From Chryseobacterium nepalense (GTDB lineage: Bacteria; Bacteroidota; Bacteroidia; Flavobacteriales; Weeksellaceae): DNA of 64,000 nt. Made by a program: the position numbers and the translations under genes. Positions 1 to 64,000 of this stretch are shown one piece after another. The notes below the pieces were generated by a model. The model made no database searches and had not been told where the DNA came from. It worked only from the letters and a program-made list of their open reading frames with translations. Numbering within the stretch: the first letter of the stretch is position 1; each line of letters opens with the position of its first letter. The stretch is taken from positions 186,001 through 250,000 of the forward strand of contig NZ_CP096203.1 in the NCBI RefSeq assembly GCF_023195755.1, given 5' to 3'.

Positions 1-648
1 TAAAAGATCAATCGTTTCAAAACCTGCGGTGCTGAACTCTGCAATTAATTCTGAAGGACGGTGGTAAAACCCTTTTGGCAGCATAAACGGAAATCCGGAT
101 GGCGGTTCATGGATTCCCGAAGAAAGTTCTTCAGCACACATGGCACATATCTCATTCTGATAAATAAGTCCGCTGTGAAGAGCAGCAACAGCAGATGCCG
201 AATGCGTAATTGCAAAACCTAATATGATTCCGTTTTTTTTAAGTTTACGGCCGGCTTCACGCAGTGCTGCAATTCGGTCTTCCTCCTCCTGTAAATGATA
301 CAAAGGACCATGCATAATGATCAGATCCTGGCTTGCATCATCAAGCGGAAGGTGGCGTGCTTCTCCCTGCAGGCAATTGAAAAAGTTTTTTGCAGAACGC
401 TTTTTAGCCTGATTGATATGCTTTTTAACCGGATCAATTAGCGTAACATCGTGACCTAGACCAGCCAGCCACTGCGCATAATGTCCCGGGCCACCGCCAA
501 TATCAGCAATTTTATCTGATGGAATAAGATAACGGCTGATTAATATTTTATTGCGTTCGAATTCGAGAGGTCCCAAACCTACGGAGAGCCTCAATTCTTC
601 CTGACTTTGTGTATAGAATTGATCTATAGATGAATCTATAAACTTCAT
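1..648 (-). CDS. SAM-dependent class I methyltransferase (C-terminus cut by window edge)
   Basis: Reading leftward from the ATG at 648 gives 216 open codons that run off the left edge, so the C-terminus is missing. The protein has the class I methyltransferase fold signature: motif I, DIGGGPG, at residues 49-55, binds S-adenosylmethionine, followed by an acidic residue ending strand 2 (LIDP) and a motif-IV-like stretch (DLIIMHGPLYHL) near residue 110. This resembles the UbiE/Methyltransf_11 group of small-molecule methyltransferases; the substrate cannot be told. It has no signal peptide, so it should be cytoplasmic. It is divergent from the pectin operon on its right and has a highly structured leader of about 100 nt (separate entry). 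The start is the first in-frame ATG after that leader. Confidence 0.85.
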   Translation of the reverse strand, partial: MKFIDSSIDQFYTQSQEELRLSVGLGPLEFERNKILISRYLIPSDKIADIGGGPGHYAQWLAGLGHDVTLIDPVKKHINQAKKRSAKNFFNCLQGEARHLPLDDASQDLIIMHGPLYHLQEEEDRIAALREAGRKLKKNGIILGFAITHSASAVAALHSGLIYQNEICAMCAEELSSGIHEPPSGFPFMLPKGFYHRPSELIAEFSTAGFETIDLL

Positions 649-752
649 AATTGTTTCATTAAAATTAATAATAAGAGTAATGAGCCGGCTCAGAATAAGC
701 TGGCTGAAACGCAAGGATGCGTCTGTATGATATTTATGAAACAATTTTAATG
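649..752 (-). promoter_or_regulatory. Structured leader with two competing stems before the methyltransferase
   Basis: Read on the minus strand, this leader can form two mutually exclusive long stems. Stem A pairs AATTGTTTCAT (746-736) with ATGAAACAATT (659-649), an 11-bp perfect match that ends right at the start codon. Stem B pairs CATTAAAATT (752-743) with AATTTTAATG (666-657), a 10-bp perfect match using overlapping bases. Between them lie a hairpin ACGCA-TCCT-TGCGT and an imperfect hairpin built on AGCCAGCT and the palindrome GAGCCGGCTC. This looks like a riboswitch or attenuator-like 5' leader, but it matches no class I recognise. A small inverted-repeat element is the alternative. Confidence 0.4.
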
Positions 753-821
753 GGATAAAGATAAAGAAATTTTCAATCGGTTATAATTATTATAATAATA
801 TTATAGATGTGAAAATTGACT

Positions 822-866
822 GACAGGTAAGGACAGGATGCTCCGGATGCTCAAAAACTATATTTT
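822..866 (+). promoter_or_regulatory. Pectin-regulon operator (GACA-N6-GACA) and probable -7 box
   Basis: The sequence GACAGGTAAGGACA at 822-835 has the form GACAG-N4-GGACA, a direct repeat of GACA with a 10-bp period. The same arrangement stands upstream of the GH28 gene at 37493 and the GH105 gene at 39770. A Bacteroidota-like -7 box, TATATTTT, follows at 859-866, 32 nt before the GH28 start codon. A one-helical-turn direct repeat suits an AraC-type or hybrid two-component regulator; none is encoded in the window. Confidence 0.5.
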
Positions 867-898
867 TATTTTCGTTTATTAGCAATACAAAACCGGTT

Positions 899-2275
899 AT
901 GACAATTCAAAACATATCAAAGCTTCTATTTTCTTTTTCTTTTCTCTTTTTCTTTTCCGGATTAAAAAGCCAGGAAAAATTTCCGGATGGAACTGCTATC
1001 CCGAAATGGTTCAAAGAAAACAAACCAACCGACATCAATACTTTAGGCAAAAAATACATCATTACTGAAAACGGAATGAAGAACGATAGTACCATTCTTC
1101 AGACCAAAAAACTTCAGGAAATTATTGATTTGGCTGCGAAAAACGGAGGTGGAGTCATCATCATTCCGAAAGGAACTTTCCTCATCAGTTCAGTTTTCTT
1201 TAAACAAGGAACACATTTATATTTAGAAAATGGTGCAAAACTAAAAGGAAGCGATGATATCAACGATTTTCCTGTCGTGACAACCAGAATGGAAGGTCAG
1301 ACTGTAAAATATTTTCCTGCTTTAATTAATGCAGACGGGTTAGACGGTTTCACGATTTCAGGAAAAGGAACGCTTGACGGAAACGGATTGAGATTTTGGA
1401 AATCATTCTGGAAAAGACGCGAATGGAATCCCAAATGCACCAATATGGATGAAATGCGACCTAGGATCATCTACATTTCAAACTCCAAAAACGTACAGAT
1501 TGAAGGAATTACCGTTAAGAATTCGCCCTTCTGGAGCACGCATTATTATAAATCTCAATTCGTAAAATTATTAAATCTCACGATTCTTGCGCCTAAAGCT
1601 CCGGTAAAAGCGCCTAGTACAGATGCAATCGATATCGATGCGTGTTCAAATTTCCTGGTTAAAAATTGCTATATGTCAGTCAATGACGATGCGATTGCTT
1701 TGAAAGGCGGAAAAGGTCCGAAGGCAGATGTTGACCCGAATAATGGCGAAAACAGAAATATTATTATCGAAGACAATACGTTCGGCTTCTGTCATTCTGC
1801 GCTCACTTGCGGAAGCGAATCGATTCATAATTACAATATCATTTTCAGAAATTCTACCGTGAAGGATGCTTCAAGATTATTACACTTGAAAATGCGTCCC
1901 GATACGCCTCAACATTATGAATACATTACTTTGGATAATATCAAAGGAAATGTAAAAACATTCTTATATGTAAAAGGCTGGAATCAGTTTTTTGATTTGA
2001 AAGGAGAAGAAGCGCCGAAAAGGAGATTGGCAAATAATATCGTCTTGAAAAATATTGACATCGATTGCGAAACTGCATTTTCAGTTGAAGCTTCAGATTT
2101 GTATGAATTGAAAGATTTTACGTTTGAAAATTTGAAAATCAGAGCGTTAAAGCCTGAAGAACAGAATTTAAAGGCTATCAAGAATTTGAAACAGACCAAA
2201 GTTAACATCACCAAAGTTGCTTCTCTTAGCCAGACTTACGATAAAAAAGACGACTCCGATACTGCTGCAAAATAA
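899..2275 (+). CDS. GH28 family secreted glycosidase (polygalacturonase-like)
   Basis: This is a secreted right-handed beta-helix glycoside hydrolase of family GH28, which hydrolyses galacturonic acid linkages in pectin; in this locus the backbone of rhamnogalacturonan I is the likely substrate. An N-terminal signal peptide (about residues 1-24) ends near Lys-Ser-Gln. The GH28 acidic residues are visible as D242 in an STD motif (usually NTD), D263/D264 in NDDAIALKGG, and H299 in FCHSALTCGS; the usual R-I-K is replaced by HLK. The altered motifs suggest an exo-acting or otherwise specialised subfamily. It is the first gene of a tight operon: its stop codon overlaps the next start by one base. 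A regulon-type operator lies just upstream. Family call firm, exact bond cleaved uncertain. Confidence 0.88.
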   Translation: MTIQNISKLLFSFSFLFFFSGLKSQEKFPDGTAIPKWFKENKPTDINTLGKKYIITENGMKNDSTILQTKKLQEIIDLAAKNGGGVIIIPKGTFLISSVFFKQGTHLYLENGAKLKGSDDINDFPVVTTRMEGQTVKYFPALINADGLDGFTISGKGTLDGNGLRFWKSFWKRREWNPKCTNMDEMRPRIIYISNSKNVQIEGITVKNSPFWSTHYYKSQFVKLLNLTILAPKAPVKAPSTDAIDIDACSNFLVKNCYMSVNDDAIALKGGKGPKADVDPNNGENRNIIIEDNTFGFCHSALTCGSESIHNYNIIFRNSTVKDASRLLHLKMRPDTPQHYEYITLDNIKGNVKTFLYVKGWNQFFDLKGEEAPKRRLANNIVLKNIDIDCETAFSVEASDLYELKDFTFENLKIRALKPEEQNLKAIKNLKQTKVNITKVASLSQTYDKKDDSDTAAK

Positions 2276-5130
2276 TGAGTTTTTATTCCAAAATATTCGT
2301 TCTTTTATGCTTTTGCTCACAGTTTCTGCATTCGCAATCTAAGGAAATTCAATTCCTGAGCGGGACAGATTCTGAGCATACCAAAGAATGGGATTTTTGG
2401 ATAACTGGTGGACGAAAATCAGGAAGCTGGAACAAAATTCAGGTGCCTTCGCAATGGGAACAGCAGGGTTTTGGTTCTTACAATTACGGCAGGGATTATG
2501 TTACTTACGGGAGAAATTTTAAGTTTCACGACGAAACAGGTTTATACAAGTATAAATTCAACGTTCCAAATTCCTGGAAAGGAAAATCAATCAATATCGT
2601 TTTTGAAGGTTCAATGACCGATACCGAAGTAAAAATCAACGGAAAATTAGCCGGAGAAATTCATCAGGGCGCTTTTTATGAATTTAAATATGATATTTCC
2701 GATAAAATTCAGTTCGGAAAAGAGAATGTTTTAGAAGTTAAAGTTTCCAAAATGTCTGCTGATAAATCGGTCAACAACGCAGAACGGTTGGCAGATTATT
2801 GGATTTTAGGCGGAATTTTTCGACCGGTTTATCTGGAAGCGACTCCAAAAGAACATATTTTATCAGTGTCAATTGATGCAAAAGCAGATGGAAGTTTTCG
2901 TTCAAATATTAATTTAAAAGGAATTAATTCTGCTAACAATGTAAAAGTTGAATTATTTGATGTTAAAAATAATTTAGTTGGTGAATCTCAGGTTCAGATT
3001 CAAAAAGGAGATACTTTAAAACAGATTCAGTTTTCTGTTAAAAATCCAAAACTCTGGACGGCGGAAACCCCGAATTTATATAGAGCTAGATATACTTTAA
3101 ATAAAAGCAAAAAAACGATTTTTCAAGCTGAAGAAAAATTTGGTTTCCGAACCATTGAAATCCGTAAAGGCGACGGAATTTTCATCAACGGAACCAAAAT
3201 CAAAATGAAAGGCATCAACCGTCACGTTTGGTGGCCTGAAACGGGTAGAGCAGTCACGAGAAATATCGATTTAATGGACGTTCAGCTCATCAAAGAAATG
3301 AATATGAATGCCGTTCGTTGCTCTCATTATCCGCCAAATAAATCGTTCCTGAAAATTTGTGATTCTTTAGGTTTATATGTTCTGGATGAATTGGCAGGTT
3401 GGCAAAAAAAATACAGCACCGAAGTTGGGAAAAAGCTCGTGAAAGAAATGGTGACGAGAGATGCAAATCATCCTTCGATTATTTTCTGGAGCAACGGAAA
3501 TGAGGGCGGACATAATTTTGATTTGGATGCCGAATTTGCAAAATATGACCTGTCAAACCGTCCTGTCATTCACGCGCATCACAAGCCAGGAAATGCTTTC
3601 AACGGAATCGACTGCAATCATTACGAAGATTATTACAGCACAAAAAAAATTCTCGAAGGCGAAAATATTTATATGCCGACCGAGTTTCTTCACGCTCAGG
3701 ATGATGGTGGTGGCGGAACTTCTCTTGCCGATTACTGGGAACTTCACTGGAATTCCAAAAAAGGAGCGGGCGGTTTTCTGTGGGCTTTTGTGGATGAAGG
3801 TTTGATGCGGACGGATTTTAATAACCAGATTGATGTCAACGCCATCAATGCACCTGACGGAGTTTTAGGGCCACATCGGGAAAAAGAAGGAAGTTTTTAC
3901 GCCATCCGTGAAATTTACAGTCCTGTAAAAATTGATTTGAAATCGTTACCTAATGATTTTAACGGAATCATTCCTGTAGAAAACCGTTATCATTTTACAA
4001 ATTTAAAAGATTGCCAGCTTGAATGGAAATTAGTGAAATTCAAAACACCATTTTCTTCTGAATCAGGTTTTGATATTGTTAAAACAGGCAAAGCAGAATC
4101 TCCGAATATTCAACCGACAGAAAAAGGAAATATCAATCTCAATCTTCCTCCAAACTGGAGAGAAAACGAAGGATTACTATTAACCGCAATCGATTCTTTC
4201 GGAAAAGAAATCTACACTTGGACCTGGAAATTGAAGTCTAATGATGAAATTTCGAAACAGTTTTCAAAATCTTTGATTAAAGAAAATCAGGTTTCAGTTG
4301 TAGAAAATGATTCTTTATTTATTTTAAAATCGGACGAAAAAGAATTTGCCATTGGTAAAAAAGACGGATTATTAAAATCCGTCATTGTCGACAAAAAAGG
4401 AAAGAAAATGACCTTCAAAAACGGACCGGTTTTCGTGAACGGAACAATGGAATTATCTTCCATAAAATCTTTTGCAGAAGGACAGAATCAACTGATTGAA
4501 ATCAATTATAAAAACGGAAATAAAATCATTTGGACACTCAATCCAAACGGTATTTTAGAATTGAATTATGAATATTCATTGTCGGGGGATTATCAGTTTG
4601 CAGGGGTAAGTTTTGATTATCCAGAAAATTATGTCATCAACTCAAAATGGCTCGGAAAAGGACCTTATCACGTTTGGAAAAACCGTTTACAGGGACAGAC
4701 TTACAATGTTTGGAAAAACTTAAAAAACTCAACAAGAACCGGACAATCACCGTGGATTTATCCTGAATTCAAAGGCTATTTTGATGATGTTTCGTGGCTG
4801 CAATTGGATACCGCAGAAGGCAAAATAACGGTAGGGACCAAAGAAGAAAAAATGTTCATCAGACTCTTCGATTTTTACGGAATTTACGGAGCGGAAGGTT
4901 ACCCAAAATTACCAAGCGGAAATATTTCTTTCCTCGATGCAATTCCGCCATTGGGAACGGTTCTGGCATTTAATGTTAATAATGACACGTCCACTCTAGG
5001 ACCAGAAAGCGAAACCAATCATTTGAACGGAACGTTTAAAAGAACCTTATATTTCTATTTTGGTTTGCCGGATTTAGGCGATGAAAATAAACAGTTTACA
5101 ATGCCAAAAGAAAATATTTTAACAGATTAA
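2275..5130 (+). CDS. GH2 family exo-glycosidase (beta-galactosidase-like)
   Basis: A large secreted glycoside hydrolase of family GH2. After a signal peptide (about residues 1-20) come a jelly-roll sugar-binding domain, an immunoglobulin-like domain and a TIM barrel. The acid/base glutamate is E410 in SNGNEGG and the probable nucleophile is E470 in MPTEF; the GH2 signature GINRHVWWPE sits near residue 315. The C-terminal part, with KWLGKGPYHVWKNR, resembles the beta-galactosidase small-chain domain. It probably removes beta-galactose or beta-glucuronic acid decorations from RG-I. The start overlaps the stop of the preceding GH28 gene by one base and the acetylesterase gene follows after 2 nt, so the three are co-transcribed. 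Family certain; sugar specificity inferred. Confidence 0.9.
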   Translation: MSFYSKIFVLLCFCSQFLHSQSKEIQFLSGTDSEHTKEWDFWITGGRKSGSWNKIQVPSQWEQQGFGSYNYGRDYVTYGRNFKFHDETGLYKYKFNVPNSWKGKSINIVFEGSMTDTEVKINGKLAGEIHQGAFYEFKYDISDKIQFGKENVLEVKVSKMSADKSVNNAERLADYWILGGIFRPVYLEATPKEHILSVSIDAKADGSFRSNINLKGINSANNVKVELFDVKNNLVGESQVQIQKGDTLKQIQFSVKNPKLWTAETPNLYRARYTLNKSKKTIFQAEEKFGFRTIEIRKGDGIFINGTKIKMKGINRHVWWPETGRAVTRNIDLMDVQLIKEMNMNAVRCSHYPPNKSFLKICDSLGLYVLDELAGWQKKYSTEVGKKLVKEMVTRDANHPSIIFWSNGNEGGHNFDLDAEFAKYDLSNRPVIHAHHKPGNAFNGIDCNHYEDYYSTKKILEGENIYMPTEFLHAQDDGGGGTSLADYWELHWNSKKGAGGFLWAFVDEGLMRTDFNNQIDVNAINAPDGVLGPHREKEGSFYAIREIYSPVKIDLKSLPNDFNGIIPVENRYHFTNLKDCQLEWKLVKFKTPFSSESGFDIVKTGKAESPNIQPTEKGNINLNLPPNWRENEGLLLTAIDSFGKEIYTWTWKLKSNDEISKQFSKSLIKENQVSVVENDSLFILKSDEKEFAIGKKDGLLKSVIVDKKGKKMTFKNGPVFVNGTMELSSIKSFAEGQNQLIEINYKNGNKIIWTLNPNGILELNYEYSLSGDYQFAGVSFDYPENYVINSKWLGKGPYHVWKNRLQGQTYNVWKNLKNSTRTGQSPWIYPEFKGYFDDVSWLQLDTAEGKITVGTKEEKMFIRLFDFYGIYGAEGYPKLPSGNISFLDAIPPLGTVLAFNVNNDTSTLGPESETNHLNGTFKRTLYFYFGLPDLGDENKQFTMPKENILTD

Positions 5131-5132
5131 TA

Positions 5133-6455
5133 ATGAGGAAAATAGTTTCATTTTTAGTGTTATGCATCTGTTCATTTTATTTTGGACAGCAAACCAGCTT
5201 TAAGTTTGATTTTGGCGGAAACAGAATAGAAAAAGGCTTTATCCCTATCACTTCAACTTCCAAATTCGATAAGAAAAGTGGCTATGGTTTTATGGATATT
5301 TCCGGTTTGAAAGCTGTTGACAATGGTGGAAATGCTTTGACAGGAGATTTTATCACGAGCGACAAACCTTTCTATTTTTCGGTGGCAATTCCTGATGGAA
5401 ATTATAATATTACACTGAACTTAGGTGATACAAAAGGAAGTTCAGAAACGACAGTTCGTGTAGAAAACCGCAGATTAATGTTGAATTATATTAAAACAAG
5501 ACAAGGTGAAGTCGTTGAAAAAACAATTACGGTTCACGTTAAAGACAGTATCATCCGAAACCAGAACGGTGAAAACATTGGAATTGTAAAATTGAAGCCA
5601 AGAGAAAGAAAATATCTGCATTGGGATAATCTGTTGACGATTGAATTTAATGATAAAGCCCCGAAAGTTTGTTCGGTAATTATTCAGCCCAATAAAACGG
5701 CGAAAACTATTTATTTGACGGGAGATTCAACGGTTGTTGATGCGCAATACGAACCCTGGGCTTCCTGGGGACAAATGTTGCCTTGCTTTTTCGTTCCGAA
5801 TGAAGTGGTCATTGCGAATTACGCAGAAAGTGGAGAAACTCTAAAAGCCTTTGAAGACCGCCATCGAATCGATAAAATCTGGACTCAATTAAAATCCGGA
5901 GATTATTTATTCATCCAATTTGGACACAACGACCAAAAAGCAGGAAACAGCACAAAATCCGGTTACCGAAAAAGATTAAAAGAATGGATTCAAAAAGCCA
6001 GACAATTGGGCGCAGTTCCGGTTTTAGTAACCTCAATGAACCGCAGAGTTTTTGATGAAAACAATAAAATCGTCAATACATTAGATGATTTTCCGGATGC
6101 GATGAGGGAAATTGCGAAAGAAGAAAATGTGAATTTAATTGATTTAAATGCAATGAGCAAGACTTTGTTTGAAGCGATGGGACCGGAGAATTCTAAGAAA
6201 GCATTCGTATATTATCCCGCAAATGCTTATCCTAATCAACAAAATGCTTTGGCAGATGATACCCATTTTAATCCATATGGAGCTTACGAATTAGCACAAT
6301 GTGTTGTAAAGTCAATCGTTGACCAAAATTTACCTTTGAAGAAATATATTTCAAATAATTTCAGAAATTTTAACCCCAATAAACCCGATGATGTCGAGAA
6401 ATTCCACTGGCCGGAATCTGTTTTTATGGAATCTTTAAAACCTGATGGAAATTGA
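5133..6455 (+). CDS. Rhamnogalacturonan acetylesterase (CE12, SGNH/GDSL hydrolase)
   Basis: A secreted esterase that should remove O-acetyl groups from galacturonic acid residues of RG-I, opening the backbone to lyases and hydrolases. A signal peptide (about 1-19) is followed by an N-terminal beta-sandwich domain with the motif FKFDFGG, then an SGNH hydrolase domain. SGNH blocks are visible: block I GDST with nucleophile S199, a Gly in YAESGET, the Asn of FGHND, and the C-terminal D375-x-x-H378. This two-domain form is common for Bacteroidota rhamnogalacturonan acetylesterases of family CE12. It starts 2 nt after the GH2 gene. A gap of 132 nt follows before the GH106 gene, which may still be in the same transcript. 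Confidence 0.9.
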   Translation: MRKIVSFLVLCICSFYFGQQTSFKFDFGGNRIEKGFIPITSTSKFDKKSGYGFMDISGLKAVDNGGNALTGDFITSDKPFYFSVAIPDGNYNITLNLGDTKGSSETTVRVENRRLMLNYIKTRQGEVVEKTITVHVKDSIIRNQNGENIGIVKLKPRERKYLHWDNLLTIEFNDKAPKVCSVIIQPNKTAKTIYLTGDSTVVDAQYEPWASWGQMLPCFFVPNEVVIANYAESGETLKAFEDRHRIDKIWTQLKSGDYLFIQFGHNDQKAGNSTKSGYRKRLKEWIQKARQLGAVPVLVTSMNRRVFDENNKIVNTLDDFPDAMREIAKEENVNLIDLNAMSKTLFEAMGPENSKKAFVYYPANAYPNQQNALADDTHFNPYGAYELAQCVVKSIVDQNLPLKKYISNNFRNFNPNKPDDVEKFHWPESVFMESLKPDGN

Positions 6456-6587
6456 TTGGATAAACACTAATAAAAATCTTTGATTTTTAAACTAATGTGT
6501 TCTTCTAAGCATTGGAATCACAAACTTAAACAACTAATGTGTTTAAAAACTTTTGTGACTTTTGTGGTTAAATTAAACAAGTAAAAA

Positions 6588-9362
6588 ATGAATATTCGTA
6601 ATATCATAAAAATAAGCGTTCTCTGTTTTGCCTTCGGAAATCTCTCCGCGCAAAATCCGTGGCCAAAAGCGACCAACACCGCTCAGCCGTGGACGCGCTG
6701 GTGGTGGATGGGAAGTGCCGTTGACGAAGAAGGTCTGGACAAACAACTGACAACCCTTTCTAATGCCGGTTTCGGTGGGGTGGAAATTGTCCCAATTTAT
6801 GGAGCAAAAGGGTTTGAGAATAAATACATCAATTACCTTTCTCAGGAATGGATGAGAATGCTCCAGTTCACAACAACGAAAGCAAAAAGTCTGAATATGG
6901 GTGTTGATATGGCAGTCGGAACAGGCTGGCCGATTGGCGGGCCGCAAGTGAACGAACAGGATGCTGCAACAAAAATGATTGTTCAGACTTACGAGATTCA
7001 ACCAAATGAAAAATTTTCTGAAAAAATTGTCCTGAAAGACGAAAAACAGAAGAATTTAAAGACCATAAAACTCGATATCGTTACTGCTTATAATGAAAAA
7101 AATGAAGCGGTAGTTTTAACAGATAAAGTTACTCAGGACGGAACTTTAAACTGGAAACCAAGCGCAGTAAAATGGACAATCTACGCAGTTTTTGCAGGCA
7201 AGACTTTGCAGAAAGTAAAACGTGCTGCTCCGGGTGGTGATGGCTATACTTTAGACCATTTTTCGCCTAATGCAACCAAAGATTATCTGAAAACTTTCGA
7301 TAAGGCTTTTGGAAATTCAAACTATGGAATCCGTTCGTTTTTCAATGACAGCTATGAGGTTTATGGGGCAGACTGGACGGCAAATTTTAAAGAAGAATTT
7401 AAGAAAAGAAGAGGGTATGATTTAAGTCCTTACATCAAATATTTGGTTGGAAATGAGGAAAACGAAATCGCCGGAAGAATAAAATCCGATTATCGCGAAA
7501 CGATGAGTGAGCTGATTCTGCATAATTTCGCTGAAAATTTTACGAATTGGGCACATTCCAAAAACTCTAGAAATACTAATCAGGCGCACGGTTCGCCGGG
7601 AAATTTGTTGGATTTATATGCTGCAGTTGATATTCCGGAATCTGAGACTTTCGGAAACACAAAATTTGATATTCAGGGTTTGAAAAGAAATCTGGAAGAC
7701 ATCAATACAAAGGAAGTTCCAGATATTAATATGTTGAAATTTGCATCTTCAGCAGCCAATATTACCGGAAAACCTCTGATATCCAATGAATCTTTCACCT
7801 GGTTGACGGAACATTTCAAAACATCCTGGTCACAGGTTAAACCAGAAGCTGAACAGATTTTCCTTTCAGGAATCAACCATATTTTTTATCACGGAACAAC
7901 GTATACGCCGGCTGATGTTCAGTTTCCGGGCTGGTTGTTTTATGCCTCTACGAATTTCGTTCCTGAAAACAGTTTATGGCCAGATATTAAAGGCTTAAAT
8001 TCTTATATCGAGCGAACTCAATCTGTTTTACAAAGTGGAAAATCAGACAATGAAATCCTGATGTACTGGCCGGTTTACGACCAATGGGCGAGTCCGAAAG
8101 GAAAAGATATGGCGTTCAAAATTCATAATATTGAAAAGTGGCTGCATCCGACTGTATTCTATGAAAACCTTGAGAAATTAGGGAAATCCGGTTATTCTCT
8201 GGATATGATTTCGGATAAAATGATTTCCGAAGCGAAATTTGAAAATCAGAATATTCAGGTTTCAAAAAATGGAGGTTCTTACAAGGTATTAATTATTCCT
8301 CAATTGAATTATTTCTCTGAATCAACGTTAAAAAATATTTTAAACTTAGCTCAAAATGGAGCTTGTGTGATTTTCCAAAGTGAGCCAAAAGATGTTCCGG
8401 GATTTTTTGAATTTGAGAAAAGAAAAAATGAATTACAGTCTTTATGGAATCAAATTCCTTTCCAGCAAAACGGAAATTTAAAATCGGCAACATTCGGAAA
8501 AGGAAAGCTTGTGTTGAGTTCTGATGTTGAAAAAGCTTTAGAATTCTTAAAAATCGAAAGAGAAAAATTAACCGATACAGGATTGAGATTTGTCAGAAGA
8601 CAGTTTGATGGCGGGAAATTTTATTACGTCGTCAATCACACTTCAAAAGAAATCAATCAAAATATTCCCGTAAATTATATCGGGAAACAGGTCGTTTTGA
8701 TGAATCCGGAAAATGAAGATTTCGGCATTGCTGAAACCCGGAATAATTCAGTCAAAGTTCAGTTGAAATCCGGAGAATCTTTAATTATAAAAGCATCAGA
8801 AACGCCAGATAACTCAATTGCAAAATGGAAATATATTGAAAAAACTGATGCTCCGATTGTTTTAAACCAACCTTGGCAACTGACGTTCAAAGAAGGTGGA
8901 CCCGAACTTCCGAAATCAAGAATTTTAACGAAACTCCAGCCTTGGACGAACTTCACGGAAGATGCTTCAACGCAAAGTTTTTCAGGAACAGGAATTTACA
9001 CGACAACTTTAAATTTAAAAAAGAAAGAAGCAGACGATTATCAATTGAAATTTGATAAATTCTACGAAAGCGCAAAAGTGCTTATCAACGGACAGGAAGC
9101 CGGAATTGTCTGGAGCAATCCGTTTGAAATCAATGTTGGAAAATATTTAAAAAAAGGGAAAAATACCATTCAGATTGAAGTTTCAAACCTGATGGCGAAC
9201 CGAATCCGCTATATGGATCAGAATAAAATCTCGTGGCGAAATTACCATGAAATTAATTTTGTCAACATCGATTACAAACCTTTCGACGCTTCGAATTGGA
9301 AAGTACAACCTTCAGGTTTAGATGGCGAAATTCAATTAATTCCTGTATATTTCTCAAAATAA
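6588..9362 (+). CDS. Alpha-L-rhamnosidase, family GH106
   Basis: A large secreted enzyme of family GH106, which removes non-reducing-end alpha-L-rhamnose. The signal peptide covers about residues 1-21, and the mature protein opens with the family's typical block TRWWWMGSAVDEEGL followed by AGFGGVEIVPIYGAKG. The catalytic barrel covers roughly residues 25-650 and the C-terminal part is a beta-sandwich of the GH2 sugar-binding type (ILINGQEAGIVWSNPFE-like stretch near 830-850). Length, 924 residues, is normal for the family. In this locus it would release L-rhamnose from RG-I oligosaccharides made by the PL11 lyase, feeding the rhamnose pathway encoded downstream. The start ATG is the only good one before the signal peptide. 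Confidence 0.92.
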   Translation: MNIRNIIKISVLCFAFGNLSAQNPWPKATNTAQPWTRWWWMGSAVDEEGLDKQLTTLSNAGFGGVEIVPIYGAKGFENKYINYLSQEWMRMLQFTTTKAKSLNMGVDMAVGTGWPIGGPQVNEQDAATKMIVQTYEIQPNEKFSEKIVLKDEKQKNLKTIKLDIVTAYNEKNEAVVLTDKVTQDGTLNWKPSAVKWTIYAVFAGKTLQKVKRAAPGGDGYTLDHFSPNATKDYLKTFDKAFGNSNYGIRSFFNDSYEVYGADWTANFKEEFKKRRGYDLSPYIKYLVGNEENEIAGRIKSDYRETMSELILHNFAENFTNWAHSKNSRNTNQAHGSPGNLLDLYAAVDIPESETFGNTKFDIQGLKRNLEDINTKEVPDINMLKFASSAANITGKPLISNESFTWLTEHFKTSWSQVKPEAEQIFLSGINHIFYHGTTYTPADVQFPGWLFYASTNFVPENSLWPDIKGLNSYIERTQSVLQSGKSDNEILMYWPVYDQWASPKGKDMAFKIHNIEKWLHPTVFYENLEKLGKSGYSLDMISDKMISEAKFENQNIQVSKNGGSYKVLIIPQLNYFSESTLKNILNLAQNGACVIFQSEPKDVPGFFEFEKRKNELQSLWNQIPFQQNGNLKSATFGKGKLVLSSDVEKALEFLKIEREKLTDTGLRFVRRQFDGGKFYYVVNHTSKEINQNIPVNYIGKQVVLMNPENEDFGIAETRNNSVKVQLKSGESLIIKASETPDNSIAKWKYIEKTDAPIVLNQPWQLTFKEGGPELPKSRILTKLQPWTNFTEDASTQSFSGTGIYTTTLNLKKKEADDYQLKFDKFYESAKVLINGQEAGIVWSNPFEINVGKYLKKGKNTIQIEVSNLMANRIRYMDQNKISWRNYHEINFVNIDYKPFDASNWKVQPSGLDGEIQLIPVYFSK

Positions 9363-9404
9363 TTTAATAACAGCCTGCAATTAACAATCTTTGTATACTT
9401 ATTT

Positions 9405-9476
9405 AAGTGAAACGCCTTTGTGAACTTAAAAAAGAATAGTAGTCAAAAAAATCTTTGCGGACTTTGCGTTAAAAAT
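9405..9476 (+). repeat. Dispersed intergenic repeat, CTTTGCGGACTTTGCG type, copy 1
   Basis: The 155-nt gap before the DUF4350-like gene contains AACGCCTTTGTGAACTT, an A-rich spacer, and CTTTGCGGACTTTGCGTTAAA-like sequence. Closely similar copies stand at 24413-24486 and 24621-24699, and a weaker relative at about 6540-6575. The two halves, each with TTTG(C/T)G followed by ACTT, resemble one another, so each copy is an internal imperfect duplication. No open reading frame runs through it. Confidence 0.7.
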
Positions 9477-9517
9477 TACAGCAGAATAAATTGAATTTAA
9501 ATATTAAATAAAGATTT

Positions 9518-10321
9518 ATGAATAAAAATATCGTAAAAACATTAGTATTAGGAACGCTCCTCACATTCGGATTTTCTAATGCTCAAAACAAACCAAAAGT
9601 TGTTCTGGACAACTTTTTCAACAACGAAAAAAGAGAAAATAAAGAAACCAAAGTTTTGGAATCGTGGCATTACACGTGGAATGATACAACCAATGGGGGC
9701 TTTTCTATGTTGGGCGAACTTTTCCAAAAGCAAGGCGCAGAAATCAGCACATTAACAACAGCTCCTTCAAAAAATGATTTAAAAAATGCTAACATTTACA
9801 TCATTGTTGACCCCGATATCGATAAGGAAGCGTACGGCGGAAAAGCCAACCTAATGGATGCTAAAACGATAAAAAACCTGGAAAAATGGGTGAAAAACGG
9901 AGGTGTTCTCGTTCTGCTAAGCAACGACAATGGCAACTCTGAGTTTGAACATTTCAACAAACTGGCAGAGAAATTCGGGATTCATTTTAATGATGACAGT
10001 ATTAACAGGCTGAAAGGCAGAGAATTTGAGAAAGGTGCAGTCTACGTAAAACCGGGAAATGAAGTCTTTTCGGAACTTAAATTATATATGAAAGAAGTCA
10101 GCACTATTTCAGTAAAAGCACCTGCAAAGCCATTTTTGTACGCTGAAAACCAAGTGATTGGTGCCATTGCGAAAGTGGGAAAAGGAACTGTCTTCGCTTT
10201 AGGTGATCCTTGGTGTTATAACGAATACATTGACGGAAAAAAACTAACTGAAGATTTTTCGAATTATGAAGGAACCGAAGAATGGGTAAAGTGGTTATTG
10301 AAGCAGATTTCAAAAAAATAA
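9518..10321 (+). CDS. Secreted DUF4350-like protein of the pectin locus
   Basis: A 267-residue protein with a signal peptide (about 1-22). The rest looks like a single Rossmann-like, glutamine-amidotransferase-like domain of the DUF4350 type: strands end in YIIVDPDIDKE and GGVLVLLSNDNGN, followed by FNKLAEKFGIHFNDD and a late GKGTVFALGDPW. No catalytic Cys triad is evident, so it is probably a binding or accessory module rather than an enzyme. From memory, such domains occur fused to, or next to, GH105/GH88 unsaturated uronyl hydrolases; here one lies two genes downstream. It sits alone between two repeat-containing gaps in the RG-I operon block. The domain name is a recollection from sequence pattern, not a profile match, and no activity is claimed. 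Confidence 0.6.
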   Translation: MNKNIVKTLVLGTLLTFGFSNAQNKPKVVLDNFFNNEKRENKETKVLESWHYTWNDTTNGGFSMLGELFQKQGAEISTLTTAPSKNDLKNANIYIIVDPDIDKEAYGGKANLMDAKTIKNLEKWVKNGGVLVLLSNDNGNSEFEHFNKLAEKFGIHFNDDSINRLKGREFEKGAVYVKPGNEVFSELKLYMKEVSTISVKAPAKPFLYAENQVIGAIAKVGKGTVFALGDPWCYNEYIDGKKLTEDFSNYEGTEEWVKWLLKQISKK

Positions 10322-10330
10322 CCAAAGTTG

Positions 10331-10344
10331 TGCAATCGATTGAA
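10331..10344 (+). promoter_or_regulatory. LacI-type operator-like palindrome
   Basis: TGCAATCGATTGAA begins 9 nt after the DUF4350-like gene and fits the general LacI-family operator pattern TGnAAnCGnTTnCA except in its last half-site. Similar sequences stand near rhaT, susD and the NTF2-like gene. It is about 240 nt upstream of the PL11 start, so a role there is only possible. Confidence 0.3.
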
Positions 10345-10354
10345 TTCGAGTGAT

Positions 10355-10532
10355 GTCATTACGAGGGAACGACGAAGCAATCTGCTCAAGCAGTTTGCCA
10401 TTTCAGCGTTTAAATGTTATTGATAGAACGTTTGTCATTCTGACGAAGGAAGAATTTTACCAGATAAATTGAGATTCTTCACTGCATTTTTGAACTTCGT
10501 TCGTAGACTTTCAGTCTATGTTTAGAATGACA
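10355..10532 (+). repeat. Two REP/MITE-like intergenic elements
   Basis: Two elements fill most of the gap before the PL11 gene. The first, 10355-10383, reads GTCATTACGAGGGAACGACG then AAGCAATCT; a reverse-complement relative lies at 24511-24538. The second, 10433-10532, is about 100 nt bounded by the perfect 9-bp inverted repeat TGTCATTCT/AGAATGACA, with an internal hairpin TAGACT-TTC-AGTCTA and a further pair GAAGAAT/ATTCTTC. Neither encodes a protein. They look like short non-autonomous mobile or palindromic elements. Confidence 0.6.
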
Positions 10533-10580
10533 TCGAGCAAATATTATAAAGCATTCTGCTAACTTATTAAAACAAGATTT

Positions 10581-12467
10581 ATGAAAATCAAATATATATT
10601 CATTACATCCGCCATTTTTCTTTCGCAAGTTTTTTTCGCGCAAAGACAAATGGAATACCTGAAAAGAGGAATCGTTGCGATTCCAGCAGAATCAGGCGTT
10701 TTTGTAAGTTGGCGATTGTTGGGAACGGAAGCTCAGAACATGCATTTCGATTTGTATCGCACAGAAAAGAATCAGACCAAAAAACTGAATGATAAACCTT
10801 TGCTCAGCGAAACCAATTTTTTAGATAAAACCGCTGACAAAAGAAAAAACTATACCTACTTCGTAAAATCAAATACGCAACACCAAGACGTTGACCAGGA
10901 TTTTGCGGAATACACGGCGAATCAAAAACCGTATTTTTCAATTCCGTTGAAAACGCCTCAAGGTTACACGCCGAATGATGCTTCAGTTGCCGATTTGGAT
11001 GGCGATGGCGAATATGAAATTATTCTTCATCAAACCGGAAGGTCGCACGATAACAGCCAGAAAGGAGAGACTGACCCGCCTATTATTCAGGCTTATAAAA
11101 TGAATGGAAAGTTTCTGTGGGAGATTAATTTAGGCAAAAATATCCGGGAAGGAGCGCATTACACGCAGTTTTTAGTTTATGATTTAGATCAGGACGGAAA
11201 AGCGGAAATCGTAATGAAAACTGCCGACGGAAGCAAAGACGGAAAAGGAAAATTCATTGGTGACCCAACGAAAAATTACGTCAACGAAAACGGAATGATT
11301 CTTTCCGGACCCGAATTTCTGACGGTTTTCGATGGGCAAACAGGAGAAGAAATTCATACCGTCAATTATCAGGTTCCAAGATTTGCAGGAAGTTTAAATC
11401 CAACTGCCGAACAAATGACCGAAACCTGGGGCGATGCCAAAGGAAACCGTATCGATCGGTTTTTGGGAGCTGTTGCTTATCTCGATGGGAAGACTCCGAG
11501 TGTGATTATGTCACGAGGCTATTACACCAGAACAGCGATTGCAGCCTGGGATTTTAAAGACAAAAAACTGAGTCTTCGGTGGCTTTTCGATACCGAAAGT
11601 TCAGAAGAAAACAAACAATACCGCGGACAGGGAAATCATAACTTAACAATTGCCGATGTCGATAATGACGAAAAAGACGAAATCGTTTTCGGAGCAATGA
11701 CGGTTGATGATGACGGAAAAGTGTTGAACAGCACAGGTTACGGTCACGGTGATGCTGTGCACGTTGGAGATTTAGACCCATCTAATCCGGGATTGGAAAT
11801 TTTTGATATTCAGGAACGTTTTGATGATGCGGGAGCGCACTTCAGGGATGGAAAAACAGGAAAAGTGCTTTGGAAATTGCCGTCAACCGTGTACAGTCAG
11901 GCGAGTAAATTCCAGGGTCCGGGAAGAGGTTTATCTTTAAATATCGACCCTCGTTATGAAGGTTCCGAATGTTGGGCGGCCGGTGCAGGACTGAAAGGCG
12001 TTTATAGTGCTAGGGGAAAGAAAATCACCGATAAAAATCCGGCAGTGAATATGGGGATTTATTGGGACGGCGATTTTTTAAGTGAAATTTTAGACGGAAC
12101 TGTTGTTTCCAAATGGGACTGGGAAAATGAAAAGTCAAACCTGATTTTCGATGCTAAAGATTTTCAGTGCGAATCCAATAACGGAACAAAGAAAAATCCG
12201 GCTCTGGTTGCCGATTTATTCGGAGACTGGCGAGAAGAAGTGATTTACAGAACTGCCGATAATCAGGAATTGAGAATTTTCAGCACGACCAGTCCGACAA
12301 AACACAGATTGTACACTTTAATGCACAATCCGCAATACCGATTGAGTATCGTTTGGCAAAATGTGGGGTACAATCAGCCGCCACACACCGATTATTATTT
12401 GGAGGAATCGGTGAAAGAAGTTCCAAAACCTAATGTTTATGTTGTAAAACCTAAGATTGATAATTAA
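10581..12467 (+). CDS. Rhamnogalacturonan lyase, family PL11
   Basis: A secreted polysaccharide lyase of family PL11 (YesW/YesX type), which cuts the rhamnose-galacturonic acid backbone of RG-I by beta-elimination and leaves an unsaturated galacturonyl end. Signal peptide about 1-21; the mature protein begins with the family block RQMEYLKRGIVAIPA and contains the calcium-binding propeller repeats seen as DLDGDGEYEIILHQTG, DLDQDGKAEIVMKTADG and DVDNDEKDEIVFGAM. Length 628 is normal for the family. It is followed after 13 nt by the GH105 hydrolase that acts on its unsaturated products, a classic pairing. Calcium dependence is known for the family. Subtype (endo or exo) cannot be told. Confidence 0.94.
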   Translation: MKIKYIFITSAIFLSQVFFAQRQMEYLKRGIVAIPAESGVFVSWRLLGTEAQNMHFDLYRTEKNQTKKLNDKPLLSETNFLDKTADKRKNYTYFVKSNTQHQDVDQDFAEYTANQKPYFSIPLKTPQGYTPNDASVADLDGDGEYEIILHQTGRSHDNSQKGETDPPIIQAYKMNGKFLWEINLGKNIREGAHYTQFLVYDLDQDGKAEIVMKTADGSKDGKGKFIGDPTKNYVNENGMILSGPEFLTVFDGQTGEEIHTVNYQVPRFAGSLNPTAEQMTETWGDAKGNRIDRFLGAVAYLDGKTPSVIMSRGYYTRTAIAAWDFKDKKLSLRWLFDTESSEENKQYRGQGNHNLTIADVDNDEKDEIVFGAMTVDDDGKVLNSTGYGHGDAVHVGDLDPSNPGLEIFDIQERFDDAGAHFRDGKTGKVLWKLPSTVYSQASKFQGPGRGLSLNIDPRYEGSECWAAGAGLKGVYSARGKKITDKNPAVNMGIYWDGDFLSEILDGTVVSKWDWENEKSNLIFDAKDFQCESNNGTKKNPALVADLFGDWREEVIYRTADNQELRIFSTTSPTKHRLYTLMHNPQYRLSIVWQNVGYNQPPHTDYYLEESVKEVPKPNVYVVKPKIDN

Positions 12468-12480
12468 ATTTAAATATAAA

Positions 12481-13638
12481 ATGAAAAGACTATTAACAAC
12501 AGGCATTTTTGCACTGATCATCGCAGGAATGACTTCCTGTTCGGTTCAAAAGAAAAATACAGCAAATGCAGATCTTCCAAATAAAAAAGAAGTTCTGGAA
12601 GTTGCAGAACGAGCCAATCAATACTTTATGAACAAATGGACGGATCCGGGAAAAGAAATTGTCGGGAAAAAAATCTGGCCGAGCAATCTATGGACTAGAG
12701 CGGTTTATTATGAAGGATTGATGGCATTGTATAAAGTTGATCCTAAAAAAGAATACTATAATTACGCTTTGGATTGGTCGCAAAAACACAATTGGGATAT
12801 GATGCGCGGAACATTTACAAGAAATGCCGATAACCAGGCGTGCGGACAGACTTATCTCGATCTTTACGAGATTGATGGAAGAAAACATCCTGAACGGATC
12901 AAATACGTGAAAATGTCGATGGACAGTATGATTGCTTCGGGGAAGTCGGATGATTGGTGGTGGATTGACGCTTTACAAATGGGAATGCCGATTTTTACAA
13001 AATTGGGAAGAATCACCGGCGACAAAAAGTATTTTGACAAGAATTACGAAATGTACGCTTTCACCAAATATAAGCACGGAGGAAACGGCCTCTACAATGC
13101 AAAAGATAAACTCTGGTGGAGAGATAAAAGCTTTGTTCCGCCATATAAAGAACCGAACGGCGAAGATTGCTACTGGAGCCGCGGAAACGGCTGGGTATTA
13201 GCCGCACTTGCCAGAACTTTGGAAGATACACCCAAGTCGGATGCGCATTATCAGGAATATCTACAGGATTATAAAAATTTGTTATCGGCTTTGGTTCCCA
13301 TCCAGAGAGAAGACGGTTTCTGGAATGTAAGCCTTCATGACCCGACAAATTTTGGCGGAAAAGAAATGACGGGAACTGCATTGTTTGTATATGGAATGTC
13401 CTATGGAATCAACAAAGGTCTGATTGATAAAAAGACATATCTGCCGGTTGTAATCAAAGCCTGGAATGCCATTGTTAAAGATTCTGTTCAGCCTAGCGGA
13501 TTTTTGGGTTGGGTTCAGGGTACCGGAAAAGAACCGAAAGATGGACAGCCACTTTCCGTGAGCAAAGAGCCTGATTTTGAAGATTATGGCCTTGGTTGTC
13601 TATTGCTGGCTGCAAGTGAAGTGTATCAATTAAAATAA
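12481..13638 (+). CDS. Unsaturated rhamnogalacturonyl hydrolase, GH105 (lipoprotein)
   Basis: A GH105 enzyme that removes the unsaturated galacturonic acid from the non-reducing end of lyase products. I prefer the start at 12481 to the in-frame ATG at 12457, because it yields a clean lipoprotein signal with lipobox GMTSC (acylated Cys20); the longer form overlaps the upstream gene and spoils the signal. No acidic surface-export signal follows the Cys, so a periplasm-facing anchor is likely. The (alpha/alpha)6-barrel motifs of YteR-type enzymes are present: DDWWWIDALQMGMP and GEDCYWSRGNGWV, and a late EDYGLGCLLLA. It is co-transcribed with the PL11 lyase. It is one of two GH105 genes in the locus. 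Confidence 0.92.
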   Translation: MKRLLTTGIFALIIAGMTSCSVQKKNTANADLPNKKEVLEVAERANQYFMNKWTDPGKEIVGKKIWPSNLWTRAVYYEGLMALYKVDPKKEYYNYALDWSQKHNWDMMRGTFTRNADNQACGQTYLDLYEIDGRKHPERIKYVKMSMDSMIASGKSDDWWWIDALQMGMPIFTKLGRITGDKKYFDKNYEMYAFTKYKHGGNGLYNAKDKLWWRDKSFVPPYKEPNGEDCYWSRGNGWVLAALARTLEDTPKSDAHYQEYLQDYKNLLSALVPIQREDGFWNVSLHDPTNFGGKEMTGTALFVYGMSYGINKGLIDKKTYLPVVIKAWNAIVKDSVQPSGFLGWVQGTGKEPKDGQPLSVSKEPDFEDYGLGCLLLAASEVYQLK

Positions 13639-13755
13639 TAAAAGGCTTTTGTTTTCGAATTTTTATTTGATTTAAACCTTTAACAGATGCTTACAACATA
13701 GGTTTTTACGGTTAAATGTATACTATAATCATATTTATTTATAGTTTAGAAATTT

Positions 13756-13763
13756 TAAATTTG
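13756..13763 (+). promoter_or_regulatory. Probable -7 promoter box for rhaT
   Basis: TAAATTTG matches the Bacteroidota -7 consensus TAnnTTTG exactly, with a weak TTTA about 18 nt upstream. Transcription would start near 13770, placing the palindrome at 13802-13829 in the early transcribed region and making the downstream ATG at 13861 the sensible start of rhaT. Confidence 0.5.
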
Positions 13764-13801
13764 CCTTTTCAATCCAGAATCACATTTATTTACATGACAC
13801 T

Positions 13802-13829
13802 ACAAGATGCGCGATCGATTACATCTTGT
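13802..13829 (+). promoter_or_regulatory. Operator-like palindrome in the rhaT leader
   Basis: The arms ACAAGATG and CATCTTGT form a perfect 8-bp inverted repeat around a 12-nt centre that holds GCGATCGATTA. The centre shares TGCGC-R-ATCGATTACA (R is A or G) with the site in front of the NTF2-like gene at 28728-28743, where it is read on the other strand. This is the best candidate site for rhamnose-dependent control of the permease. Confidence 0.5.
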
Positions 13830-13860
13830 TAATTTTCAGACTCAATCGAACGATAAAATT

Positions 13861-14949
13861 ATGAACGCATTATTAGGAGTTATTTTTCATTTTTTAGGAG
13901 GTTTTTCTTCGGGAAGTTTTTATTTGCCCTATAAAAAAGTTAAAGGCTGGCAATGGGAAACATTTTGGTTAATAGGAGGTGTCTTTTCATGGATTATTGT
14001 TCCGCCGCTGGCTGCCTATCTTACTATTCCGGATTTTTGGGAAATTATTCAGAATGAAAGTTCATCAATTTTAGGATTAACCTTTTTGTTCGGAGCGTTG
14101 TGGGGAATCGGTGGCTTCATGTACGGTTTAGGAGTCAGGTACTTAGGGGTTGCCCTGGGAAGCAGTATCATGCTGGGACTTACCATGGTGATCGGCTCGC
14201 TTGTTCCTTCTATTTTTTACGAATTTTCGCCTCACGAAGGAAAGGACAATATCGGACTGATGATTTCAAGCACATGGGGAAGAATGGTCCTTCTGGGACT
14301 TTTTGTATGCGTTATCGGAATTATCATCAGCGGAAAGGCCGGTGTGATGAAAGATAAAGAGCTTCAGAAAGAATCTAAAGATCCTCACGGTACATCGGTA
14401 AAAACCGAGTATAAATTCGGACTTGGACTTACGGTGGCTATCATTTCCGGAGTTTTGAGCGCCTGTTTCAATTTCGGACTTGAAGCCGGAAAACCTATGG
14501 CAATGGTAGCCAACGATGCATGGAAAGCTGCAAATCCCGGTCAGGGAGAATTTCTGTTCCAGAATAATGTAACCTATATTGTTGTCCTTTGGGGCGGTAT
14601 GGCTTCTAATCTTTTGGGCTGCCTTTATCTGTCATTTAAAAATAAATCTTATTCAGATTACACTAAAAAAAATGTGCCTGTTGCAAAAAATATTCTTTTC
14701 TGCGCATTGGCAGGGACCATGTGGTTCTTACAGTTTTTTTTCTACGGAATGGGTGAAAGTAAAATGGGGAACGGTCCGAGCTCATGGATTTTACACATGG
14801 CGTTTATCATCTTGATCGCCAATCTCTGGGGAGTGGTCATTAAAGAATGGAAAGGGGTTTCCAAAAAAACAATTTCTACTATTGTGGTTGGGATGATTGT
14901 TATGTTTATCTCTATTCTTATCGTAGGATACGGAAATTCCTTGCGCTAA
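13861..14949 (+). CDS. rhaT: L-rhamnose:H+ symporter RhaT
   Basis: An inner-membrane permease of the RhaT family, within the drug/metabolite transporter superfamily, importing L-rhamnose with a proton. About ten hydrophobic segments are visible, starting with the family opening LLGVIFHFLGGFSSGSFYLP, then KKVKGWQWETFW, and SACFNFGLEAGKP in the middle. I choose the ATG at 13861 (362 residues) over the one at 13807: the longer version adds a hydrophilic stretch unlike the family, and that ATG lies inside an operator-like palindrome. It stands alone between the RG-I enzymes and susC, with its own promoter and a terminator after it. Since it takes free rhamnose, it depends on the periplasmic GH106 activity. 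Confidence 0.93.
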   Translation: MNALLGVIFHFLGGFSSGSFYLPYKKVKGWQWETFWLIGGVFSWIIVPPLAAYLTIPDFWEIIQNESSSILGLTFLFGALWGIGGFMYGLGVRYLGVALGSSIMLGLTMVIGSLVPSIFYEFSPHEGKDNIGLMISSTWGRMVLLGLFVCVIGIIISGKAGVMKDKELQKESKDPHGTSVKTEYKFGLGLTVAIISGVLSACFNFGLEAGKPMAMVANDAWKAANPGQGEFLFQNNVTYIVVLWGGMASNLLGCLYLSFKNKSYSDYTKKNVPVAKNILFCALAGTMWFLQFFFYGMGESKMGNGPSSWILHMAFIILIANLWGVVIKEWKGVSKKTISTIVVGMIVMFISILIVGYGNSLR

Positions 14950-15003
14950 TAAAGCTTTACCACGGTATTATTTCATACAGTTTATATAGTTTAATTTCTC
15001 TTA

Positions 15004-15030
15004 GGTGTTGATTTTTCAGCACCTTTTTTT
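15004..15030 (+). terminator. Rho-independent terminator after rhaT
   Basis: The hairpin GGTGTTGA-TTTT-TCAGCACC is followed by seven T residues. It separates rhaT from susC. The remainder of this 307-nt gap (14950-15256) is very A+T-rich and shows no gene and no convincing promoter box. Confidence 0.85.
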
Positions 15031-15256
15031 ATGCTATGCGTATAATTTCGGGAGAAGGTGTTTGATTTATGTTGAAATTTATTTATTGCGAATTTTTATT
15101 TTAATTCATTTAATTGTGACTAAATTTTTATATTTAATTGATTTTAATTATAAAATTGATATTTAATTAACTTAAATAATGAATATTTTAATACAGGATA
15201 TTGCAGGATGGCTGAATATTTCTAAGGATGTATTTTGGTGATGTAAAAATTAATAT

Positions 15257-18200
15257 ATGTCTATTAAAATCAAACAGAAGAATTTTAAGCCACTTATTGC
15301 ACCGCTATTTTTGCTTGCATCTGGCTTTATGTTCGGGCAAAAGGCAGTAAATGACACTGTGAAAGAAAAGACTAAAGATATTGAGGAGGTGGTCGTTATT
15401 GGTTATGGTAAAGTTAAAAAATCAGATCTTACAGGATCGGTATCTTCAGTTTCTGCAAAAGATCTGGCGGCAACACCGGCAATGAATGCTTTACAGGCAT
15501 TACAGGGCAGGGCAGCAGGATTAAATATTGTTACGGCAGGTGGTGCACCCGGAGCAGGAGCAAATGTTACCGTTCGTGGTGGTGCTTCCATTACCCAGGG
15601 AACGGAGCCTCTTTATATTGTAGACGGTTTCCAGCTGGACAACGCGCTTAATATTATTAATCCCAACGATATTGAAAGTATTGATGTACTGAAAGGTGCT
15701 TCCGCCATTGCAATTTACGGTGCAAGAGGTTCAAACGGTATTATTGTTATTAAAACTAAAACCGGAAAAAAAGGAAGAATTACCATCAACTACAATTCAT
15801 TCATGTCTTTCGATATGCTGTCAAAGAAGCTGGACATGGTTTCAAATTCTGAACAGTTTGTGAAATATCAGTATGAAATGGCACAGCTCCAGGGAAAAAC
15901 CACTCAGTGGAGCAATGTTTTTGATAATAGTTTAGGAACAGACTCTCCCGGATTTTACACTGGTGCATTTGCCAGGATCAACAACCGCTACGCATCTGCA
16001 CCTGCACTGGACTGGCAGGAAAGAATGCTTGGGGGGACGGGAGTTACCCAAAACCATAACGTGAGTGTTTCGGCAGGTAGTGATAAGACGCAGACGTTCA
16101 TTAGTTATAATTATAATAAGCAGGATGGTTTGCTGCAGAATTTCAGTGAAACCAGAAACTCTTTACGTGCTAATGTCAATTCAGAACTGTACAAAGGAAT
16201 ACGGTTGGATTTCAGTTCCATGTTTAATTCAAATTCCACTAATGGTGGCGGAGCCTATTCGGGAATGAAAAAAATATTGCTCCAGCCTATCACAGGAGGA
16301 ACATTATTTAGCCAGGATCAGTTATTCAATACGCAGACTTTTCCTGATTTTTCAGCATTGGATTCAGGTTTCGACACGGAAAATCCGTATATCGAAACGG
16401 CAGCATCTACGCAGAACAGAAGGGTAAGAACCTTCCTTGCCAATGTGGGTCTGGAATTTGATTTCCTGAAAGATTTTACATTCAGAACGGCAGGATCTTA
16501 TAACTGGACCAATACCAAAGCCACGGCGTTTTCAGATAAAAATTCCCGTGCGTACCTTACAGATCCTGTCAATACCGGTATTAACGGAAGTATCGGGAAT
16601 TCTGAGGCGTACCGATATCAGATCACCAATACATTGACATATAATAAAACGTTAGGCGAGAAACATAAAATAACCGGGCTTATCGGTAATGAAATCATCT
16701 ATCAGGAAAGTGAGAGCAACAGCATGAGGCTGGTAAGATTTCCATCTATTTTAAATTATGGACTGGATGATATATCCAATGCGACTGTTGCGGATAAAAG
16801 TACGGACAGATCATCATTCAGCCTGCTTTCCTATTTTGCAAGAGTAAATTATAATTATGATAATCGTTACCTTCTTACCGGTACGGTGCGCCGTGACGGA
16901 TCTTCAAAATTCGGACCAGATAATAAATGGGGTGTATTTCCTTCTGTAGCTGCTGCATGGAGAGTTTCAGAAGAAGGTTTCTGGAAAAACTCCAAAATCG
17001 AAAATTATGTTAATGATCTTAAATTCAGGTTTGAATACGGGATCGTTGGTAATAACAGTATTCCGGATAATGTTTTCAGAACCAATGTTGTGGGAACAGA
17101 TTATCCTCTGAATAATACGGTAGGAAATCTTGCTCTGGTAACAAGCAGTGTTCTGGGGAACCGTATGGTTCAGTGGGAGGAAATGAGATCCACCAATATC
17201 GGGGTAGATTTAGCATTGTTTAATAACAGGATTAAATTAACATCAGAATGGTACAACAACAATGTTACCGGCATGTTGCTGGAAACTGTATTGCCTGCAT
17301 CTACGGGATATGCGAGACAGTTTAAAAATATCGGTTCCATGAAAAATACCGGTATGGAATTCACTTTAAACTCAATCAACGTAAAGTCCGGTGATTTTAG
17401 ATGGTCTACAGATGCTAATGTTGGGTTCAATAAATCAAAAGTATTATCACTGGATGAAGGAAGACAATTCAGAAACTTCAGTGTCGGCAGCAACAGGGCA
17501 GGTATGGTAACCTATTATGCTACCGTCGGAGAAGAATTAGGAGATATGTATGGATATGTTTATCAGGGAATTTATACGACCGACGATTTTATCCAGGAAT
17601 CCAACGGATCATTAACATTAAAACCAGGAGTTGTAAAACCGGCTTCCGGAACTCCTAAACCCGGAGATATCAAATTTGCAGCAGATAATGAGGCCGGAGA
17701 TCAGTTTACAAGAAAACTGGTAAAAATAGGAAATGGAACACCGGATTTTATCGGAGGGATCAGCAATAATTTTTCGTATAAAGGTTTTGATCTTGCAGTA
17801 TTCTTAAAATTTAGTGTAGGGGGTGATATTTACAATGCTACCAAGCATAGTTTGAGCCCATATGCTTTATTTCAAAATACGCCTTCGGAATTCGGAGATA
17901 ATTATTATCGTATTATTGATCCTAATACCGGTCAGGCCACTACAAATCTTGCACGATTAAAAGAACTGAATCCTGATGAAGAATCCCGTCTTTGGAGCTT
18001 AAATACTACCAACTCAGGATATATTACTTATCCGTCATCGTATTATGTGGAAGATGGTTCTTATTTAAGAATTGCTATGGTAACGCTGGGGTACTCCTTC
18101 CCGAGAGAATTTTTAAGCCATGTGAAACTTACCAATGCGCGTATCTACTTTACCGTTAATAACTTAGCAACAATTACGGGATATTCAGGCTATGATCCGG

Positions 18201-18301
18201 AAGTTTCTGCGGCCAGCGGCGTTACGGTTACGCCGGGATACGACAGCTCTTCATACCCACGTTCAAGAAGTTACGTTCTTGGTATTAATTTAACTTTCTA
18301 A
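15257..18301 (+). CDS. SusC/RagA-type TonB-dependent outer-membrane transporter
   Basis: A TonB-dependent outer-membrane channel that, with the SusD partner, imports glycan fragments, here most likely RG-I oligosaccharides. A signal peptide (about 1-28) is followed almost at once by the TonB-box-like DIEEVVVIGYG (about 41-51), then the plug domain (ALQGRAAGL, EPLYIVDGFQ, DIESIDVLKGASAIAIYGARGSNG) and a 22-strand-type barrel ending in an aromatic-rich strand and terminal Phe. The carboxypeptidase-like regulatory domain that usually precedes the plug in SusC proteins is missing. At 1014 residues it fits the short form. susD follows after 17 nt in the same transcript. Confidence 0.95.
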   Translation: MSIKIKQKNFKPLIAPLFLLASGFMFGQKAVNDTVKEKTKDIEEVVVIGYGKVKKSDLTGSVSSVSAKDLAATPAMNALQALQGRAAGLNIVTAGGAPGAGANVTVRGGASITQGTEPLYIVDGFQLDNALNIINPNDIESIDVLKGASAIAIYGARGSNGIIVIKTKTGKKGRITINYNSFMSFDMLSKKLDMVSNSEQFVKYQYEMAQLQGKTTQWSNVFDNSLGTDSPGFYTGAFARINNRYASAPALDWQERMLGGTGVTQNHNVSVSAGSDKTQTFISYNYNKQDGLLQNFSETRNSLRANVNSELYKGIRLDFSSMFNSNSTNGGGAYSGMKKILLQPITGGTLFSQDQLFNTQTFPDFSALDSGFDTENPYIETAASTQNRRVRTFLANVGLEFDFLKDFTFRTAGSYNWTNTKATAFSDKNSRAYLTDPVNTGINGSIGNSEAYRYQITNTLTYNKTLGEKHKITGLIGNEIIYQESESNSMRLVRFPSILNYGLDDISNATVADKSTDRSSFSLLSYFARVNYNYDNRYLLTGTVRRDGSSKFGPDNKWGVFPSVAAAWRVSEEGFWKNSKIENYVNDLKFRFEYGIVGNNSIPDNVFRTNVVGTDYPLNNTVGNLALVTSSVLGNRMVQWEEMRSTNIGVDLALFNNRIKLTSEWYNNNVTGMLLETVLPASTGYARQFKNIGSMKNTGMEFTLNSINVKSGDFRWSTDANVGFNKSKVLSLDEGRQFRNFSVGSNRAGMVTYYATVGEELGDMYGYVYQGIYTTDDFIQESNGSLTLKPGVVKPASGTPKPGDIKFAADNEAGDQFTRKLVKIGNGTPDFIGGISNNFSYKGFDLAVFLKFSVGGDIYNATKHSLSPYALFQNTPSEFGDNYYRIIDPNTGQATTNLARLKELNPDEESRLWSLNTTNSGYITYPSSYYVEDGSYLRIAMVTLGYSFPREFLSHVKLTNARIYFTVNNLATITGYSGYDPEVSAASGVTVTPGYDSSSYPRSRSYVLGINLTF

Positions 18302-18302
18302 A

Positions 18303-18316
18303 TGCAAACGATTACA
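18303..18316 (+). promoter_or_regulatory. LacI-type operator-like sequence between susC and susD
   Basis: TGCAAACGATTACA matches the general LacI-family pattern TGnAAnCGnTTnCA at every fixed position. It fills the short gap immediately before the susD start codon. A site there could tune SusD alone or be fortuitous. The related sites are at 10331, 13802 and 28728. Confidence 0.35.
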
Positions 18317-18318
18317 TC

Positions 18319-20382
18319 ATGAAAAACAGATATAATAAAAAAAATCTTTTAAAAACGCTGATTATCATTCCGGCAATTTTAGTCGGCAGCGTCAGTATCA
18401 ATTCCTGCAGTGATGATTTTTTGGATCAGCCTGCTTATAATTCATCCAATACAGAATCGGTATTTGACAATATAGAAACCGCAGATGCTTTTGTCCAGGG
18501 ACTTTACAGAGGGCTTGTTCCTACTGAAATGTTTTATCAGCTCGGTGCCGGAGATACCGTAACCCACTCTGCGGAAGACGGCTCAACCAACAATTCCAAA
18601 TACAATATCTGCAACTATCAGTACGATGCCTATACTCCAAATACCGTTACAGGAATTTATGCTGCCATGTATGCTATTATTGAAAGGGCTAATATCGCCA
18701 TCAGCAGATTACCGACTATGCCTGCAAGCACAAAGCGTGATGCCTTATTGGCAGAAGCGAAAGCAATTCGTGCATTTTGTTATCATAACTTAATACGCGT
18801 TTACGGAGATGTGCCTGCTATTTGGATCCCCCTTGAAGATGCAGATCCTAATGATCAGAATACATTTTATCCGAAACGTTCTCCAAGAGACGGAATTTAC
18901 GATCGCATCATTGCTGATATTCAGGAATCGGTAAACAATTTACCGGGTTCAAACGGAACTCCGGAAAGACTGAACAAACAGTCTGCTAATGCGCTTTTAG
19001 CAAGAATTGCATTGTATGCCGCGGGATATTCTCTTCGTTGGGATCTGAATACAGGATCTGCCGGTACGATGTCCCGTCGCCCTGATAACAGCAGAGTTCA
19101 GCAGCTGTACCAGATTGCAGATGCAGCAGCAGCTTCTGTAATTAATGCAGGTACCAACAGCCTGGTGCAGGCGCAGGGAGGGAAAAGTGGTTTCGAAGCC
19201 TTATGGTTCAATTTTGACAGAAGAAACTTTGCAGCCGTAAATCAGGAGATGCTTTGGCATATCGCTGAATATGGTCCTAATACCAACTCTGCATTTGGTG
19301 TTTATGCACATCCGGGTTCCAGAGGGGGTACGTATGGATCCAGAAAAGCTTTACAGTTCATATTGCCAACCTATTATTTGTCTTTTAATCAGGCAGATAA
19401 ACGCAGGGATGTCGCGTGTACTTCGTACAGTATTTATTTTCTGAAAACAGGTGCTGCATCAGACACCTGGGTGGATGTGGGAACTACTTATTCCTGTATT
19501 ATGCCGGGTAAATTCAGAATAAGCTGGTGTGTGGAGCCACAGGCGGCCGACGCACGTAACCTCAATATTCCGATCATAAGATATGCTGATGTATTGCTGA
19601 TGTATGCAGAAACTCAAAACTATCTGAACGGAGGTCCTACAGCCGCAGGAACTGCTGCTTTGCAACAGGTGAGAAACCGTGCCGGAATAGGCTCATTGCC
19701 AATACCAAGCGGTCAGCAGGCGTTTCAGGATGCTATTGTTCAGGAGCGCAAGTGGGAGTTTTCCGATGAATTTATGCTTCGTACAGACTTAATAAGAATG
19801 AACCGCATCGCCAGCGAAATTAATGCGACAAAACAGGCAATGAAAAATCTTTCGGACCGTACAGGACAGTTTGCATCGACCCCGGTGTACAGATTGTATA
19901 AATTTCATAAAAATGCACAGGTTTACGGAGATCCTTTCCTGGCAGTTACCTATATAGATTTAACAAATCCGGCAGAAATTGCAGCAGTTCAGGCGGTTCC
20001 TACCAATTCTTCAGGGTATGCCGCTTATCAGACGACTCTAAAGAGTATTGCACTGGCAAACGGACAAACTTCAACGGCTGAAGACAAATGGTATCCTGTA
20101 AATATGTTCCAGGCTTACACAAGTACATTTAACGGAAATGCCAGAAAAGCGGTAGGATTTGTTGAAGGATTTAATGCATTGCAGATCGGGAATATTATCT
20201 ATACCAAACCTACAGGTTCCGCTGAAAACGGAGGCACTTATCCGAACTGGATTGAAGGAGGCGGAGACGGACTTTTCTATGGATTTGTACCGAATAAAAC
20301 AGAGCTATTGCCTTTCGCAGCAGCTTCTGCAGGACATCCTTTGGTTGATAATCCTAATTTGACTCAGTTGCCCGGATATTAA
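18319..20382 (+). CDS. SusD/RagB-type surface glycan-binding lipoprotein
   Basis: The surface lipoprotein partner of the SusC transporter; it forms the lid that captures the glycan. Lipobox INSC with acylated Cys30 is followed by SDDF, the export signal known from flavobacterial surface lipoproteins, so the protein should face outward. The N-terminal region LDQPAYNSSNTESVFDNIETADAFVQGLY and the tetratricopeptide-like helices (LLAEAKAIRAFCYHNLIRVYGDVP) are typical of the family, as is the block IIRYADVLLMYAE near 415. Length 687 is slightly above average. A terminator follows 20 nt after the stop codon, so susCD form their own unit. Confidence 0.95.
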   Translation: MKNRYNKKNLLKTLIIIPAILVGSVSINSCSDDFLDQPAYNSSNTESVFDNIETADAFVQGLYRGLVPTEMFYQLGAGDTVTHSAEDGSTNNSKYNICNYQYDAYTPNTVTGIYAAMYAIIERANIAISRLPTMPASTKRDALLAEAKAIRAFCYHNLIRVYGDVPAIWIPLEDADPNDQNTFYPKRSPRDGIYDRIIADIQESVNNLPGSNGTPERLNKQSANALLARIALYAAGYSLRWDLNTGSAGTMSRRPDNSRVQQLYQIADAAAASVINAGTNSLVQAQGGKSGFEALWFNFDRRNFAAVNQEMLWHIAEYGPNTNSAFGVYAHPGSRGGTYGSRKALQFILPTYYLSFNQADKRRDVACTSYSIYFLKTGAASDTWVDVGTTYSCIMPGKFRISWCVEPQAADARNLNIPIIRYADVLLMYAETQNYLNGGPTAAGTAALQQVRNRAGIGSLPIPSGQQAFQDAIVQERKWEFSDEFMLRTDLIRMNRIASEINATKQAMKNLSDRTGQFASTPVYRLYKFHKNAQVYGDPFLAVTYIDLTNPAEIAAVQAVPTNSSGYAAYQTTLKSIALANGQTSTAEDKWYPVNMFQAYTSTFNGNARKAVGFVEGFNALQIGNIIYTKPTGSAENGGTYPNWIEGGGDGLFYGFVPNKTELLPFAAASAGHPLVDNPNLTQLPGY

Positions 20383-20402
20383 TTAAACTAAACTCATTCA
20401 GC

Positions 20403-20444
20403 ATAAACATTGAGAAGTTCTAGATTTCTTGATGTTTATTTTTT
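20403..20444 (+). terminator. Rho-independent terminator after susD
   Basis: ATAAACATTGAGAA and TTCTTGATGTTTAT pair into a 14-bp stem (two G-U pairs in RNA) with a short loop, followed by a run of T. It ends the susCD unit. Confidence 0.8.
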
Positions 20445-20563
20445 AAAACATACATCACAAAATATTAATTATGATTCATCCGGATCAGATTGAAATAAAC
20501 CATACTAAGCTGAATTAAAAGTAACATGTTAATTTATTTTTACATAAGGCATTTAGCAGTATA

Positions 20564-20601
20564 GTACGGGATGCTGTACAAAACAGAACAATCTAATTTT
20601 G
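20564..20601 (+). promoter_or_regulatory. Promoter and GTAC operator-like site of the rhamnulose-phosphate aldolase gene
   Basis: TAATTTTG at 20594-20601 is an exact -7 box (TAnnTTTG). Upstream, GTAC at 20564-20567 and GTAC at 20576-20579 form an imperfect inverted repeat (TAGTAC-N8-GTACAA) covering the -33 region. AraR of Bacillus, which shares the domain layout of the regulator at 28768-29850, binds GTAC-centred palindromes, so this is a possible site for it. Confidence 0.4.
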
Positions 20602-20631
20602 GGTGAGAATTTAGAAATATAAGTAAAGACA

Positions 20632-22734
20632 ATGGAAAAACTAAAAACATTTAGATACGTAAACTATTTGTGGGATGATGAAAAAGCAGCATCTTTTGGA
20701 GATGACCAGGTAGCCTTATTTTTATACCGTTCAAATATTCTGGGAGCAGACTTAAGAATCACCAACTACGGAGGAGGAAATACAAGCTGTAAAACCATAG
20801 AAAAAGATCCTTTAACCAATGAAGAAGTTGAGGTAATGTGGGTGAAAGGTTCCGGAGGCGATATCGGGACTTTAACAAGAAAAGGAATTGCGGGTTTATA
20901 TACTGAAAGGTTGAGAAACCTTAAAAATGTTTACGAAGGTCTGGAAGATGAAGACAGAATGGTAGGATTATTTGATCACTGCATCTACGATCTGGACAGT
21001 AAAGCGCCATCCATCGATACACCTCTTCATGGACTCCTTCCATTCAGACATATAGACCACCTTCATCCTGATGCATTAATTGCAGTCGCTGCAGCAAAAG
21101 ACAGTGAAGCTATCACCAAAGAAATCTGGGGTGATACAATGGGATGGGTGCCATGGCAAAGGCCGGGCTTCGACCTGGGTTTGCAGCTGGAAAAATGTTT
21201 AAACGATAATCCGGGAATCAGGGGGATTGTTTTAGGTAGTCATGGATTATTTACCTGGGGAGATACTTCCTACGAGTGTTATATCAACAGTCTGGAAGTT
21301 ATTGAGATGGCTTCAGAATATATTGCCAAAAAAATTGAAGAAAAAGGACAGGTTTTTGGCGGACAAAAAATAGAATCTCTGCCTGCTGACGAACGTAAGA
21401 ATAAAGCGGCGCAGATTATGCCGTTGTTGAGAGGTCTGGCTTCTTCAGAAAACAGGATGGTTGGCCATTTTACAGACAGCGATACTGTTCTGGAATTCAT
21501 CAATAGCAATGATCTTGAAAGACTGGCTCCGCTGGGAACTTCATGCCCGGATCACTTTCTGAGAACGAAAATTCAGCCGTTGGTGCTCACTTTAGGTAAA
21601 AACGAAGATCTTACTGATTCTAAAGCTGTTTTGGAAAAATTAACTCCGCTTTTCGAACAATACCGACAGGAATATAAAGAATATTACGAAACCTGTAAAC
21701 ATCCGAACAGCCCTGCAATGCGAGATCCGAATCCGGTGATCATCATTTATCCGGGAGTGGGAATGTTCAGCTTTTCAAAAGATAAGCAGACTACGCGTGT
21801 GGCTAGTGAATTTTATGTCAACGCCATCAATGTAATGCGCGGTGCAGAAGCTATTTCTGAATACACCTCATTACCAAGACAGGAAGCTTTCGATATCGAA
21901 TACTGGCTGCTGGAAGAGGCTAAACTTCAGAGAATGCCGAAGGAGAAGCCTTTGTCAAGAAAAGTTGCCATAGTTACGGGAGCAGGAGGCGGAATAGGGC
22001 AGGCAATTGCCGATAAAATGATTGCTGAAGGTGCAGTTGTTGTGTATACGGATTTGAATACAGAAGCCGTACAATCGGCTATTTCAAAATACAGCAAAGA
22101 CCAGGCAATTGCCGTTCAGTGTGATGTAACGAGTGATGAAGCGATTGCTGATGCATTCAAAGAAACCGTTTTGGCATTCGGTGGAGTAGATATCATCGTT
22201 CATTCTGCTGGACTGGCTATTTCAAAGTCGCTGGAAGAAACTACTTTAAAAGATTGGGATCTTCTTGAAAATGTTTTGGTGAAAGGACAATTCTTATTGT
22301 CAAAAATCGGAACCGAGATCATGAAAAAACAAAATCTGGGTGGAGATATCGTCAATATTGCAAGCAAAAACGGACTCGTTGCGGGACCGAATAATGTAGC
22401 GTACGGAACTGCAAAAGCGGCTCAGCAACATATGACCAGACTGTTGGCTGCAGAACTGGCTGCAGATAAGATCAGGGTAAATGTTGTAAATCCGGACGGT
22501 GTAATTGTAGGAAGCAAAATCTGGGAAGGAGAATGGGCAGAAGGCCGTGCAAAAGCCAATGGAATCACGGTGGAAGAACTTCCGGCATTTTACGCCAAAA
22601 GAAATCTTTTAAATGAAATCATTCTTCCGGAAGACATTGCCAACGGAGTTTTCGCCTGCGTTGCCATTTTAGATAAAAGTACAGGAAACATCATCAATGT
22701 AGACGGCGGAATGGCCAATGCTTTCCCGAGATAA
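20632..22734 (+). CDS. rhaD: Bifunctional rhamnulose-1-phosphate aldolase / lactaldehyde dehydrogenase
   Basis: A cytoplasmic fusion of two steps of L-rhamnose catabolism. Residues 1 to about 430 are a class II aldolase-type domain that splits L-rhamnulose 1-phosphate into dihydroxyacetone phosphate and L-lactaldehyde; GGGNTSCK (about 45-52) and HLHPDA are visible. Residues about 440-700 are a short-chain dehydrogenase with the nucleotide-binding TGAGGGIG at 449-456 and catalytic Y591-x3-K595, which should oxidise L-lactaldehyde to L-lactate as in the RhaEW-type enzyme of Bacillus. Total length of 700 matches the family. It has its own promoter, and rhaI follows after a 168-nt repeat-bearing gap. 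The lactate made is the substrate of the FMN enzyme encoded further downstream. Confidence 0.93.
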   Translation: MEKLKTFRYVNYLWDDEKAASFGDDQVALFLYRSNILGADLRITNYGGGNTSCKTIEKDPLTNEEVEVMWVKGSGGDIGTLTRKGIAGLYTERLRNLKNVYEGLEDEDRMVGLFDHCIYDLDSKAPSIDTPLHGLLPFRHIDHLHPDALIAVAAAKDSEAITKEIWGDTMGWVPWQRPGFDLGLQLEKCLNDNPGIRGIVLGSHGLFTWGDTSYECYINSLEVIEMASEYIAKKIEEKGQVFGGQKIESLPADERKNKAAQIMPLLRGLASSENRMVGHFTDSDTVLEFINSNDLERLAPLGTSCPDHFLRTKIQPLVLTLGKNEDLTDSKAVLEKLTPLFEQYRQEYKEYYETCKHPNSPAMRDPNPVIIIYPGVGMFSFSKDKQTTRVASEFYVNAINVMRGAEAISEYTSLPRQEAFDIEYWLLEEAKLQRMPKEKPLSRKVAIVTGAGGGIGQAIADKMIAEGAVVVYTDLNTEAVQSAISKYSKDQAIAVQCDVTSDEAIADAFKETVLAFGGVDIIVHSAGLAISKSLEETTLKDWDLLENVLVKGQFLLSKIGTEIMKKQNLGGDIVNIASKNGLVAGPNNVAYGTAKAAQQHMTRLLAAELAADKIRVNVVNPDGVIVGSKIWEGEWAEGRAKANGITVEELPAFYAKRNLLNEIILPEDIANGVFACVAILDKSTGNIINVDGGMANAFPR

Positions 22735-22773
22735 TTTTTTTACATCAATACTGAAGGAGTATATTTTAAATCG

Positions 22774-22781
22774 TAAGTTTG
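22774..22781 (+). promoter_or_regulatory. Possible -7 box upstream of rhaI
   Basis: TAAGTTTG fits TAnnTTTG exactly, about 120 nt before the rhaI start. No clear -33 TTTG is seen. The long leader would include the hairpin repeat at 22828-22840. Confidence 0.3.
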
Positions 22782-22827
22782 ATATTATTATGTTAAATGG
22801 ATTTGAAAATAAATTTCCTCAACCAGA

Positions 22828-22865
22828 GCCACGAAGTGGCGACCTACAATAGCACAGGATGCAAG
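22828..22865 (+). repeat. Short palindromic repeat before rhaI
   Basis: GCCAC-GAA-GTGGC forms a perfect 5-bp hairpin, followed by GACCTACAATAGCACAGGAT. The sequence has the look of the short palindromic repeats scattered in Flavobacteriia genomes; this is an impression from memory. No second copy was found in the window. Confidence 0.45.
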
Positions 22866-22902
22866 CATAATAAATATAATTCTGTAAAAAATAAATCAGA
22901 AT

Positions 22903-24183
22903 ATGATTATAAACAAAGAAAGTATAGAACAGTATAATAAAAGTGAAACCGCAAATTTCAATTCAGACTTCGCCTATTTATCAGATAAACTTACAAAATC
23001 AGGAGCGAATGTTTCTGAAATTGTCAAAAAAATTGCCGATTTTCAGGTAGCCATTCCAAGTTGGGCTTTGGGAGCAGGCGGAACACGTTTTGGAAGATTT
23101 TCTTACGGTGGAGAGCCGGCAACATTAGAGCAGAAATTAGATGATGTTGGATTGATTCATGCTTTAACACACTCCGCAGGAGCAGTTTCGCTTCACATTC
23201 CCTGGGATATTCCTGGTGATATAAAAGCGATTAAAGAAAAAGCAATAGCTCACGGATTAGTTTTCGATGCAATGAATTCCAATACGTTTCAGGATCAGCC
23301 GGGAGCAAAACAATCCTACAAATTCGGCTCTTTGAATGCAGCGAATGAAGACGCAAGAGCCTATGCCGTTGAACACAATAAAGAAGTAATCCGCATTGGT
23401 GAAGAATTAGGTTCAAAAAGCTTAACGGTTTGGTTGGCAGACGGCGCAAGCTTCCCGGGACAGTTAAATTTCCAGACCGCTTTGTCGAAAACAGAGCAAA
23501 GTTTAAAAGAAATTTATGCAGGAATGCCGGAAGACTGGAAACTTTTCATCGAATATAAACCTTATGAACCGAATTTCTATTCAACGACCATTCAGGATTG
23601 GGGAACGTCTTTCATGTTGGCCAATGCTTGTGGAGAAAGAGCCTATACTTTGGTTGATTTAGGTCATCACTTACCCAATTCGAACATTGAGCAAATCGTT
23701 GCCACGTTAATGTATAAAGGAAAATTAGGAGGATTCCATTTCAACGACAGTAAATATGGTGATGATGATTTAACGGTGGGTTCAATAAAGCCTTATGCAT
23801 TATTCCTGATTTTCAATGAATTGGTATATGGGATGGAAAACAATCCGCAGAATCCGTATCCGGCTTGGATGATTGATGCAAGCCACAATATTAAAGATCC
23901 GTTGGAAGACCTTATTCAGTCACTGGAAGCGATTTTGATCGCGTATGCTCAGGCACTTTTAGTAGATCAGAAAGCATTGAAATATGCGCAGCTGAATAAC
24001 GATGTGGTTCGTGCACAGGAAATTTTACAAAATGCGTACAGAACAGATGTTCGTCCGTTATTAAAAGCTGCAAGATTACAGACAGGCGCAGCGATTGATC
24101 CTATTTCGGCTTACAGAAATCTTAAAGTGAGAGAAAATTTAATTTCCGAAAGAGGTCTGAATGTAAAAGCTACAGGATTATAA
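22903..24183 (+). CDS. rhaI: L-rhamnose isomerase (RhaI type)
   Basis: A cytoplasmic metal-dependent TIM-barrel isomerase converting L-rhamnose to L-rhamnulose, the first step of the pathway. It belongs to the RhaI group found in Gram-positives, Pseudomonas and Bacteroidota rather than to the E. coli RhaA group. Family blocks include WALGAGGTRFGRF near residue 50, FIEYKPYEPNFYSTTIQDWG near 215, LVDLGHHLP, GGFHFNDSKYGDDDLTVGS, and WMIDASHNIKDP near 325; the Glu, Asp and His residues in these blocks are the expected metal ligands. Length 426 fits. It lies between the aldolase fusion and the kinase. Confidence 0.93.
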   Translation: MIINKESIEQYNKSETANFNSDFAYLSDKLTKSGANVSEIVKKIADFQVAIPSWALGAGGTRFGRFSYGGEPATLEQKLDDVGLIHALTHSAGAVSLHIPWDIPGDIKAIKEKAIAHGLVFDAMNSNTFQDQPGAKQSYKFGSLNAANEDARAYAVEHNKEVIRIGEELGSKSLTVWLADGASFPGQLNFQTALSKTEQSLKEIYAGMPEDWKLFIEYKPYEPNFYSTTIQDWGTSFMLANACGERAYTLVDLGHHLPNSNIEQIVATLMYKGKLGGFHFNDSKYGDDDLTVGSIKPYALFLIFNELVYGMENNPQNPYPAWMIDASHNIKDPLEDLIQSLEAILIAYAQALLVDQKALKYAQLNNDVVRAQEILQNAYRTDVRPLLKAARLQTGAAIDPISAYRNLKVRENLISERGLNVKATGL

Positions 24184-24412
24184 CCTGTTTTAATTTGATA
24201 ATTTGAACTTTCAAGTGCAATCGAAAGTTTTTAATTATATGTATCCTTATATTTTTATCATTAAGGTTGAAAGTGTTTAGATTATTGGGGTTTAAGCTGA
24301 TTGCTTGAGAATTAGTGGATTTTTTCTTAATGATCTTAATATCTGAACACTCCTTAATGGTGTAGGAAATAATTAACTTTAATAAATATTCAATCAATAT
24401 AATTATCATTTG

Positions 24413-24486
24413 CTGAGTGAAATGCCCTTGCGAACTTAAAAAACTATAGTATTAAAAAAACTCTTTGTGAGCTTTGCGTTAAAAAA
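24413..24486 (+). repeat. Dispersed intergenic repeat, CTTTGCG type, copy 2
   Basis: GCCCTTGCGAACTTAAAA, an A-rich spacer with TATAGTATTAAAA, and CTCTTTGTGAGCTTTGCGTT make up this copy. It is nearly superimposable on copy 3 at 24621-24699 and similar to copy 1 at 9405-9476. It lies in the 550-nt gap 24184-24733, which holds no gene; the rest of that gap is A+T-rich. Confidence 0.7.
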
Positions 24487-24510
24487 ATAAAAAGAAGTGT
24501 TTAATTAAAA

Positions 24511-24538
24511 AGATTGCTTCATCGCTCCTCGCAATGAC
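24511..24538 (+). repeat. REP-like element (reverse-complement relative of 10355-10383)
   Basis: AGATTGCTTCATCGCTCCTC followed by GCAATGAC is the approximate reverse complement of the element at 10355-10383. It lies between two CTTTGCG-type repeats. A related short palindrome, GTCATT-CGC-AATGAC, stands at 24698-24712. Confidence 0.55.
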
Positions 24539-24620
24539 AAAATAATCTTTGCTTAAAAAGGTTTTATAATTAAAGATAAAATTATGAGTTTACATAATAT
24601 ACAGTACATTCTTTTGTGAT

Positions 24621-24699
24621 CTTTGCTAAGTAGAACGCCTTTGCGAACTTAAAAACATATAGTATTAAAAAAACTCTTTGCGGACTTTGCGTTTAAAAG
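24621..24699 (+). repeat. Dispersed intergenic repeat, CTTTGCG type, copy 3
   Basis: AACGCCTTTGCGAACTTAAA, then CATATAGTATTAAAAAAACT, then CTTTGCGGACTTTGCGTTTA. With copy 2 it forms a direct repeat separated by about 135 nt, just before the kinase start codon. The kinase promoter was probably displaced by, or lies within, these repeats. Confidence 0.7.
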
Positions 24700-24733
24700 T
24701 CATTCGCAATGACCAAAATAATCATCCTTGAAA

Positions 24734-26122
24734 ATGTCTAAAAAAAAGAAAGTAACCATTGTATTTGATATTGGAAAAACCAATAAAAAATTCTTTCTGT
24801 TTGATAAAAATTACAAAGAAGTTGTCCGGGAATATACCGAATTACAGCTCACAACTGATGAAGATGGCTATCCAACGGAAGATCTGGCTGCACTCCAAAA
24901 CTGGATCAAAGATAATTTCAATGCCATTCTTGATGATGAAAATTTTGAAGTAAAAGCCATTAATTTCTCTACATACGGGGCAAGTTTTGTACATCTGGAC
25001 CAGAAAGGAAATGTTCTCACGCCATTGTACAATTACACCAAACCGATGGATGAAGAAATCTTGGATTTATTCTATAAAAAACACGGCAGTAAACTTAAAA
25101 TTGCCCGTGAAACAGCCTCTCCGCAGGCAGGAATGCTGAATTCCGGATTACAGCTTTTCTGGTTGAAATATAAACATCCGGAAGTTTTCAAAAAAATCCG
25201 GTACAGTCTTCATTTACCACAATATTTATCCTACCTGTTTACCGGAATCTGTGTCTCCGAATTTACATCAATCGGCTGTCACACCAATTTATGGGATTAC
25301 GATAAAGCAGATTACCATGATTGGGTGTACGAAGAAGAGATCGATGCTTTGTTACCGCCGATTGTGCCGACTTCAGCAAGCATTAATACCTCATACAGAA
25401 ATAAGAAAATTAAAATCGGGGTTGGAATCCACGACAGTTCTTCGGCACTCTTGCCTTATATTTTAAGCAAAAAAGAACCGTTCTTGCTGCTTTCAACAGG
25501 TACCTGGAGTATTTCTCTCAATCCTTTCAATGATGAGAGTTTAACCGATGAAGACATCGAAAACAATTGCCTGAATTACATGAGAATCGACGGAAAACGT
25601 GTGAAAGCATCCCGTTTTTTCATGGGAAATGAATATAAAATCCAGGTCGAAAAATTATGTGCGCATTATGGAAAAGAGTATGGTTTCCACAGGGAAGTAC
25701 AGTTTGATCAGGATTTGTACCTTCGTTTAATGAAGCATAAAGCAGTTTATTTCCGTTTTGAAGGCATTATTTTAAAAAGAAAAATGATCAGCGAGACCGA
25801 TTTAAATTCTTTCGCAACTTTTGAAGAAGCCTATCATCAGCTGATGATCGAACTGATGGATCTACAGATTCATACGATTACAAATGCTATCGGAAATTCT
25901 GAAATTCAGCATATTTATATCGATGGCGGATTTACCGATAATGATGTATTTATGAAACTGATGTCACACCATTTTCAGCATTATAATGTAATGTCCAGCC
26001 ATTCGCCGCTGGGTTCTGCATTGGGAGCGTCCATGGTGATTTCCAACAAAAAAATAGATGAAGCTTTTCTGCAACAGCATTATCAGATGAAAGTGCTTCA
26101 GCCTTTAATTTTTAATTTGTAA
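24734..26122 (+). CDS. rhaB: FGGY-family carbohydrate kinase, probable L-rhamnulokinase
   Basis: A cytoplasmic sugar kinase of the FGGY family, which in this position should phosphorylate L-rhamnulose to rhamnulose 1-phosphate. The phosphate-1 motif FDIGKTNKKFFLFD lies at residues 9-22, and HTNLWDYDKADYHDW, LLSTGTWSISLNPF and IYIDGGFTDNDVFMKLMSHH give the later ATPase-fold motifs. The ATG at 24734 is chosen; a TTG two codons upstream is in frame but not preferred. It diverges from E. coli RhaB, so substrate is assigned mainly from context: isomerase before it, lactate dehydrogenase after it, and the aldolase that needs its product. Confidence 0.82.
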   Translation: MSKKKKVTIVFDIGKTNKKFFLFDKNYKEVVREYTELQLTTDEDGYPTEDLAALQNWIKDNFNAILDDENFEVKAINFSTYGASFVHLDQKGNVLTPLYNYTKPMDEEILDLFYKKHGSKLKIARETASPQAGMLNSGLQLFWLKYKHPEVFKKIRYSLHLPQYLSYLFTGICVSEFTSIGCHTNLWDYDKADYHDWVYEEEIDALLPPIVPTSASINTSYRNKKIKIGVGIHDSSSALLPYILSKKEPFLLLSTGTWSISLNPFNDESLTDEDIENNCLNYMRIDGKRVKASRFFMGNEYKIQVEKLCAHYGKEYGFHREVQFDQDLYLRLMKHKAVYFRFEGIILKRKMISETDLNSFATFEEAYHQLMIELMDLQIHTITNAIGNSEIQHIYIDGGFTDNDVFMKLMSHHFQHYNVMSSHSPLGSALGASMVISNKKIDEAFLQQHYQMKVLQPLIFNL

Positions 26123-26125
26123 ATA

Positions 26126-26237
26126 TGTAAAGTAAAATGTGAAAGGTGAGAGGTGAAAAGTAAAATGTGAAAGAATCAACTTCTAATTTTTACTTCTTAC
26201 TTCTAACTTTTTACTTCTGACTTCTGACTTTTTAACA
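26126..26237 (+). repeat. Purine-rich/pyrimidine-rich imperfect inverted repeat
   Basis: A purine-rich tract with repeated GTAAAATGTGAAAG and GGTGAGAGGTGAAAAG is followed by a pyrimidine-rich tract with repeated TTACTTCT and GACTTCTGAC. The two can pair into a long imperfect hairpin and each is internally repetitive with a period near 7-8. It occupies the gap between the kinase and the lactate dehydrogenase gene. Confidence 0.6.
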
Positions 26238-26251
26238 TAAAACCTGTAATC

Positions 26252-27403
26252 ATGGCTTTCCCATTTGACACAAGATATGCATCGCTTGAGCTTTTAATTG
26301 AAAGAGCAAAGAAAAGAATGCCCCGTTTTGCTTTTGAATACCTGGACGGCGGCTGTAATGAAAATATAAACCGTGACAGAAATACCAACGAATTAAGAGA
26401 GGTGTTGCTTCGCCCGCGTTATCTGAATAACAATTTTGCCGAAGCCAATATGGAAACCGAATTATTCGGGGTGAATTATTCCGCACCTTTCGGGATTTCT
26501 CCTGTTGGTCTGCAGGGATTAATGTGGCCGAATGCCCCGGAAATCTTGGCAAAGGCAGCTTTTAAACATAATATTCCTTTTATTTTAAGCACGGTTACCA
26601 CAAGCAGCATTGAAAGAATTGCGGAATTAACGGAAGGAAAAGCATGGTATCAGCTTTATCACCCGAGGGAAGAATGGCTGCGTGATGATATTCTCAACCG
26701 CTGTGAAGCTTCGGGATATGATGTCCTGGTGGTTCTGGCAGATGTTCCTACCTTCGGGTACAGAGCCAAAGAAATCAGAAACGGATTAGCGATGCCGCCA
26801 CAACTGAATTTCCGGAATGTTTCCCAGGCACTGGCAAAACCTCAATGGTGTCTGGAGATGCTGAAAAATGGCGTTCCGGGTTTTAAAACAATGGAAAAAT
26901 ATATGGATAAAAACATGAATGTAAAACAGTTGGGACAGTTCATGAACTCCACTTTTTCAGGAAGATTAAATTCGGACAGAATCAAGGCGATCCGCGATCA
27001 GTGGAAAGGAAAACTGGTCATCAAAGGCGTGGCTTCCGATGAAGATGCGGAAGAAGCAGTACGTTTGGGTTTCGATGGAATGATTATTTCCAACCACGGA
27101 GGAAGACAGCTGGATGCCGGAGAATCTACCATTGCGGTGGTAAAAGAAATCAGTGAAAAATATAAAAATCAGATTAAAATTATGATGGACAGCGGCGTGA
27201 GAACCGGTCCTGATGTAGCCCGAGCCTTAAGCTGCGGTGCCGAATTTACCTTTATGGGAAGAACATTTATGTATGCTGTAGGTGCTTTGGGAGATCAGGG
27301 TGGTGATCATATTATTGAAATGCTCAAAATGCAGTTCAGACAGGTAATGGAACAGCTTTGCTGTGAAAAGCCGGAACAGCTGCGGGATTTTAGGGTGAGG
27401 TAG
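26252..27403 (+). CDS. lldD: FMN-dependent L-lactate dehydrogenase / alpha-hydroxy-acid oxidase
   Basis: A member of the FMN-dependent alpha-hydroxy-acid dehydrogenase family (LldD, glycolate oxidase). The TIM barrel shows the usual FMN and substrate motifs: FEYLDGGC near residue 30, PVGLQGLMWP near 90, LVIKGVASDEDAEEA near 255, and the active-site stretch ISNHGGRQLDAG with catalytic H282, then MDSGVRTGPDV. Placed after the rhamnose genes it should oxidise L-lactate, made from L-lactaldehyde by the aldolase fusion, to pyruvate, passing electrons to the quinone pool. Length 383 is normal. A strong terminator follows, closing the catabolic run. Confidence 0.88.
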   Translation: MAFPFDTRYASLELLIERAKKRMPRFAFEYLDGGCNENINRDRNTNELREVLLRPRYLNNNFAEANMETELFGVNYSAPFGISPVGLQGLMWPNAPEILAKAAFKHNIPFILSTVTTSSIERIAELTEGKAWYQLYHPREEWLRDDILNRCEASGYDVLVVLADVPTFGYRAKEIRNGLAMPPQLNFRNVSQALAKPQWCLEMLKNGVPGFKTMEKYMDKNMNVKQLGQFMNSTFSGRLNSDRIKAIRDQWKGKLVIKGVASDEDAEEAVRLGFDGMIISNHGGRQLDAGESTIAVVKEISEKYKNQIKIMMDSGVRTGPDVARALSCGAEFTFMGRTFMYAVGALGDQGGDHIIEMLKMQFRQVMEQLCCEKPEQLRDFRVR

Positions 27404-27477
27404 GTTTTGAGCGCGAAGCTGGACGATGGAAGTTAATAAGCTTTCTCAAAAAATTAACAGAAGAAATTGATTAATAG

Positions 27478-27500
27478 AAACGGGCTTTAAGCCCGTTTTT
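27478..27500 (+). terminator. Strong terminator between convergent genes
   Basis: CGGGCTTTAAGCCCG is a perfect hairpin preceded by AAA and followed by six T residues. It lies between the rightward lactate dehydrogenase gene and the leftward lipoprotein gene, and may work in both directions. A second small hairpin, TCGGCTTTAGCCGA, stands at 27517-27530. Confidence 0.88.
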
Positions 27501-27558
27501 TATTAGTGTATCTCAATCGGCTTTAGCCGAAACTTAAAACAATGTAAATGTAAAAGGT

Positions 27559-28218
27559 TTAATTTGTGCTGACTCTCATAAGCCCATCAATCCCTCTTTT
27601 TCCATATAAACTGACAGATTGACTTTTGGGAGTAATATCAATCTGTTTGATGTTTAATTTATTTAATACTTCAATTAATTTACCCTTTTCATAATCTACT
27701 ATTTTCCAATCTACCATTAATAGTGGATTTTCTCCAAGCTCATTGTTGGCTAATTTAACCTTCATAAATTCAGGAATGTTATATTTCTGAATCGTGGAAT
27801 CAGAACTGTAATACTGGGGCTTTTCAATTTTCAGATTGTTATTTTGAATTAAATTCCAAAATTTTTCTGACCAATTTCCAACATCCCATATTTTTATTTT
27901 CGAATTTAATGTATTTTCAATGGCAGACTTATCACTACCATTTTCAATTAAAAGCTCTGATACTATATACATATCATAAGGAAAAGCCGCAGTTTCTAAT
28001 TTTTCAAATAAAATCTGATTATAGGGTTTTAAATCAACTTTAGACAATTTAATATGGTACAAAAAATTGCCTAATTCTGTACCTGTTTTAGATCGTAAAT
28101 TTGAAGATATGTACTCGTTACGTTCACGATTACTCATTTTTTTTAATGAAAAAGCATCATTTGATTTACAACTTAAAATCATCATCAAAATGGCAAAAAG
28201 AATGCATTTTAATTTCAT
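27559..28218 (-). CDS. Lipoprotein with a C-terminal TonB-receptor-plug-like segment
   Basis: A 219-residue protein with a lipoprotein signal (lipobox ILSC, acylated Cys17). The first 130 residues are unlike anything I recognise. The last 65 or so resemble the plug of SusC-type receptors: ENPLLMVDWKIVDYE recalls EPLYIVDG, and SVSLYGKRGIDGLMRVST recalls the plug end IYGARGSNGIIVI. No barrel follows, so this would be a free plug-like module on a lipid anchor. It stands last in a leftward group behind the NTF2-like gene and the regulator, 33 nt from the former. Its function is unknown; a signalling or binding role is only speculation. Confidence 0.6.
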   Translation of the reverse strand: MKLKCILFAILMMILSCKSNDAFSLKKMSNRERNEYISSNLRSKTGTELGNFLYHIKLSKVDLKPYNQILFEKLETAAFPYDMYIVSELLIENGSDKSAIENTLNSKIKIWDVGNWSEKFWNLIQNNNLKIEKPQYYSSDSTIQKYNIPEFMKVKLANNELGENPLLMVDWKIVDYEKGKLIEVLNKLNIKQIDITPKSQSVSLYGKRGIDGLMRVSTN

Positions 28219-28251
28219 GGTCGAAATATAATTGTTGCAAAAATAATTAAT

Positions 28252-28695
28252 TTACTTTTTCTTCTCCGCTTTCACAGCCTGTCTTGCCAATAATTTCCAG
28301 TCGTTTTTCACTTTAGCCCAAACCAGTAAAATATCCAGAGTAACATCACCGGGAGCTTTTCCTGCGTCGGCGGTCGTTGCGTAAAAATGATGGCGGACAA
28401 TCGCTGTATTTCCAACAATCTGCACGGTTTGATTGGTTATATCAATTGTAAGAAAATCAGATTTCTTCGTAACTAATTTTTCCACAAATTCTCTGGCATC
28501 ATCAATGTGGCCTCCGGAATGTCCGTATGTAAGTTCAGGTAAAATTAAAGATTCGAGAGCAGATTTTTCCCCGCTTATCATGGCCGTTCGCAACTTTTCG
28601 GCGGCGGCTGTCACAGCATCAGTATCATTTATTTTCTGTGCGGTGATGGTAATTGCCATGATAAAGCTCAAAGCAAAAATTAATTTTTTAATCAT
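28252..28695 (-). CDS. Secreted NTF2-like (DUF4440/SnoaL-type) protein
   Basis: A 147-residue protein with a signal peptide (about 1-19) followed by one cone-shaped NTF2-like domain: TDAVTAAAEKLRTAMISGEKSALESLILPELTYGHSGG at the start and VQIVGNTAIVRHHFYATT then DILLVWAKVKNDWKLLARQAVK at the end, as in DUF4440. Such domains bind small molecules or act as isomerases; no catalytic residues can be assigned. The gene has its own upstream site (28728-28743) sharing a near-identical 16-base core with the rhaT operator, so it is probably controlled by rhamnose and exported to the periplasm where rhamnose is released. Confidence 0.78.
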   Translation of the reverse strand: MIKKLIFALSFIMAITITAQKINDTDAVTAAAEKLRTAMISGEKSALESLILPELTYGHSGGHIDDAREFVEKLVTKKSDFLTIDITNQTVQIVGNTAIVRHHFYATTADAGKAPGDVTLDILLVWAKVKNDWKLLARQAVKAEKKK

Positions 28696-28727
28696 AATGA
28701 AATAATGTATTTAAAATAATAAAATAG

Positions 28728-28743
28728 TGTAATCGATTGCGCA
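28728..28743 (-). promoter_or_regulatory. Operator-like site before the NTF2-like gene
   Basis: On the minus strand this reads TGCGCAATCGATTACA, which differs at only one base from the sequence inside the rhaT palindrome (TGCGCGATCGATTACA). It lies about 33 nt upstream of the NTF2-like start codon and just after the regulator gene. Confidence 0.5.
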
Positions 28744-28767
28744 ATTATTGCGGAGTTTAAAATACTT

Positions 28768-29850
28768 TTAAAGAGAATCCCTCTGAATAAATTTGAAAAC
28801 ATTGTTCACCGATTCTTTTTTGTTCTTTAGGATCATATATGCTGCAGATTCGCCCATCGCTTTAAAATCAGTCGTGATTACGGTAATTCCCAGCAGTTCC
28901 TTTAGCGGTGTCTCATTGTATGAAATAATGCCGATATCTTCACCAAGCTTCAGGTTTTTCTGCCTGATCTGTTTTACAAGGTTTACAAGATCACGTTCAC
29001 GGATGGTAATAAAGATATCTTTGTCCTGCAGTTCCATGTCATGATAAATTTCATCGAGAATTTCATAATCAAGCTTAAAATCCCTGCAGAATTTTTCAAA
29101 ACCTCTTACGATCCTGAAAGGATAGGGATGGATGGATTTATCGGGATATACCAGTATGATTTTTTCGTATTTCCTGATCTTATCCAGACCTTCTTTTAAA
29201 GCATTGTAAATATCATGCTCGAAATCCTGAAAAATAGAACCGTATTCTCCTGAAATATTGGGTTTTGTATTGTCCAGCATCAGCAATTTATTCTTAGGAA
29301 TTTTTTCAATCATTTCAATTACCTCTCTGGTAGAGCTCGTGTGTTTAGACTGTTCGTCCCGGAAATGGGGCATGATGACATAATAATCAAAACCTCCTAT
29401 ATTTTTTTTCAAAGCATTTATAAAAAGCGTTTCATCGCAGTGGTAAATATACATTTCCACATTGCCTTTGGTACCGATTGCATTCACGAAATAATTATAG
29501 ATCATCATTTTGTACGTGCTCGGTTTGTTGATCAGAAAGAAAATATTAATCGTGTCATTCTTATTGATTCGGGAAATATAATATCCTTTCCCTTTCACAG
29601 ATTCAATAATCTGTCGTTTTCTCAGTTCTTTATATGCTTTTTCCACTGTATCTCTTGAAAGAAAACAGGATTCACTTAGTTCATTAATGGAGGGAATTTT
29701 TTCGCCGATGCTGATCTCTCCGCCATCAATTCCATTTAAAATAGAATCTACAATCTGTTTGTATTTGGGAACTCTGGAGTTTTCGTTGATATGTATTTCA
29801 AAAGTTTCTGCCATAGCTTTTGTGGTATAGGAATTATTTTCTTTAACCAA
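28768..29850 (-). CDS. GntR-type transcriptional regulator with LacI/periplasmic-binding-like effector domain
   Basis: A cytoplasmic regulator with a GntR winged helix-turn-helix (about residues 28-88; PKYKQIVDSILNGI, then IPSINELSESCFLSRDTVEKA and KGKGYYISR) joined to a LacI-type sugar-sensing domain (about 95-340). This is the AraR layout of Bacillus. It is the only transcription factor in the rhamnose/RG-I part and very probably senses L-rhamnose or a product. The first ATG is used, but a second at codon 13 (MAETFEIHINENS) is an equally good start. It is transcribed away from the enzymes at its left and followed by the NTF2-like gene. The 289-nt region upstream is A+T-rich with no clear operator. 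Confidence 0.88.
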   Translation of the reverse strand: MVKENNSYTTKAMAETFEIHINENSRVPKYKQIVDSILNGIDGGEISIGEKIPSINELSESCFLSRDTVEKAYKELRKRQIIESVKGKGYYISRINKNDTINIFFLINKPSTYKMMIYNYFVNAIGTKGNVEMYIYHCDETLFINALKKNIGGFDYYVIMPHFRDEQSKHTSSTREVIEMIEKIPKNKLLMLDNTKPNISGEYGSIFQDFEHDIYNALKEGLDKIRKYEKIILVYPDKSIHPYPFRIVRGFEKFCRDFKLDYEILDEIYHDMELQDKDIFITIRERDLVNLVKQIRQKNLKLGEDIGIISYNETPLKELLGITVITTDFKAMGESAAYMILKNKKESVNNVFKFIQRDSL

Positions 29851-30084
29851 AATGAATTTTCAGAAAAATGATTTGTTAAAGAAGACAAGTTACAAAAATT
29901 TACAATAACTGATAATCATCATGTTTAATGAAATAAATTAATATAAATGACTTGTTTTCAGTGCTTTATAATTGTAGATTCATATAAGTTTAAATTTATT
30001 AAATTACCAATCCTCTACTGTAAAACGATGATAACTCCAATTTTATTGTAAACTTTAATCCGAACTTTGAACCCTAAACCTTAA

Positions 30085-30117
30085 ACAAAAAAGCCTGCCC
30101 TATAAAAGGACAGACTT
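30085..30117 (-). terminator. Terminator after the GH65/95-like gene
   Basis: On the minus strand AAGTCTGTCC and GGGCAGGCTT pair (with G-U pairs) around TTTTATA, followed by a T run. It ends the leftward RG-I enzyme transcript about 20 nt after the stop codon at 30140. Confidence 0.75.
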
Positions 30118-30139
30118 CAACTATATGAATGTGAAATTT

Positions 30140-32275
30140 TTAAGGCATCTTTTTAAACCCTTCCGTTTTTATTTTCCAGCTGCCGTCTTTCGGGAAACCG
30201 GGAAATTGTCCTGTTGAACTGTCCCAACCTTCCAGCATCATCGCAACGGCTGTTAAAGTTCCGCCGTTTCCCGGAAGATAAATTCTCAAACGCCCATCCT
30301 GGAAATTATGTCCGTTTTTTAAATAAGTATTGGTCTGAATATCCATAAAAAGCGCATCCAAAGCCTTATTCGGAAGTCCAAGCCTTGCAGCATTCATCGC
30401 CGTCATCGGGAAATCCCAACCCCAGGTATGAGCCCAGTTCCATCTTTCCCAAACGATATCCAAAGTATTTTTCATAATCTTTTTATCCAGTTTCGGAGAT
30501 TCCGGAACCATTCCTAATGCTCCCAAAACTGAAGGGTGGTCGGTCATCCATTTTGGAAAAGTGAAAGAATCTTTCGCCGATTCAGTTGACAAATAAACGC
30601 CGTCCTGCACCGGAAGCGGAGCCAGTTTGGTAATCACGTCATCCCATTTTTTATTTCTCGGTTCGCCCAGTCTTTCTTTCCATTGCTGAGCAACTTTCAG
30701 CGCCCAATCCCAATAAGCGACTTCGTAAGTCGGGTTATAAGTATCTTTTGCAGGGAAAACTTCCTGTGCCGGGATCACACCTTTTCCGAGATTATAACGG
30801 TTTTTTTCTTTGTCGAAAGTCGCAAAATCAGCCATAAACTCAGCCGTTGCAAAAACCAGGTCTTTATATTTTTCTAAAACTTTTTTATCCTTTTTATCAC
30901 GATATAAAAGCTCGGTCATATAAATCAAATGCGGTTGTTCCCAGATCAAAAATGCTGCAACAGAAGACGGACTTTCATTGCCGTCATTATCAGACATTTT
31001 AATCCAACGAACACCTTTATAGCCTTGTCTTTCCGCTAGCTTTTTAGCTTTTTCAAATGACCTGAAATAATAATCCAGTTGCTTTTCCAAAATTTCCGGT
31101 CTTCCCCACAAAGCGAAGTGAACGCCGTGCCACCAGTGCATTTCTGTGTGTGGCTTTCCGTACCAGCTGTTGAACGTTAGACCTGTTTCCTGCGGCGGAT
31201 TGCTTCCTCCACACTGAACTTTCGTTAGATATTCAGACAAAACAATTCTTCGCTCTAATTCATTGGCTCTTTTATCCGTACTTCCTTCAAAATCAACAGC
31301 AGCACCGCTTTCCCAAAAGTTTTTCCAGCCGGAAATACTTTCTTTTTCAGCATCCGTAAATAAACTTTTTGTAGTCTTTTGATTTTTATCTGAAAACTCA
31401 ACTGTCAATTCAAGAGTTTTGTTTTTTGAAGAAGGTTCGTAAACAAAATGATGTTTTCCGGCTTCACTTAATTTTCCTTCTGTAAAATATAATTGCGTAA
31501 AATAATCCGCAGTTTGTAATTTATGTTCAATCAGTCCCTGCGTTGAGTTTGATGAAATGATTTTTGTTGAATGTTTATCTGCGTTTCCATAAAAAGCCGC
31601 TTCATCTAAAAACTGTCCGCTCGGATAAGGATATTTGGCGAAAACCTTCAATCTTTTTTGACTAATCAAATCAGATTCAATTTTCACCCCGATTTTATCT
31701 GAATTCTGGAAAGAAGCCGTCCACACTTTTACAGGAGTTCCTTCCAAAGTAAATTCACTCGTAATAATTCCTGTCCATAAATCAATTTTCTGATTGATAT
31801 TCTGCAAATCTGAAACCTGAGCTTTTTGGCCGTCTTTTTTAAGCAGCTCAAGACCTATATTTCCCAACTGCAAACGATGTTGGTTCACTCTGAAATACTC
31901 AACTGCTTTTCTGTTGCGTTCGGGTTCTTTCAGTTGAACGCTGTATAAAGCTTTTCGGCCGTCGTTATTGAAATCGTAAGGTTTTAAAGTTTCCTCAAAC
32001 GTATAATTTTCAGTATTCGGAAAGCTGTTCCAGCCCCATTCTGACTGCGTTCCCAATGAAACACCGTTTTTGGAGTATTCAGGGAATGACTGCATTCCGG
32101 TAATGTCAACGGTGTAGGCAAATTTCCCGTTCCCAACCGTTAAAGTGGACAACGTATCTGCTTTGGTGTTGACGATATTATGCCGCTGAACAACTTTTTT
32201 ACGATCAATTTTCTGGGCATTCAGGGACGAAAATCCGATGCAGAAAAGACTCAGATATATTGCAATTTTTTTCAT
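30140..32275 (-). CDS. Secreted (alpha/alpha)6-barrel glycosidase, GH65/GH95-like
   Basis: A 711-residue secreted protein (signal peptide about 1-20). The N-terminal beta-sandwich carries LTVGNGKFAYTVDITGMQ and GTQSEWGWNSFPN, and the C-terminal two thirds is helix-rich with conserved aromatic blocks (GLTFNSWYGKPHTEMHWWHGVHFALWGRPE, WERWNWAHTWGWDFPM), the pattern of six-hairpin glycosidases related to GH65 and GH95. I recall similar proteins labelled only as hypothetical or GH65-like, so no bond specificity can be given. It is the last gene of the leftward enzyme block, separated from the DUF4450-like gene by 249 nt that hold a nested palindrome element. A fucosidase, galactosidase or rhamnosidase role on RG-I side chains is possible. 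Confidence 0.68.
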   Translation of the reverse strand: MKKIAIYLSLFCIGFSSLNAQKIDRKKVVQRHNIVNTKADTLSTLTVGNGKFAYTVDITGMQSFPEYSKNGVSLGTQSEWGWNSFPNTENYTFEETLKPYDFNNDGRKALYSVQLKEPERNRKAVEYFRVNQHRLQLGNIGLELLKKDGQKAQVSDLQNINQKIDLWTGIITSEFTLEGTPVKVWTASFQNSDKIGVKIESDLISQKRLKVFAKYPYPSGQFLDEAAFYGNADKHSTKIISSNSTQGLIEHKLQTADYFTQLYFTEGKLSEAGKHHFVYEPSSKNKTLELTVEFSDKNQKTTKSLFTDAEKESISGWKNFWESGAAVDFEGSTDKRANELERRIVLSEYLTKVQCGGSNPPQETGLTFNSWYGKPHTEMHWWHGVHFALWGRPEILEKQLDYYFRSFEKAKKLAERQGYKGVRWIKMSDNDGNESPSSVAAFLIWEQPHLIYMTELLYRDKKDKKVLEKYKDLVFATAEFMADFATFDKEKNRYNLGKGVIPAQEVFPAKDTYNPTYEVAYWDWALKVAQQWKERLGEPRNKKWDDVITKLAPLPVQDGVYLSTESAKDSFTFPKWMTDHPSVLGALGMVPESPKLDKKIMKNTLDIVWERWNWAHTWGWDFPMTAMNAARLGLPNKALDALFMDIQTNTYLKNGHNFQDGRLRIYLPGNGGTLTAVAMMLEGWDSSTGQFPGFPKDGSWKIKTEGFKKMP

Positions 32276-32320
32276 TTTATGGATTAGATTTATTTTTTAT
32301 TATTTGCATTGCAATGTGTT

Positions 32321-32484
32321 AAGATAGCGCTCCTACGGAGCGCAAGACATCCAAACTTGTTTTTTCTACACAGATAATGTTCCGCTGGAATATCTTTTAT
32401 TCTTCTTTATATTCCTTTAGGAATATTATATGTGTAGATTTATTATTTTTCAAATTTTAGGGCGTTCCATAGGAACGCTATCTT
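32321..32484 (+). repeat. Nested palindrome element (four hairpins inside two inverted repeats)
   Basis: Four short perfect palindromes stand in line: GCGCTCC-TAC-GGAGCGC (32327-32343), TTCC-GCT-GGAA (32380-32390), ATATTCC-TTTA-GGAATAT (32409-32426) and GCGTTCC-ATA-GGAACGC (32462-32478). They are enclosed by an outer inverted repeat AAGATAGCG/CGCTATCTT (32321-32329 and 32476-32484) and an inner one TCTACACA/TGTGTAGA (32365-32372 and 32431-32438). The element fills most of the 249-nt gap and has no gene of its own. Confidence 0.75.
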
Positions 32485-32524
32485 ATTTTTTATTAAACAT
32501 TAATTCGTTAATTCGTGGCATTAA

Positions 32525-35500
32525 TTATTTTAAAACCGTCGCACTCATCATTCCAATCACTACATCGTTGCTGACTGCCGTTAGTTTTACAGATTTCAAT
32601 TCTTTATTAGGGTCAATCGGCAAATCCAGAATTGTTGCCGCACCGCCATCAACCTGCCGGTCTGTAAATCCTTTGATACTCGAATATTTACTTAATGTTC
32701 CACCTTTGTACAATTCACCCGTTTTCAATTTGACACGATACGGAATTTTATCATCCGGAATTTCAAACGCAAAATTATCATCAAACAAATCCTGCTCAAT
32801 CGGCCACCAGTTCATCGGATTTTTCAATTCTAATTCCGAAGTTGAACCATCAACATATTGAACCGTAATTTTTCCATTCACAATCTGCGACTGCATCGGA
32901 TTGGTAGAGCCGGCCATCAGGAAATAGATTTTTTTGCCTTTTCCTGAAACCGGAATTTCAATCGAATCCGGGTAATTGTCCCACTGACTTGCAAAGGCAA
33001 TATTTTTATCTGATTTATCAATTAAAAAAGGAATTCCAAGGAAATCAACTTTGTTATTTTTTCTTTTATTCATCAACCCACTGTCATCTATTTGAGCAGT
33101 AATCAATGGATAACACCAATTCCCAATTCCTTGCCAAGGAAGCTGCAGAGTAGGGACTTTTAATCTTGGGGAAAGGTATTTCTGATTGAAAATCTCTGTT
33201 ACTTTTTCATTATATTTTGGAGCTAATGAAATGTTGTTAAATTGACCCTGATTTTCAATTTCCCAATCCGTGATTTCAATATTTTGTTTAATTCCGTTGT
33301 ATTCAAGCTCGATAGAATTGGTTCCTTTGCTTAAATAATTGAGGGGAATTTCAATCGTTGCACTTTGATTTTTTTGAATCGAAAAAGTTTTGTTTAAACC
33401 ATTAACAATCAGTTTTCCATTAATTGGATTGGAAGATTTTGACTGAATCTGAAGCTTTTTATTGATCCATTTTGTCTCCAACGTAAAACGAATATCTACA
33501 TTTACAGGCTGCCACCAAGTTGTACCGTTTTGCTCGACCTGAACGAAAAAAGTTCCTTTTCTTTCTTCCTGAATCAAATTAAATTGATTTCCGTTACGAG
33601 TTTTAATCAATTCCTGTGGGTCAAGAACATCTTTAATTTTCTTTTTTGAATCGAAATTTAGCTGAAGACTTTCAGAAATATAATTAATGAAATCGGTCTG
33701 TTCGTTTTTAATTTCTTCTCCCGAATAATTGATTTCAATTTTAAAATCTTTCGCTTTGGGAGTTTCAAACTGAATAATTGGCTGTAAAATAGAATTTGGT
33801 TTAATTTTCCAATCCACATTTTTACCATTTACTTTCACCGATTTGATATTGGAATAATTCACAGGAATCTGCATCTCCAACGAAATTGGATTCTGATATT
33901 TTGATTTGAATAAATATTTGGTTTTCTGTGAAGTTCTCGTAAACTGATAATCCCAATCCGGAAGTTTCAGTTCGGCAGAATTCCATTCTTTCGGAAATCC
34001 CGGTTTGATGCTAATCTTATTTTCTAATAAATTCGGATAAACCCCGAAAAGTCCTTCTGTCAATGTTCTCGAAGTAACGCCAATCGGGTCAGCAAAATCC
34101 CGGTACAATTCTCCACGAAACGCATCATAATGAGAAAGCTGCTCAAAATTCCCCGGGCTGATGCCGTAATACATCGACTCCACCAGATTTCCTTTCCAAA
34201 GTTGGTATGCCTCAGCATTTCTTCCGGCTTGCCAATACGCCAAAGCAGTCTGTAAATTCTCCGCCAAAGCGACATTGTTAATCGACCAGTCGTAAGGTTG
34301 CCAATTGGTCGTTGCTAATGTAAAATAGTCTTTATTATCGGCACCTTTTACTGTAATCGGAATTTTCGGAGTGTGATTATTGATGTACTGTAAATTCTGA
34401 TAATCCTCAAATTCATTCAAAATAAATGCATCAGAAACGTGATAAATCGACCAGATTCCCGGTTGGTCGTGAACAATTTGATTTCCCAAAGCATCTTTAT
34501 ATTCAGCAAAATAACCTTTGTTTTTAATCCAAAGTTCTTTTTTCATTGCCTTTAAAATCGCATCAGCTTCCTGTTCATAAGGTTGAGGATTTTCGCCAAT
34601 AATTTTCGCCAGTTTCGCCATTTCACGGTTGGCTCTGTAGTTATATGCCGAAGTGTGCGTCACTTTTCCACCCGAATATTGAAGCGCATCGCTCGCCCAA
34701 ATCGCCGCATACGCATCATACAAATCGCCACGTTTGAAATTTCGTTTTTCCCAATCCATATGTCGAACCATCGTCGGCCATATTTTTTTCAGAAATTCTT
34801 TGTCTCCCGTGTAATTGAAATGCGAAAACATCTGGTCAAAAAACACCAGATTCATATCGTAATGATGCGGTTTTGAATTGTCATTCGGATTTCTGGAAAT
34901 ATATCCGCTTGAAAAAACCGAAGTTCCCATTTTCTCCTCGTGACGGGCTAGATGGCGCATCGTATCCATTTCCACAGGCGCAGAATCGGGTCTCAAAACC
35001 TGTGAATTGGCATAACTTTCAAAATGTTCTTTCGCCCGGTCGTGCCAGCTCAAAGCATCGGCAGTGTAAGCTCCTCTCCAGGCATTCAAACGCATTCTCC
35101 AGGCAACAGCGCCGTGAAGGAAAGTCGGACTTTCCCAAATTCCATCCGCAGCAACGGCTAAATTGGCGCCGAAATTATTCAGATCTGTATCCGGAGTTTT
35201 TAACTGAATTCGATTCGTTAATGTTAAACGAGCTTTTTCAGCTTCATTAAATATGCTTTTCAATTCTTCGTCAGAAAATTTTTTAGCTGATTTTCCTTTT
35301 GCAATCTGAATGTAAATCGGTTGTTTTTGTGAAGAATACGAAGCGTAAACAATCGGTGATTTGTCTGTCTTATTTTGAGTAAACTCACCCAATTTTTCTA
35401 AAGTTGTCGCATCGGTTTGCTGTAAGGAACTGACATTCGAAAAACTTCCGCTGACGATCTGAATTTCCTTTTTCTTATTTATATAATTGAGTTGAAACTG

Positions 35501-36088
35501 GTTTTTATTAACCTGAAACTGATTGTTCAGGCAATATTCAGGCAACAGGTAAAATCCGGATTCCGGGTCTGCGCCGATGTCGCCGTTTCTGCTGAAAGTC
35601 GTTCCGCTTGCTCCGCCGTAAACCGCATAGATTTTTGTTGAAGAATCTATGTTTACCGTTTCCATTTTTACAACCAAACCTTCTTCTTTAGCCTGCGCTA
35701 AAACTGTTAATTTCAAAGTTCCGGTTCCAAGAATCGGGTCTTTGATTTCATATAACATAGAACCCGGACGATAACGGGTTCCAATTTTATCAGCCTGAAT
35801 TAATTTCTTGATTGAATTTCCTTTCTGAATAACGAATTGAAGGTTTCCGCCCATTCCGGGAAGATACAATGCAAATTCCGGCAAATCTCCCGCTTCGATT
35901 CTTGATGCACGGTTGTCTCCGTACAACGCACGATTGAAACGGTATTTCCCGTTGACCAATAAGAAATCGCCGTTGTCTTGTTTGTAATGCAATTCACGCT
36001 CGTTGTTCTGCCAATGTTTTGATTGGGCAAAAGAATGTGAAATTGATGATAAAGCAATCAGTCCGGCGACAATGGTCTTTCTACGCAT
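32525..36088 (-). CDS. Very large secreted DUF4450-like protein, putative glycosidase
   Basis: A 1187-residue secreted protein (signal peptide about 1-21). The N-terminal part (about 25-330) resembles DUF4450, with DNGDFLLVNGKYRFNRALYGDN and FALYLPGMGGNLQF; the middle (about 330-760) is an (alpha/alpha)6 toroid with AVAWRMRLNAWRGAYTADALSWHDR and HYDMNLVFFDQMFSHFNY; the rest is beta-rich, with at least one binding-type module. The toroid and the acidic residues near the WRGAY block suggest a glycoside hydrolase, but I know of no assigned activity. It begins 1 nt after the stop of the GH28 gene, so the two are translationally linked and probably act on the same RG-I bond region. Domain name from memory. 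Confidence 0.65.
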   Translation of the reverse strand: MRRKTIVAGLIALSSISHSFAQSKHWQNNERELHYKQDNGDFLLVNGKYRFNRALYGDNRASRIEAGDLPEFALYLPGMGGNLQFVIQKGNSIKKLIQADKIGTRYRPGSMLYEIKDPILGTGTLKLTVLAQAKEEGLVVKMETVNIDSSTKIYAVYGGASGTTFSRNGDIGADPESGFYLLPEYCLNNQFQVNKNQFQLNYINKKKEIQIVSGSFSNVSSLQQTDATTLEKLGEFTQNKTDKSPIVYASYSSQKQPIYIQIAKGKSAKKFSDEELKSIFNEAEKARLTLTNRIQLKTPDTDLNNFGANLAVAADGIWESPTFLHGAVAWRMRLNAWRGAYTADALSWHDRAKEHFESYANSQVLRPDSAPVEMDTMRHLARHEEKMGTSVFSSGYISRNPNDNSKPHHYDMNLVFFDQMFSHFNYTGDKEFLKKIWPTMVRHMDWEKRNFKRGDLYDAYAAIWASDALQYSGGKVTHTSAYNYRANREMAKLAKIIGENPQPYEQEADAILKAMKKELWIKNKGYFAEYKDALGNQIVHDQPGIWSIYHVSDAFILNEFEDYQNLQYINNHTPKIPITVKGADNKDYFTLATTNWQPYDWSINNVALAENLQTALAYWQAGRNAEAYQLWKGNLVESMYYGISPGNFEQLSHYDAFRGELYRDFADPIGVTSRTLTEGLFGVYPNLLENKISIKPGFPKEWNSAELKLPDWDYQFTRTSQKTKYLFKSKYQNPISLEMQIPVNYSNIKSVKVNGKNVDWKIKPNSILQPIIQFETPKAKDFKIEINYSGEEIKNEQTDFINYISESLQLNFDSKKKIKDVLDPQELIKTRNGNQFNLIQEERKGTFFVQVEQNGTTWWQPVNVDIRFTLETKWINKKLQIQSKSSNPINGKLIVNGLNKTFSIQKNQSATIEIPLNYLSKGTNSIELEYNGIKQNIEITDWEIENQGQFNNISLAPKYNEKVTEIFNQKYLSPRLKVPTLQLPWQGIGNWCYPLITAQIDDSGLMNKRKNNKVDFLGIPFLIDKSDKNIAFASQWDNYPDSIEIPVSGKGKKIYFLMAGSTNPMQSQIVNGKITVQYVDGSTSELELKNPMNWWPIEQDLFDDNFAFEIPDDKIPYRVKLKTGELYKGGTLSKYSSIKGFTDRQVDGGAATILDLPIDPNKELKSVKLTAVSNDVVIGMMSATVLK

Positions 36089-36089
36089 T

Positions 36090-37493
36090 TTAGGGTTTTA
36101 ACTCGGTTAAAGGCTTTCCGTTTACAGTTACATTTTTTAAGGTCACGTTTTTCATATAATCTACTTTGTACGGAATCTGAACGCCGACCATTTTAGCATT
36201 AATCATCGTGAAATCCGTTACAGGAGAAGTTTCATAAGCATCAGAAAATACAGCATATTTTCCGCCTTTTTCAACAGTTAGATTCTCGACCCAGATATTT
36301 CTGATGGTCGGAATGTGATTTCCGGGCTTTTCATAATGCATATTGAAACGCACTGCCGCTTCTTTATAAGCGCCCACTTTTGTGTTGTAGAAAAATACGT
36401 TTTCGATGATTCCGCCACGGCTTGAACTGGTTTTAATTCTCAAAGCTCTGTCAAGGTTTTTGCTATCCATTACATTTCCAACGGCATAAATATTTTTCGC
36501 TCCACCAGCAATTTCGCTTCCGATAACGACTCCGCCGTGACCGTCTTTCATTTCACAGTTTTCGACGATATGGTTTTCGGCAGGTTTTCCGATGTCTCTT
36601 CCGTCCTCGTCTCTTCCAGATTTGATGGCGATACAGTCATCCCCGGTGTCGAAATAAGAATCCTTAATCCATACATTTTTACAGGCTTCAGGATCGAATC
36701 CATCGTTGTTAGGCCCGTGACTGATGACTTTTACTCTTTCAATTAAAACATTTTCACAAAGCACAGGATTCAGATTCCACATCGGAGAATTTTTAACCAA
36801 AACATCTGCCATATAGAAGTTCTTGGACTTGTAAGGCTGAACGAAATTGGGTCTCAAATACCATCCATCCCCGAAAATTCTTTCTCTCGCAGGTTTTCTC
36901 TGCGCCATATATTCGTGAAGTTTCGCTCTTGCCGGATTTTGTCTTCCCGGACGGGTTTCATTGTAACCATATTTTGTCGCACCGCACCAGAACCACCAGT
37001 TGTCATTATCTGCATTTCCGTCCAATGTTCCTTTTCCGGTTACGGCGATGTTTTCCTCTTCGTAAGCATAAATTAAAGATGAATAATTCATACATTCCAT
37101 TCCTTCCCAACGCGTGAAAACGATAGGGTAGTCATTGCTGTCCTGGCTGAATAAAATCGTAGAATCATCATTTAAATGAAGTTCGACGTTACTTTTTAAA
37201 TAAATAGCTCCCGTTAAAAATATACCTTTTGGAACGACAACTCTTCCGCCGCCTTCAGCATTACATTTTTCAATCGCTTTTTTGAACGCTTCCGTATTTT
37301 TTGTTTTTCCGTCGCCAACTGCGCCGAAATCGGTAATCAGATAATCCGCCTTTCTGAATTCTGGTTTTTTGATTTGCTTTTTTAAAGCTTTGATTTCCTT
37401 TAAAGGCTGTTTTGCGGAAGCCCAGGGTTTATATTGAGCCGAAACTGTACCGGAAAGAACTAAAAAAAGAAGAAACAGAATATATTTTTTCAT
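36090..37493 (-). CDS. GH28 family secreted polygalacturonase-like glycosidase
   Basis: The second GH28 enzyme of the locus, 467 residues from the ATG at 37493; an ATG 13 codons upstream is in frame but would put charged and polar residues in front of a good signal peptide (MKKYILFLLFLVLSG). All canonical GH28 motifs are present: NDG with D264, GDDC with D285/D286, GHGG with H319, and a later RIK in LRIKTSSSRGG. The protein is thus a typical inverting galacturonan hydrolase, unlike the variant encoded at 899. An N-terminal pectate-lyase-3-like start (YLITDFGAVGDGKTKNTEAFKKAI) is also visible. It heads the GH28-DUF4450 operon and is preceded by the GACA operator. Confidence 0.93.
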   Translation of the reverse strand: MKKYILFLLFLVLSGTVSAQYKPWASAKQPLKEIKALKKQIKKPEFRKADYLITDFGAVGDGKTKNTEAFKKAIEKCNAEGGGRVVVPKGIFLTGAIYLKSNVELHLNDDSTILFSQDSNDYPIVFTRWEGMECMNYSSLIYAYEEENIAVTGKGTLDGNADNDNWWFWCGATKYGYNETRPGRQNPARAKLHEYMAQRKPARERIFGDGWYLRPNFVQPYKSKNFYMADVLVKNSPMWNLNPVLCENVLIERVKVISHGPNNDGFDPEACKNVWIKDSYFDTGDDCIAIKSGRDEDGRDIGKPAENHIVENCEMKDGHGGVVIGSEIAGGAKNIYAVGNVMDSKNLDRALRIKTSSSRGGIIENVFFYNTKVGAYKEAAVRFNMHYEKPGNHIPTIRNIWVENLTVEKGGKYAVFSDAYETSPVTDFTMINAKMVGVQIPYKVDYMKNVTLKNVTVNGKPLTELKP

Positions 37494-37525
37494 AAGAATC
37501 AGGGAAATGTAGAATGGTTTTATGT

Positions 37526-37570
37526 ATTGCAATCTAAAATAAATATAAGAATTGATTGTCCTGCACTGTC
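37526..37570 (-). promoter_or_regulatory. Pectin-regulon operator and promoter before the second GH28
   Basis: On the minus strand: GACAGTGCAGGACA (37570-37557), 20 nt, then TAGATTGCAAT (37536-37526), about 32 nt before the GH28 start. The same two blocks at the same 20-nt distance precede the GH105 gene at 39770, and the first block matches the element before the GH28 gene at 899. Confidence 0.65.
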
Positions 37571-37581
37571 GGTAAGAAAAA

Positions 37582-38487
37582 TTATTTGTTCGGAAATAAT
37601 GTTTTCAGCCAATCGGAACAAAGTTTCTTCCAGTTATCGGTTAATTCTGATTTGTTTGTGATTCCGATTTTATGTTCGCCTTCCAGGAAAATAAATAATG
37701 AACCTTTCACCTTGTTTTTTGTCATTGCCTGATAATAAAGAAGGCTGTTCATCACCGGAACTGTCTTATCATTTTGCGCGTGAAAGAGAATGGTGGGCGG
37801 TGTTTTTTCGGTCACTCTGTTTTGCATAGAATATTCGCTGATTTTTTCCGGAGAAGCATTTTCACCCAACAAGCTCTTGCGACTTCCCACGTGCGCAAAT
37901 TCTCCCAAATCGATAACGGGAGAAATTAAAATTGCAAAATTAGGAATGGTGGAAATGGAGGTCCAGCCGTCCTTCAGTTCTGTGTAATCCGTAGCGATAT
38001 TGCTTACAGATGCGGCCAGATGTCCGCCGGCTGAAGTTCCGATCACACCGATCTGCTCCGGTGAAATTCCGTATTGTTCTGCATTTTTTCTTATGTATTT
38101 TATTGCCGCCTGAATATCCTGCAACGGAGCAATCTCCCGCTGTTTTACATCAGGAGAAATCGGTAATCTGTAATTCAGGACAAAAGCAGAAATTCCTAAG
38201 GTGTTGAACCATTTTGCAATCTGGTAACCACCCAGATCATACGTCAGTTTGTAATAGCCTCCTCCGGGAATCACAATGACCGCCATTGGTTTTCTTTCTT
38301 CTTTTGGAGGCAGAAAGGCAAATAATTCGGGTTCTTTTATCTGTATAATTCGTCCGTCCTTTTCTTCAGTTTTTAACTGTAATCCTTTGGAGTTTGGCAT
38401 CTGGCCTTTTGGCCACAAAATGATTTTCTCCTGTGCAATGATTAAGTTTACCATTAGAAAACACAGAAACAATAACAGTTTTTTCAT
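37582..38487 (-). CDS. Secreted alpha/beta-hydrolase esterase (carbohydrate acetylesterase-like)
   Basis: A 301-residue secreted esterase (signal peptide about 1-18) of the alpha/beta-hydrolase fold. The oxyanion motif PGGGYYKLTYDLGG lies near residue 75-88, the nucleophile elbow GTSAGG has S152, an acid candidate sits in SPVIDLGE or the later NDKTVPV, and the histidine is in EGEHKIG near 278. This resembles BD-FAE and xylan/pectin acetylesterases. It follows the GH105 gene by 11 nt in the same operon, so removal of acetyl or other esters from RG-I fragments is the likely role, complementing the CE12 enzyme. Confidence 0.82.
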   Translation of the reverse strand: MKKLLLFLCFLMVNLIIAQEKIILWPKGQMPNSKGLQLKTEEKDGRIIQIKEPELFAFLPPKEERKPMAVIVIPGGGYYKLTYDLGGYQIAKWFNTLGISAFVLNYRLPISPDVKQREIAPLQDIQAAIKYIRKNAEQYGISPEQIGVIGTSAGGHLAASVSNIATDYTELKDGWTSISTIPNFAILISPVIDLGEFAHVGSRKSLLGENASPEKISEYSMQNRVTEKTPPTILFHAQNDKTVPVMNSLLYYQAMTKNKVKGSLFIFLEGEHKIGITNKSELTDNWKKLCSDWLKTLFPNK

Positions 38488-38498
38488 ATAAGTCCAAT

Positions 38499-39770
38499 TT
38501 ATTGATGATCTTTTTTTTCAAACTCTATACTGGCGAGTATAAAGGGTCCGGTTCCTTTAGCATCGTTAGAACGGATCTTTTCATTCACATAATATTCGTA
38601 AGAACCATCTCTGTATGGCTTTCCTCCTAAACCGGCAACCGCACAGCATTTGTTGAGATTAACAACGCCGTTTTCATCAACTGTGATTAAATTTTTAATA
38701 ATTCCATGATAGCCTTTTTTAGCATACACTTTATAAGATTGGGGAAGATATCCTTTGTTGACGGCTTTTATCATTGTATAGACAAACATTGCAGATGCAG
38801 TTGCTTCTTCATAATTCCCGTTTTCCAAAGGTTTATCCAAAACCTGATACCAAAGTCCGGAATTTTTGTCCTGAACTTTGATGATAGCGTCTGAAAAAGA
38901 TTTAATATAAGAAATTAATCTCGCTCTGCCGGGATGATTTTGGGGTAAATAATCCAGAACATCTACCATAGCCATTCCGTACCAGCCCATCGCTCTGCCC
39001 CAGAAATTAGGAGATAATCCGGACTCTTTATCAGCCCAGGCTTCCTTTTTACTCTCGTCCCAGGCATGATACAGCAGTCCTGTTTTTTTGTCTAAAAGAT
39101 TTTTCTGAACAGAATCAAACTGGAAAATAATGTCATCATACGCTTTTGCGGCATCATTTCCTTTTGAGAAATCTTTTGTGTAATGAGCGTAGAAAGGCAT
39201 TCCCATATAAAGCCCGTCCAGCCAGACCTGATATGGATATATTTTTTTATGCCAGAAAGAACCTTCATTAGTCCTTGGCTGACCGGTGATTTGTAAACGA
39301 AGAGTTTGAAGTGCCTTAAGGTATTTTTCTTTTTTCTCTTTTTCATAAAGATAAAGCAATACGTTTCCGCTATTGAGAAGATCGATATTATATTTTTCCA
39401 GTTCGTAAGTAAGTATTGTCCCGTCTTCTGAAACAAGCTTATCTCCGAAGCTGCTGATATAGTCGTAGTATTCTTTTTTGCCGGTTTTTGCATAGAGCTG
39501 TTCGGCACCGTCCAGTACAATGGCTGAAGGGTAAGTCCATTTCGGACTTTTGCTGAAATCAAGCATCCAGGATTCCGGAAACCGATGCATTTCGGAAAGC
39601 AGCATTCTTTCTGACCATTTCAGATTTATGGGTACAACATTGCCGGATTGTGCTTTTGCCGTTTCAGCTTTGTTGTGAATTGCAGGCTGAGCTGATGTCT
39701 GCATTATTCCTGTATGAAGAATTGTGAAGACCAGGATTTTTATTTTATCATTGATGAACTTCATTTTCAA
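38499..39770 (-). CDS. GH105 family unsaturated rhamnogalacturonyl/uronyl hydrolase
   Basis: The second GH105 of the locus, 423 residues, with an N-terminal hydrophobic segment that is probably a signal peptide (about 8-27). The (alpha/alpha)6 barrel carries KIYPYQVWLDGLYMGMPFYAHY near 200 and SPNFWGRAMGWYGMAMVDVLDYLP near 270, matching the YesR/YteR group. It shares little with the lipoprotein GH105 at 12481, so the two probably handle different unsaturated oligosaccharides or act in different places. It is the promoter-proximal gene of a two-gene operon with the esterase, under a GACA-type operator 11-55 nt upstream. Confidence 0.88.
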   Translation of the reverse strand: MKMKFINDKIKILVFTILHTGIMQTSAQPAIHNKAETAKAQSGNVVPINLKWSERMLLSEMHRFPESWMLDFSKSPKWTYPSAIVLDGAEQLYAKTGKKEYYDYISSFGDKLVSEDGTILTYELEKYNIDLLNSGNVLLYLYEKEKKEKYLKALQTLRLQITGQPRTNEGSFWHKKIYPYQVWLDGLYMGMPFYAHYTKDFSKGNDAAKAYDDIIFQFDSVQKNLLDKKTGLLYHAWDESKKEAWADKESGLSPNFWGRAMGWYGMAMVDVLDYLPQNHPGRARLISYIKSFSDAIIKVQDKNSGLWYQVLDKPLENGNYEEATASAMFVYTMIKAVNKGYLPQSYKVYAKKGYHGIIKNLITVDENGVVNLNKCCAVAGLGGKPYRDGSYEYYVNEKIRSNDAKGTGPFILASIEFEKKDHQ

Positions 39771-39780
39771 AATATTAATA

Positions 39781-39825
39781 ATTGCAATCTAAGACAAACG
39801 CCGGTAAATATTGTCCTGCACTGTC
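39781..39825 (-). promoter_or_regulatory. Pectin-regulon operator and promoter before the second GH105
   Basis: On the minus strand: GACAGTGCAGGACA (39825-39812), 20 nt, then TAGATTGCAAT (39791-39781), 10 nt before the GH105 start codon. Both blocks and the spacing are identical to those at 37526-37570. Confidence 0.65.
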
Positions 39826-39896
39826 TGGATTTCATTTGAATTTACTAATCTGATTGCTTTCATTTTGGTAATAATTCAGATGTAATTTTATAAATT

Positions 39897-39919
39897 AATG
39901 ATAATAATTATTTATCATT
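39897..39919 (+). promoter_or_regulatory. AATGATAA palindrome upstream of the sigma-54 activator gene
   Basis: AATGATAA and TTATCATT form a perfect 8-bp inverted repeat with a 7-nt spacer, about 95 nt before the start of the response regulator gene. The distance suits an activator site. An imperfect match to the exopolysaccharide promoter block (TTTTATTGAAAATTA) follows at about 39935-39949. Confidence 0.35.
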
Positions 39920-40011
39920 TTCATATTCGTATTATTTTATTGAAAATTATTCTTAATCTGATGAAAAGTTTTTAAATTAGTAATAGAATAAAAACTAAAC
40001 CAACCACAATA

Positions 40012-41361
40012 ATGAAAATCTTTTTAGTTGATGATGATCCTTTCTTCGCGGAAATGCTTAAATATTACCTGCAGCTGAATCCCGATTATAATGTTCATAT
40101 CTGCAACACCGGAAAGGAATGTCTTTCTGCACTTTACCAGGCTCCTGATATTATCTGTATTGATTTCGGATTACCTGATCTGCAGGGAGACGAACTGTTT
40201 ACCCAAATTAAGAATTTATACCCCGATCTTCCGATTATCGTCATCAGTGGACAGGAAAATATTGAGGTAGCCGTTAATTTTTTAAAACTCGGTGCGAAAG
40301 ATTATATCGTAAAAAACGAGCATACAAAAGAACTGCTCTGGAATTCAATCATCAGGCTCAAAGAAAATATTTCCCTAAAACAGGAGGTTAAAGATCTGAA
40401 GGATGAGCTCGGAACCAAATACGCCTTTGAAAAAACCATTATCGGCCAGAGCGAATCTGTGAAAAGAATCTTTTCAAAAATCAACAAAGCATTACAATCC
40501 AATATCAACGTTTCGATAACCGGCGAAACCGGTACAGGAAAGGAAGTTGTGGCTAAAGCAATTCATTATAATTCTCCCAGAAAAAACAAGCCGTTTATAG
40601 CGGTGAATATGGCTGCGATCCCGAAGGAGCTTGTCGAGAGCGAGTTTTTCGGGCATGAAAAAGGCTCATTTACAGGAGCAACAGAAAGAGCGTTAGGAAA
40701 ATTTGAGCAGGCTAACGGCGGAACTATTTTTCTGGACGAGATTGCAGAACTTGATCTCAATATCCAGAGTAAACTGCTTCGTGCGCTTCAGGAAAGAGAG
40801 ATTACCAGAGTCGGCGGAACCCAGAAAATAAACCTTGATGTACGTGTTATTACGGCAACACATAAAGATCTTGCTAATGAAGTTAAGAAAGGTACTTTCA
40901 GGGAAGATTTGTATTACCGGATTATCGGACTTCCGATTGAGCTTCCGCCGCTTCGCGAAAGAGAACAGGATGCCTTAATTCTCGCAAGACATTTTATCGA
41001 ATTATTTGCAAAGGAAAATAAAAGCAAACCTTTAGCTTTGTCGGATGAGGCTAAAAAAAAACTTTTGTCATACAGTTTTCCGGGAAACGTAAGAGAGCTG
41101 AAATCGGTTATTGATCTGGCATGTGTAATGGCGGATAACGGGGAGATTATGGCAGAAGATATTACTTTTTATAACCTTGAAAAAAAATCGGAGAACTTCC
41201 TTAACGGCCGGAAAACACTGAAAGAATACACCACCGATATTATCTTCCATTTTCTGAAAAAAAATAATAATGATGTTATTAAAACAGCTAAAATGCTGGA
41301 TATCGGGAAATCAACGATATACAATTTACTAAGCCAGACTGAAAATAAAAGAACAGAATAA
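40012..41361 (+). CDS. NtrC-family sigma-54-dependent response regulator
   Basis: A three-domain transcription activator. Residues 1-120 are a receiver with acidic pocket DDD (7-9), phosphoacceptor D51 and a later Lys in DYIVK. Residues about 145-380 are a sigma-54-interacting AAA+ domain: Walker A GETGTGKE at 171-178, the sigma-54 loop GSFTGA at 218-223 (a common variant of GAFTGA), Walker B GTIFLDE and arginine finger region. The end (about 405-449) is a Fis-type helix-turn-helix. It opens a signalling cassette with the FIST gene (1 nt gap) and a hybrid kinase, and stands before the exopolysaccharide genes, which it probably controls. Confidence 0.95.
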   Translation: MKIFLVDDDPFFAEMLKYYLQLNPDYNVHICNTGKECLSALYQAPDIICIDFGLPDLQGDELFTQIKNLYPDLPIIVISGQENIEVAVNFLKLGAKDYIVKNEHTKELLWNSIIRLKENISLKQEVKDLKDELGTKYAFEKTIIGQSESVKRIFSKINKALQSNINVSITGETGTGKEVVAKAIHYNSPRKNKPFIAVNMAAIPKELVESEFFGHEKGSFTGATERALGKFEQANGGTIFLDEIAELDLNIQSKLLRALQEREITRVGGTQKINLDVRVITATHKDLANEVKKGTFREDLYYRIIGLPIELPPLREREQDALILARHFIELFAKENKSKPLALSDEAKKKLLSYSFPGNVRELKSVIDLACVMADNGEIMAEDITFYNLEKKSENFLNGRKTLKEYTTDIIFHFLKKNNNDVIKTAKMLDIGKSTIYNLLSQTENKRTE

Positions 41362-41362
41362 C

Positions 41363-42517
41363 ATGAAAGTTGCCGAACTACTTTATAAGAACAGAGAATG
41401 GAAGCTTGAAAGGAATGATGAAAACCTTAACTACGAAAATGCTCAGCTTGTATTGGCTTACGGAGCAAGAAACATTATTGAAGATGCCTCTTTTTTTATG
41501 CTTATAAAAGAAAAATTTCCCAACGCGGAGATCGTTCTGTCCTCATCTTCTGGCGAAATTTACGACAATGATGTTTACGATGATACCGTAGCAGTAACCA
41601 TACTCAAGTTTGAGACAGCCTGGCTGAAAACCTCCCAGATTGATATTACCAATTTCCCGGATAGCTATCAGGCCGGAAAAGTGCTTATGGACAAGCTTCC
41701 CAAAAAAGATCTCAAATGGGTCTTCATTTTGTCGGACGGAAGCAGTGTCAACGGAAGTCAGCTTGTTGAAGGTCTCAATTCCGGACGTCCTGAAAATGTT
41801 TTAATTACGGGAGGTCTGGCGGGCGACGGTGATCATTTTGAAAAAACGGTAGTAGGGTTAAATGCTATGGCAGAACCCAATAAGATTGTGGCCATAGGAT
41901 TTTACGGCAACAATTTGGTATTGTCTCATTCTTCATTAGGGGGATGGGAAAGCTTCGGACTCGAAAAAACAGTTACAAAGTCCCGGCATAATATTCTTTA
42001 TGAAATCGACGGAAAAAATGCTCTCGAGTTGTACAAAAAATATCTTGGGAAATATGCCCAGGATCTACCGGGATCAGCTTTACTTTTCCCGCTGTCGCTT
42101 ACTTCAGGCGATCATTCTTATCCTGTGGTGAGAACGATTTTATCGGTAAATGAAAATGATAAAACGATGGTATTTGCAGGAGATCTTCCGGAAGGCAGCA
42201 AAGTGAGGTTCATGAAGGCCAATATAGACCGGCTGGTTGACGCAGCTCATGAGGCAGCCAACCAATGTCTTGAAATATGCCGCAAAAATCCTAAAATGGC
42301 AATCATCATCAGCTGTGTGGGCAGAAAGCTCGTTTTGGGAGACCGTACTGCAGAAGAAGTTGATATGGTAAAGGATGTTTTAGGTCCGGATACTTTAATT
42401 TCCGGGTTTTATTCTTACGGCGAAATATCACCGCTGCGACCTTTTGATAACGGTGTTTTACATAACCAGACCATTACCATTACCACCATTAACGAAATTA
42501 CACAAAATGGAAATTGA
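41363..42517 (+). CDS. Stand-alone FIST-domain sensory protein
   Basis: A 384-residue soluble protein made only of the FIST N and FIST C domains, a sensory module proposed to bind small ligands such as amino acids. Typical blocks are IVLSSSSGEIYDNDVYDD near 55, ITGGLAGDGDHFEKTVVG near 150, GFYGNNLVLSHSSLGGWESFG, and a late LISGFYSYGEISP. It has no signal peptide, membrane segment or output domain, so it must act through a partner; the overlapping histidine kinase gene (11 nt overlap) is the obvious one. It begins 1 nt after the sigma-54 activator. The ligand is unknown. Confidence 0.92.
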   Translation: MKVAELLYKNREWKLERNDENLNYENAQLVLAYGARNIIEDASFFMLIKEKFPNAEIVLSSSSGEIYDNDVYDDTVAVTILKFETAWLKTSQIDITNFPDSYQAGKVLMDKLPKKDLKWVFILSDGSSVNGSQLVEGLNSGRPENVLITGGLAGDGDHFEKTVVGLNAMAEPNKIVAIGFYGNNLVLSHSSLGGWESFGLEKTVTKSRHNILYEIDGKNALELYKKYLGKYAQDLPGSALLFPLSLTSGDHSYPVVRTILSVNENDKTMVFAGDLPEGSKVRFMKANIDRLVDAAHEAANQCLEICRKNPKMAIIISCVGRKLVLGDRTAEEVDMVKDVLGPDTLISGFYSYGEISPLRPFDNGVLHNQTITITTINEITQNGN

Positions 42518-45500
42518 ATTTCATAAGCTATTAAGAAGGCAGATTGATAAATACCTTACGGAAGACTGCAAAAATCATCCTCAGTTTAAAGGCTTTATCA
42601 ATGCAGTCAATGAATCGTATAAATCTTTTGAGCGGGACAAAGATCTTATGGATCATGTTTTTAAGCAAAGTGAAGAAGAGTATAATGAGATCAATGAAAG
42701 CCTCAAAAATGAAAATGTTCTCAAGCAAAAGTCAATTTCAAATCTCTATGAAGTTATTAAAATGCTGGACTCTTCTGTTGAAAATCGGGGTTCCGAAGAT
42801 CTTACAGAGCTGTCATCTTATGTTTCCGAGCAGCTTAAAAAGAGAATATTCTTACAGGAACAGCTAAATAAACAGCTTGAATTTCAGAATCTTTTAATGG
42901 ATATATCTTCAGAATATATCAATATTCCCATTGAAAAAGTATCTCAAAGTGTTAATAAATCCCTTAAAGAAATGTCTGAATTTGTACACGCAGACCGTGC
43001 ATATATTTTCAGATATGATTTCGCTGAAAAAACCTGTTCAAATGTTTATGAATACTGCAATGAAGGAATTACTCCGCAAATAGACAACCTTCAGGATATT
43101 CCTCTTGAAATGATGGGCGATTGGGTAGAAATCAACAAAAAAGGAGGAAGTATTTATTATCCCGATGTTGATGAACTTCCCGAAAGCGAAATTAAAGAAA
43201 TTTTGCAGGCGCAGGATATCAAAAGTCTTTTCGTTATTCCGGCCATGATGCAGAATGAATGTTTAGGTTTTGTCGGTTTTGATTTTGTGAAAGATTATCA
43301 CAACTTATCAGATACGGAAAAAAACCTGCTCACCATATTTACCCAGGTTCTTGTCAATGTGAGAGAACGGCTCGTACTGGAAAGAAACCTTTCCCGAACT
43401 GTGGAAATGCTTAAAAAGCTATTGGCCAATTTACAGTCCGGAATATTAATGGAAGACGAAAAGCGTCAGATTATTTTCACCAATGATCTTTTTTGCAATA
43501 TGTTTAATATACCGGTTTCTGCTGATGATATGATTGGTCTGGACTGTACAAATTCTGCGGAAGAATCTAAGACGCTGTTTAAAAATGAAGAATATTTTGT
43601 TCAGAGAATCAATAAAATCCTTGAAGAGAAGAAGATTGTAACCAATGAGCTTCTGGAAATGAAGAACGGAAGGTTTCTGGAAAGAGATTATATTCCCATT
43701 TTCATTAATGACCGCTATCAGGGACATCTCTGGAAGTATAATGATATTTCTGAAAGAAAAAGGGCAGAAGATCATCTCAGAAGACAGGAAGAAAAATACC
43801 GCAATATTATTGCCAATATGAATCTGGGGCTTATTGAAGTCGATAATAACCAGATGATTCAGTACGCCAATCAAAGCTTTTGTGACGTATCGGGCTTTGA
43901 AGCTGATGAATTGATAGGGAAAAATCCGTCTCAGCTTTTCCTTTATGGAGAAAATAATATGAAATTCCTGGAAGAGCAGATCGAATTAAGGAAAAAGGGA
44001 GTTTCTAGTGTTTATCAGCTTCCTGTAAAGAACAAACGCGGAGAAATAAGGTGGTGGGCAATAAGCGGTGCGCCCAATTATGATGACCAGGGAAATCTTC
44101 TCGGTTCTGTAGGAATTCACCTGGATATCACAGATCAGAAAAAACTGGAAGAAGAACTGAAACTCCAGCGCGCCAAAGCGCTTGAAGCATCTAAAGCGAA
44201 AGAAGTTTTTCTCGCTAACATGAGCCATGAAATCAGAACGCCGCTCAATGCCATTATCGGATTTCTTCGTGAACTGAAAAGAGCAGGAGTAAGTGGTTCG
44301 CAACAGGAATTTTTAGATTATAGTTATAATGCTTCCCAGCATTTACTTTCAATCATCAACAATATTCTTGATATTTCAAAAATAGAATCCGGTGAGATGC
44401 TGCTGGAGAATAAAAACTTTTCATTAAAAGAAAGTATTGAAAATGTAATTACGATCCTTAAACCCAAAGCACGGGAAAAAGGACTGATGCTTACCACATC
44501 ATTTTCCGATAAGCTCTATCCTGTTTTTAAGGGAGATCCTTCTAAAATAGAACAGGTTTTATACAATATTCTCGGTAACGCCCTTAAGTTTACGAATCAA
44601 GGGAAAATTGCCGTTGATTGTAAAGTGCTGCAGGATTTACCTCATCAGCAGACATTCTCAATCGTTATTACTGATACTGGCATCGGGATGAGCGAAGAAT
44701 ACGTCAGAAGCATATTTAAAAAATTCAACCAGGAAGATAGTTCTATTTCCAGAAAATATGGAGGCACGGGATTGGGAATGTCTATTACTAAAGAGCTTAT
44801 CCATCTGATGAAAGGAGAAATAGATGTGAAAAGTGAGAAAAACGTTGGAACTTCCATTACCATTCAGCTGGTTCTTCATAAAGGAAATGAAAAGTTAAAC
44901 CGGGACGTTTCAGCAGAAAAACAGCATATTGTTCTGGATGGTATCCGTGTGCTTTTGGTTGAGGATAATGAGCTTAATCAGCTTGTTGCTGAAAATTCGC
45001 TGAAACATTACAACTGTCTGGTCACAAAAGCAGATAATGGCAGAATAGCAGTGGAGCTTCTTGAAAAAGAACAATTTGATATTATTTTGATGGACATTCA
45101 GATGCCCGAGATGGATGGTATTGAGGCTACCCAGATTTTACGGGAAAATATGGGAGTCAAAACACCGATTATTGCACTTACCGCCAACGCTTTTAAAAGT
45201 GAAATCGACAAATGCATCAGCATCGGAATGGATGATTATATTACCAAACCTTTTGCGGAAGAAAGTCTGATCACCATTATTGAGAAGCATATCGGGCGAC
45301 AAAAAAATCAATCAGATGCAGTGAAGGTAAGAGCAATGCCTTATGATTTAACAGGCATTCAAAAGCTGGGACAGGGCGACGAAGCTTTTATTAAGAAAAT
45401 CATTACTTTATTTATTACTCAGACGCAAGAAATGATTCCGATGATAGATCTTGCATTCAATAACCAAAACTTTGCAGAAATCGCCAGGCTTGTGCATAAA

Positions 45501-45674
45501 CTCAGACCGAGTGTGGAAGCGGTTGGTATTGCATCTATATCTGAAGAAATGAGAGAACTGGAAGTTTCGGCAAAGGAGCAGAGCATGGAGAGTTCTAAAA
45601 TGTATTCCTTATTTGAAAAAATCAAAAATATACTTATCGAAGCAATTGAACAGATGAAAGAAGACCATCTGTAA
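42507..45674 (+). CDS. Soluble hybrid histidine kinase (GAF-PAS-PAS-HisKA-HATPase-REC-HPt)
   Basis: A 1055-residue hybrid sensor kinase. I use the ATG at 42507 inside the end of the FIST gene; an upstream in-frame ATG would only add a stretch translated from FIST sequence in another frame. Order: coiled-coil N-terminus, GAF (about 125-300), two PAS domains (about 310-440 and 445-560), HisKA with H574 in NMSHEIRTPLNA, HATPase (GTGLGMSI region near 755), receiver with D863 in LMDIQMPEMDG, and an HPt domain with H997 in VHKLRPS. There is no membrane segment, so it senses an internal signal or relies on FIST. All four phosphorelay stations are available with the two response regulators of the cassette. 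Confidence 0.94.
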   Translation: MEIEFHKLLRRQIDKYLTEDCKNHPQFKGFINAVNESYKSFERDKDLMDHVFKQSEEEYNEINESLKNENVLKQKSISNLYEVIKMLDSSVENRGSEDLTELSSYVSEQLKKRIFLQEQLNKQLEFQNLLMDISSEYINIPIEKVSQSVNKSLKEMSEFVHADRAYIFRYDFAEKTCSNVYEYCNEGITPQIDNLQDIPLEMMGDWVEINKKGGSIYYPDVDELPESEIKEILQAQDIKSLFVIPAMMQNECLGFVGFDFVKDYHNLSDTEKNLLTIFTQVLVNVRERLVLERNLSRTVEMLKKLLANLQSGILMEDEKRQIIFTNDLFCNMFNIPVSADDMIGLDCTNSAEESKTLFKNEEYFVQRINKILEEKKIVTNELLEMKNGRFLERDYIPIFINDRYQGHLWKYNDISERKRAEDHLRRQEEKYRNIIANMNLGLIEVDNNQMIQYANQSFCDVSGFEADELIGKNPSQLFLYGENNMKFLEEQIELRKKGVSSVYQLPVKNKRGEIRWWAISGAPNYDDQGNLLGSVGIHLDITDQKKLEEELKLQRAKALEASKAKEVFLANMSHEIRTPLNAIIGFLRELKRAGVSGSQQEFLDYSYNASQHLLSIINNILDISKIESGEMLLENKNFSLKESIENVITILKPKAREKGLMLTTSFSDKLYPVFKGDPSKIEQVLYNILGNALKFTNQGKIAVDCKVLQDLPHQQTFSIVITDTGIGMSEEYVRSIFKKFNQEDSSISRKYGGTGLGMSITKELIHLMKGEIDVKSEKNVGTSITIQLVLHKGNEKLNRDVSAEKQHIVLDGIRVLLVEDNELNQLVAENSLKHYNCLVTKADNGRIAVELLEKEQFDIILMDIQMPEMDGIEATQILRENMGVKTPIIALTANAFKSEIDKCISIGMDDYITKPFAEESLITIIEKHIGRQKNQSDAVKVRAMPYDLTGIQKLGQGDEAFIKKIITLFITQTQEMIPMIDLAFNNQNFAEIARLVHKLRPSVEAVGIASISEEMRELEVSAKEQSMESSKMYSLFEKIKNILIEAIEQMKEDHL

Positions 45675-45695
45675 CGATCCGGAATCCGGATTAAA

Positions 45696-45740
45696 TTCCA
45701 TATTATGGAAATGTATTTAAATTTAAATAATTGAAAATCA
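45696..45740 (+). promoter_or_regulatory. Two-part exopolysaccharide promoter element, copy 1
   Basis: Palindrome TTCCATATTATGGAA (45696-45710), 10 nt, then ATTTAAATAATTGAAAATCA (45721-45740), ending 56 nt before the start of the receiver-only gene. Copies 2 and 3 stand before the genes at 52884 and 58311. A -7-like TACGGTTG lies at 45759-45766. Confidence 0.65.
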
Positions 45741-45796
45741 TATACTTATGTAAAAGGTACGGTTGTGGGGAGCTTATTCTATAAATTAATTATAAA

Positions 45797-46234
45797 ATGG
45801 AAAACACTCACAACCTGAAGCTTTTTATTGTAGATGATGATCAATTCTGCTCAAGCATGTATGAGCGGTATTTAAAAAATCACCATTACAGTGATATTAC
45901 CATCTTCAGCAACGGCACGGAATGTCTAAATGCGCTTCATCTTAAACCCGATATTATTTTCCTTGATCACAACATGGAGGATCTCAACGGCTTTGAAGTT
46001 CTGAAAAAAATAAAACGCTACGATCCGAATATTTATGTAATTATGGTTTCGGCGCAGCAAAGTATTGACACCGCTGTAGATACGCTTAAATACGGTACTT
46101 TCGATTATTTGGTAAAAGGAAATGATGTCTGCGAAAAAATGAAGGAGACCATAGAAAAGATTGTAAGCATCAGGCAGGAAATGGCCCAGAATAAATTTAA
46201 AACAATCAGAAGGTTTTTTTCATTTTTATTTTAA
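45797..46234 (+). CDS. Receiver-only response regulator
   Basis: A 145-residue single receiver domain with acidic pocket DDD (13-15), phosphoacceptor D57 in IIFLDHNMED, and the late Lys in DYLVK; no output domain. Its sequence follows the receiver of the sigma-54 activator closely (shared patterns NGTECLNALxxxPDII and KYGTFDYLVK versus KECLSALxxxPDII and KLGAKDYIVK), so it is a paralogue of that domain. It may be a phosphate sink, or act on the exopolysaccharide machinery directly: the exporter gene follows after 4 nt. It is preceded by the first copy of the two-part promoter element and thus opens the exopolysaccharide transcript. Confidence 0.92.
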   Translation: MENTHNLKLFIVDDDQFCSSMYERYLKNHHYSDITIFSNGTECLNALHLKPDIIFLDHNMEDLNGFEVLKKIKRYDPNIYVIMVSAQQSIDTAVDTLKYGTFDYLVKGNDVCEKMKETIEKIVSIRQEMAQNKFKTIRRFFSFLF

Positions 46235-46238
46235 AGCC

Positions 46239-46970
46239 ATGTTGAAAAAATTACTCTTTTACGCAGTTGTCCTACTGTCGGTGCTTTCGTGCAAGACGTA
46301 TAACGTTCTGGAAGAAGAAAAAGCCACACGGAATATGCAGGATTTCAGCTTTGATCCGTCCTATCAGTACAGGATCAGGAAAGATGATAAAATTACCTTG
46401 TCGGTATGGGGGCAGGATGATCTAAGTGTAGGCTCGGTGTACGGAATCTATAACTCCAATGAAGTGTACGGAAAATGGCTTCTGGTAGATGCCGGCGGAA
46501 ATATTGAAATTCCGAGGCTGGGAACTACGCCGGTGATCGGGAAATCCGTTCCGGAACTTAAAGAAGAAATAAAAAACAAGCTTAAAAAATGGCTGGTGAA
46601 TCCCATTGTTGATGTAAAAGTGCTCAACAAGGAAATTTCAGTGATGGGAGAAGTCCGTAATCCTGCGGTAATCCAGGTTGATAAAGATCAGAATACTCTG
46701 CTGGAGCTGGTCTCCAAAGCCGGAGGTTTTGAAATGTATGCCAATCTGAAATCAGTCAAAATATTAAGACAGGAAGGCGAAAATGTGAGGGTAACCAATA
46801 TAGATCTTACTCAGATGAAGGATATTCCTAATCAGAATATTGTACTGCATCCCGGAGATTACGTTATTGTTCCTTCCAAAAAAAGCAAAGACTTCGATAA
46901 GCGAATTTCTACCATTATCCCGTTTGCTACGGTTACATCTGCTGCGGCAATATTATTCGGAATGTTATAA
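46239..46970 (+). CDS. Wza-like polysaccharide export lipoprotein
   Basis: An outer-membrane polysaccharide export protein. Lipobox LSCK with acylated Cys18, a polysaccharide export domain beginning at YRIRKDDKITLSVWGQDDLSV (about 45-65) with IPRLGTTPVIGKSVPELK, then an SLBB domain (EISVMGEVRNPAVIQV, LLELVSKAGGF, LHPGDYVIVP). A short C-terminal hydrophobic stretch (FATVTSAAAILFG) may be the membrane anchor helix. At 243 residues it is the small form common in Bacteroidota. It forms the outer-membrane exit of the polymer with the Wzc-like protein, whose gene follows after 8 nt. Confidence 0.93.
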   Translation: MLKKLLFYAVVLLSVLSCKTYNVLEEEKATRNMQDFSFDPSYQYRIRKDDKITLSVWGQDDLSVGSVYGIYNSNEVYGKWLLVDAGGNIEIPRLGTTPVIGKSVPELKEEIKNKLKKWLVNPIVDVKVLNKEISVMGEVRNPAVIQVDKDQNTLLELVSKAGGFEMYANLKSVKILRQEGENVRVTNIDLTQMKDIPNQNIVLHPGDYVIVPSKKSKDFDKRISTIIPFATVTSAAAILFGML

Positions 46971-46978
46971 CGATTACC

Positions 46979-49126
46979 ATGAACAACGAGAATGTAAGAT
47001 TTTTAAAACCTCTGTTAAGAGGGCTTCCCATTGTAATTGCCGTGATGGTGATTTCCGTATTGGGTGCAAAAAAATACCTTAATTACGTTACCCCGATGTA
47101 CGAAAGTACTGCCAAACTGAAATTGGCAGACACCCAGGAAGGTGTTCCCAGTGCCAATCTTTTTAAAGATTTTGATGTCTTTGCATCGCCCAATAAAATA
47201 AGCACTGAAATTGAAGTCCTGAAATCAACATCATTAATCGAAAAAACACTCGGAAAATTACCTTTTTCAACGGAAATATACCGAAAAGGAAAAGTCCGTT
47301 CCGTAGAATTATTCAATGATTCTCCCATTAAGGTAGAAGCAACTTTTAATGATAAAAAAAACGATGATAAAAAATTTCAGCTTGTTGTCACTTCCCAAAA
47401 TCAATACACTTTATTAGTCCCGGATTCATCAAAAGAAATAAAAGGAACTTTCAGTATTCCGGTAAACATCAAAGGCGGAAAAATAATAATCTCAAAAAAT
47501 GAAGAGTATCTTTCGGGAAAACGGGACGCAAAGATCATTGATCAGTATGAGTTTGAATTTCTGAGCAGGGAAAAACTTTTAGATAAAATCAATAAAGACC
47601 TGGATATTGTTGCAGTTGATAAAGATGTTCCCGTTATCAGGATCAATTTTAAAAGTAATGTGCCTGAAAAAGCTTCACTCTTTGTAAATACGCTGGCTGA
47701 AACTTATATTCAGGATTATATAGAAAATAAATACCGCGCTGCCAATACCACGGTAGATTTTCTTAAAGGTGAGATCGGACAGGCCAACAACAAGCTTTCG
47801 GATGCCGAAAACAGGATAGAACATTACAGGGAAAAGGAAAATATCATCAATATCCCGCAGGAAACCGAAACGGATCTCAGGAAAATTGCACAGCTGAAAA
47901 TTCAGAAAAGCAATATTAAAATGAATCTTGATGCCATCAAAAGTCTTAACAGCTATGTAGAAAATGGAAAAGATAATTTTCCTGATCTGGCCACGAATTT
48001 TGAGGCTTTCAACGATCTTCTTTCAACGGAAATGATCAAAAATATCAAACAGCTGCAAGCTGAAAAAAAAGAACTTCTTCTTACCTACACTCCCGAACAT
48101 GAAAAAGTGAAAACCATCGATGCTAAAATAAAAGATCTTACCGATTATCAGATCGAAAGTATTAAAAATACACAGAATAATCTCCAGATCAAGTATAATG
48201 ATCTGAACCGCGATATCAATGTTGCCGAACAGGCTTTTGTAGGGCTGCCGGAAAAAGAAAAACTGCTCAACATTATGAACAGGGAATTTAATCTTTATGA
48301 GAAAAATTATAACTTCCTGAATGAAAAAAGGATAGATGCGGAAATTGCCAAATCTGCCAAAATTTCTTTTCATAAAATCATTACCAGAGGAGAGCTTCCC
48401 GAACACCCGGTGTCTCCCATGCGCTCCATTATCATTATTGTTGCCGCTGTTGTGGGAATGATCGGTTCAATCATATTGATTTATGCTGTTCATTTTGCCA
48501 AAGCTAAAGTAAATGATATTTACACCATTGAAAAAAATAGTTCAGTTCCTGTTGCTTTTACGACACCTTATATCAGAAATAAAGACCAGGTAATGCACCA
48601 TTTCCTTGAAAATATCCTCGAGATGGATCTCAAAGGTATTCTTAAAGAAAAAAAAGTCATCTGTCTTACCTCTTACGACGATGCTTCTCAGCATGCTTTT
48701 CATGCAGAACATATGATAAAGGCGTTAAATGCTCAGTCAAGAAATATATTGGTAGTTGATGTTGCCGGAACATTAAAAAATACAATCGGAGGTCAGTATA
48801 TCCATTGTTCAGCGGAAGAAAACCTTCAGCATACTGCTCATGAAATGGAAGAGATCATCCGCCGGAATATGGAAGATAAAGACCTCTGCATTATTAATAA
48901 TCAGGCTATAAAACAGGGAAAACTTCCCTTGATGTTCCTGAAACTTGCCGATCAGAATATTTTTCTGCTGGACAGCCGGAAAACTGCCGCCCGAAATATC
49001 ATGAATGTAGAACTCCTGAAAGATGAATACCGTCTTGATAATCTATGGTTTGTCCTAAACAAAGAAGGATACAACCCAAGCCTGATGACCACAATTATGA
49101 AGATGCTGAAAAAATTCAGATCATGA
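46979..49126 (+). CDS. Wzc-like chain-length/export protein with degenerate kinase domain
   Basis: An inner-membrane co-polymerase of the Wzz/Wzc class: Wzz domain with a first membrane helix (about 13-33), a long periplasmic coiled coil including GNVR-like region (about 240-470), the motif PEHPVSPMRS, and a second membrane helix (about 483-505). The C-terminal cytoplasmic part (about 520-715) has the position and length of a BY-kinase, but where Walker A (usually GEGKT/S) should be there is ICLTSYDDASQHAFH (about 557-571), the Walker A' acid block reads ILVVDVAG, and no C-terminal tyrosine cluster exists. It is therefore a predicted pseudokinase. It overlaps the flippase gene by 4 nt. Confidence 0.9.
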   Translation: MNNENVRFLKPLLRGLPIVIAVMVISVLGAKKYLNYVTPMYESTAKLKLADTQEGVPSANLFKDFDVFASPNKISTEIEVLKSTSLIEKTLGKLPFSTEIYRKGKVRSVELFNDSPIKVEATFNDKKNDDKKFQLVVTSQNQYTLLVPDSSKEIKGTFSIPVNIKGGKIIISKNEEYLSGKRDAKIIDQYEFEFLSREKLLDKINKDLDIVAVDKDVPVIRINFKSNVPEKASLFVNTLAETYIQDYIENKYRAANTTVDFLKGEIGQANNKLSDAENRIEHYREKENIINIPQETETDLRKIAQLKIQKSNIKMNLDAIKSLNSYVENGKDNFPDLATNFEAFNDLLSTEMIKNIKQLQAEKKELLLTYTPEHEKVKTIDAKIKDLTDYQIESIKNTQNNLQIKYNDLNRDINVAEQAFVGLPEKEKLLNIMNREFNLYEKNYNFLNEKRIDAEIAKSAKISFHKIITRGELPEHPVSPMRSIIIIVAAVVGMIGSIILIYAVHFAKAKVNDIYTIEKNSSVPVAFTTPYIRNKDQVMHHFLENILEMDLKGILKEKKVICLTSYDDASQHAFHAEHMIKALNAQSRNILVVDVAGTLKNTIGGQYIHCSAEENLQHTAHEMEEIIRRNMEDKDLCIINNQAIKQGKLPLMFLKLADQNIFLLDSRKTAARNIMNVELLKDEYRLDNLWFVLNKEGYNPSLMTTIMKMLKKFRS

Positions 49127-50349
49127 AAAATATTTTTAAAATCGTACAAAAACATTCTTTTCTTGTCTTGGCTGACCAGATGATATTCAGCGGATCTAAT
49201 TTTCTGCTGGCATTTCTTCTTGCCAGGAAATTAAGCATTTCAGGTTTCGGATTTTTTTCATCCGTTCTTTTGATAACCTATCTTTTGGTTGCGGTTTCTA
49301 ATGCGCTTATTGTACAGCCATTTCAGATTCTGGCGGCGAAAGAATTCGGTAAAAAATCACTGGGGTTTGTATTTCAGGCTGCACTGTTGCTGCTATTGAT
49401 TTTTGCTTTGCTGATATTTTCGTCTGCATTTTTACCGTTTTCAGTTTTGACAATTTTTCAGCATCATATTTTTTCTATTATAATTTTTATATCAGCATAT
49501 ATTTTACAGGATTTTCTGAGAAAAGTGTTGCTGATAACAGACAAGATTAAGCTTGTACTTATTATCGACAGTATTTTTCTCCTCGTTTTTCCCCTAATCG
49601 CTATCCAGGAAAATCTTTCGCCCGGTAAAAGTTTGATGATCGTTGGATGGGTTAATGGTATCGCTTCCATACCGGGAATCTACCATATCGTAAGGAATTC
49701 GGATTTGAGCATTAAAAATTCCGCTCTCTGGAAGTATCACTGGAATGCGGGAAAATGGCTCGTAAGTGCATCCCTTTTACAGTGGTTTTCATCAAATTTC
49801 TTTACGTTGGCTGCCGGAATATATTTAGGGGCGAGTGCGTTGGGAGCTTTACGACTGGTGCAGTCGTTTTTTGGAGTCATCAATATTATCCTGCAGACAG
49901 TAGAAAATTATTATATTCCTAAAACAGCAAAGCTGTACTATGAGGATCAGGAATCAGCAAGAAAAACACTGTTTAAAAATATGGTACAGTGGATGACGGC
50001 CCTTGGAATCGTCATCGGGTTATTCTTCGTTTTTTCCCAACCGCTGATTGCTTTGCTTGGCGGTGAAAAATACCTTCAGTACGGGTTTGTAGTAAGGCTC
50101 ATTTCGGTACTGTACCTTTTGATTATTTACAGTTACCCAACCCGCATTTCCATTAGGGTGCTTGAACAGAATAAAGCATTTTTTACCGGATATTGTATTT
50201 CTTTTTTATTTTCTGTTCTCAGCTTTCATTTTTTATTACAATTCGGAGGATTGTACGGAGCCGTGGGCGGACTCGCCATGAATCAGATTCTGATGATTGC
50301 TTACTGGAAAATTCTCCTCAACAAAAAAAAGATTTCACTATGGACATAG
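49123..50349 (+). CDS. Wzx-like polysaccharide flippase
   Basis: A polytopic membrane protein with about 11-12 hydrophobic helices, of the polysaccharide transport/MATE-like group that flips undecaprenyl-linked repeat units. The start used, at 49123, overlaps the preceding stop codon in ATGA; upstream in-frame ATG would add a hydrophilic piece lying inside the Wzc-like gene. The first helices read LADQMIFSGSNFLLAFLLARKLSISGFGFFSSVLL, and a late VVRLISVLYLLIIYSYPTRISIRVLEQNKAFF is typical. It ends inside the start of the next glycosyltransferase gene (10 nt overlap), so translation is coupled. Confidence 0.85.
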   Translation: MKNIFKIVQKHSFLVLADQMIFSGSNFLLAFLLARKLSISGFGFFSSVLLITYLLVAVSNALIVQPFQILAAKEFGKKSLGFVFQAALLLLLIFALLIFSSAFLPFSVLTIFQHHIFSIIIFISAYILQDFLRKVLLITDKIKLVLIIDSIFLLVFPLIAIQENLSPGKSLMIVGWVNGIASIPGIYHIVRNSDLSIKNSALWKYHWNAGKWLVSASLLQWFSSNFFTLAAGIYLGASALGALRLVQSFFGVINIILQTVENYYIPKTAKLYYEDQESARKTLFKNMVQWMTALGIVIGLFFVFSQPLIALLGGEKYLQYGFVVRLISVLYLLIIYSYPTRISIRVLEQNKAFFTGYCISFLFSVLSFHFLLQFGGLYGAVGGLAMNQILMIAYWKILLNKKKISLWT

Positions 50350-51458
50350 TACATCTTATATTAGGAAAAGCAAACCCCGAGAAAATGAACGGGGTGAACA
50401 AAGTTGTTTTTAACATTGCTTCCAAGCAGGCTTCGCAAAAGATGAAAGTGGAAGTTTGGGGTATTTCGAAAAATACAGAAATTAATTATCCTGCGAGAGT
50501 ATTTATCACAAAAATTTTTAAAAGAAGGAAAAATCCCTTTTCCATTCCGGAAGGATTGAAAAAAGAAATTCTGAAAAGCCGTCAGGAAACAATCTTTCAT
50601 TTTCATGGCGGATGGATTCCTGTATTTTCCTCATTGAGCCGGTTTTTAAAGAAAAATAACCGCAGATACGTGATCACGCCGCATGGTTCCTATAACGAAA
50701 TTGCAATGAAGAAAAGCAGATTTATTAAAATGCTGTACTTCAGGTGGTTTGAAAAAAAAGTTATCATCGATGCCCAAAAAATTCACTGTATCGGAGAAAG
50801 CGAAATCGATGGCCTTCAAACGCTTCAGCGTACTGATAAAACGGTTTTAATTAATTACGGATTTGAAAAAATAAATTCAGATCGTAATACAGCTACAGCA
50901 AATGGACCTATTGTTTTTGGTTTCGTAGGCAGGCTTGATGTGTACACAAAAGGACTTGATCTTTTGATTGAAAGTTTCACAGCATTTTCTAAAAAATATC
51001 CGGAATCCCGGCTGTGGCTTATCGGAGATGGTGCGGAAAAAGAAAAGCTTCATCAGCAGATTAAACAAAATAATCTTGAGAATAAAGTAGAACTGATGGG
51101 CAGTAAATTTGGAAAAGAAAAAAATGACCTTATCCGGAAAATGGATGTTTTTCTGCACCCTTCAAGAAATGAAGGTCTTCCGGTTTCTGTTATTGAAGCG
51201 GCTGCTTTCGGCAAACCTTGTATTGTAACCAGAAATACGAATGTAGGGCATCTTATAGAAAAATATAATGCTGGTATTTGCATAGCCCTTCCTGAATCAA
51301 AACTTCTTACTGATGCTTTAATTAAAATCTGCAACATACGGGAAAAAAATAAACAGGAATATCAGATGATGGGCAATAATGCCTTAAAAATGGTAGAACA
51401 AGCCTTTAACTGGAATACAATTCTTGATGAAATGAACAGAAAATTATACACTTTCTGA
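50340..51458 (+). CDS. Glycosyltransferase, family GT4
   Basis: A GT-B fold glycosyltransferase with Glycos_transf_4-like N-terminal and GT4 C-terminal domains. The first is seen as MNGVNKVVFNIASKQ, and the second carries FGFVGRLDVYTKGLDLLIESF near 195, LIGDGAEKEKLHQQI, and the E-x7-E type donor site in FLHPSRNEGLPVSVIEAAAFGKPCI near 280. It is soluble or peripheral and would add one sugar to the lipid-linked repeat unit. The start at 50340 overlaps the flippase stop region by 10 nt. Donor and linkage are unknown. The polymerase gene follows after 1 nt. Confidence 0.9.
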   Translation: MDIVHLILGKANPEKMNGVNKVVFNIASKQASQKMKVEVWGISKNTEINYPARVFITKIFKRRKNPFSIPEGLKKEILKSRQETIFHFHGGWIPVFSSLSRFLKKNNRRYVITPHGSYNEIAMKKSRFIKMLYFRWFEKKVIIDAQKIHCIGESEIDGLQTLQRTDKTVLINYGFEKINSDRNTATANGPIVFGFVGRLDVYTKGLDLLIESFTAFSKKYPESRLWLIGDGAEKEKLHQQIKQNNLENKVELMGSKFGKEKNDLIRKMDVFLHPSRNEGLPVSVIEAAAFGKPCIVTRNTNVGHLIEKYNAGICIALPESKLLTDALIKICNIREKNKQEYQMMGNNALKMVEQAFNWNTILDEMNRKLYTF

Positions 51459-51459
51459 A

Positions 51460-52749
51460 ATGCAAACACCCACTACAGAACATCAGCGCTTTCTCAAAAA
51501 GATCAACAATCAGCTTTTTATTATTCTGCTGCTTATGGTGGCTTGTTTTTTTACGTGGAGTGAAAACGTAGCCATTACGAGAGCCATAAAAGTTGTCGGC
51601 AGAATGGGAGTGATGATTTCATCTATAATCGTTTATTACAGAATTATTTCTTACGGAAGTGTTAATTCATTAGTATATAAAAATATATTTTCACCGATTT
51701 TATATATTGCCTATCTTATCTTAGGCTTTATATCGTTTTCCTGGAGCACCAATCCGGGATTTAGTGCTTTGCAATGGTTTATGACTTTTCAAAGTTTTGT
51801 TTTTGCTTATTTTTTTGTGAAGAGCCTAGCGATACTTGATGTCTATTTTGAAGGTCATTCAATACGGCTGTATCATCTTTTAGGAAATACGGTTTTTGTA
51901 CTGCAGCTGGTTTTTGTGATCGGCATGTGGACGAATCCCGACGTTTTTTTCCGTCTTACGGACGGAGGGGAAGAAGCCCGTCTGGGGGGAACTTTAATGA
52001 ACCCCAACGAATTGGGAATGCTTGCCGGAGTAGGTTCTGCATGCCTGATTTTTAATCTTTACAGGTTTAAAAATAAAGTCTGGACCATCATCAAAATTAT
52101 GATCATTTTATATGCATTATATATGACCGGTTCAAGGTCTTCGCTGATTGGTGTTCTGCTGATCATATTTTTTCATGTTAACCAAACCAAACGGAAAGGA
52201 CTGAAGCTGGGCATTATTGCAGTGGTTTTGGCAATAGCACCATTTGCAGTGTACACGGTCATTCTTAAAGGCGGAGACCAGTCCAGGCTGGAAGAAGTGA
52301 TGAGCCTTACGGGAAGATTGCCTTTCTGGAAAGCCCTTATTACAGAAGGGTTGCCCAGGGAACCTCTTCTGGGCTTCGGTTTTATGAGGATTGACTATAA
52401 AGAATTCTTTCAGAGTGCTCATACCTATCCCGGAAAAATGACGCACAATACCTTTATGCAGGTACTTATGAACCTCGGTTTTATCGGTTTTACCATCGTT
52501 CTTTTTCAGGTATTTTTTACTGTTAAATCAATACTTTCCGCACAGAAGGAACTAAAACTTATGCTGATTGGTATTCTGATACCTATCCTCATCAACTCGT
52601 TCACGGAATTCGGAATTTTCGGAGAAAGTAACTATGGAATATTATTTTATCAGATCATTATTTTCTCAATTGCATTCCGCAATAATAATCATCTTACGAG
52701 AATACAAAGAATAATTCTTCAAAAGAAAAGACCGGATATGATGGGGTAA
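51460..52749 (+). CDS. Wzy-like O-antigen/exopolysaccharide polymerase
   Basis: An integral membrane protein with about 10-12 hydrophobic helices and a large outer loop between late helices, as in the Wzy/WaaL polymerase-ligase family. The O-antigen ligase pattern is visible as GGTLMNPNELGMLAGVGSACL (about 168-188), MTGSRSSLIGVLLI (about 222-235), and the loop GRLPFWKALITEGLPREPLLGFGFM followed by AHTYPGKMTHNTFMQVLMNLGFIG. It should join repeat units in the periplasm. It ends the first exopolysaccharide transcription segment; a new promoter element follows. Confidence 0.88.
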   Translation: MQTPTTEHQRFLKKINNQLFIILLLMVACFFTWSENVAITRAIKVVGRMGVMISSIIVYYRIISYGSVNSLVYKNIFSPILYIAYLILGFISFSWSTNPGFSALQWFMTFQSFVFAYFFVKSLAILDVYFEGHSIRLYHLLGNTVFVLQLVFVIGMWTNPDVFFRLTDGGEEARLGGTLMNPNELGMLAGVGSACLIFNLYRFKNKVWTIIKIMIILYALYMTGSRSSLIGVLLIIFFHVNQTKRKGLKLGIIAVVLAIAPFAVYTVILKGGDQSRLEEVMSLTGRLPFWKALITEGLPREPLLGFGFMRIDYKEFFQSAHTYPGKMTHNTFMQVLMNLGFIGFTIVLFQVFFTVKSILSAQKELKLMLIGILIPILINSFTEFGIFGESNYGILFYQIIIFSIAFRNNNHLTRIQRIILQKKRPDMMG

Positions 52750-52773
52750 TTCGAGTTTAAAAATTAGACTTTA

Positions 52774-52829
52774 TTCCAGAATATGGAAAAAGGGTATCTT
52801 TTTTATTGTATTTAAATTATTGATAATCA
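52774..52829 (+). promoter_or_regulatory. Two-part exopolysaccharide promoter element, copy 2
   Basis: Palindrome TTCCAGAATATGGAA (52774-52788), 21 nt, then ATTTAAATTATTGATAATCA (52810-52829), ending 54 nt before the start of the fusion gene. An exact -7-type box TATTTTTG follows at 52838-52845. Confidence 0.65.
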
Positions 52830-52883
52830 AATAATTATATTTTTGGCAGCGTATTTATATCTCTTTGTATAAAAGCAAGAATT

Positions 52884-55190
52884 ATGAAGACTTTATTTAA
52901 AAATACAGGATATAAATTATACACCACAGAACAGCCTGAAAGTTTTAAAATATCTTTTTCTTACATCAGAAACACAGACGGTTCTTTACGCTGGTTTTGG
53001 AATTCAAAATCAAAAAAACCATTGTTTTTAAAATTTTATAATGCTTCTTCTTTTAAAGCAAAATTATATGCAATTGCTGTAAAACTGGTATTTGAACTTG
53101 GTCTGCAAAATCTGATCTTCGAAAAAGAAATCTTATACTATAAAGTTGAGGGAAATCCTATTTTCAATATCAAATCAGACTGGGCCATGTTCACCGGAAC
53201 ACCCGGACCTAATAATAAGGCTCTGTTGTATACAGCGGGGAGTTTTTATAAAATTGCCTGTACGGAAACAGCAAAAGACCTGTTGATCAATGAATTTGCC
53301 AACATGCGCTTTGCTTCCGCCAGCCGGTTATATACTGTTCCGAAAACGGTCTTACACAACGGCAATATTCTACAGACCGATGATATATCAAAAAAAGGCA
53401 AGCGAAGCAATACCTTTGGAAGAATTCATGCTAAAACAGTGCAGGGTATTACACAGAAATATCAGCGGTGTTGTTCAATATCAGAATGGGGGTATTTTCA
53501 GATGCTGAAAAAAGAAATCAATACATTAAGCGATGAAAGAATACCGTCGAATCTGCTAAGGAAGCTGAATTCCCTATTGGAAAAAGTAGATGAAACCGAA
53601 CGTATCAGCCTTTCTTTTTCTCACGGTGATTTCACTCCATGGAATTGTTTTCTTCACCATAATACGCTGTCGGTTTACGATTGGGAACTGGCTTCCTGCG
53701 AAAAGCCTAAAGGATTCGATTTCTTTCATTTCATTATTCAGAAAGGAATTTTAATTGATAAAAGACCTTGGAAATCTATCCTAGACGAAATTAGACATAA
53801 AAACAGGCTTACTTTTCATTTTAATGAAGATGAATTGTATCATCACCTGAAATTTTATCTTTTAATCAACATATCAGTTTACCTTAAAATATATTCGGAA
53901 CAAAAGGAATGGCATCTTCAGATTCATTGGCTGCTGAAGACCTGGACAGAAGCGCTGAACCATTTTGCAAAAGAAATATATACGGAAAGGGAGCTGTTGA
54001 TCATGGATATTTTTGACAGTCTTCACACGATTCCTTATGCAGCGTTGAAATTTCACGATAAGAAACCTGAAAAGCTGAGCCTTAATTCTGACATTGATAT
54101 TCTGATGTCTTCGCAAAATGCAGAAGGATTAATTCGTTTTCTGAAAAGGAACAGTCTTGCAGAACGTGTGGTAGTTTCAAAAAAATCATATATGTACAGG
54201 GTCAGGATTATTACAAATGACAAGCAGATTCTTCATCTTGACCTGATCCTGAAAATCCAGTGGAAAGGTTTTGAATTTATGAATGTGAATAAAGTCATCA
54301 AGCACTCCGTTTCAAATGAATATGGTGTTAAAACAGCCTGCGACAGTGATACCGCCAAATACCTGCATTACTTCTATACTCTTAACGGCAGTGAGATACC
54401 GGAATATTACAGAGATTTTACTGAAAAAAATATTTCAGAAAATAAGCTTGTAAAAATAACGGACCATATTAATCAGCTGAAAATGAATACAAAACGAAGA
54501 ATATCCTTTTTAAAAGACACATTCATATATATCAAAGACACATTCTCAGAAAAAGGATTTGTTATGACCTTCAGCGGTGTTGACGGTGCCGGAAAATCAA
54601 CAGTCATTTCGGAAATTTCGAATCTTATCGAAAAACGGTACCGCAGACCGGTGAAAATTTTAAGGCACAGACCTTCTTTACTACCGATTTTAAGCGTCTG
54701 GATAAAAGGGAAAGAAAAAGCGCATCTCGATGTAGTCAGTTCATTGCCAAGACAAGGCAGCAATAGCAACACATTTTCGTCTTTTGCAAGGTTCTGTTAT
54801 TATTATACGGATTACATCATCGGGCAGTTTATTATTTATCTGAAATATGTTTTGCGCGGTAAGGTTGTTCTGTATGACCGGTATTATTTTGATTTTATGG
54901 CCGATGCCCGAAGGAGTAATATTAAACTTCCCAAATCAATTGCCGAAAGCGGATATTTTTTCTTAATGAAACCGAAGTTCAACTTCTTCCTGTATGCATC
55001 ACCAGAGAAGATTCTCAGCAGAAAAGAAGAACTTTCTTATCAGTCGATCTCCTATCTCAATGCAGAATACAATAAACTGTTCTCGAAACTGGGAAAGCAT
55101 AATAACAGTGCAAAATACATTGCAATTGAGAATAATGATCTGAATGACACTTTAGATATCATCATGAACAGCATTATCACAGCAAAATGA
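52884..55190 (+). CDS. APH-like kinase + nucleotidyltransferase-like + thymidylate-kinase-like fusion
   Basis: A 768-residue protein that appears to join three nucleotide-using modules. The first part (about 120-360) has the aminoglycoside phosphotransferase/choline kinase motif HGDFTPWN at 247-254 and the metal-binding Asp in YDWE at 266. The middle (about 375-500) has a nucleotidyltransferase-like NSDIDILM at 401-408. The last part (about 555-768) has the thymidylate-kinase-like P-loop GVDGAGKST at 565-573 and an LYDRYYFDF block near 663. It has no signal peptide. Under its own promoter in an exopolysaccharide cluster, with the acyltransferase gene overlapping by 4 nt, it may phosphorylate a sugar or lipid. 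Function unknown; domain calls from motifs. Confidence 0.72.
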   Translation: MKTLFKNTGYKLYTTEQPESFKISFSYIRNTDGSLRWFWNSKSKKPLFLKFYNASSFKAKLYAIAVKLVFELGLQNLIFEKEILYYKVEGNPIFNIKSDWAMFTGTPGPNNKALLYTAGSFYKIACTETAKDLLINEFANMRFASASRLYTVPKTVLHNGNILQTDDISKKGKRSNTFGRIHAKTVQGITQKYQRCCSISEWGYFQMLKKEINTLSDERIPSNLLRKLNSLLEKVDETERISLSFSHGDFTPWNCFLHHNTLSVYDWELASCEKPKGFDFFHFIIQKGILIDKRPWKSILDEIRHKNRLTFHFNEDELYHHLKFYLLINISVYLKIYSEQKEWHLQIHWLLKTWTEALNHFAKEIYTERELLIMDIFDSLHTIPYAALKFHDKKPEKLSLNSDIDILMSSQNAEGLIRFLKRNSLAERVVVSKKSYMYRVRIITNDKQILHLDLILKIQWKGFEFMNVNKVIKHSVSNEYGVKTACDSDTAKYLHYFYTLNGSEIPEYYRDFTEKNISENKLVKITDHINQLKMNTKRRISFLKDTFIYIKDTFSEKGFVMTFSGVDGAGKSTVISEISNLIEKRYRRPVKILRHRPSLLPILSVWIKGKEKAHLDVVSSLPRQGSNSNTFSSFARFCYYYTDYIIGQFIIYLKYVLRGKVVLYDRYYFDFMADARRSNIKLPKSIAESGYFFLMKPKFNFFLYASPEKILSRKEELSYQSISYLNAEYNKLFSKLGKHNNSAKYIAIENNDLNDTLDIIMNSIITAK

Positions 55191-55927
55191 AAATATTGAT
55201 TGAGAAAATTGTAAAAATGAGAAACCCGGATTTCACGGTAGACCCCGGTTTGAATTCCGGTGCGGTTATGCAGATGATCTGGATTCAGGCGTGCAGTATG
55301 CTCCGCGGATTAAGCGTTCTTTTATTTCTTAAAAATCCAAAAGGAATGTTATTGGGAAAACGGGTAGGTTTTTTTAACCTTTCCAAAATAAAATGGGGAC
55401 AGTTTTTAAGATTGGGGAATGACGTCTATGTTTCCGCACTGGGAAAGAAAGGAGTGGAGTTTGGCAATAATGTTTCCATCGGGGCTTTCAGCCGGATTAT
55501 TCTATCCACTTCCATGAACAATATCGGAGAACAGATCAAAATAGGAAATAATGTCGGTATCGGAGAATTTGCCTATCTCGGTGGTGCAGGAGGATTGGAA
55601 ATTGGTGATGACTGCATTGCAGGACAATACTTAAGCTGTCACCCGGAAAATCATAATTATGAAAATCCTGATGTTTTCATCCGCCTTCAGGGGGTAAGCC
55701 GGAAAGGAATTAAAATAGGAAGAAACTGCTGGATCGGAAGCAAAGTTACCATTCTGGACGGTGTGAAAATAGGGGAAGGAAGCATTCTGGCAGCAGGAAG
55801 CGTTATCACAAAATCATTCCCCGCAAACAGTATCATCGCAGGAGTTCCTGCAAAACTAATAAAAACAAGAAATTATGAAAACGAATCAGACTATATTGGC
55901 GAGTTGCTATGCCGTAAATCCATATAA
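55187..55927 (+). CDS. Left-handed beta-helix O-acyltransferase (acetyltransferase)
   Basis: A 246-residue hexapeptide-repeat acyltransferase of the colanic-acid/serine acetyltransferase type, likely decorating the exopolysaccharide with acetyl groups. Hexapeptide turns are visible from VEFGNNVSIGAFSRIILST through KIGNNVGIGEFAYLG and IGRNCWIGSKVTILDGVKIGEGSILAAGSVI, ending in the family close IIAGVPAKLIK. The active histidine is likely in the SCHPENHNYE loop (about 148-157). It overlaps the fusion gene by 4 nt and the following glycosyltransferase by 53 nt. Confidence 0.9.
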   Translation: MKILIEKIVKMRNPDFTVDPGLNSGAVMQMIWIQACSMLRGLSVLLFLKNPKGMLLGKRVGFFNLSKIKWGQFLRLGNDVYVSALGKKGVEFGNNVSIGAFSRIILSTSMNNIGEQIKIGNNVGIGEFAYLGGAGGLEIGDDCIAGQYLSCHPENHNYENPDVFIRLQGVSRKGIKIGRNCWIGSKVTILDGVKIGEGSILAAGSVITKSFPANSIIAGVPAKLIKTRNYENESDYIGELLCRKSI

Positions 55928-57107
55928 AGGATCCGAAGATGCAATGGGCTGGAATTTTGTATGCCAGATTGCGAGATTCCGGAAAGTAATTGCGATTACC
56001 CGGGAAAACAACAGGGCAAATATAGAAAAATACATTTCAGAACACCCGGACGGTGTGCACAGAAATATCACCTTCCTTTATTTTGACCTTCCTTACTGGA
56101 TGAGGTTCTGGAAAAAAGGCAGCAGAGGAGCATTGCTGTACTATTACCTATGGCAAAAAGGCATCGTTTCTTTCATCAAAAAACAGAAACTGGATTTTGA
56201 TATCACCCACAATATAAATTTCCATAATGACTGGACCCCGAGTTTTCTCTGGAAACTCCGTAAACCAATGGTTTGGGGTCCGGTAGGGCATCACCCGCTG
56301 ATTCCGGGTCAGTACTTAAATATGTATTCGAAAACACATTTTATAAAAGACAGGCTTACGTGGATGGTTAAGAATTTTTTCTGGAAATTTTCGTCTTCAT
56401 TACAAAATACCATCAGACATTCCGGACATATCTGGTGTATGAATACCAGTGTTCCGCAGAAACTGAATCTCGCTGAAAGTTCCTATTCTCTGTGTCCTTC
56501 AGTTGCAACGGAAGATTTTAAGAAACACGAGGAAATCAGCCCTAAATCAGGATTTACGGTAATAAGTGTGGGAAGGTTTGTCCCTCTAAAAGGTTTTGAT
56601 TTAACGATACGCTCATTTATAGAATTTATTAATCAGCTTCCGGAAAAAAAACAGTCCGAATGCAAACTCATCCTTGTAGGAGCAGGAGAACAGAAAGCGC
56701 TCTACGAAAGCCTGATTGAACGCAGCGGAATGAATGATTTCATTGAAATTAAAGAATGGGTAGAGCGTAAAGAACTTATGAAACTGTATGACAGTGCTTC
56801 GGTATTTCTTTTTCCTTCCCACGAAGGTGCCGGAATGGTAGTGCCTGAAGCGCTCTGTTTCGGTTTGCCGGTGATCTGCCTGCAAAATGAAGGTCCCGGA
56901 GAATTTATCAATCATTCCTGTGGTATTGCCGTTCCGAAGCAGAGTTATAAAAAAACATTGGAAGAATTGAGTCTTGCTTTGATAAGAGTGTATTTAGATG
57001 AGCCTCTCAGAAAAAAATTAAGCCTGGGAGCCAGAAAACAATATGTTGAAAAGTTTTCATGGGAGAAGAGGGGAGAGCACCTGGATGAAATTTATAGCAA
57101 AATGTGA
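55875..57107 (+). CDS. Glycosyltransferase, family GT4
   Basis: A GT-B fold glycosyltransferase, 410 residues. The N-terminal domain carries CYAVNPYKGSEDAMGWNF and HNINFHNDWTPSFLWKL, features of the group with a glycine-serine-glutamate acceptor loop; the C-terminal domain has VISVGRFVPLKGFDLTIRSF near 220 and the donor site FLFPSHEGAGMVVPEALCFGLPVI near 310-335. The start lies 53 nt inside the preceding acyltransferase gene, an unusually long overlap; a later in-frame start would remove conserved N-terminal residues. The next gene begins 1 nt after its stop. Confidence 0.9.
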   Translation: MKTNQTILASCYAVNPYKGSEDAMGWNFVCQIARFRKVIAITRENNRANIEKYISEHPDGVHRNITFLYFDLPYWMRFWKKGSRGALLYYYLWQKGIVSFIKKQKLDFDITHNINFHNDWTPSFLWKLRKPMVWGPVGHHPLIPGQYLNMYSKTHFIKDRLTWMVKNFFWKFSSSLQNTIRHSGHIWCMNTSVPQKLNLAESSYSLCPSVATEDFKKHEEISPKSGFTVISVGRFVPLKGFDLTIRSFIEFINQLPEKKQSECKLILVGAGEQKALYESLIERSGMNDFIEIKEWVERKELMKLYDSASVFLFPSHEGAGMVVPEALCFGLPVICLQNEGPGEFINHSCGIAVPKQSYKKTLEELSLALIRVYLDEPLRKKLSLGARKQYVEKFSWEKRGEHLDEIYSKM

Positions 57108-57108
57108 T

Positions 57109-58182
57109 ATGAACAGAATTGTAGCCATACATTTATTAAACGACTATAGCGGAAGCCCGAAGGTATTAATGCAGCTTCTAAAAACCTGGACAGGAAAAAA
57201 TATAGAAGTTCACTTATTTACTTCCGGCGGGAGTACAGGCTTTTTATCAGATTTGCCTAAAGTAGCCCGCCATCTGATTTGGTACCGGTTTTCTCAGAAC
57301 CCACTGATAAAAATCTGTAACTTTTTTATCAGTCAGCTTTTTCTTACGATTAAGCTTCTGTTATTCCTGAAAAGGGAAGATATTATCTACATTAATACCG
57401 TGCTTCCTTTTGGAGCAGCTATTGCGGGAAAATTACGGGGCTGCAGAATAATTTATCATATCCATGAAACTTCCGTAAAACCTAGAATTTTTAAAGATTT
57501 TCTGTTCGGAATCGCAAGATTAACGGCTTCAAAAGGGGTTTTTGTTTCAGATTATCTGATGAAAAAAGAACCGATTGTTCAAAATCAGGTACTTCTCTAT
57601 AATGTTCTGGAGCGCGAATTTGCCGAAAAGGCAGATCAATCCCATGGTATTTACGGTAAAGAACCTATTATTTTAATGATCTGCTCTTTAAAGTCTTACA
57701 AAGGGGTAGATGAATTTGTAAAACTTGCAGAAATAAACAGTACGTATCTTTTTAAACTGGTGCTGAATGCTTCGCAGAAGGAGATCGATATTTATTTTAA
57801 AGGAAAAACTTTACCGGATCATCTTAAAATTTATCCAACCCAGACTGATACCCATTCTTTTTACCGGGAAGCAAGCATTATTGTTAACCTTTCCCGACCG
57901 GATGAATGGGTAGAAACTTTCGGATTAACGATTCTGGAAGGAATGCGCTACCGGCTTCCTGCAATAGTCCCGCCGGTGGGAGGAATCACAGAACTGGTAA
58001 ACGAAAATAAAAACGGTTTTCTTATTAATTCTGCAGACGTATATGAGCTGTCCGGCAAAATCCATTATCTAATGTGTAATGAAGAAATTTACAAATCTTT
58101 CAGCGAATCGGCATATCAAAAAAGCCTGATGTTTTCAGAAGATTATTTTGAAGAAACCTGTGTGCAGATGATTTCCATTTAA
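57109..58182 (+). CDS. Glycosyltransferase, family GT4
   Basis: A 357-residue GT-B glycosyltransferase. The ATG at 57109 is chosen because it yields the typical opening MNRIVAIHLLNDYSGSPKV 1 nt after the upstream stop; an in-frame ATG further up lies within the preceding gene. The C-terminal domain contains ILMICSLKSYKGVDEFVKLA near 185 and the donor-binding DEWVETFGLTILEGMRYRLPAIV near 265-290, with the second Glu of the E-x7-E pattern. The segment YINTVLPFGAAIAGKLRGCRIIYHIHE is the acceptor-side strand region. Last gene of the second exopolysaccharide segment. Confidence 0.9.
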   Translation: MNRIVAIHLLNDYSGSPKVLMQLLKTWTGKNIEVHLFTSGGSTGFLSDLPKVARHLIWYRFSQNPLIKICNFFISQLFLTIKLLLFLKREDIIYINTVLPFGAAIAGKLRGCRIIYHIHETSVKPRIFKDFLFGIARLTASKGVFVSDYLMKKEPIVQNQVLLYNVLEREFAEKADQSHGIYGKEPIILMICSLKSYKGVDEFVKLAEINSTYLFKLVLNASQKEIDIYFKGKTLPDHLKIYPTQTDTHSFYREASIIVNLSRPDEWVETFGLTILEGMRYRLPAIVPPVGGITELVNENKNGFLINSADVYELSGKIHYLMCNEEIYKSFSESAYQKSLMFSEDYFEETCVQMISI

Positions 58183-58191
58183 CGGTTGTTT

Positions 58192-58246
58192 TTCCGGAAT
58201 TTGGAATGATGGTCATTTAATTTTTAATTTAAATATTTGAAAATCA
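58192..58246 (+). promoter_or_regulatory. Two-part exopolysaccharide promoter element, copy 3
   Basis: Palindrome TTCCGGAATTTGGAA (58192-58206), 20 nt, then ATTTAAATATTTGAAAATCA (58227-58246), ending 64 nt before the start of the next glycosyltransferase gene. Block two differs from copies 1 and 2 at only one to three positions. Confidence 0.65.
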
Positions 58247-58310
58247 GTTATTTGTAATTTAATTTGAATTTGGAATATCAATAGTATAGCTTTTATAAAA
58301 ATATAATCGT

Positions 58311-59531
58311 ATGAAAACTAAAGTAGCTATTATCGGAACTGTCGGACTTCCTGCCCGATACGGCGGATTTGAAACCCTTACAGAACATCTTGTAGAAGAA
58401 CTTTCTGATACTTATGATTTTACGGTGTACTGTTCATCAAAAAAATACAGCAGTGAAGAAAGAAAAGAAAGCTGGAAAGGTAGCAGACTTAAATACATTC
58501 CTCTTGATGCAAACGGAATTCAGAGCATATTCTACGACAGCTGGTCTATCCTGCATGCATTGCGTGGCAGTGATGTGTTGCTCATTCTCGGAGTTGCGGG
58601 GGCGTGGCTTCTGCCTTTTGTAAGAATGTTCACCAATAAAAAAATAATTATTTCTATTGACGGAATCGAATGGAAGAGAGATAAATGGCCGCTGGCTGCA
58701 AAACTATATTTGTGGTTTGCAGAAAATCTGGCCGTAAAATATTCCCATATTGATATTTCAGATAACGAGTCAATTCAGGATTATACGTCTTTACGGTATG
58801 AAACCATCAGCAGGGTTATTGAATATGGTGCAGATCATACGAGAGTAAATGCTGCTCCCTCAGAACAGGATTTTGTGACCTATCCTTTTTTATCAAAGCC
58901 ATATGCGGTAAAAGTATGCCGGATAGAGCCCGAAAATAATGTTTTAACGATTTTAAAAGTTTTTAGTGAAAATCCTGAACATCATCTTGTGGTAGTCGGT
59001 AATTGGGAAAACAGTCATTATGGAAAAGATCTGAAGCAAAAATTTTCTGTTTTTGAGAATATCAGTCTTCTTGATCCTATTTATGACCAGCATACATTAG
59101 ATATGATCCGCGGGAATGCTTTTCTGTACATTCACGGGCATTCGGCAGGAGGAACCAATCCTTCTCTGGTAGAAGCGATGTTTTTGGGGCTGCCTGTTAT
59201 CTGCTATGGCGTTTCTTATAACAGAACGACAACAGGCGACCAGGCCTTCTATTTTTCTGATGAGAAAGAGCTGGAAAACCTCCTTAAGACCCTTACGCAG
59301 GATGATATTAAGAAATGCGCTTTGAGAATGAAAAAAATTGCGGAAAATAAATATGTATGGAATACTGTCGCCGAAAAGTACAGCCAGGTTATTCAGGAGA
59401 GTTTTTCGGTTACAGCAAAGAAAAATGTCTATCCTGAAATTTCAAGGCTGGATAAAAAAATGCTTGAAAAATATAATATCAGTCATCTGCAGAATATACA
59501 GTTATTTAACAATGCTAAAAGCAGGATTTAA
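58311..59531 (+). CDS. DUF1972/GT4 glycosyltransferase, rhamnosyltransferase-like
   Basis: A 406-residue glycosyltransferase with an N-terminal DUF1972 domain, marked by IIGTVGLPARYGGFETLTEHLVEEL and LLILGVAGAWLLPFVR, and a GT4 domain with YIHGHSAGGTNPSLVEAMFLGLPVI near 275-298. DUF1972 proteins include the beta-1,4-rhamnosyltransferases of streptococcal capsules (Cps2T/WchF), which transfer rhamnose as an early step. A rhamnosyl donor role is therefore plausible, but the window has no dTDP-rhamnose synthesis genes. It is paired with the WecA-like gene (13 nt gap) under its own promoter element, fitting a role early in repeat-unit assembly. Confidence 0.88.
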   Translation: MKTKVAIIGTVGLPARYGGFETLTEHLVEELSDTYDFTVYCSSKKYSSEERKESWKGSRLKYIPLDANGIQSIFYDSWSILHALRGSDVLLILGVAGAWLLPFVRMFTNKKIIISIDGIEWKRDKWPLAAKLYLWFAENLAVKYSHIDISDNESIQDYTSLRYETISRVIEYGADHTRVNAAPSEQDFVTYPFLSKPYAVKVCRIEPENNVLTILKVFSENPEHHLVVVGNWENSHYGKDLKQKFSVFENISLLDPIYDQHTLDMIRGNAFLYIHGHSAGGTNPSLVEAMFLGLPVICYGVSYNRTTTGDQAFYFSDEKELENLLKTLTQDDIKKCALRMKKIAENKYVWNTVAEKYSQVIQESFSVTAKKNVYPEISRLDKKMLEKYNISHLQNIQLFNNAKSRI

Positions 59532-59544
59532 AAAATAAACCATT

Positions 59545-60618
59545 ATGAAAAATTTTACAGAACTTACCGTGTATGGGCTTCTTGCTTTTACCCTGTCGAT
59601 CTGCATCATTCCGCTGATGACGATGGTTGCCCAAAAATTTAAATTAGTTGATGTTCCTAACGCCCGGAAGGTGCATCAGAAAGCCATTCCGCTTATTGGT
59701 GGCTTAGCGATAGGTATTATCGTGGCATTGCTTGGCGGATTAACCAGCATGAAGGATGTAGAGGAAATCTTACCGATAATCATTACTTCTTATATAATGC
59801 TTCTGGTGGGGACTATGGATGATAAAACAGATATCAAGGCAATCTATAAGTTAGGAATTCAGATTTGTATAAGTATTATTATTGCTTCTTCAGGAATAAG
59901 AATTACCTCTTTATACGGACTTTTCGGAATCTATGAAATTGACGTGCTTGCTCAATATATAATTACGGTGCTGGTGATTGCAGCTGCAGTGAATGCCTTT
60001 AACCTTATTGATGGTATAGACGGACTGGCAGGAAGCGTTGCCGGAATTGGCTTCATTTTGCTTTTAGCGATTGCCGTTATCGAAAAAAATTACGGTTTGA
60101 TGAAACTGGTGATGTTATTTATAGGAGGTATTGCTGCTTTTCTCAGATATAATTTTTCAAAAAAGAATAAAGTTTTCCTGGGAAATTCGGGATCACTATT
60201 CTTAGGATATTTTCTGGTGTCAATAGGAATTTATATATCAAAATTTGATCATCCGGCGTCCGGTTTCCCTCATGGATTATTTTTCCTGTTATTTGTGTTT
60301 ACCATCCCGATGATCGACTCCGTGAGAGTATATGCAGACCGGGTATTGCAGGGTAAATCACCTTTTAACGCAGATAAATCCCATATTCATCATTACCTTC
60401 TGCAGCTGGGAATATCACATAAAAAAATTACAGTACTTTTTGTGGTGATGAATATTTCCATATTTGCTGCACAATACATCTTTCTGAAAAGCTTTTCCAT
60501 ATATACCTTTCTGGTATCATTGATTGCTTTTGTGGCCATTTTTAAATGCATTAAAGTTCTTAATTTCTTTACCATATGGAAAACTAAAGTAAAAGAACTG
60601 GAAAATAATGCACAATGA
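59545..60618 (+). CDS. WecA/TagO-like undecaprenyl-phosphate sugar-1-phosphate transferase
   Basis: An integral membrane enzyme of the MraY/WecA family with about 10-11 helices, 357 residues. It should start the repeat unit by moving a HexNAc 1-phosphate (usually GlcNAc) from UDP-sugar to undecaprenyl phosphate. Family motifs: DVPNARKVHQKAIPLIGGLAIG (about 32-53), the DDxxD metal site in GTMDDKTDIKAIYKLG (about 88-103), NAFNLIDGIDGLAGS (about 150-164), FLGNSGSLFLGY (about 212-223), and the HIHH loop (about 279-282). It is the last gene of the exopolysaccharide cluster and is followed by a terminator. Confidence 0.92.
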   Translation: MKNFTELTVYGLLAFTLSICIIPLMTMVAQKFKLVDVPNARKVHQKAIPLIGGLAIGIIVALLGGLTSMKDVEEILPIIITSYIMLLVGTMDDKTDIKAIYKLGIQICISIIIASSGIRITSLYGLFGIYEIDVLAQYIITVLVIAAAVNAFNLIDGIDGLAGSVAGIGFILLLAIAVIEKNYGLMKLVMLFIGGIAAFLRYNFSKKNKVFLGNSGSLFLGYFLVSIGIYISKFDHPASGFPHGLFFLLFVFTIPMIDSVRVYADRVLQGKSPFNADKSHIHHYLLQLGISHKKITVLFVVMNISIFAAQYIFLKSFSIYTFLVSLIAFVAIFKCIKVLNFFTIWKTKVKELENNAQ

Positions 60619-60686
60619 TGATTCTGGGGTCTGATTAATAATTTTTGTTTAGCTAAAGTTGTTTTTCATGTATAATTAGTTTTTGA

Positions 60687-60714
60687 AAATGCTCCGGAAT
60701 TTTTCGGAGCATTT
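60687..60714 (+). terminator. Bidirectional terminator between convergent genes
   Basis: AAATGCTCCG and CGGAGCATTT form a perfect 10-bp stem around an 8-nt loop, with T-rich or A-rich flanks on both sides. It separates the exopolysaccharide cluster from the leftward small gene whose stop codon is at 60722. Confidence 0.85.
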
Positions 60715-60721
60715 ATTCATT

Positions 60722-60943
60722 TTAAAAGTTAACCCTGATATCTGCAGGTTTTTTCATTCTTATGGTAATCTTTAAAGGATCATCTGTGATCTGATAATCT
60801 GCATCTTCATAGATTTCATCATCTTTTCTTTCCTGTACTTTGATTTCATCAAATCCGATCTCTGCCTTGGAGATCTCGATCACGAAATCATTTGTATTTT
60901 CATCCTCTTTAAAATGTTCTTTTTTAAAATCAATAAACTGCAT
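60722..60943 (-). CDS. Small acidic protein of unknown function
   Basis: A 73-residue acidic protein starting MQFIDFKKEHFKEDENTND and ending in MKKPADIRVNF. I prefer the ATG at 60943; an in-frame ATG 16 codons upstream would include the region that looks like the promoter (TACAATTTG near 60980). No domain is recognised, and there is no signal peptide or membrane segment. It may be translated with, but is oriented like, the beta-barrel gene upstream at 61018-61863, 74 nt away. Coding potential is supported by the terminator just after it, but it is short and unrecognised. Confidence 0.5.
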   Translation of the reverse strand: MQFIDFKKEHFKEDENTNDFVIEISKAEIGFDEIKVQERKDDEIYEDADYQITDDPLKITIRMKKPADIRVNF

Positions 60944-61017
60944 AATATTTTGTATTTGGTTTGTTTTACAGATGGAGCAAATTGTATGCAAATACGATCT
61001 TCATTAGGTTTTTAAAT

Positions 61018-61863
61018 TTAATGAAGATAAGAAAAGCCGATAAAATAATGTTTTTCCGAATGGTGCTGTAATCCATAATTAAGCCCGGCGTCGATTTTAA
61101 AATTTTTCATCACTTCCATCTGAAGGGCAGCATTAATGTAGTTTGAAAATTCATGTGCTTTAAAATCGTAAGTATAATAAGTTTCTGCGATTCCGTCAAG
61201 GTTTTTGGTCAGCGGATGACTTATGGTAAGAGTCTGCAAAAGTTCGGTATGCATTTCGGGAAGGTCCTGGTCTTTCAGTCGGTCCACTTCTACCTGAAAA
61301 CCTAAATTCCAGTCTCCTGCAAATTTATAAAGCATAGGTACGATCAACCCGTATTCAAACCTGCTTTCGTCATCATATTGTGAAGAAGGAATTTTAGCAT
61401 ACGGCAGTACTGCCATTACAAAATTGCCTTTATCGTTTCCTGTAATATTCTGTTTTATCCGTAAAGTAATATCGCCAAAACCATGCGTTTTAGAAATATC
61501 CCCGGAGCTTTTTTCAGTTTCTTTCTGTATGCCGTAACTCTGAAAACCGACCTGTACAGCGGTTGATCCGGTAATTCCGATTTTTATATTACCCTGATTG
61601 ATTAGTAAGGTTCTTGTTTTCGTAAGATCAGATTCTTCTCTTGTTAATCGTATGGCATCTGTTTCATATTGAATATGCCCGGCATCCACTGTGTAAGGTG
61701 ATTCTGTGACATCCGGACGGTCCGTTTCCATTTCCCGCATCATTGATTTCGGAACGGGATTAAATAATGTATATTTTTTTTCATGTTCTTCCTGTGCGCT
61801 GCAGCTGAAAGAAATTAAAAAAGCCGATAAAACCAATAAGGAGAAACTGTAATGATGAGTCAT
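61018..61863 (-). CDS. Outer-membrane beta-barrel protein, MetA-pathway (phenol degradation) transporter-like
   Basis: A 281-residue protein with a signal peptide ending near SFSCSAQ (about residue 24; the Cys could alternatively be lipidated). The mature part starts with METDRPDVTESPYTVDAGHIQYETD, the hallmark of the group labelled transporter/MetA-pathway of phenol degradation, and continues with alternating beta-strands ending in YFIGFSYLH. These are widespread Bacteroidota outer-membrane proteins of unknown cargo; the phenol name should not be read as a function. It is transcribed leftward, divergent from the DUF1826-like gene. Confidence 0.8.
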   Translation of the reverse strand: MTHHYSFSLLVLSAFLISFSCSAQEEHEKKYTLFNPVPKSMMREMETDRPDVTESPYTVDAGHIQYETDAIRLTREESDLTKTRTLLINQGNIKIGITGSTAVQVGFQSYGIQKETEKSSGDISKTHGFGDITLRIKQNITGNDKGNFVMAVLPYAKIPSSQYDDESRFEYGLIVPMLYKFAGDWNLGFQVEVDRLKDQDLPEMHTELLQTLTISHPLTKNLDGIAETYYTYDFKAHEFSNYINAALQMEVMKNFKIDAGLNYGLQHHSEKHYFIGFSYLH

Positions 61864-62000
61864 TGTTTTTTTTAATGACTATTGCAAATTGTATACTAAT
61901 TTTCATCATAAAACTTATATGTGGTATTTAAAATTAAATTTATCTGCCGGCATAATAGCCAATCAAGAAATTCCATCTTGTAAATTGTTTTCAAAGCAAT

Positions 62001-62008
62001 TACTTTTG
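62001..62008 (+). promoter_or_regulatory. -7 promoter box of the DUF1826-like gene
   Basis: TACTTTTG matches TAnnTTTG exactly, with CTTG ending 20 nt upstream as a -33 candidate. Transcription would begin near 62015, only a few bases before the ATG at 62019; this favours the second ATG at 62037 as the translation start. Confidence 0.55.
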
Positions 62009-62036
62009 CATAGGCTGAATGCAAACTTTTTATTCT

Positions 62037-62732
62037 ATGAATACATTTCCAGAACATCATCATATAGGCTTGGTTTTCTCATTTCCGGAATTGGTAAAAA
62101 CACAATTTCGGGGAAATGTGAATGCTGTTTGCTGGGAAAGAAATCTGGAAGGTGATTTTCAGGAAATTGTATCAAAACTTAAACTGAAAGAGAATATTAC
62201 AGAAGTTTTTATAGATGATCTTTTGGCACTTGATCTGTCTGAAAAAGGGAATACAGCAAGAGAAACCATCATAAAGGATATGCAGATGCTGTCGGATTTT
62301 GGAGCAGCACCGTGCCTTAATTTATTGAAAAAATATGAGCGTGATGATGAATTTGATTTTATATCCACCGATGTTTATTCCTATCATGCAGACCGCTCCC
62401 CAATAGAGACTTCTACTTTTTTATGTACATACTACGGAGCAGCAAGCGAACTTATCCCGAATGATCAATGCACGCAGAAAATTCTCATTCCTGAAATAAG
62501 AGAATCCCTTAAAAAATTGTACGAAGGCTCCGATGAAGAGTTTGAAAATTTTCTGAAAGACAACTTTTTTGACCTTCATTATGCGGCAAATGAAGATGCG
62601 AAACCGGTTAATTTAGGAAAGGGTAACCTATGGAGACTTGCAGTAGATCATCCCGGACAAAATGTTTTGCCCTGCATTCATCGGGCCCCGCAGGAAAATC
62701 CGGAAGAATACCGTCTTCTGTTAATTTGTTAG
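62037..62732 (+). CDS. DUF1826-like protein
   Basis: A 231-residue soluble protein. It has NVNAVCWERNLEGDF near the start, YHADRSPIETSTFLCTYYGAASELIPNDQC in the middle, and HPGQNVLPCIHRAP near the end, which I recall as the pattern of DUF1826, a family often found with zinc-homeostasis genes in Proteobacteria. The conserved His and Cys residues (CW, YHAD, CIHRAP) could bind metal. The second ATG (62037) is chosen because of the promoter position. There are no metal genes nearby. The family name is from memory. Confidence 0.6.
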   Translation: MNTFPEHHHIGLVFSFPELVKTQFRGNVNAVCWERNLEGDFQEIVSKLKLKENITEVFIDDLLALDLSEKGNTARETIIKDMQMLSDFGAAPCLNLLKKYERDDEFDFISTDVYSYHADRSPIETSTFLCTYYGAASELIPNDQCTQKILIPEIRESLKKLYEGSDEEFENFLKDNFFDLHYAANEDAKPVNLGKGNLWRLAVDHPGQNVLPCIHRAPQENPEEYRLLLIC

Positions 62733-62822
62733 TAGGCACTACTTTGTAATTTTATACTTTTGTTTCAGAATTCCTTTTTATTTGACGGAACAACATATTA
62801 AAACGTTGGGATTAAATTGATA

Positions 62823-63344
62823 TTAAAAAAGTTTGTCAATCACTTTTCTCGTCTGCTCCATCGCCACGCCAAATACTAGATGTGACCCGAATTCCCATAC
62901 CCACCAGGATGTTGGCATTTCGGAAACTTTTCCCTGTAGATTAAGAGCCGGAACGGTAGAACCGTGGGTTAATGCCCAAACCGCTGTTCCTGCTGCAATA
63001 CCTTCGCTTGCTGTGAATTTTTTTCTTTTATCTGTCAGAAAAACATAGCTTACTCCAATCAATGCTCCTAAGGTATAATGGATAATTTTCATGGATTTCA
63101 TTGTGCTATTATATGAAAGTTCTTTTCCTGTTATCTCAGAATATACTTTTTTAGCCAAAACCGCCGGCGGCATATTTTCCGCCTGATGGGTTACATCTGC
63201 ACCACGCAACTTCAGTTCATCTTCTTTGGGCGGAAATTTTTTTTCTCCTATTTTCTGAAGTGGTGGTTCTGCAAGAGATTTGACATAAGAAGCAATCAGT
63301 CCTACAGCAACTCCCTTTATTAATATTTTTGTAATGGTATTCAT
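62823..63344 (-). CDS. YagU/DUF1440-like inner-membrane protein
   Basis: A 173-residue membrane protein with a first hydrophobic segment (ILIKGVAVGLIASYVKSLA), a central one (IIHYTLGALIGVSYVFL) and one to two more near the C-terminus (EGIAAGTAVWALTHG, WVWEFGSHLVFGVAM). The EPPLQKIGEKKFPP stretch and the HYxxGALIGVxY block fit the YagU/DUF1440 family, which has been linked to acid tolerance in E. coli. Function here is unknown. It is single, leftward, and preceded by the long hairpin that ends the DJ-1-like gene. Confidence 0.7.
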   Translation of the reverse strand: MNTITKILIKGVAVGLIASYVKSLAEPPLQKIGEKKFPPKEDELKLRGADVTHQAENMPPAVLAKKVYSEITGKELSYNSTMKSMKIIHYTLGALIGVSYVFLTDKRKKFTASEGIAAGTAVWALTHGSTVPALNLQGKVSEMPTSWWVWEFGSHLVFGVAMEQTRKVIDKLF

Positions 63345-63374
63345 TTTTATAATGTAAGTTTGTTTATTTGGGCA

Positions 63375-63413
63375 GATTTTCGGGCGGCCGTTGAAAACGG
63401 CCGCCCGAAAATC
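63375..63413 (-). terminator. Perfect 18-bp hairpin terminator
   Basis: GATTTTCGGGCGGCCGTT and its exact reverse complement are separated by the loop GAA (63393-63395). It begins 21 nt after the stop codon of the DJ-1-like gene. The stem is G+C-rich in its upper half and ends in an A/T-rich base, so it can work in both directions. Confidence 0.85.
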
Positions 63414-63433
63414 TTATATTCAAAAAAACTAAA

Positions 63434-64000
63434 TTATTTCTTCAGAACAGACATTAATTTTTCTGCAACACCTTCTGAAGAAGCCGGGTTTTGTCCGGTA
63501 ATCAGTAATCCGTCCTGCACAACATGTACGCCCCAGTCGTCTGTTCTGGTATAGTGTCCGCCTGATTTTTTGAGTTCATCTTCAACAAGGAAAGGCACAA
63601 TCTCTGTAAGCTGAACAGCCTCCTCTTCACTATTTGAAAAACCGGTAACATTTTTATCTTTAACAAAAGGATTACCGTTTTCGAGAACGATATCTTTAAA
63701 AACTCCAGGAGCATGACAAACCGCTGCTACTGGCTTCTCATTATTGTAAAAATCAAGGATCAATTGCTGAGAATCTTTGTCAAAAGCAAGATCCCAAAGC
63801 GGACCGTGGCCTCCCGGATAAAAAACAGCATCAAAATCAGCTGCTTTCTGATCACTCAGTTTTTTGGTATTGGCAATGATATTTTTTACTTCTTCATCCT
63901 GATAATAACGTTTTGTTGCAGTGGTCTGCGCATCAGGATCTTCACTTTTCGGATCAATAGGAGCCTGTCCGCCTTTTGGGGTTGCTACGGTAATATCAAA
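63434..64000 (-). CDS. DJ-1/PfpI family protein, Hsp31-like (N-terminus cut by window edge)
   Basis: Reading leftward from the right edge, 189 codons are open through to a stop at 63434; the N-terminus lies outside the window. The protein is a DJ-1/PfpI (class I glutamine-amidotransferase-like) member. The start shows FDITVATPKGGQAPIDPKS, then FDAVFYPGGHGPLWDLA, and the nucleophile elbow AAVCHAPG with the reactive Cys and neighbouring His of the Hsp31/YhbO-like class, followed by VTGFSNSEEEA and TGQNPASS near the C-terminus. Such proteins act as glyoxalase/deglycase or chaperones. The internal ATG at 63763 is not the true start because conserved sequence precedes it. Confidence 0.88.
   Translation of the reverse strand, partial: FDITVATPKGGQAPIDPKSEDPDAQTTATKRYYQDEEVKNIIANTKKLSDQKAADFDAVFYPGGHGPLWDLAFDKDSQQLILDFYNNEKPVAAVCHAPGVFKDIVLENGNPFVKDKNVTGFSNSEEEAVQLTEIVPFLVEDELKKSGGHYTRTDDWGVHVVQDGLLITGQNPASSEGVAEKLMSVLKK

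What the first reader, a model, noticed from the sequence alone, without database searches (positions are those of the whole stretch)
45696..58246. Two-part promoter element repeated before three exopolysaccharide transcription units
Seen directly: a 15-bp palindrome TTCC-N7-GGAA (45696, 52774, 58192) is followed by a 20-nt block, ATTTAAAT-WW-TTGA-W-AATCA, at 45721, 52810 and 58227 (W is A or T). The 20-nt block has 17 of 20 invariant positions across the three copies. The gap between the two parts is 10, 21 and 20 nt, close to one or two helical turns, and the block ends 54-64 nt before a start codon each time. A weaker relative of the second block lies before the sigma-54 activator gene (about 39935). 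This suggests a cis-code coordinating three segments of one polymer pathway, with the palindrome facing the same side of the helix. The binding protein is not known; the nearby NtrC-type activator is a candidate.
Basis: seen in the sequence. Interest (0 to 1): 0.75.

Follow-up and report, generated by a model that had tools for sequence, protein, structure and literature searches.

The report
Sigma-54 enhancer switch for exopolysaccharide genes
In a Chryseobacterium, three neighbouring groups of predicted sugar-polymer genes each begin with the same three-part DNA switch, also found before the matching genes of many relatives across the Bacteroidota, which likely lets one nearby activator, helped by a DNA-bending protein, switch all three groups on together.

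Summary
In 91 non-duplicate loci the palindrome precedes the orthologous first genes in 82 of 88, 56 of 61 and 24 of 24 usable cases, against 1 of 86 and 0 of 85 for two internal genes. De novo motif finding recovered parts 2 and 3 unprompted. In this genome the palindrome/ATTTAAAT pair occurs only at these three promoters, whereas the dyad is a genome-wide site. Best explanation: the adjacent NtrC-type activator binds the palindrome as enhancer, an IHF/HU-family protein bends the dyad, and sigma-54 polymerase is activated at all three units. Sigma-54 use and activator identity are supported by comparison; the bending protein is inferred. It works like the proteobacterial PrsK/PrsR circuit but fails the tests made for that family. 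No bench evidence. New variant of a known kind.

The parts
40012..41361 (+). NtrC-type sigma-54 activator (receiver, AAA+ with GSFTGA loop, C-terminal helix-turn-helix); predicted binder of the palindrome
   Evidence: Pfam PF00072, PF00158, PF25601; sequence; co-occurrence with the palindrome
41363..42517 (+). FIST-domain protein, predicted sensor
   Evidence: Pfam PF08495, PF10442
42444..45674 (+). PAS / hybrid histidine kinase / Hpt frame, predicted input kinase
   Evidence: Pfam; frame, true start not set
45696..45710 (+). P1 predicted enhancer TTCC-N7-GGAA
45724..45748 (+). P1 dyad (2 mismatches to consensus), predicted bend site
45756..45769 (+). P1 predicted sigma-54 element GG-N10-GG; start predicted near 45781
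45797..46234 (+). single-domain response regulator, first gene of unit 1
   Evidence: Pfam PF00072
46239..52749 (+). rest of unit 1: export protein, chain-length protein, 434-aa protein of no family, glycosyltransferase, Wzy_C protein
52774..52788 (+). P2 predicted enhancer TTCC-N7-GGAA
52813..52837 (+). P2 dyad (perfect consensus), predicted bend site
52845..52858 (+). P2 predicted sigma-54 element TTGGCA with a poor -12 half (GG-N10-AT); start predicted near 52870
52884..58182 (+). unit 2: 768-aa protein without a clear family, hexapeptide acetyltransferase, two glycosyltransferases
58192..58206 (+). P3 predicted enhancer TTCC-N7-GGAA
58230..58254 (+). P3 dyad (1 mismatch), predicted bend site
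58272..58285 (+). P3 predicted sigma-54 element GG-N10-GT; start predicted near 58297
58311..60618 (+). unit 3: DUF1972/rhamnosyltransferase-like glycosyltransferase and WecA-like initiating transferase

Best explanation
The repeated element is the upstream part of what is most likely a sigma-54 promoter: TTCC-N7-GGAA is the predicted enhancer of the NtrC-type activator encoded next door, the block overlaps a 25-bp dyad likely bent by an IHF/HU-family protein, and a GG-N10 element downstream would be the -24/-12 sequence bound by sigma-54 polymerase. Mechanism (inferred): the FIST/hybrid-kinase module sets the phosphorylation of the activator; the activator assembles on the palindrome, centred about 78, 89 and 98 bp upstream of the predicted starts; the bend centred near -45 or -56 folds the enhancer back onto the polymerase; ATP hydrolysis by the activator opens the promoter, so that the three units of one polymer pathway are switched on together. 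Shown here by sequence comparison: the three parts, their conservation, their helically stepped spacing, the restriction of the palindrome/ATTTAAAT pair to these promoters in this genome, and the wider occurrence of the dyad. Inferred: that sigma-54, this activator and an IHF-like protein bind them, and the input signal.
For: Palindrome before orthologous genes in 82/88, 56/61, 24/24 against 1/86 and 0/85 before internal genes. De novo motifs on 162 palindrome-to-ATG stretches: ttttGGcAt....tT.g and .acTgattatcAa....TTa; scores 984 and 782 against 76 for one shuffled set. GG-N10-G with its T in 110 of 162, shuffles 17.6; five other spacings 7-45. WATCAANNNNTTR exact in 32 of 161 intervals, shuffles 0.9; three wrong-spacing forms plus N6 form 0-2. 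Gaps in helical steps in 147 of 148, 0 of 2000 under two nulls. Palindrome and activator ortholog associated: 81 both, 3 palindrome only, 2 neither, 0 activator only. One RpoN gene, six full-length sigma-54 activator domains, three HU/IHF-family genes. Models from outside the genus score the window's promoters at the same positions.
Against: No bench data. The -12 halves of the window's promoters read GG, AT and GT, not GC, and in the unit-2 class G follows GG-N10 in only 13 of 56. With models from outside the genus 42 of 60 genus stretches pass the shuffled 95th percentile for sigma-54 (56 of 60 for the dyad), and the window's own p values are 0.028-0.038 for sigma-54; those models used positions from a fit on all sequences. 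The activator association rests on two losses, is not corrected for relatedness, and one of the two (L151) is a metagenome assembly. The dyad is symmetric, unlike the classical IHF site, and the IHF-like protein falls under both IHF subunit cut-offs. Five other activators exist in this genome.
Confidence: 0.75

Rival explanations
1. Sigma-54 enhancer promoters as above, but the dyad is the operator of an ordinary dimeric regulator (a repressor or co-activator that gates looping), not an IHF/HU-family bend site.
For: The dyad is nearly perfectly symmetric (matrix against its reverse complement r = 0.97), as for a dimeric regulator; symmetric IHF sites are not the classical form.
Against: It contains WATCAANNNNTTR in both orientations (32 and 23 exact of 161, shuffles 0.9 and 0.6) and is enriched genome-wide and in the class, mostly away from this locus, which suits an architectural protein better. 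A global regulator is not excluded.
Confidence: 0.2
2. The palindrome is read by another of the genome's sigma-54 activators, not by the adjacent one.
For: Six full-length activator domains are present; 3 loci keep the palindrome where no ortholog of the adjacent activator was found.
Against: Adjacency; the two loci without any palindrome before the receiver gene have no ortholog (best 40% identity); four genus genomes lacking the export gene keep activator, receiver gene and palindrome together. The three exceptions are metagenome assemblies.
Confidence: 0.1
3. Ordinary housekeeping promoters of the Bacteroidota type (TTG...TAnnTTTG, consensus recalled), with the palindrome and block as sites of unrelated regulators.
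For: P2 contains one TAnnTTTG overlapping the GG.
Against: TAnnTTTG is in 13 of 162 stretches (shuffles 15.7), the full two-part form in 1 of 162 (shuffles 2.5), and both are absent from P1 and P3.
Confidence: 0.05

Closest known systems
PrsK/PrsR sigma-54 control of PEP-CTERM genes in Proteobacteria (Haft et al. 2006, PMC1569441; section 7 read whole, other passages by find)
   Same: An NtrC-type activator and kinase beside exopolysaccharide genes; an activator motif, a spacer of about 63 nt and a -24/-12 element; PrsR is the best NCBIfam match of this activator.
   Different: Another activator motif (theirs ends in TTTACA, described only for Proteobacteria); here a dyad lies in the spacer and the polymer operons themselves carry the switch; the PrsR cut-off is not met.
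RpoN-dependent PEP-CTERM gene of Aquincola (PMC9850573; passages seen)
   Same: Sigma-54 dependence shown for a gene of an exopolysaccharide/floc system with PrsK/PrsR nearby; a predicted enhancer upstream.
   Different: A PEP-CTERM gene in a proteobacterium; no dyad described in the passages seen.
Enhancer - IHF - sigma-54 promoters of Proteobacteria (nif-type, recalled; IHF consensus from PMC10380432, one passage)
   Same: Order enhancer, WATCAANNNNTTR site, -24/-12; helical phase.
   Different: Symmetric dyad rather than an asymmetric site; one palindrome close to the promoter; no recognised IHF alpha/beta pair.

Membership tests
Sigma-54 enhancer-dependent promoter | -24/-12 element, GG-N10-GC | tested here: met
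   GG-N10-G form in 110 of 162, shuffles 17.6. By class G follows GG-N10 in 79 of 82, 13 of 56 and 23 of 24. Weak point: the window's three read GG, AT, GT.
Sigma-54 enhancer-dependent promoter | cognate AAA+ activator with GAFTGA-type loop and DNA-binding domain, and an rpoN gene | tested here: met
   PF00158 and GSFTGA in the adjacent activator, C-terminal helix-turn-helix seen in the alignment; one Sigma54_DBD gene
Sigma-54 enhancer-dependent promoter | transcription lost without RpoN and activator | not testable with these tools
   needs deletions
PrsK/PrsR (PEP-CTERM) system | activator passes TIGR02915 | tested here: not met
   397.5 bits, cut-off 502.6
PrsK/PrsR (PEP-CTERM) system | activator motif ending in TTTACA | tested here: not met
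   TTTACA in 31 of 173 upstream regions, shuffles 31.3; motif as described in the text of PMC1569441, logo not seen
PrsK/PrsR (PEP-CTERM) system | exosortase and PEP-CTERM proteins in the genome | not tested
   no search made
IHF binding site | WATCAANNNNTTR | tested here: met
   exact in 32 of 161 intervals (shuffles 0.9), up to one mismatch in 87 (shuffles 20.8); window: P2 exact, P1 and P3 one mismatch by eye
IHF binding site | asymmetric site | tested here: not met
   matrix correlates 0.97 with its reverse complement
IHF binding site | IHF alpha and beta subunits encoded | tested here: not met
   best candidate scores 61.3 and 61.0 bits against cut-offs of 120.25 and 119.95 for TIGR00987 and TIGR00988; binding not testable here
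CRP/FNR box (TTGAT-N4-ATCAA, recalled) | N4 between the half sites | tested here: not met
   N4 form 0 of 162; N1 form 5 of 162

The most novel reading that the evidence does not exclude
Bacteroidia use a symmetric, sequence-specific bend site, TAA-N4-YTGATWATCAR-N4-TTA, read by a homodimeric IHF/HU-family protein throughout the genome. At an ancient exopolysaccharide switch this site is locked by helical phase between an activator enhancer and a sigma-54 promoter, giving some 150 natural spacing variants of one DNA loop.
Probability: 0.5. Interest if true: 0.72.

Novelty: new variant of a known kind. Interest (0 to 1): 0.62.

Why it matters
It gives a DNA code, a candidate activator and a sigma factor to an exopolysaccharide locus with relatives across a phylum whose sigma-54 targets are little charted (a 2025 sigma-54 survey, PMC12316311, does not contain the word exopolysaccharide; passages seen). 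The natural promoters, whose gaps differ by whole helical turns, are a ready test set for how enhancer, bend and polymerase must face each other. The genome-wide dyad gives a testable site for a nucleoid protein of Bacteroidia.

Tried and rejected
Rejected: a housekeeping-type promoter; an FNR/CRP box; the PrsR motif ending in TTTACA; autoregulation of the activator gene through the element near 39935; the block as an exopolysaccharide-specific element. The two other strict palindromes of this genome (284625, 3746497) lie inside long reading frames and were not taken as regulon members; looser palindromes of the genome were not followed up.

Led nowhere: paper searches for sigma-54 with exopolysaccharide in Flavobacterium, Bacteroidetes or Chryseobacterium and for the dyad letters showed nothing on this system in their listings; only open-licence papers are held. 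The 434-aa protein has no Pfam match and the 768-aa protein none over cut-off.

Dropped rows: one search kept the best 80 of 129 loci. One search came before that and its 68 loci include one duplicate (L116). 14 of 162 stretches were dropped from the spacing counts. The tallies were typed into to be added up.
Full report
Observation. The three palindromes and three blocks are present as described, with gaps of 10, 21 and 20 nt and 17 of 20 invariant block positions. The paired arrangement occurs three times in the window; of 200 dinucleotide shuffles 3 had one copy and 197 none. In the 3.99-Mb genome the pair with ATTTAAAT occurs only at these three places (G000 row). The same exact pattern turns up somewhere in 74 of 173 genus genomes, mostly elsewhere than at this locus, so the pattern alone is not diagnostic. 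The weak relative near 39935 does not stand (4 to 5 mismatches).

Setting. The window belongs to a Chryseobacterium: the nearest named locus is C. takakiae, 97% identical in the export protein. An activator (receiver, AAA+, helix-turn-helix), a FIST protein and a hybrid kinase precede three collinear units: receiver, export, chain length, glycosyltransferase and polymerase-like genes; a 768-aa protein, acetyltransferase and glycosyltransferases; rhamnosyltransferase-like and WecA-like genes. These are family predictions; the polymer has not been seen.

Comparison. The export protein is found in 18 of 173 genus genomes including this one (E up to 1e-30), the activator in 22 of 173 (E up to 1e-120). 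The best 80 of 129 named loci were taken from the species collection: Flavobacterium, Pedobacter, Marivirga, Saprospiraceae, Balneolaceae and others, plus a few metagenome records with odd labels. After removal of 11 duplicates 91 loci remained. TTCC-N7-GGAA lies within 260 nt upstream of the receiver gene in 82 of 88 usable loci, of the unit-2 gene in 56 of 61 and of the unit-3 gene in 24 of 24; it lies before the export gene in 1 of 86, the chain-length gene in 0 of 85 and the activator gene in 5 of 63; shuffles give 0.2 to 0.7%. With one mismatch allowed 86 of 88 receiver genes have it, 8.8 expected by shuffle. In 68 loci outside the genus set (one a duplicate) 115 intergenic copies stand against 0 to 8 for 15 control patterns.

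Three parts. Expectation-maximisation on the 162 stretches between palindrome and start codon, given no motif, returned ttttGGcAt....tT.g and .acTgattatcAa....TTa. The first fits a sigma-54 -24/-12 element: GG-N10-G with the preceding T is in 110 of 162 against 17.6 by shuffle, while five other spacings gave 7 to 45. The second contains the IHF consensus WATCAANNNNTTR (wording of the consensus: PMC10380432), exact in 32 of 161 intervals against 0.9 by shuffle. Aligned on its centre it is a dyad, TAA-N4-YTGAT-W-ATCAR-N4-TTA, whose matrix correlates 0.97 with its own reverse complement. Models from the 102 stretches outside the genus pass the shuffled 95th percentile in 56 of 60 genus stretches for the dyad and 42 of 60 for sigma-54, and place both elements in the window at the same positions (p 0.002-0.020 and 0.028-0.038); the positions used for training came from a fit on all sequences, so the hold-out is not complete. 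The implied starts lie 14 to 16 nt before each start codon.

Spacing. Of 148 stretches with both motifs scored, the palindrome-to-dyad gap is 16-18 nt in 19, 26-30 in 99, 36 in 4, 45-48 in 25 and 11 in one; the dyad-to-GG gap is 6-8 in 127, 16-19 in 20 and 42 in one. Collapsed to one value per genus label, promoter and length class, the values are more periodic than 2000 draws under each of two nulls, with best periods of 9.4, 11.6 and 9.6 nt. Much of that strength comes from the commonest class; the stepping itself rests on the other classes.

Who binds. Of 86 loci tested, 81 have palindrome and activator ortholog (52% identity or more), 3 have the palindrome with no ortholog found (metagenome assemblies), 2 have neither (F. 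branchiophilum, L132; and L151, a metagenome assembly), none has the ortholog without the palindrome; 2 further loci were not tested (Fisher p 0.0027, not corrected for relatedness). Four genus genomes without a match for the export protein keep activator, receiver gene and palindrome. The recognition helix reads GKS[TK]-[IV]-Y-N in most orthologs, with a few K; G at that last place was seen only in L177 and L179, two of the four loci with an altered palindrome, but L058 and L176 have altered palindromes and an ordinary helix, and the genomes of L177 and L179 hold a second copy with N. That is a hint only. For the dyad the genome has one HU-like protein, one closer to IHF though under the cut-offs, and one distant HU relative. 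The IHF-like one reads LRGFGSF where E. coli IHF reads IRGFGSF in one subunit part (alignment); that this arginine reads TTR, and that the IHF pseudo-dyad falls on the W, are recalled and untested. A homodimer would explain the symmetry; this is inference.

Two scopes. The dyad is not limited to this system: 88 sites with up to 2 mismatches against 16 for the control in this genome; 15 of the 17 sites fetched are intergenic, two of them being P2 and P3; 230 against 19 with up to 1 mismatch over the 24 sampled genomes of the same class, but only 78 against 23 over the 75 other sampled genomes of the phylum. So the palindrome carries the specificity and the dyad looks like general architecture of the class.

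Known relatives. Haft et al. 2006 described an activator motif, a spacer of about 63 nt and a sigma-54 element before PEP-CTERM genes, with the PrsK/PrsR pair, shared only by Proteobacteria among the species discussed. This system works like that one but fails the tests made: TTTACA is at chance, the activator is below the PrsR cut-off, and the polymer operons themselves carry the switch. Eight relatives with an extra palindrome before a giant secreted protein (see noticed in passing) hint that cargo control exists here too. I found no description of this Bacteroidota circuit in the listings, which cover open-licence papers only.

Limits. All evidence is comparative. The unit-2 class has a poor -12 half (G after GG-N10 in 13 of 56) and the window's own -12 halves are GG, AT and GT. 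Sigma-54 use, activator binding and bending need bench tests.

Noticed in passing
L147, L150, L156, L158, L162, L165, L168, L175, about position 4500-4650: An extra TTCC-N7-GGAA stands before a secreted-looking protein of 1534-1554 aa upstream of the receiver gene. The L150 copy has FG-GAP repeats and a T9SS sorting domain over cut-off; L156 and L158 showed no such domain in NCBIfam. Possibly a matrix protein under the same switch.
   Followed up: partly
L118 at 3775, L124 at 3860: A palindrome with a GG element faces a divergent gene of 234-236 aa beside the activator.
   Followed up: no
L097, L099, L101 (unnamed genus genomes) and L095: Activator, kinase, receiver gene and palindrome are kept without a match for the export protein; L095 looks like a decayed locus that keeps all three palindromes.
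   Followed up: partly
L131, L137, L138, L181 (Flavobacterium), near position 16500: A terminator-like hairpin with a T run lies between palindrome and predicted promoter of unit 2, seen by eye.
   Followed up: no
genome 3445258-3445282 and 3445370-3445394 (L221, L222): Two dyads 112 bp apart in one intergenic region with no exopolysaccharide palindrome in the stretch shown.
   Followed up: no
window 37582-39770: A family 88 glycoside hydrolase and an esterase-like gene, divergent from the activator gene; possible polysaccharide-degrading neighbours.
   Followed up: no
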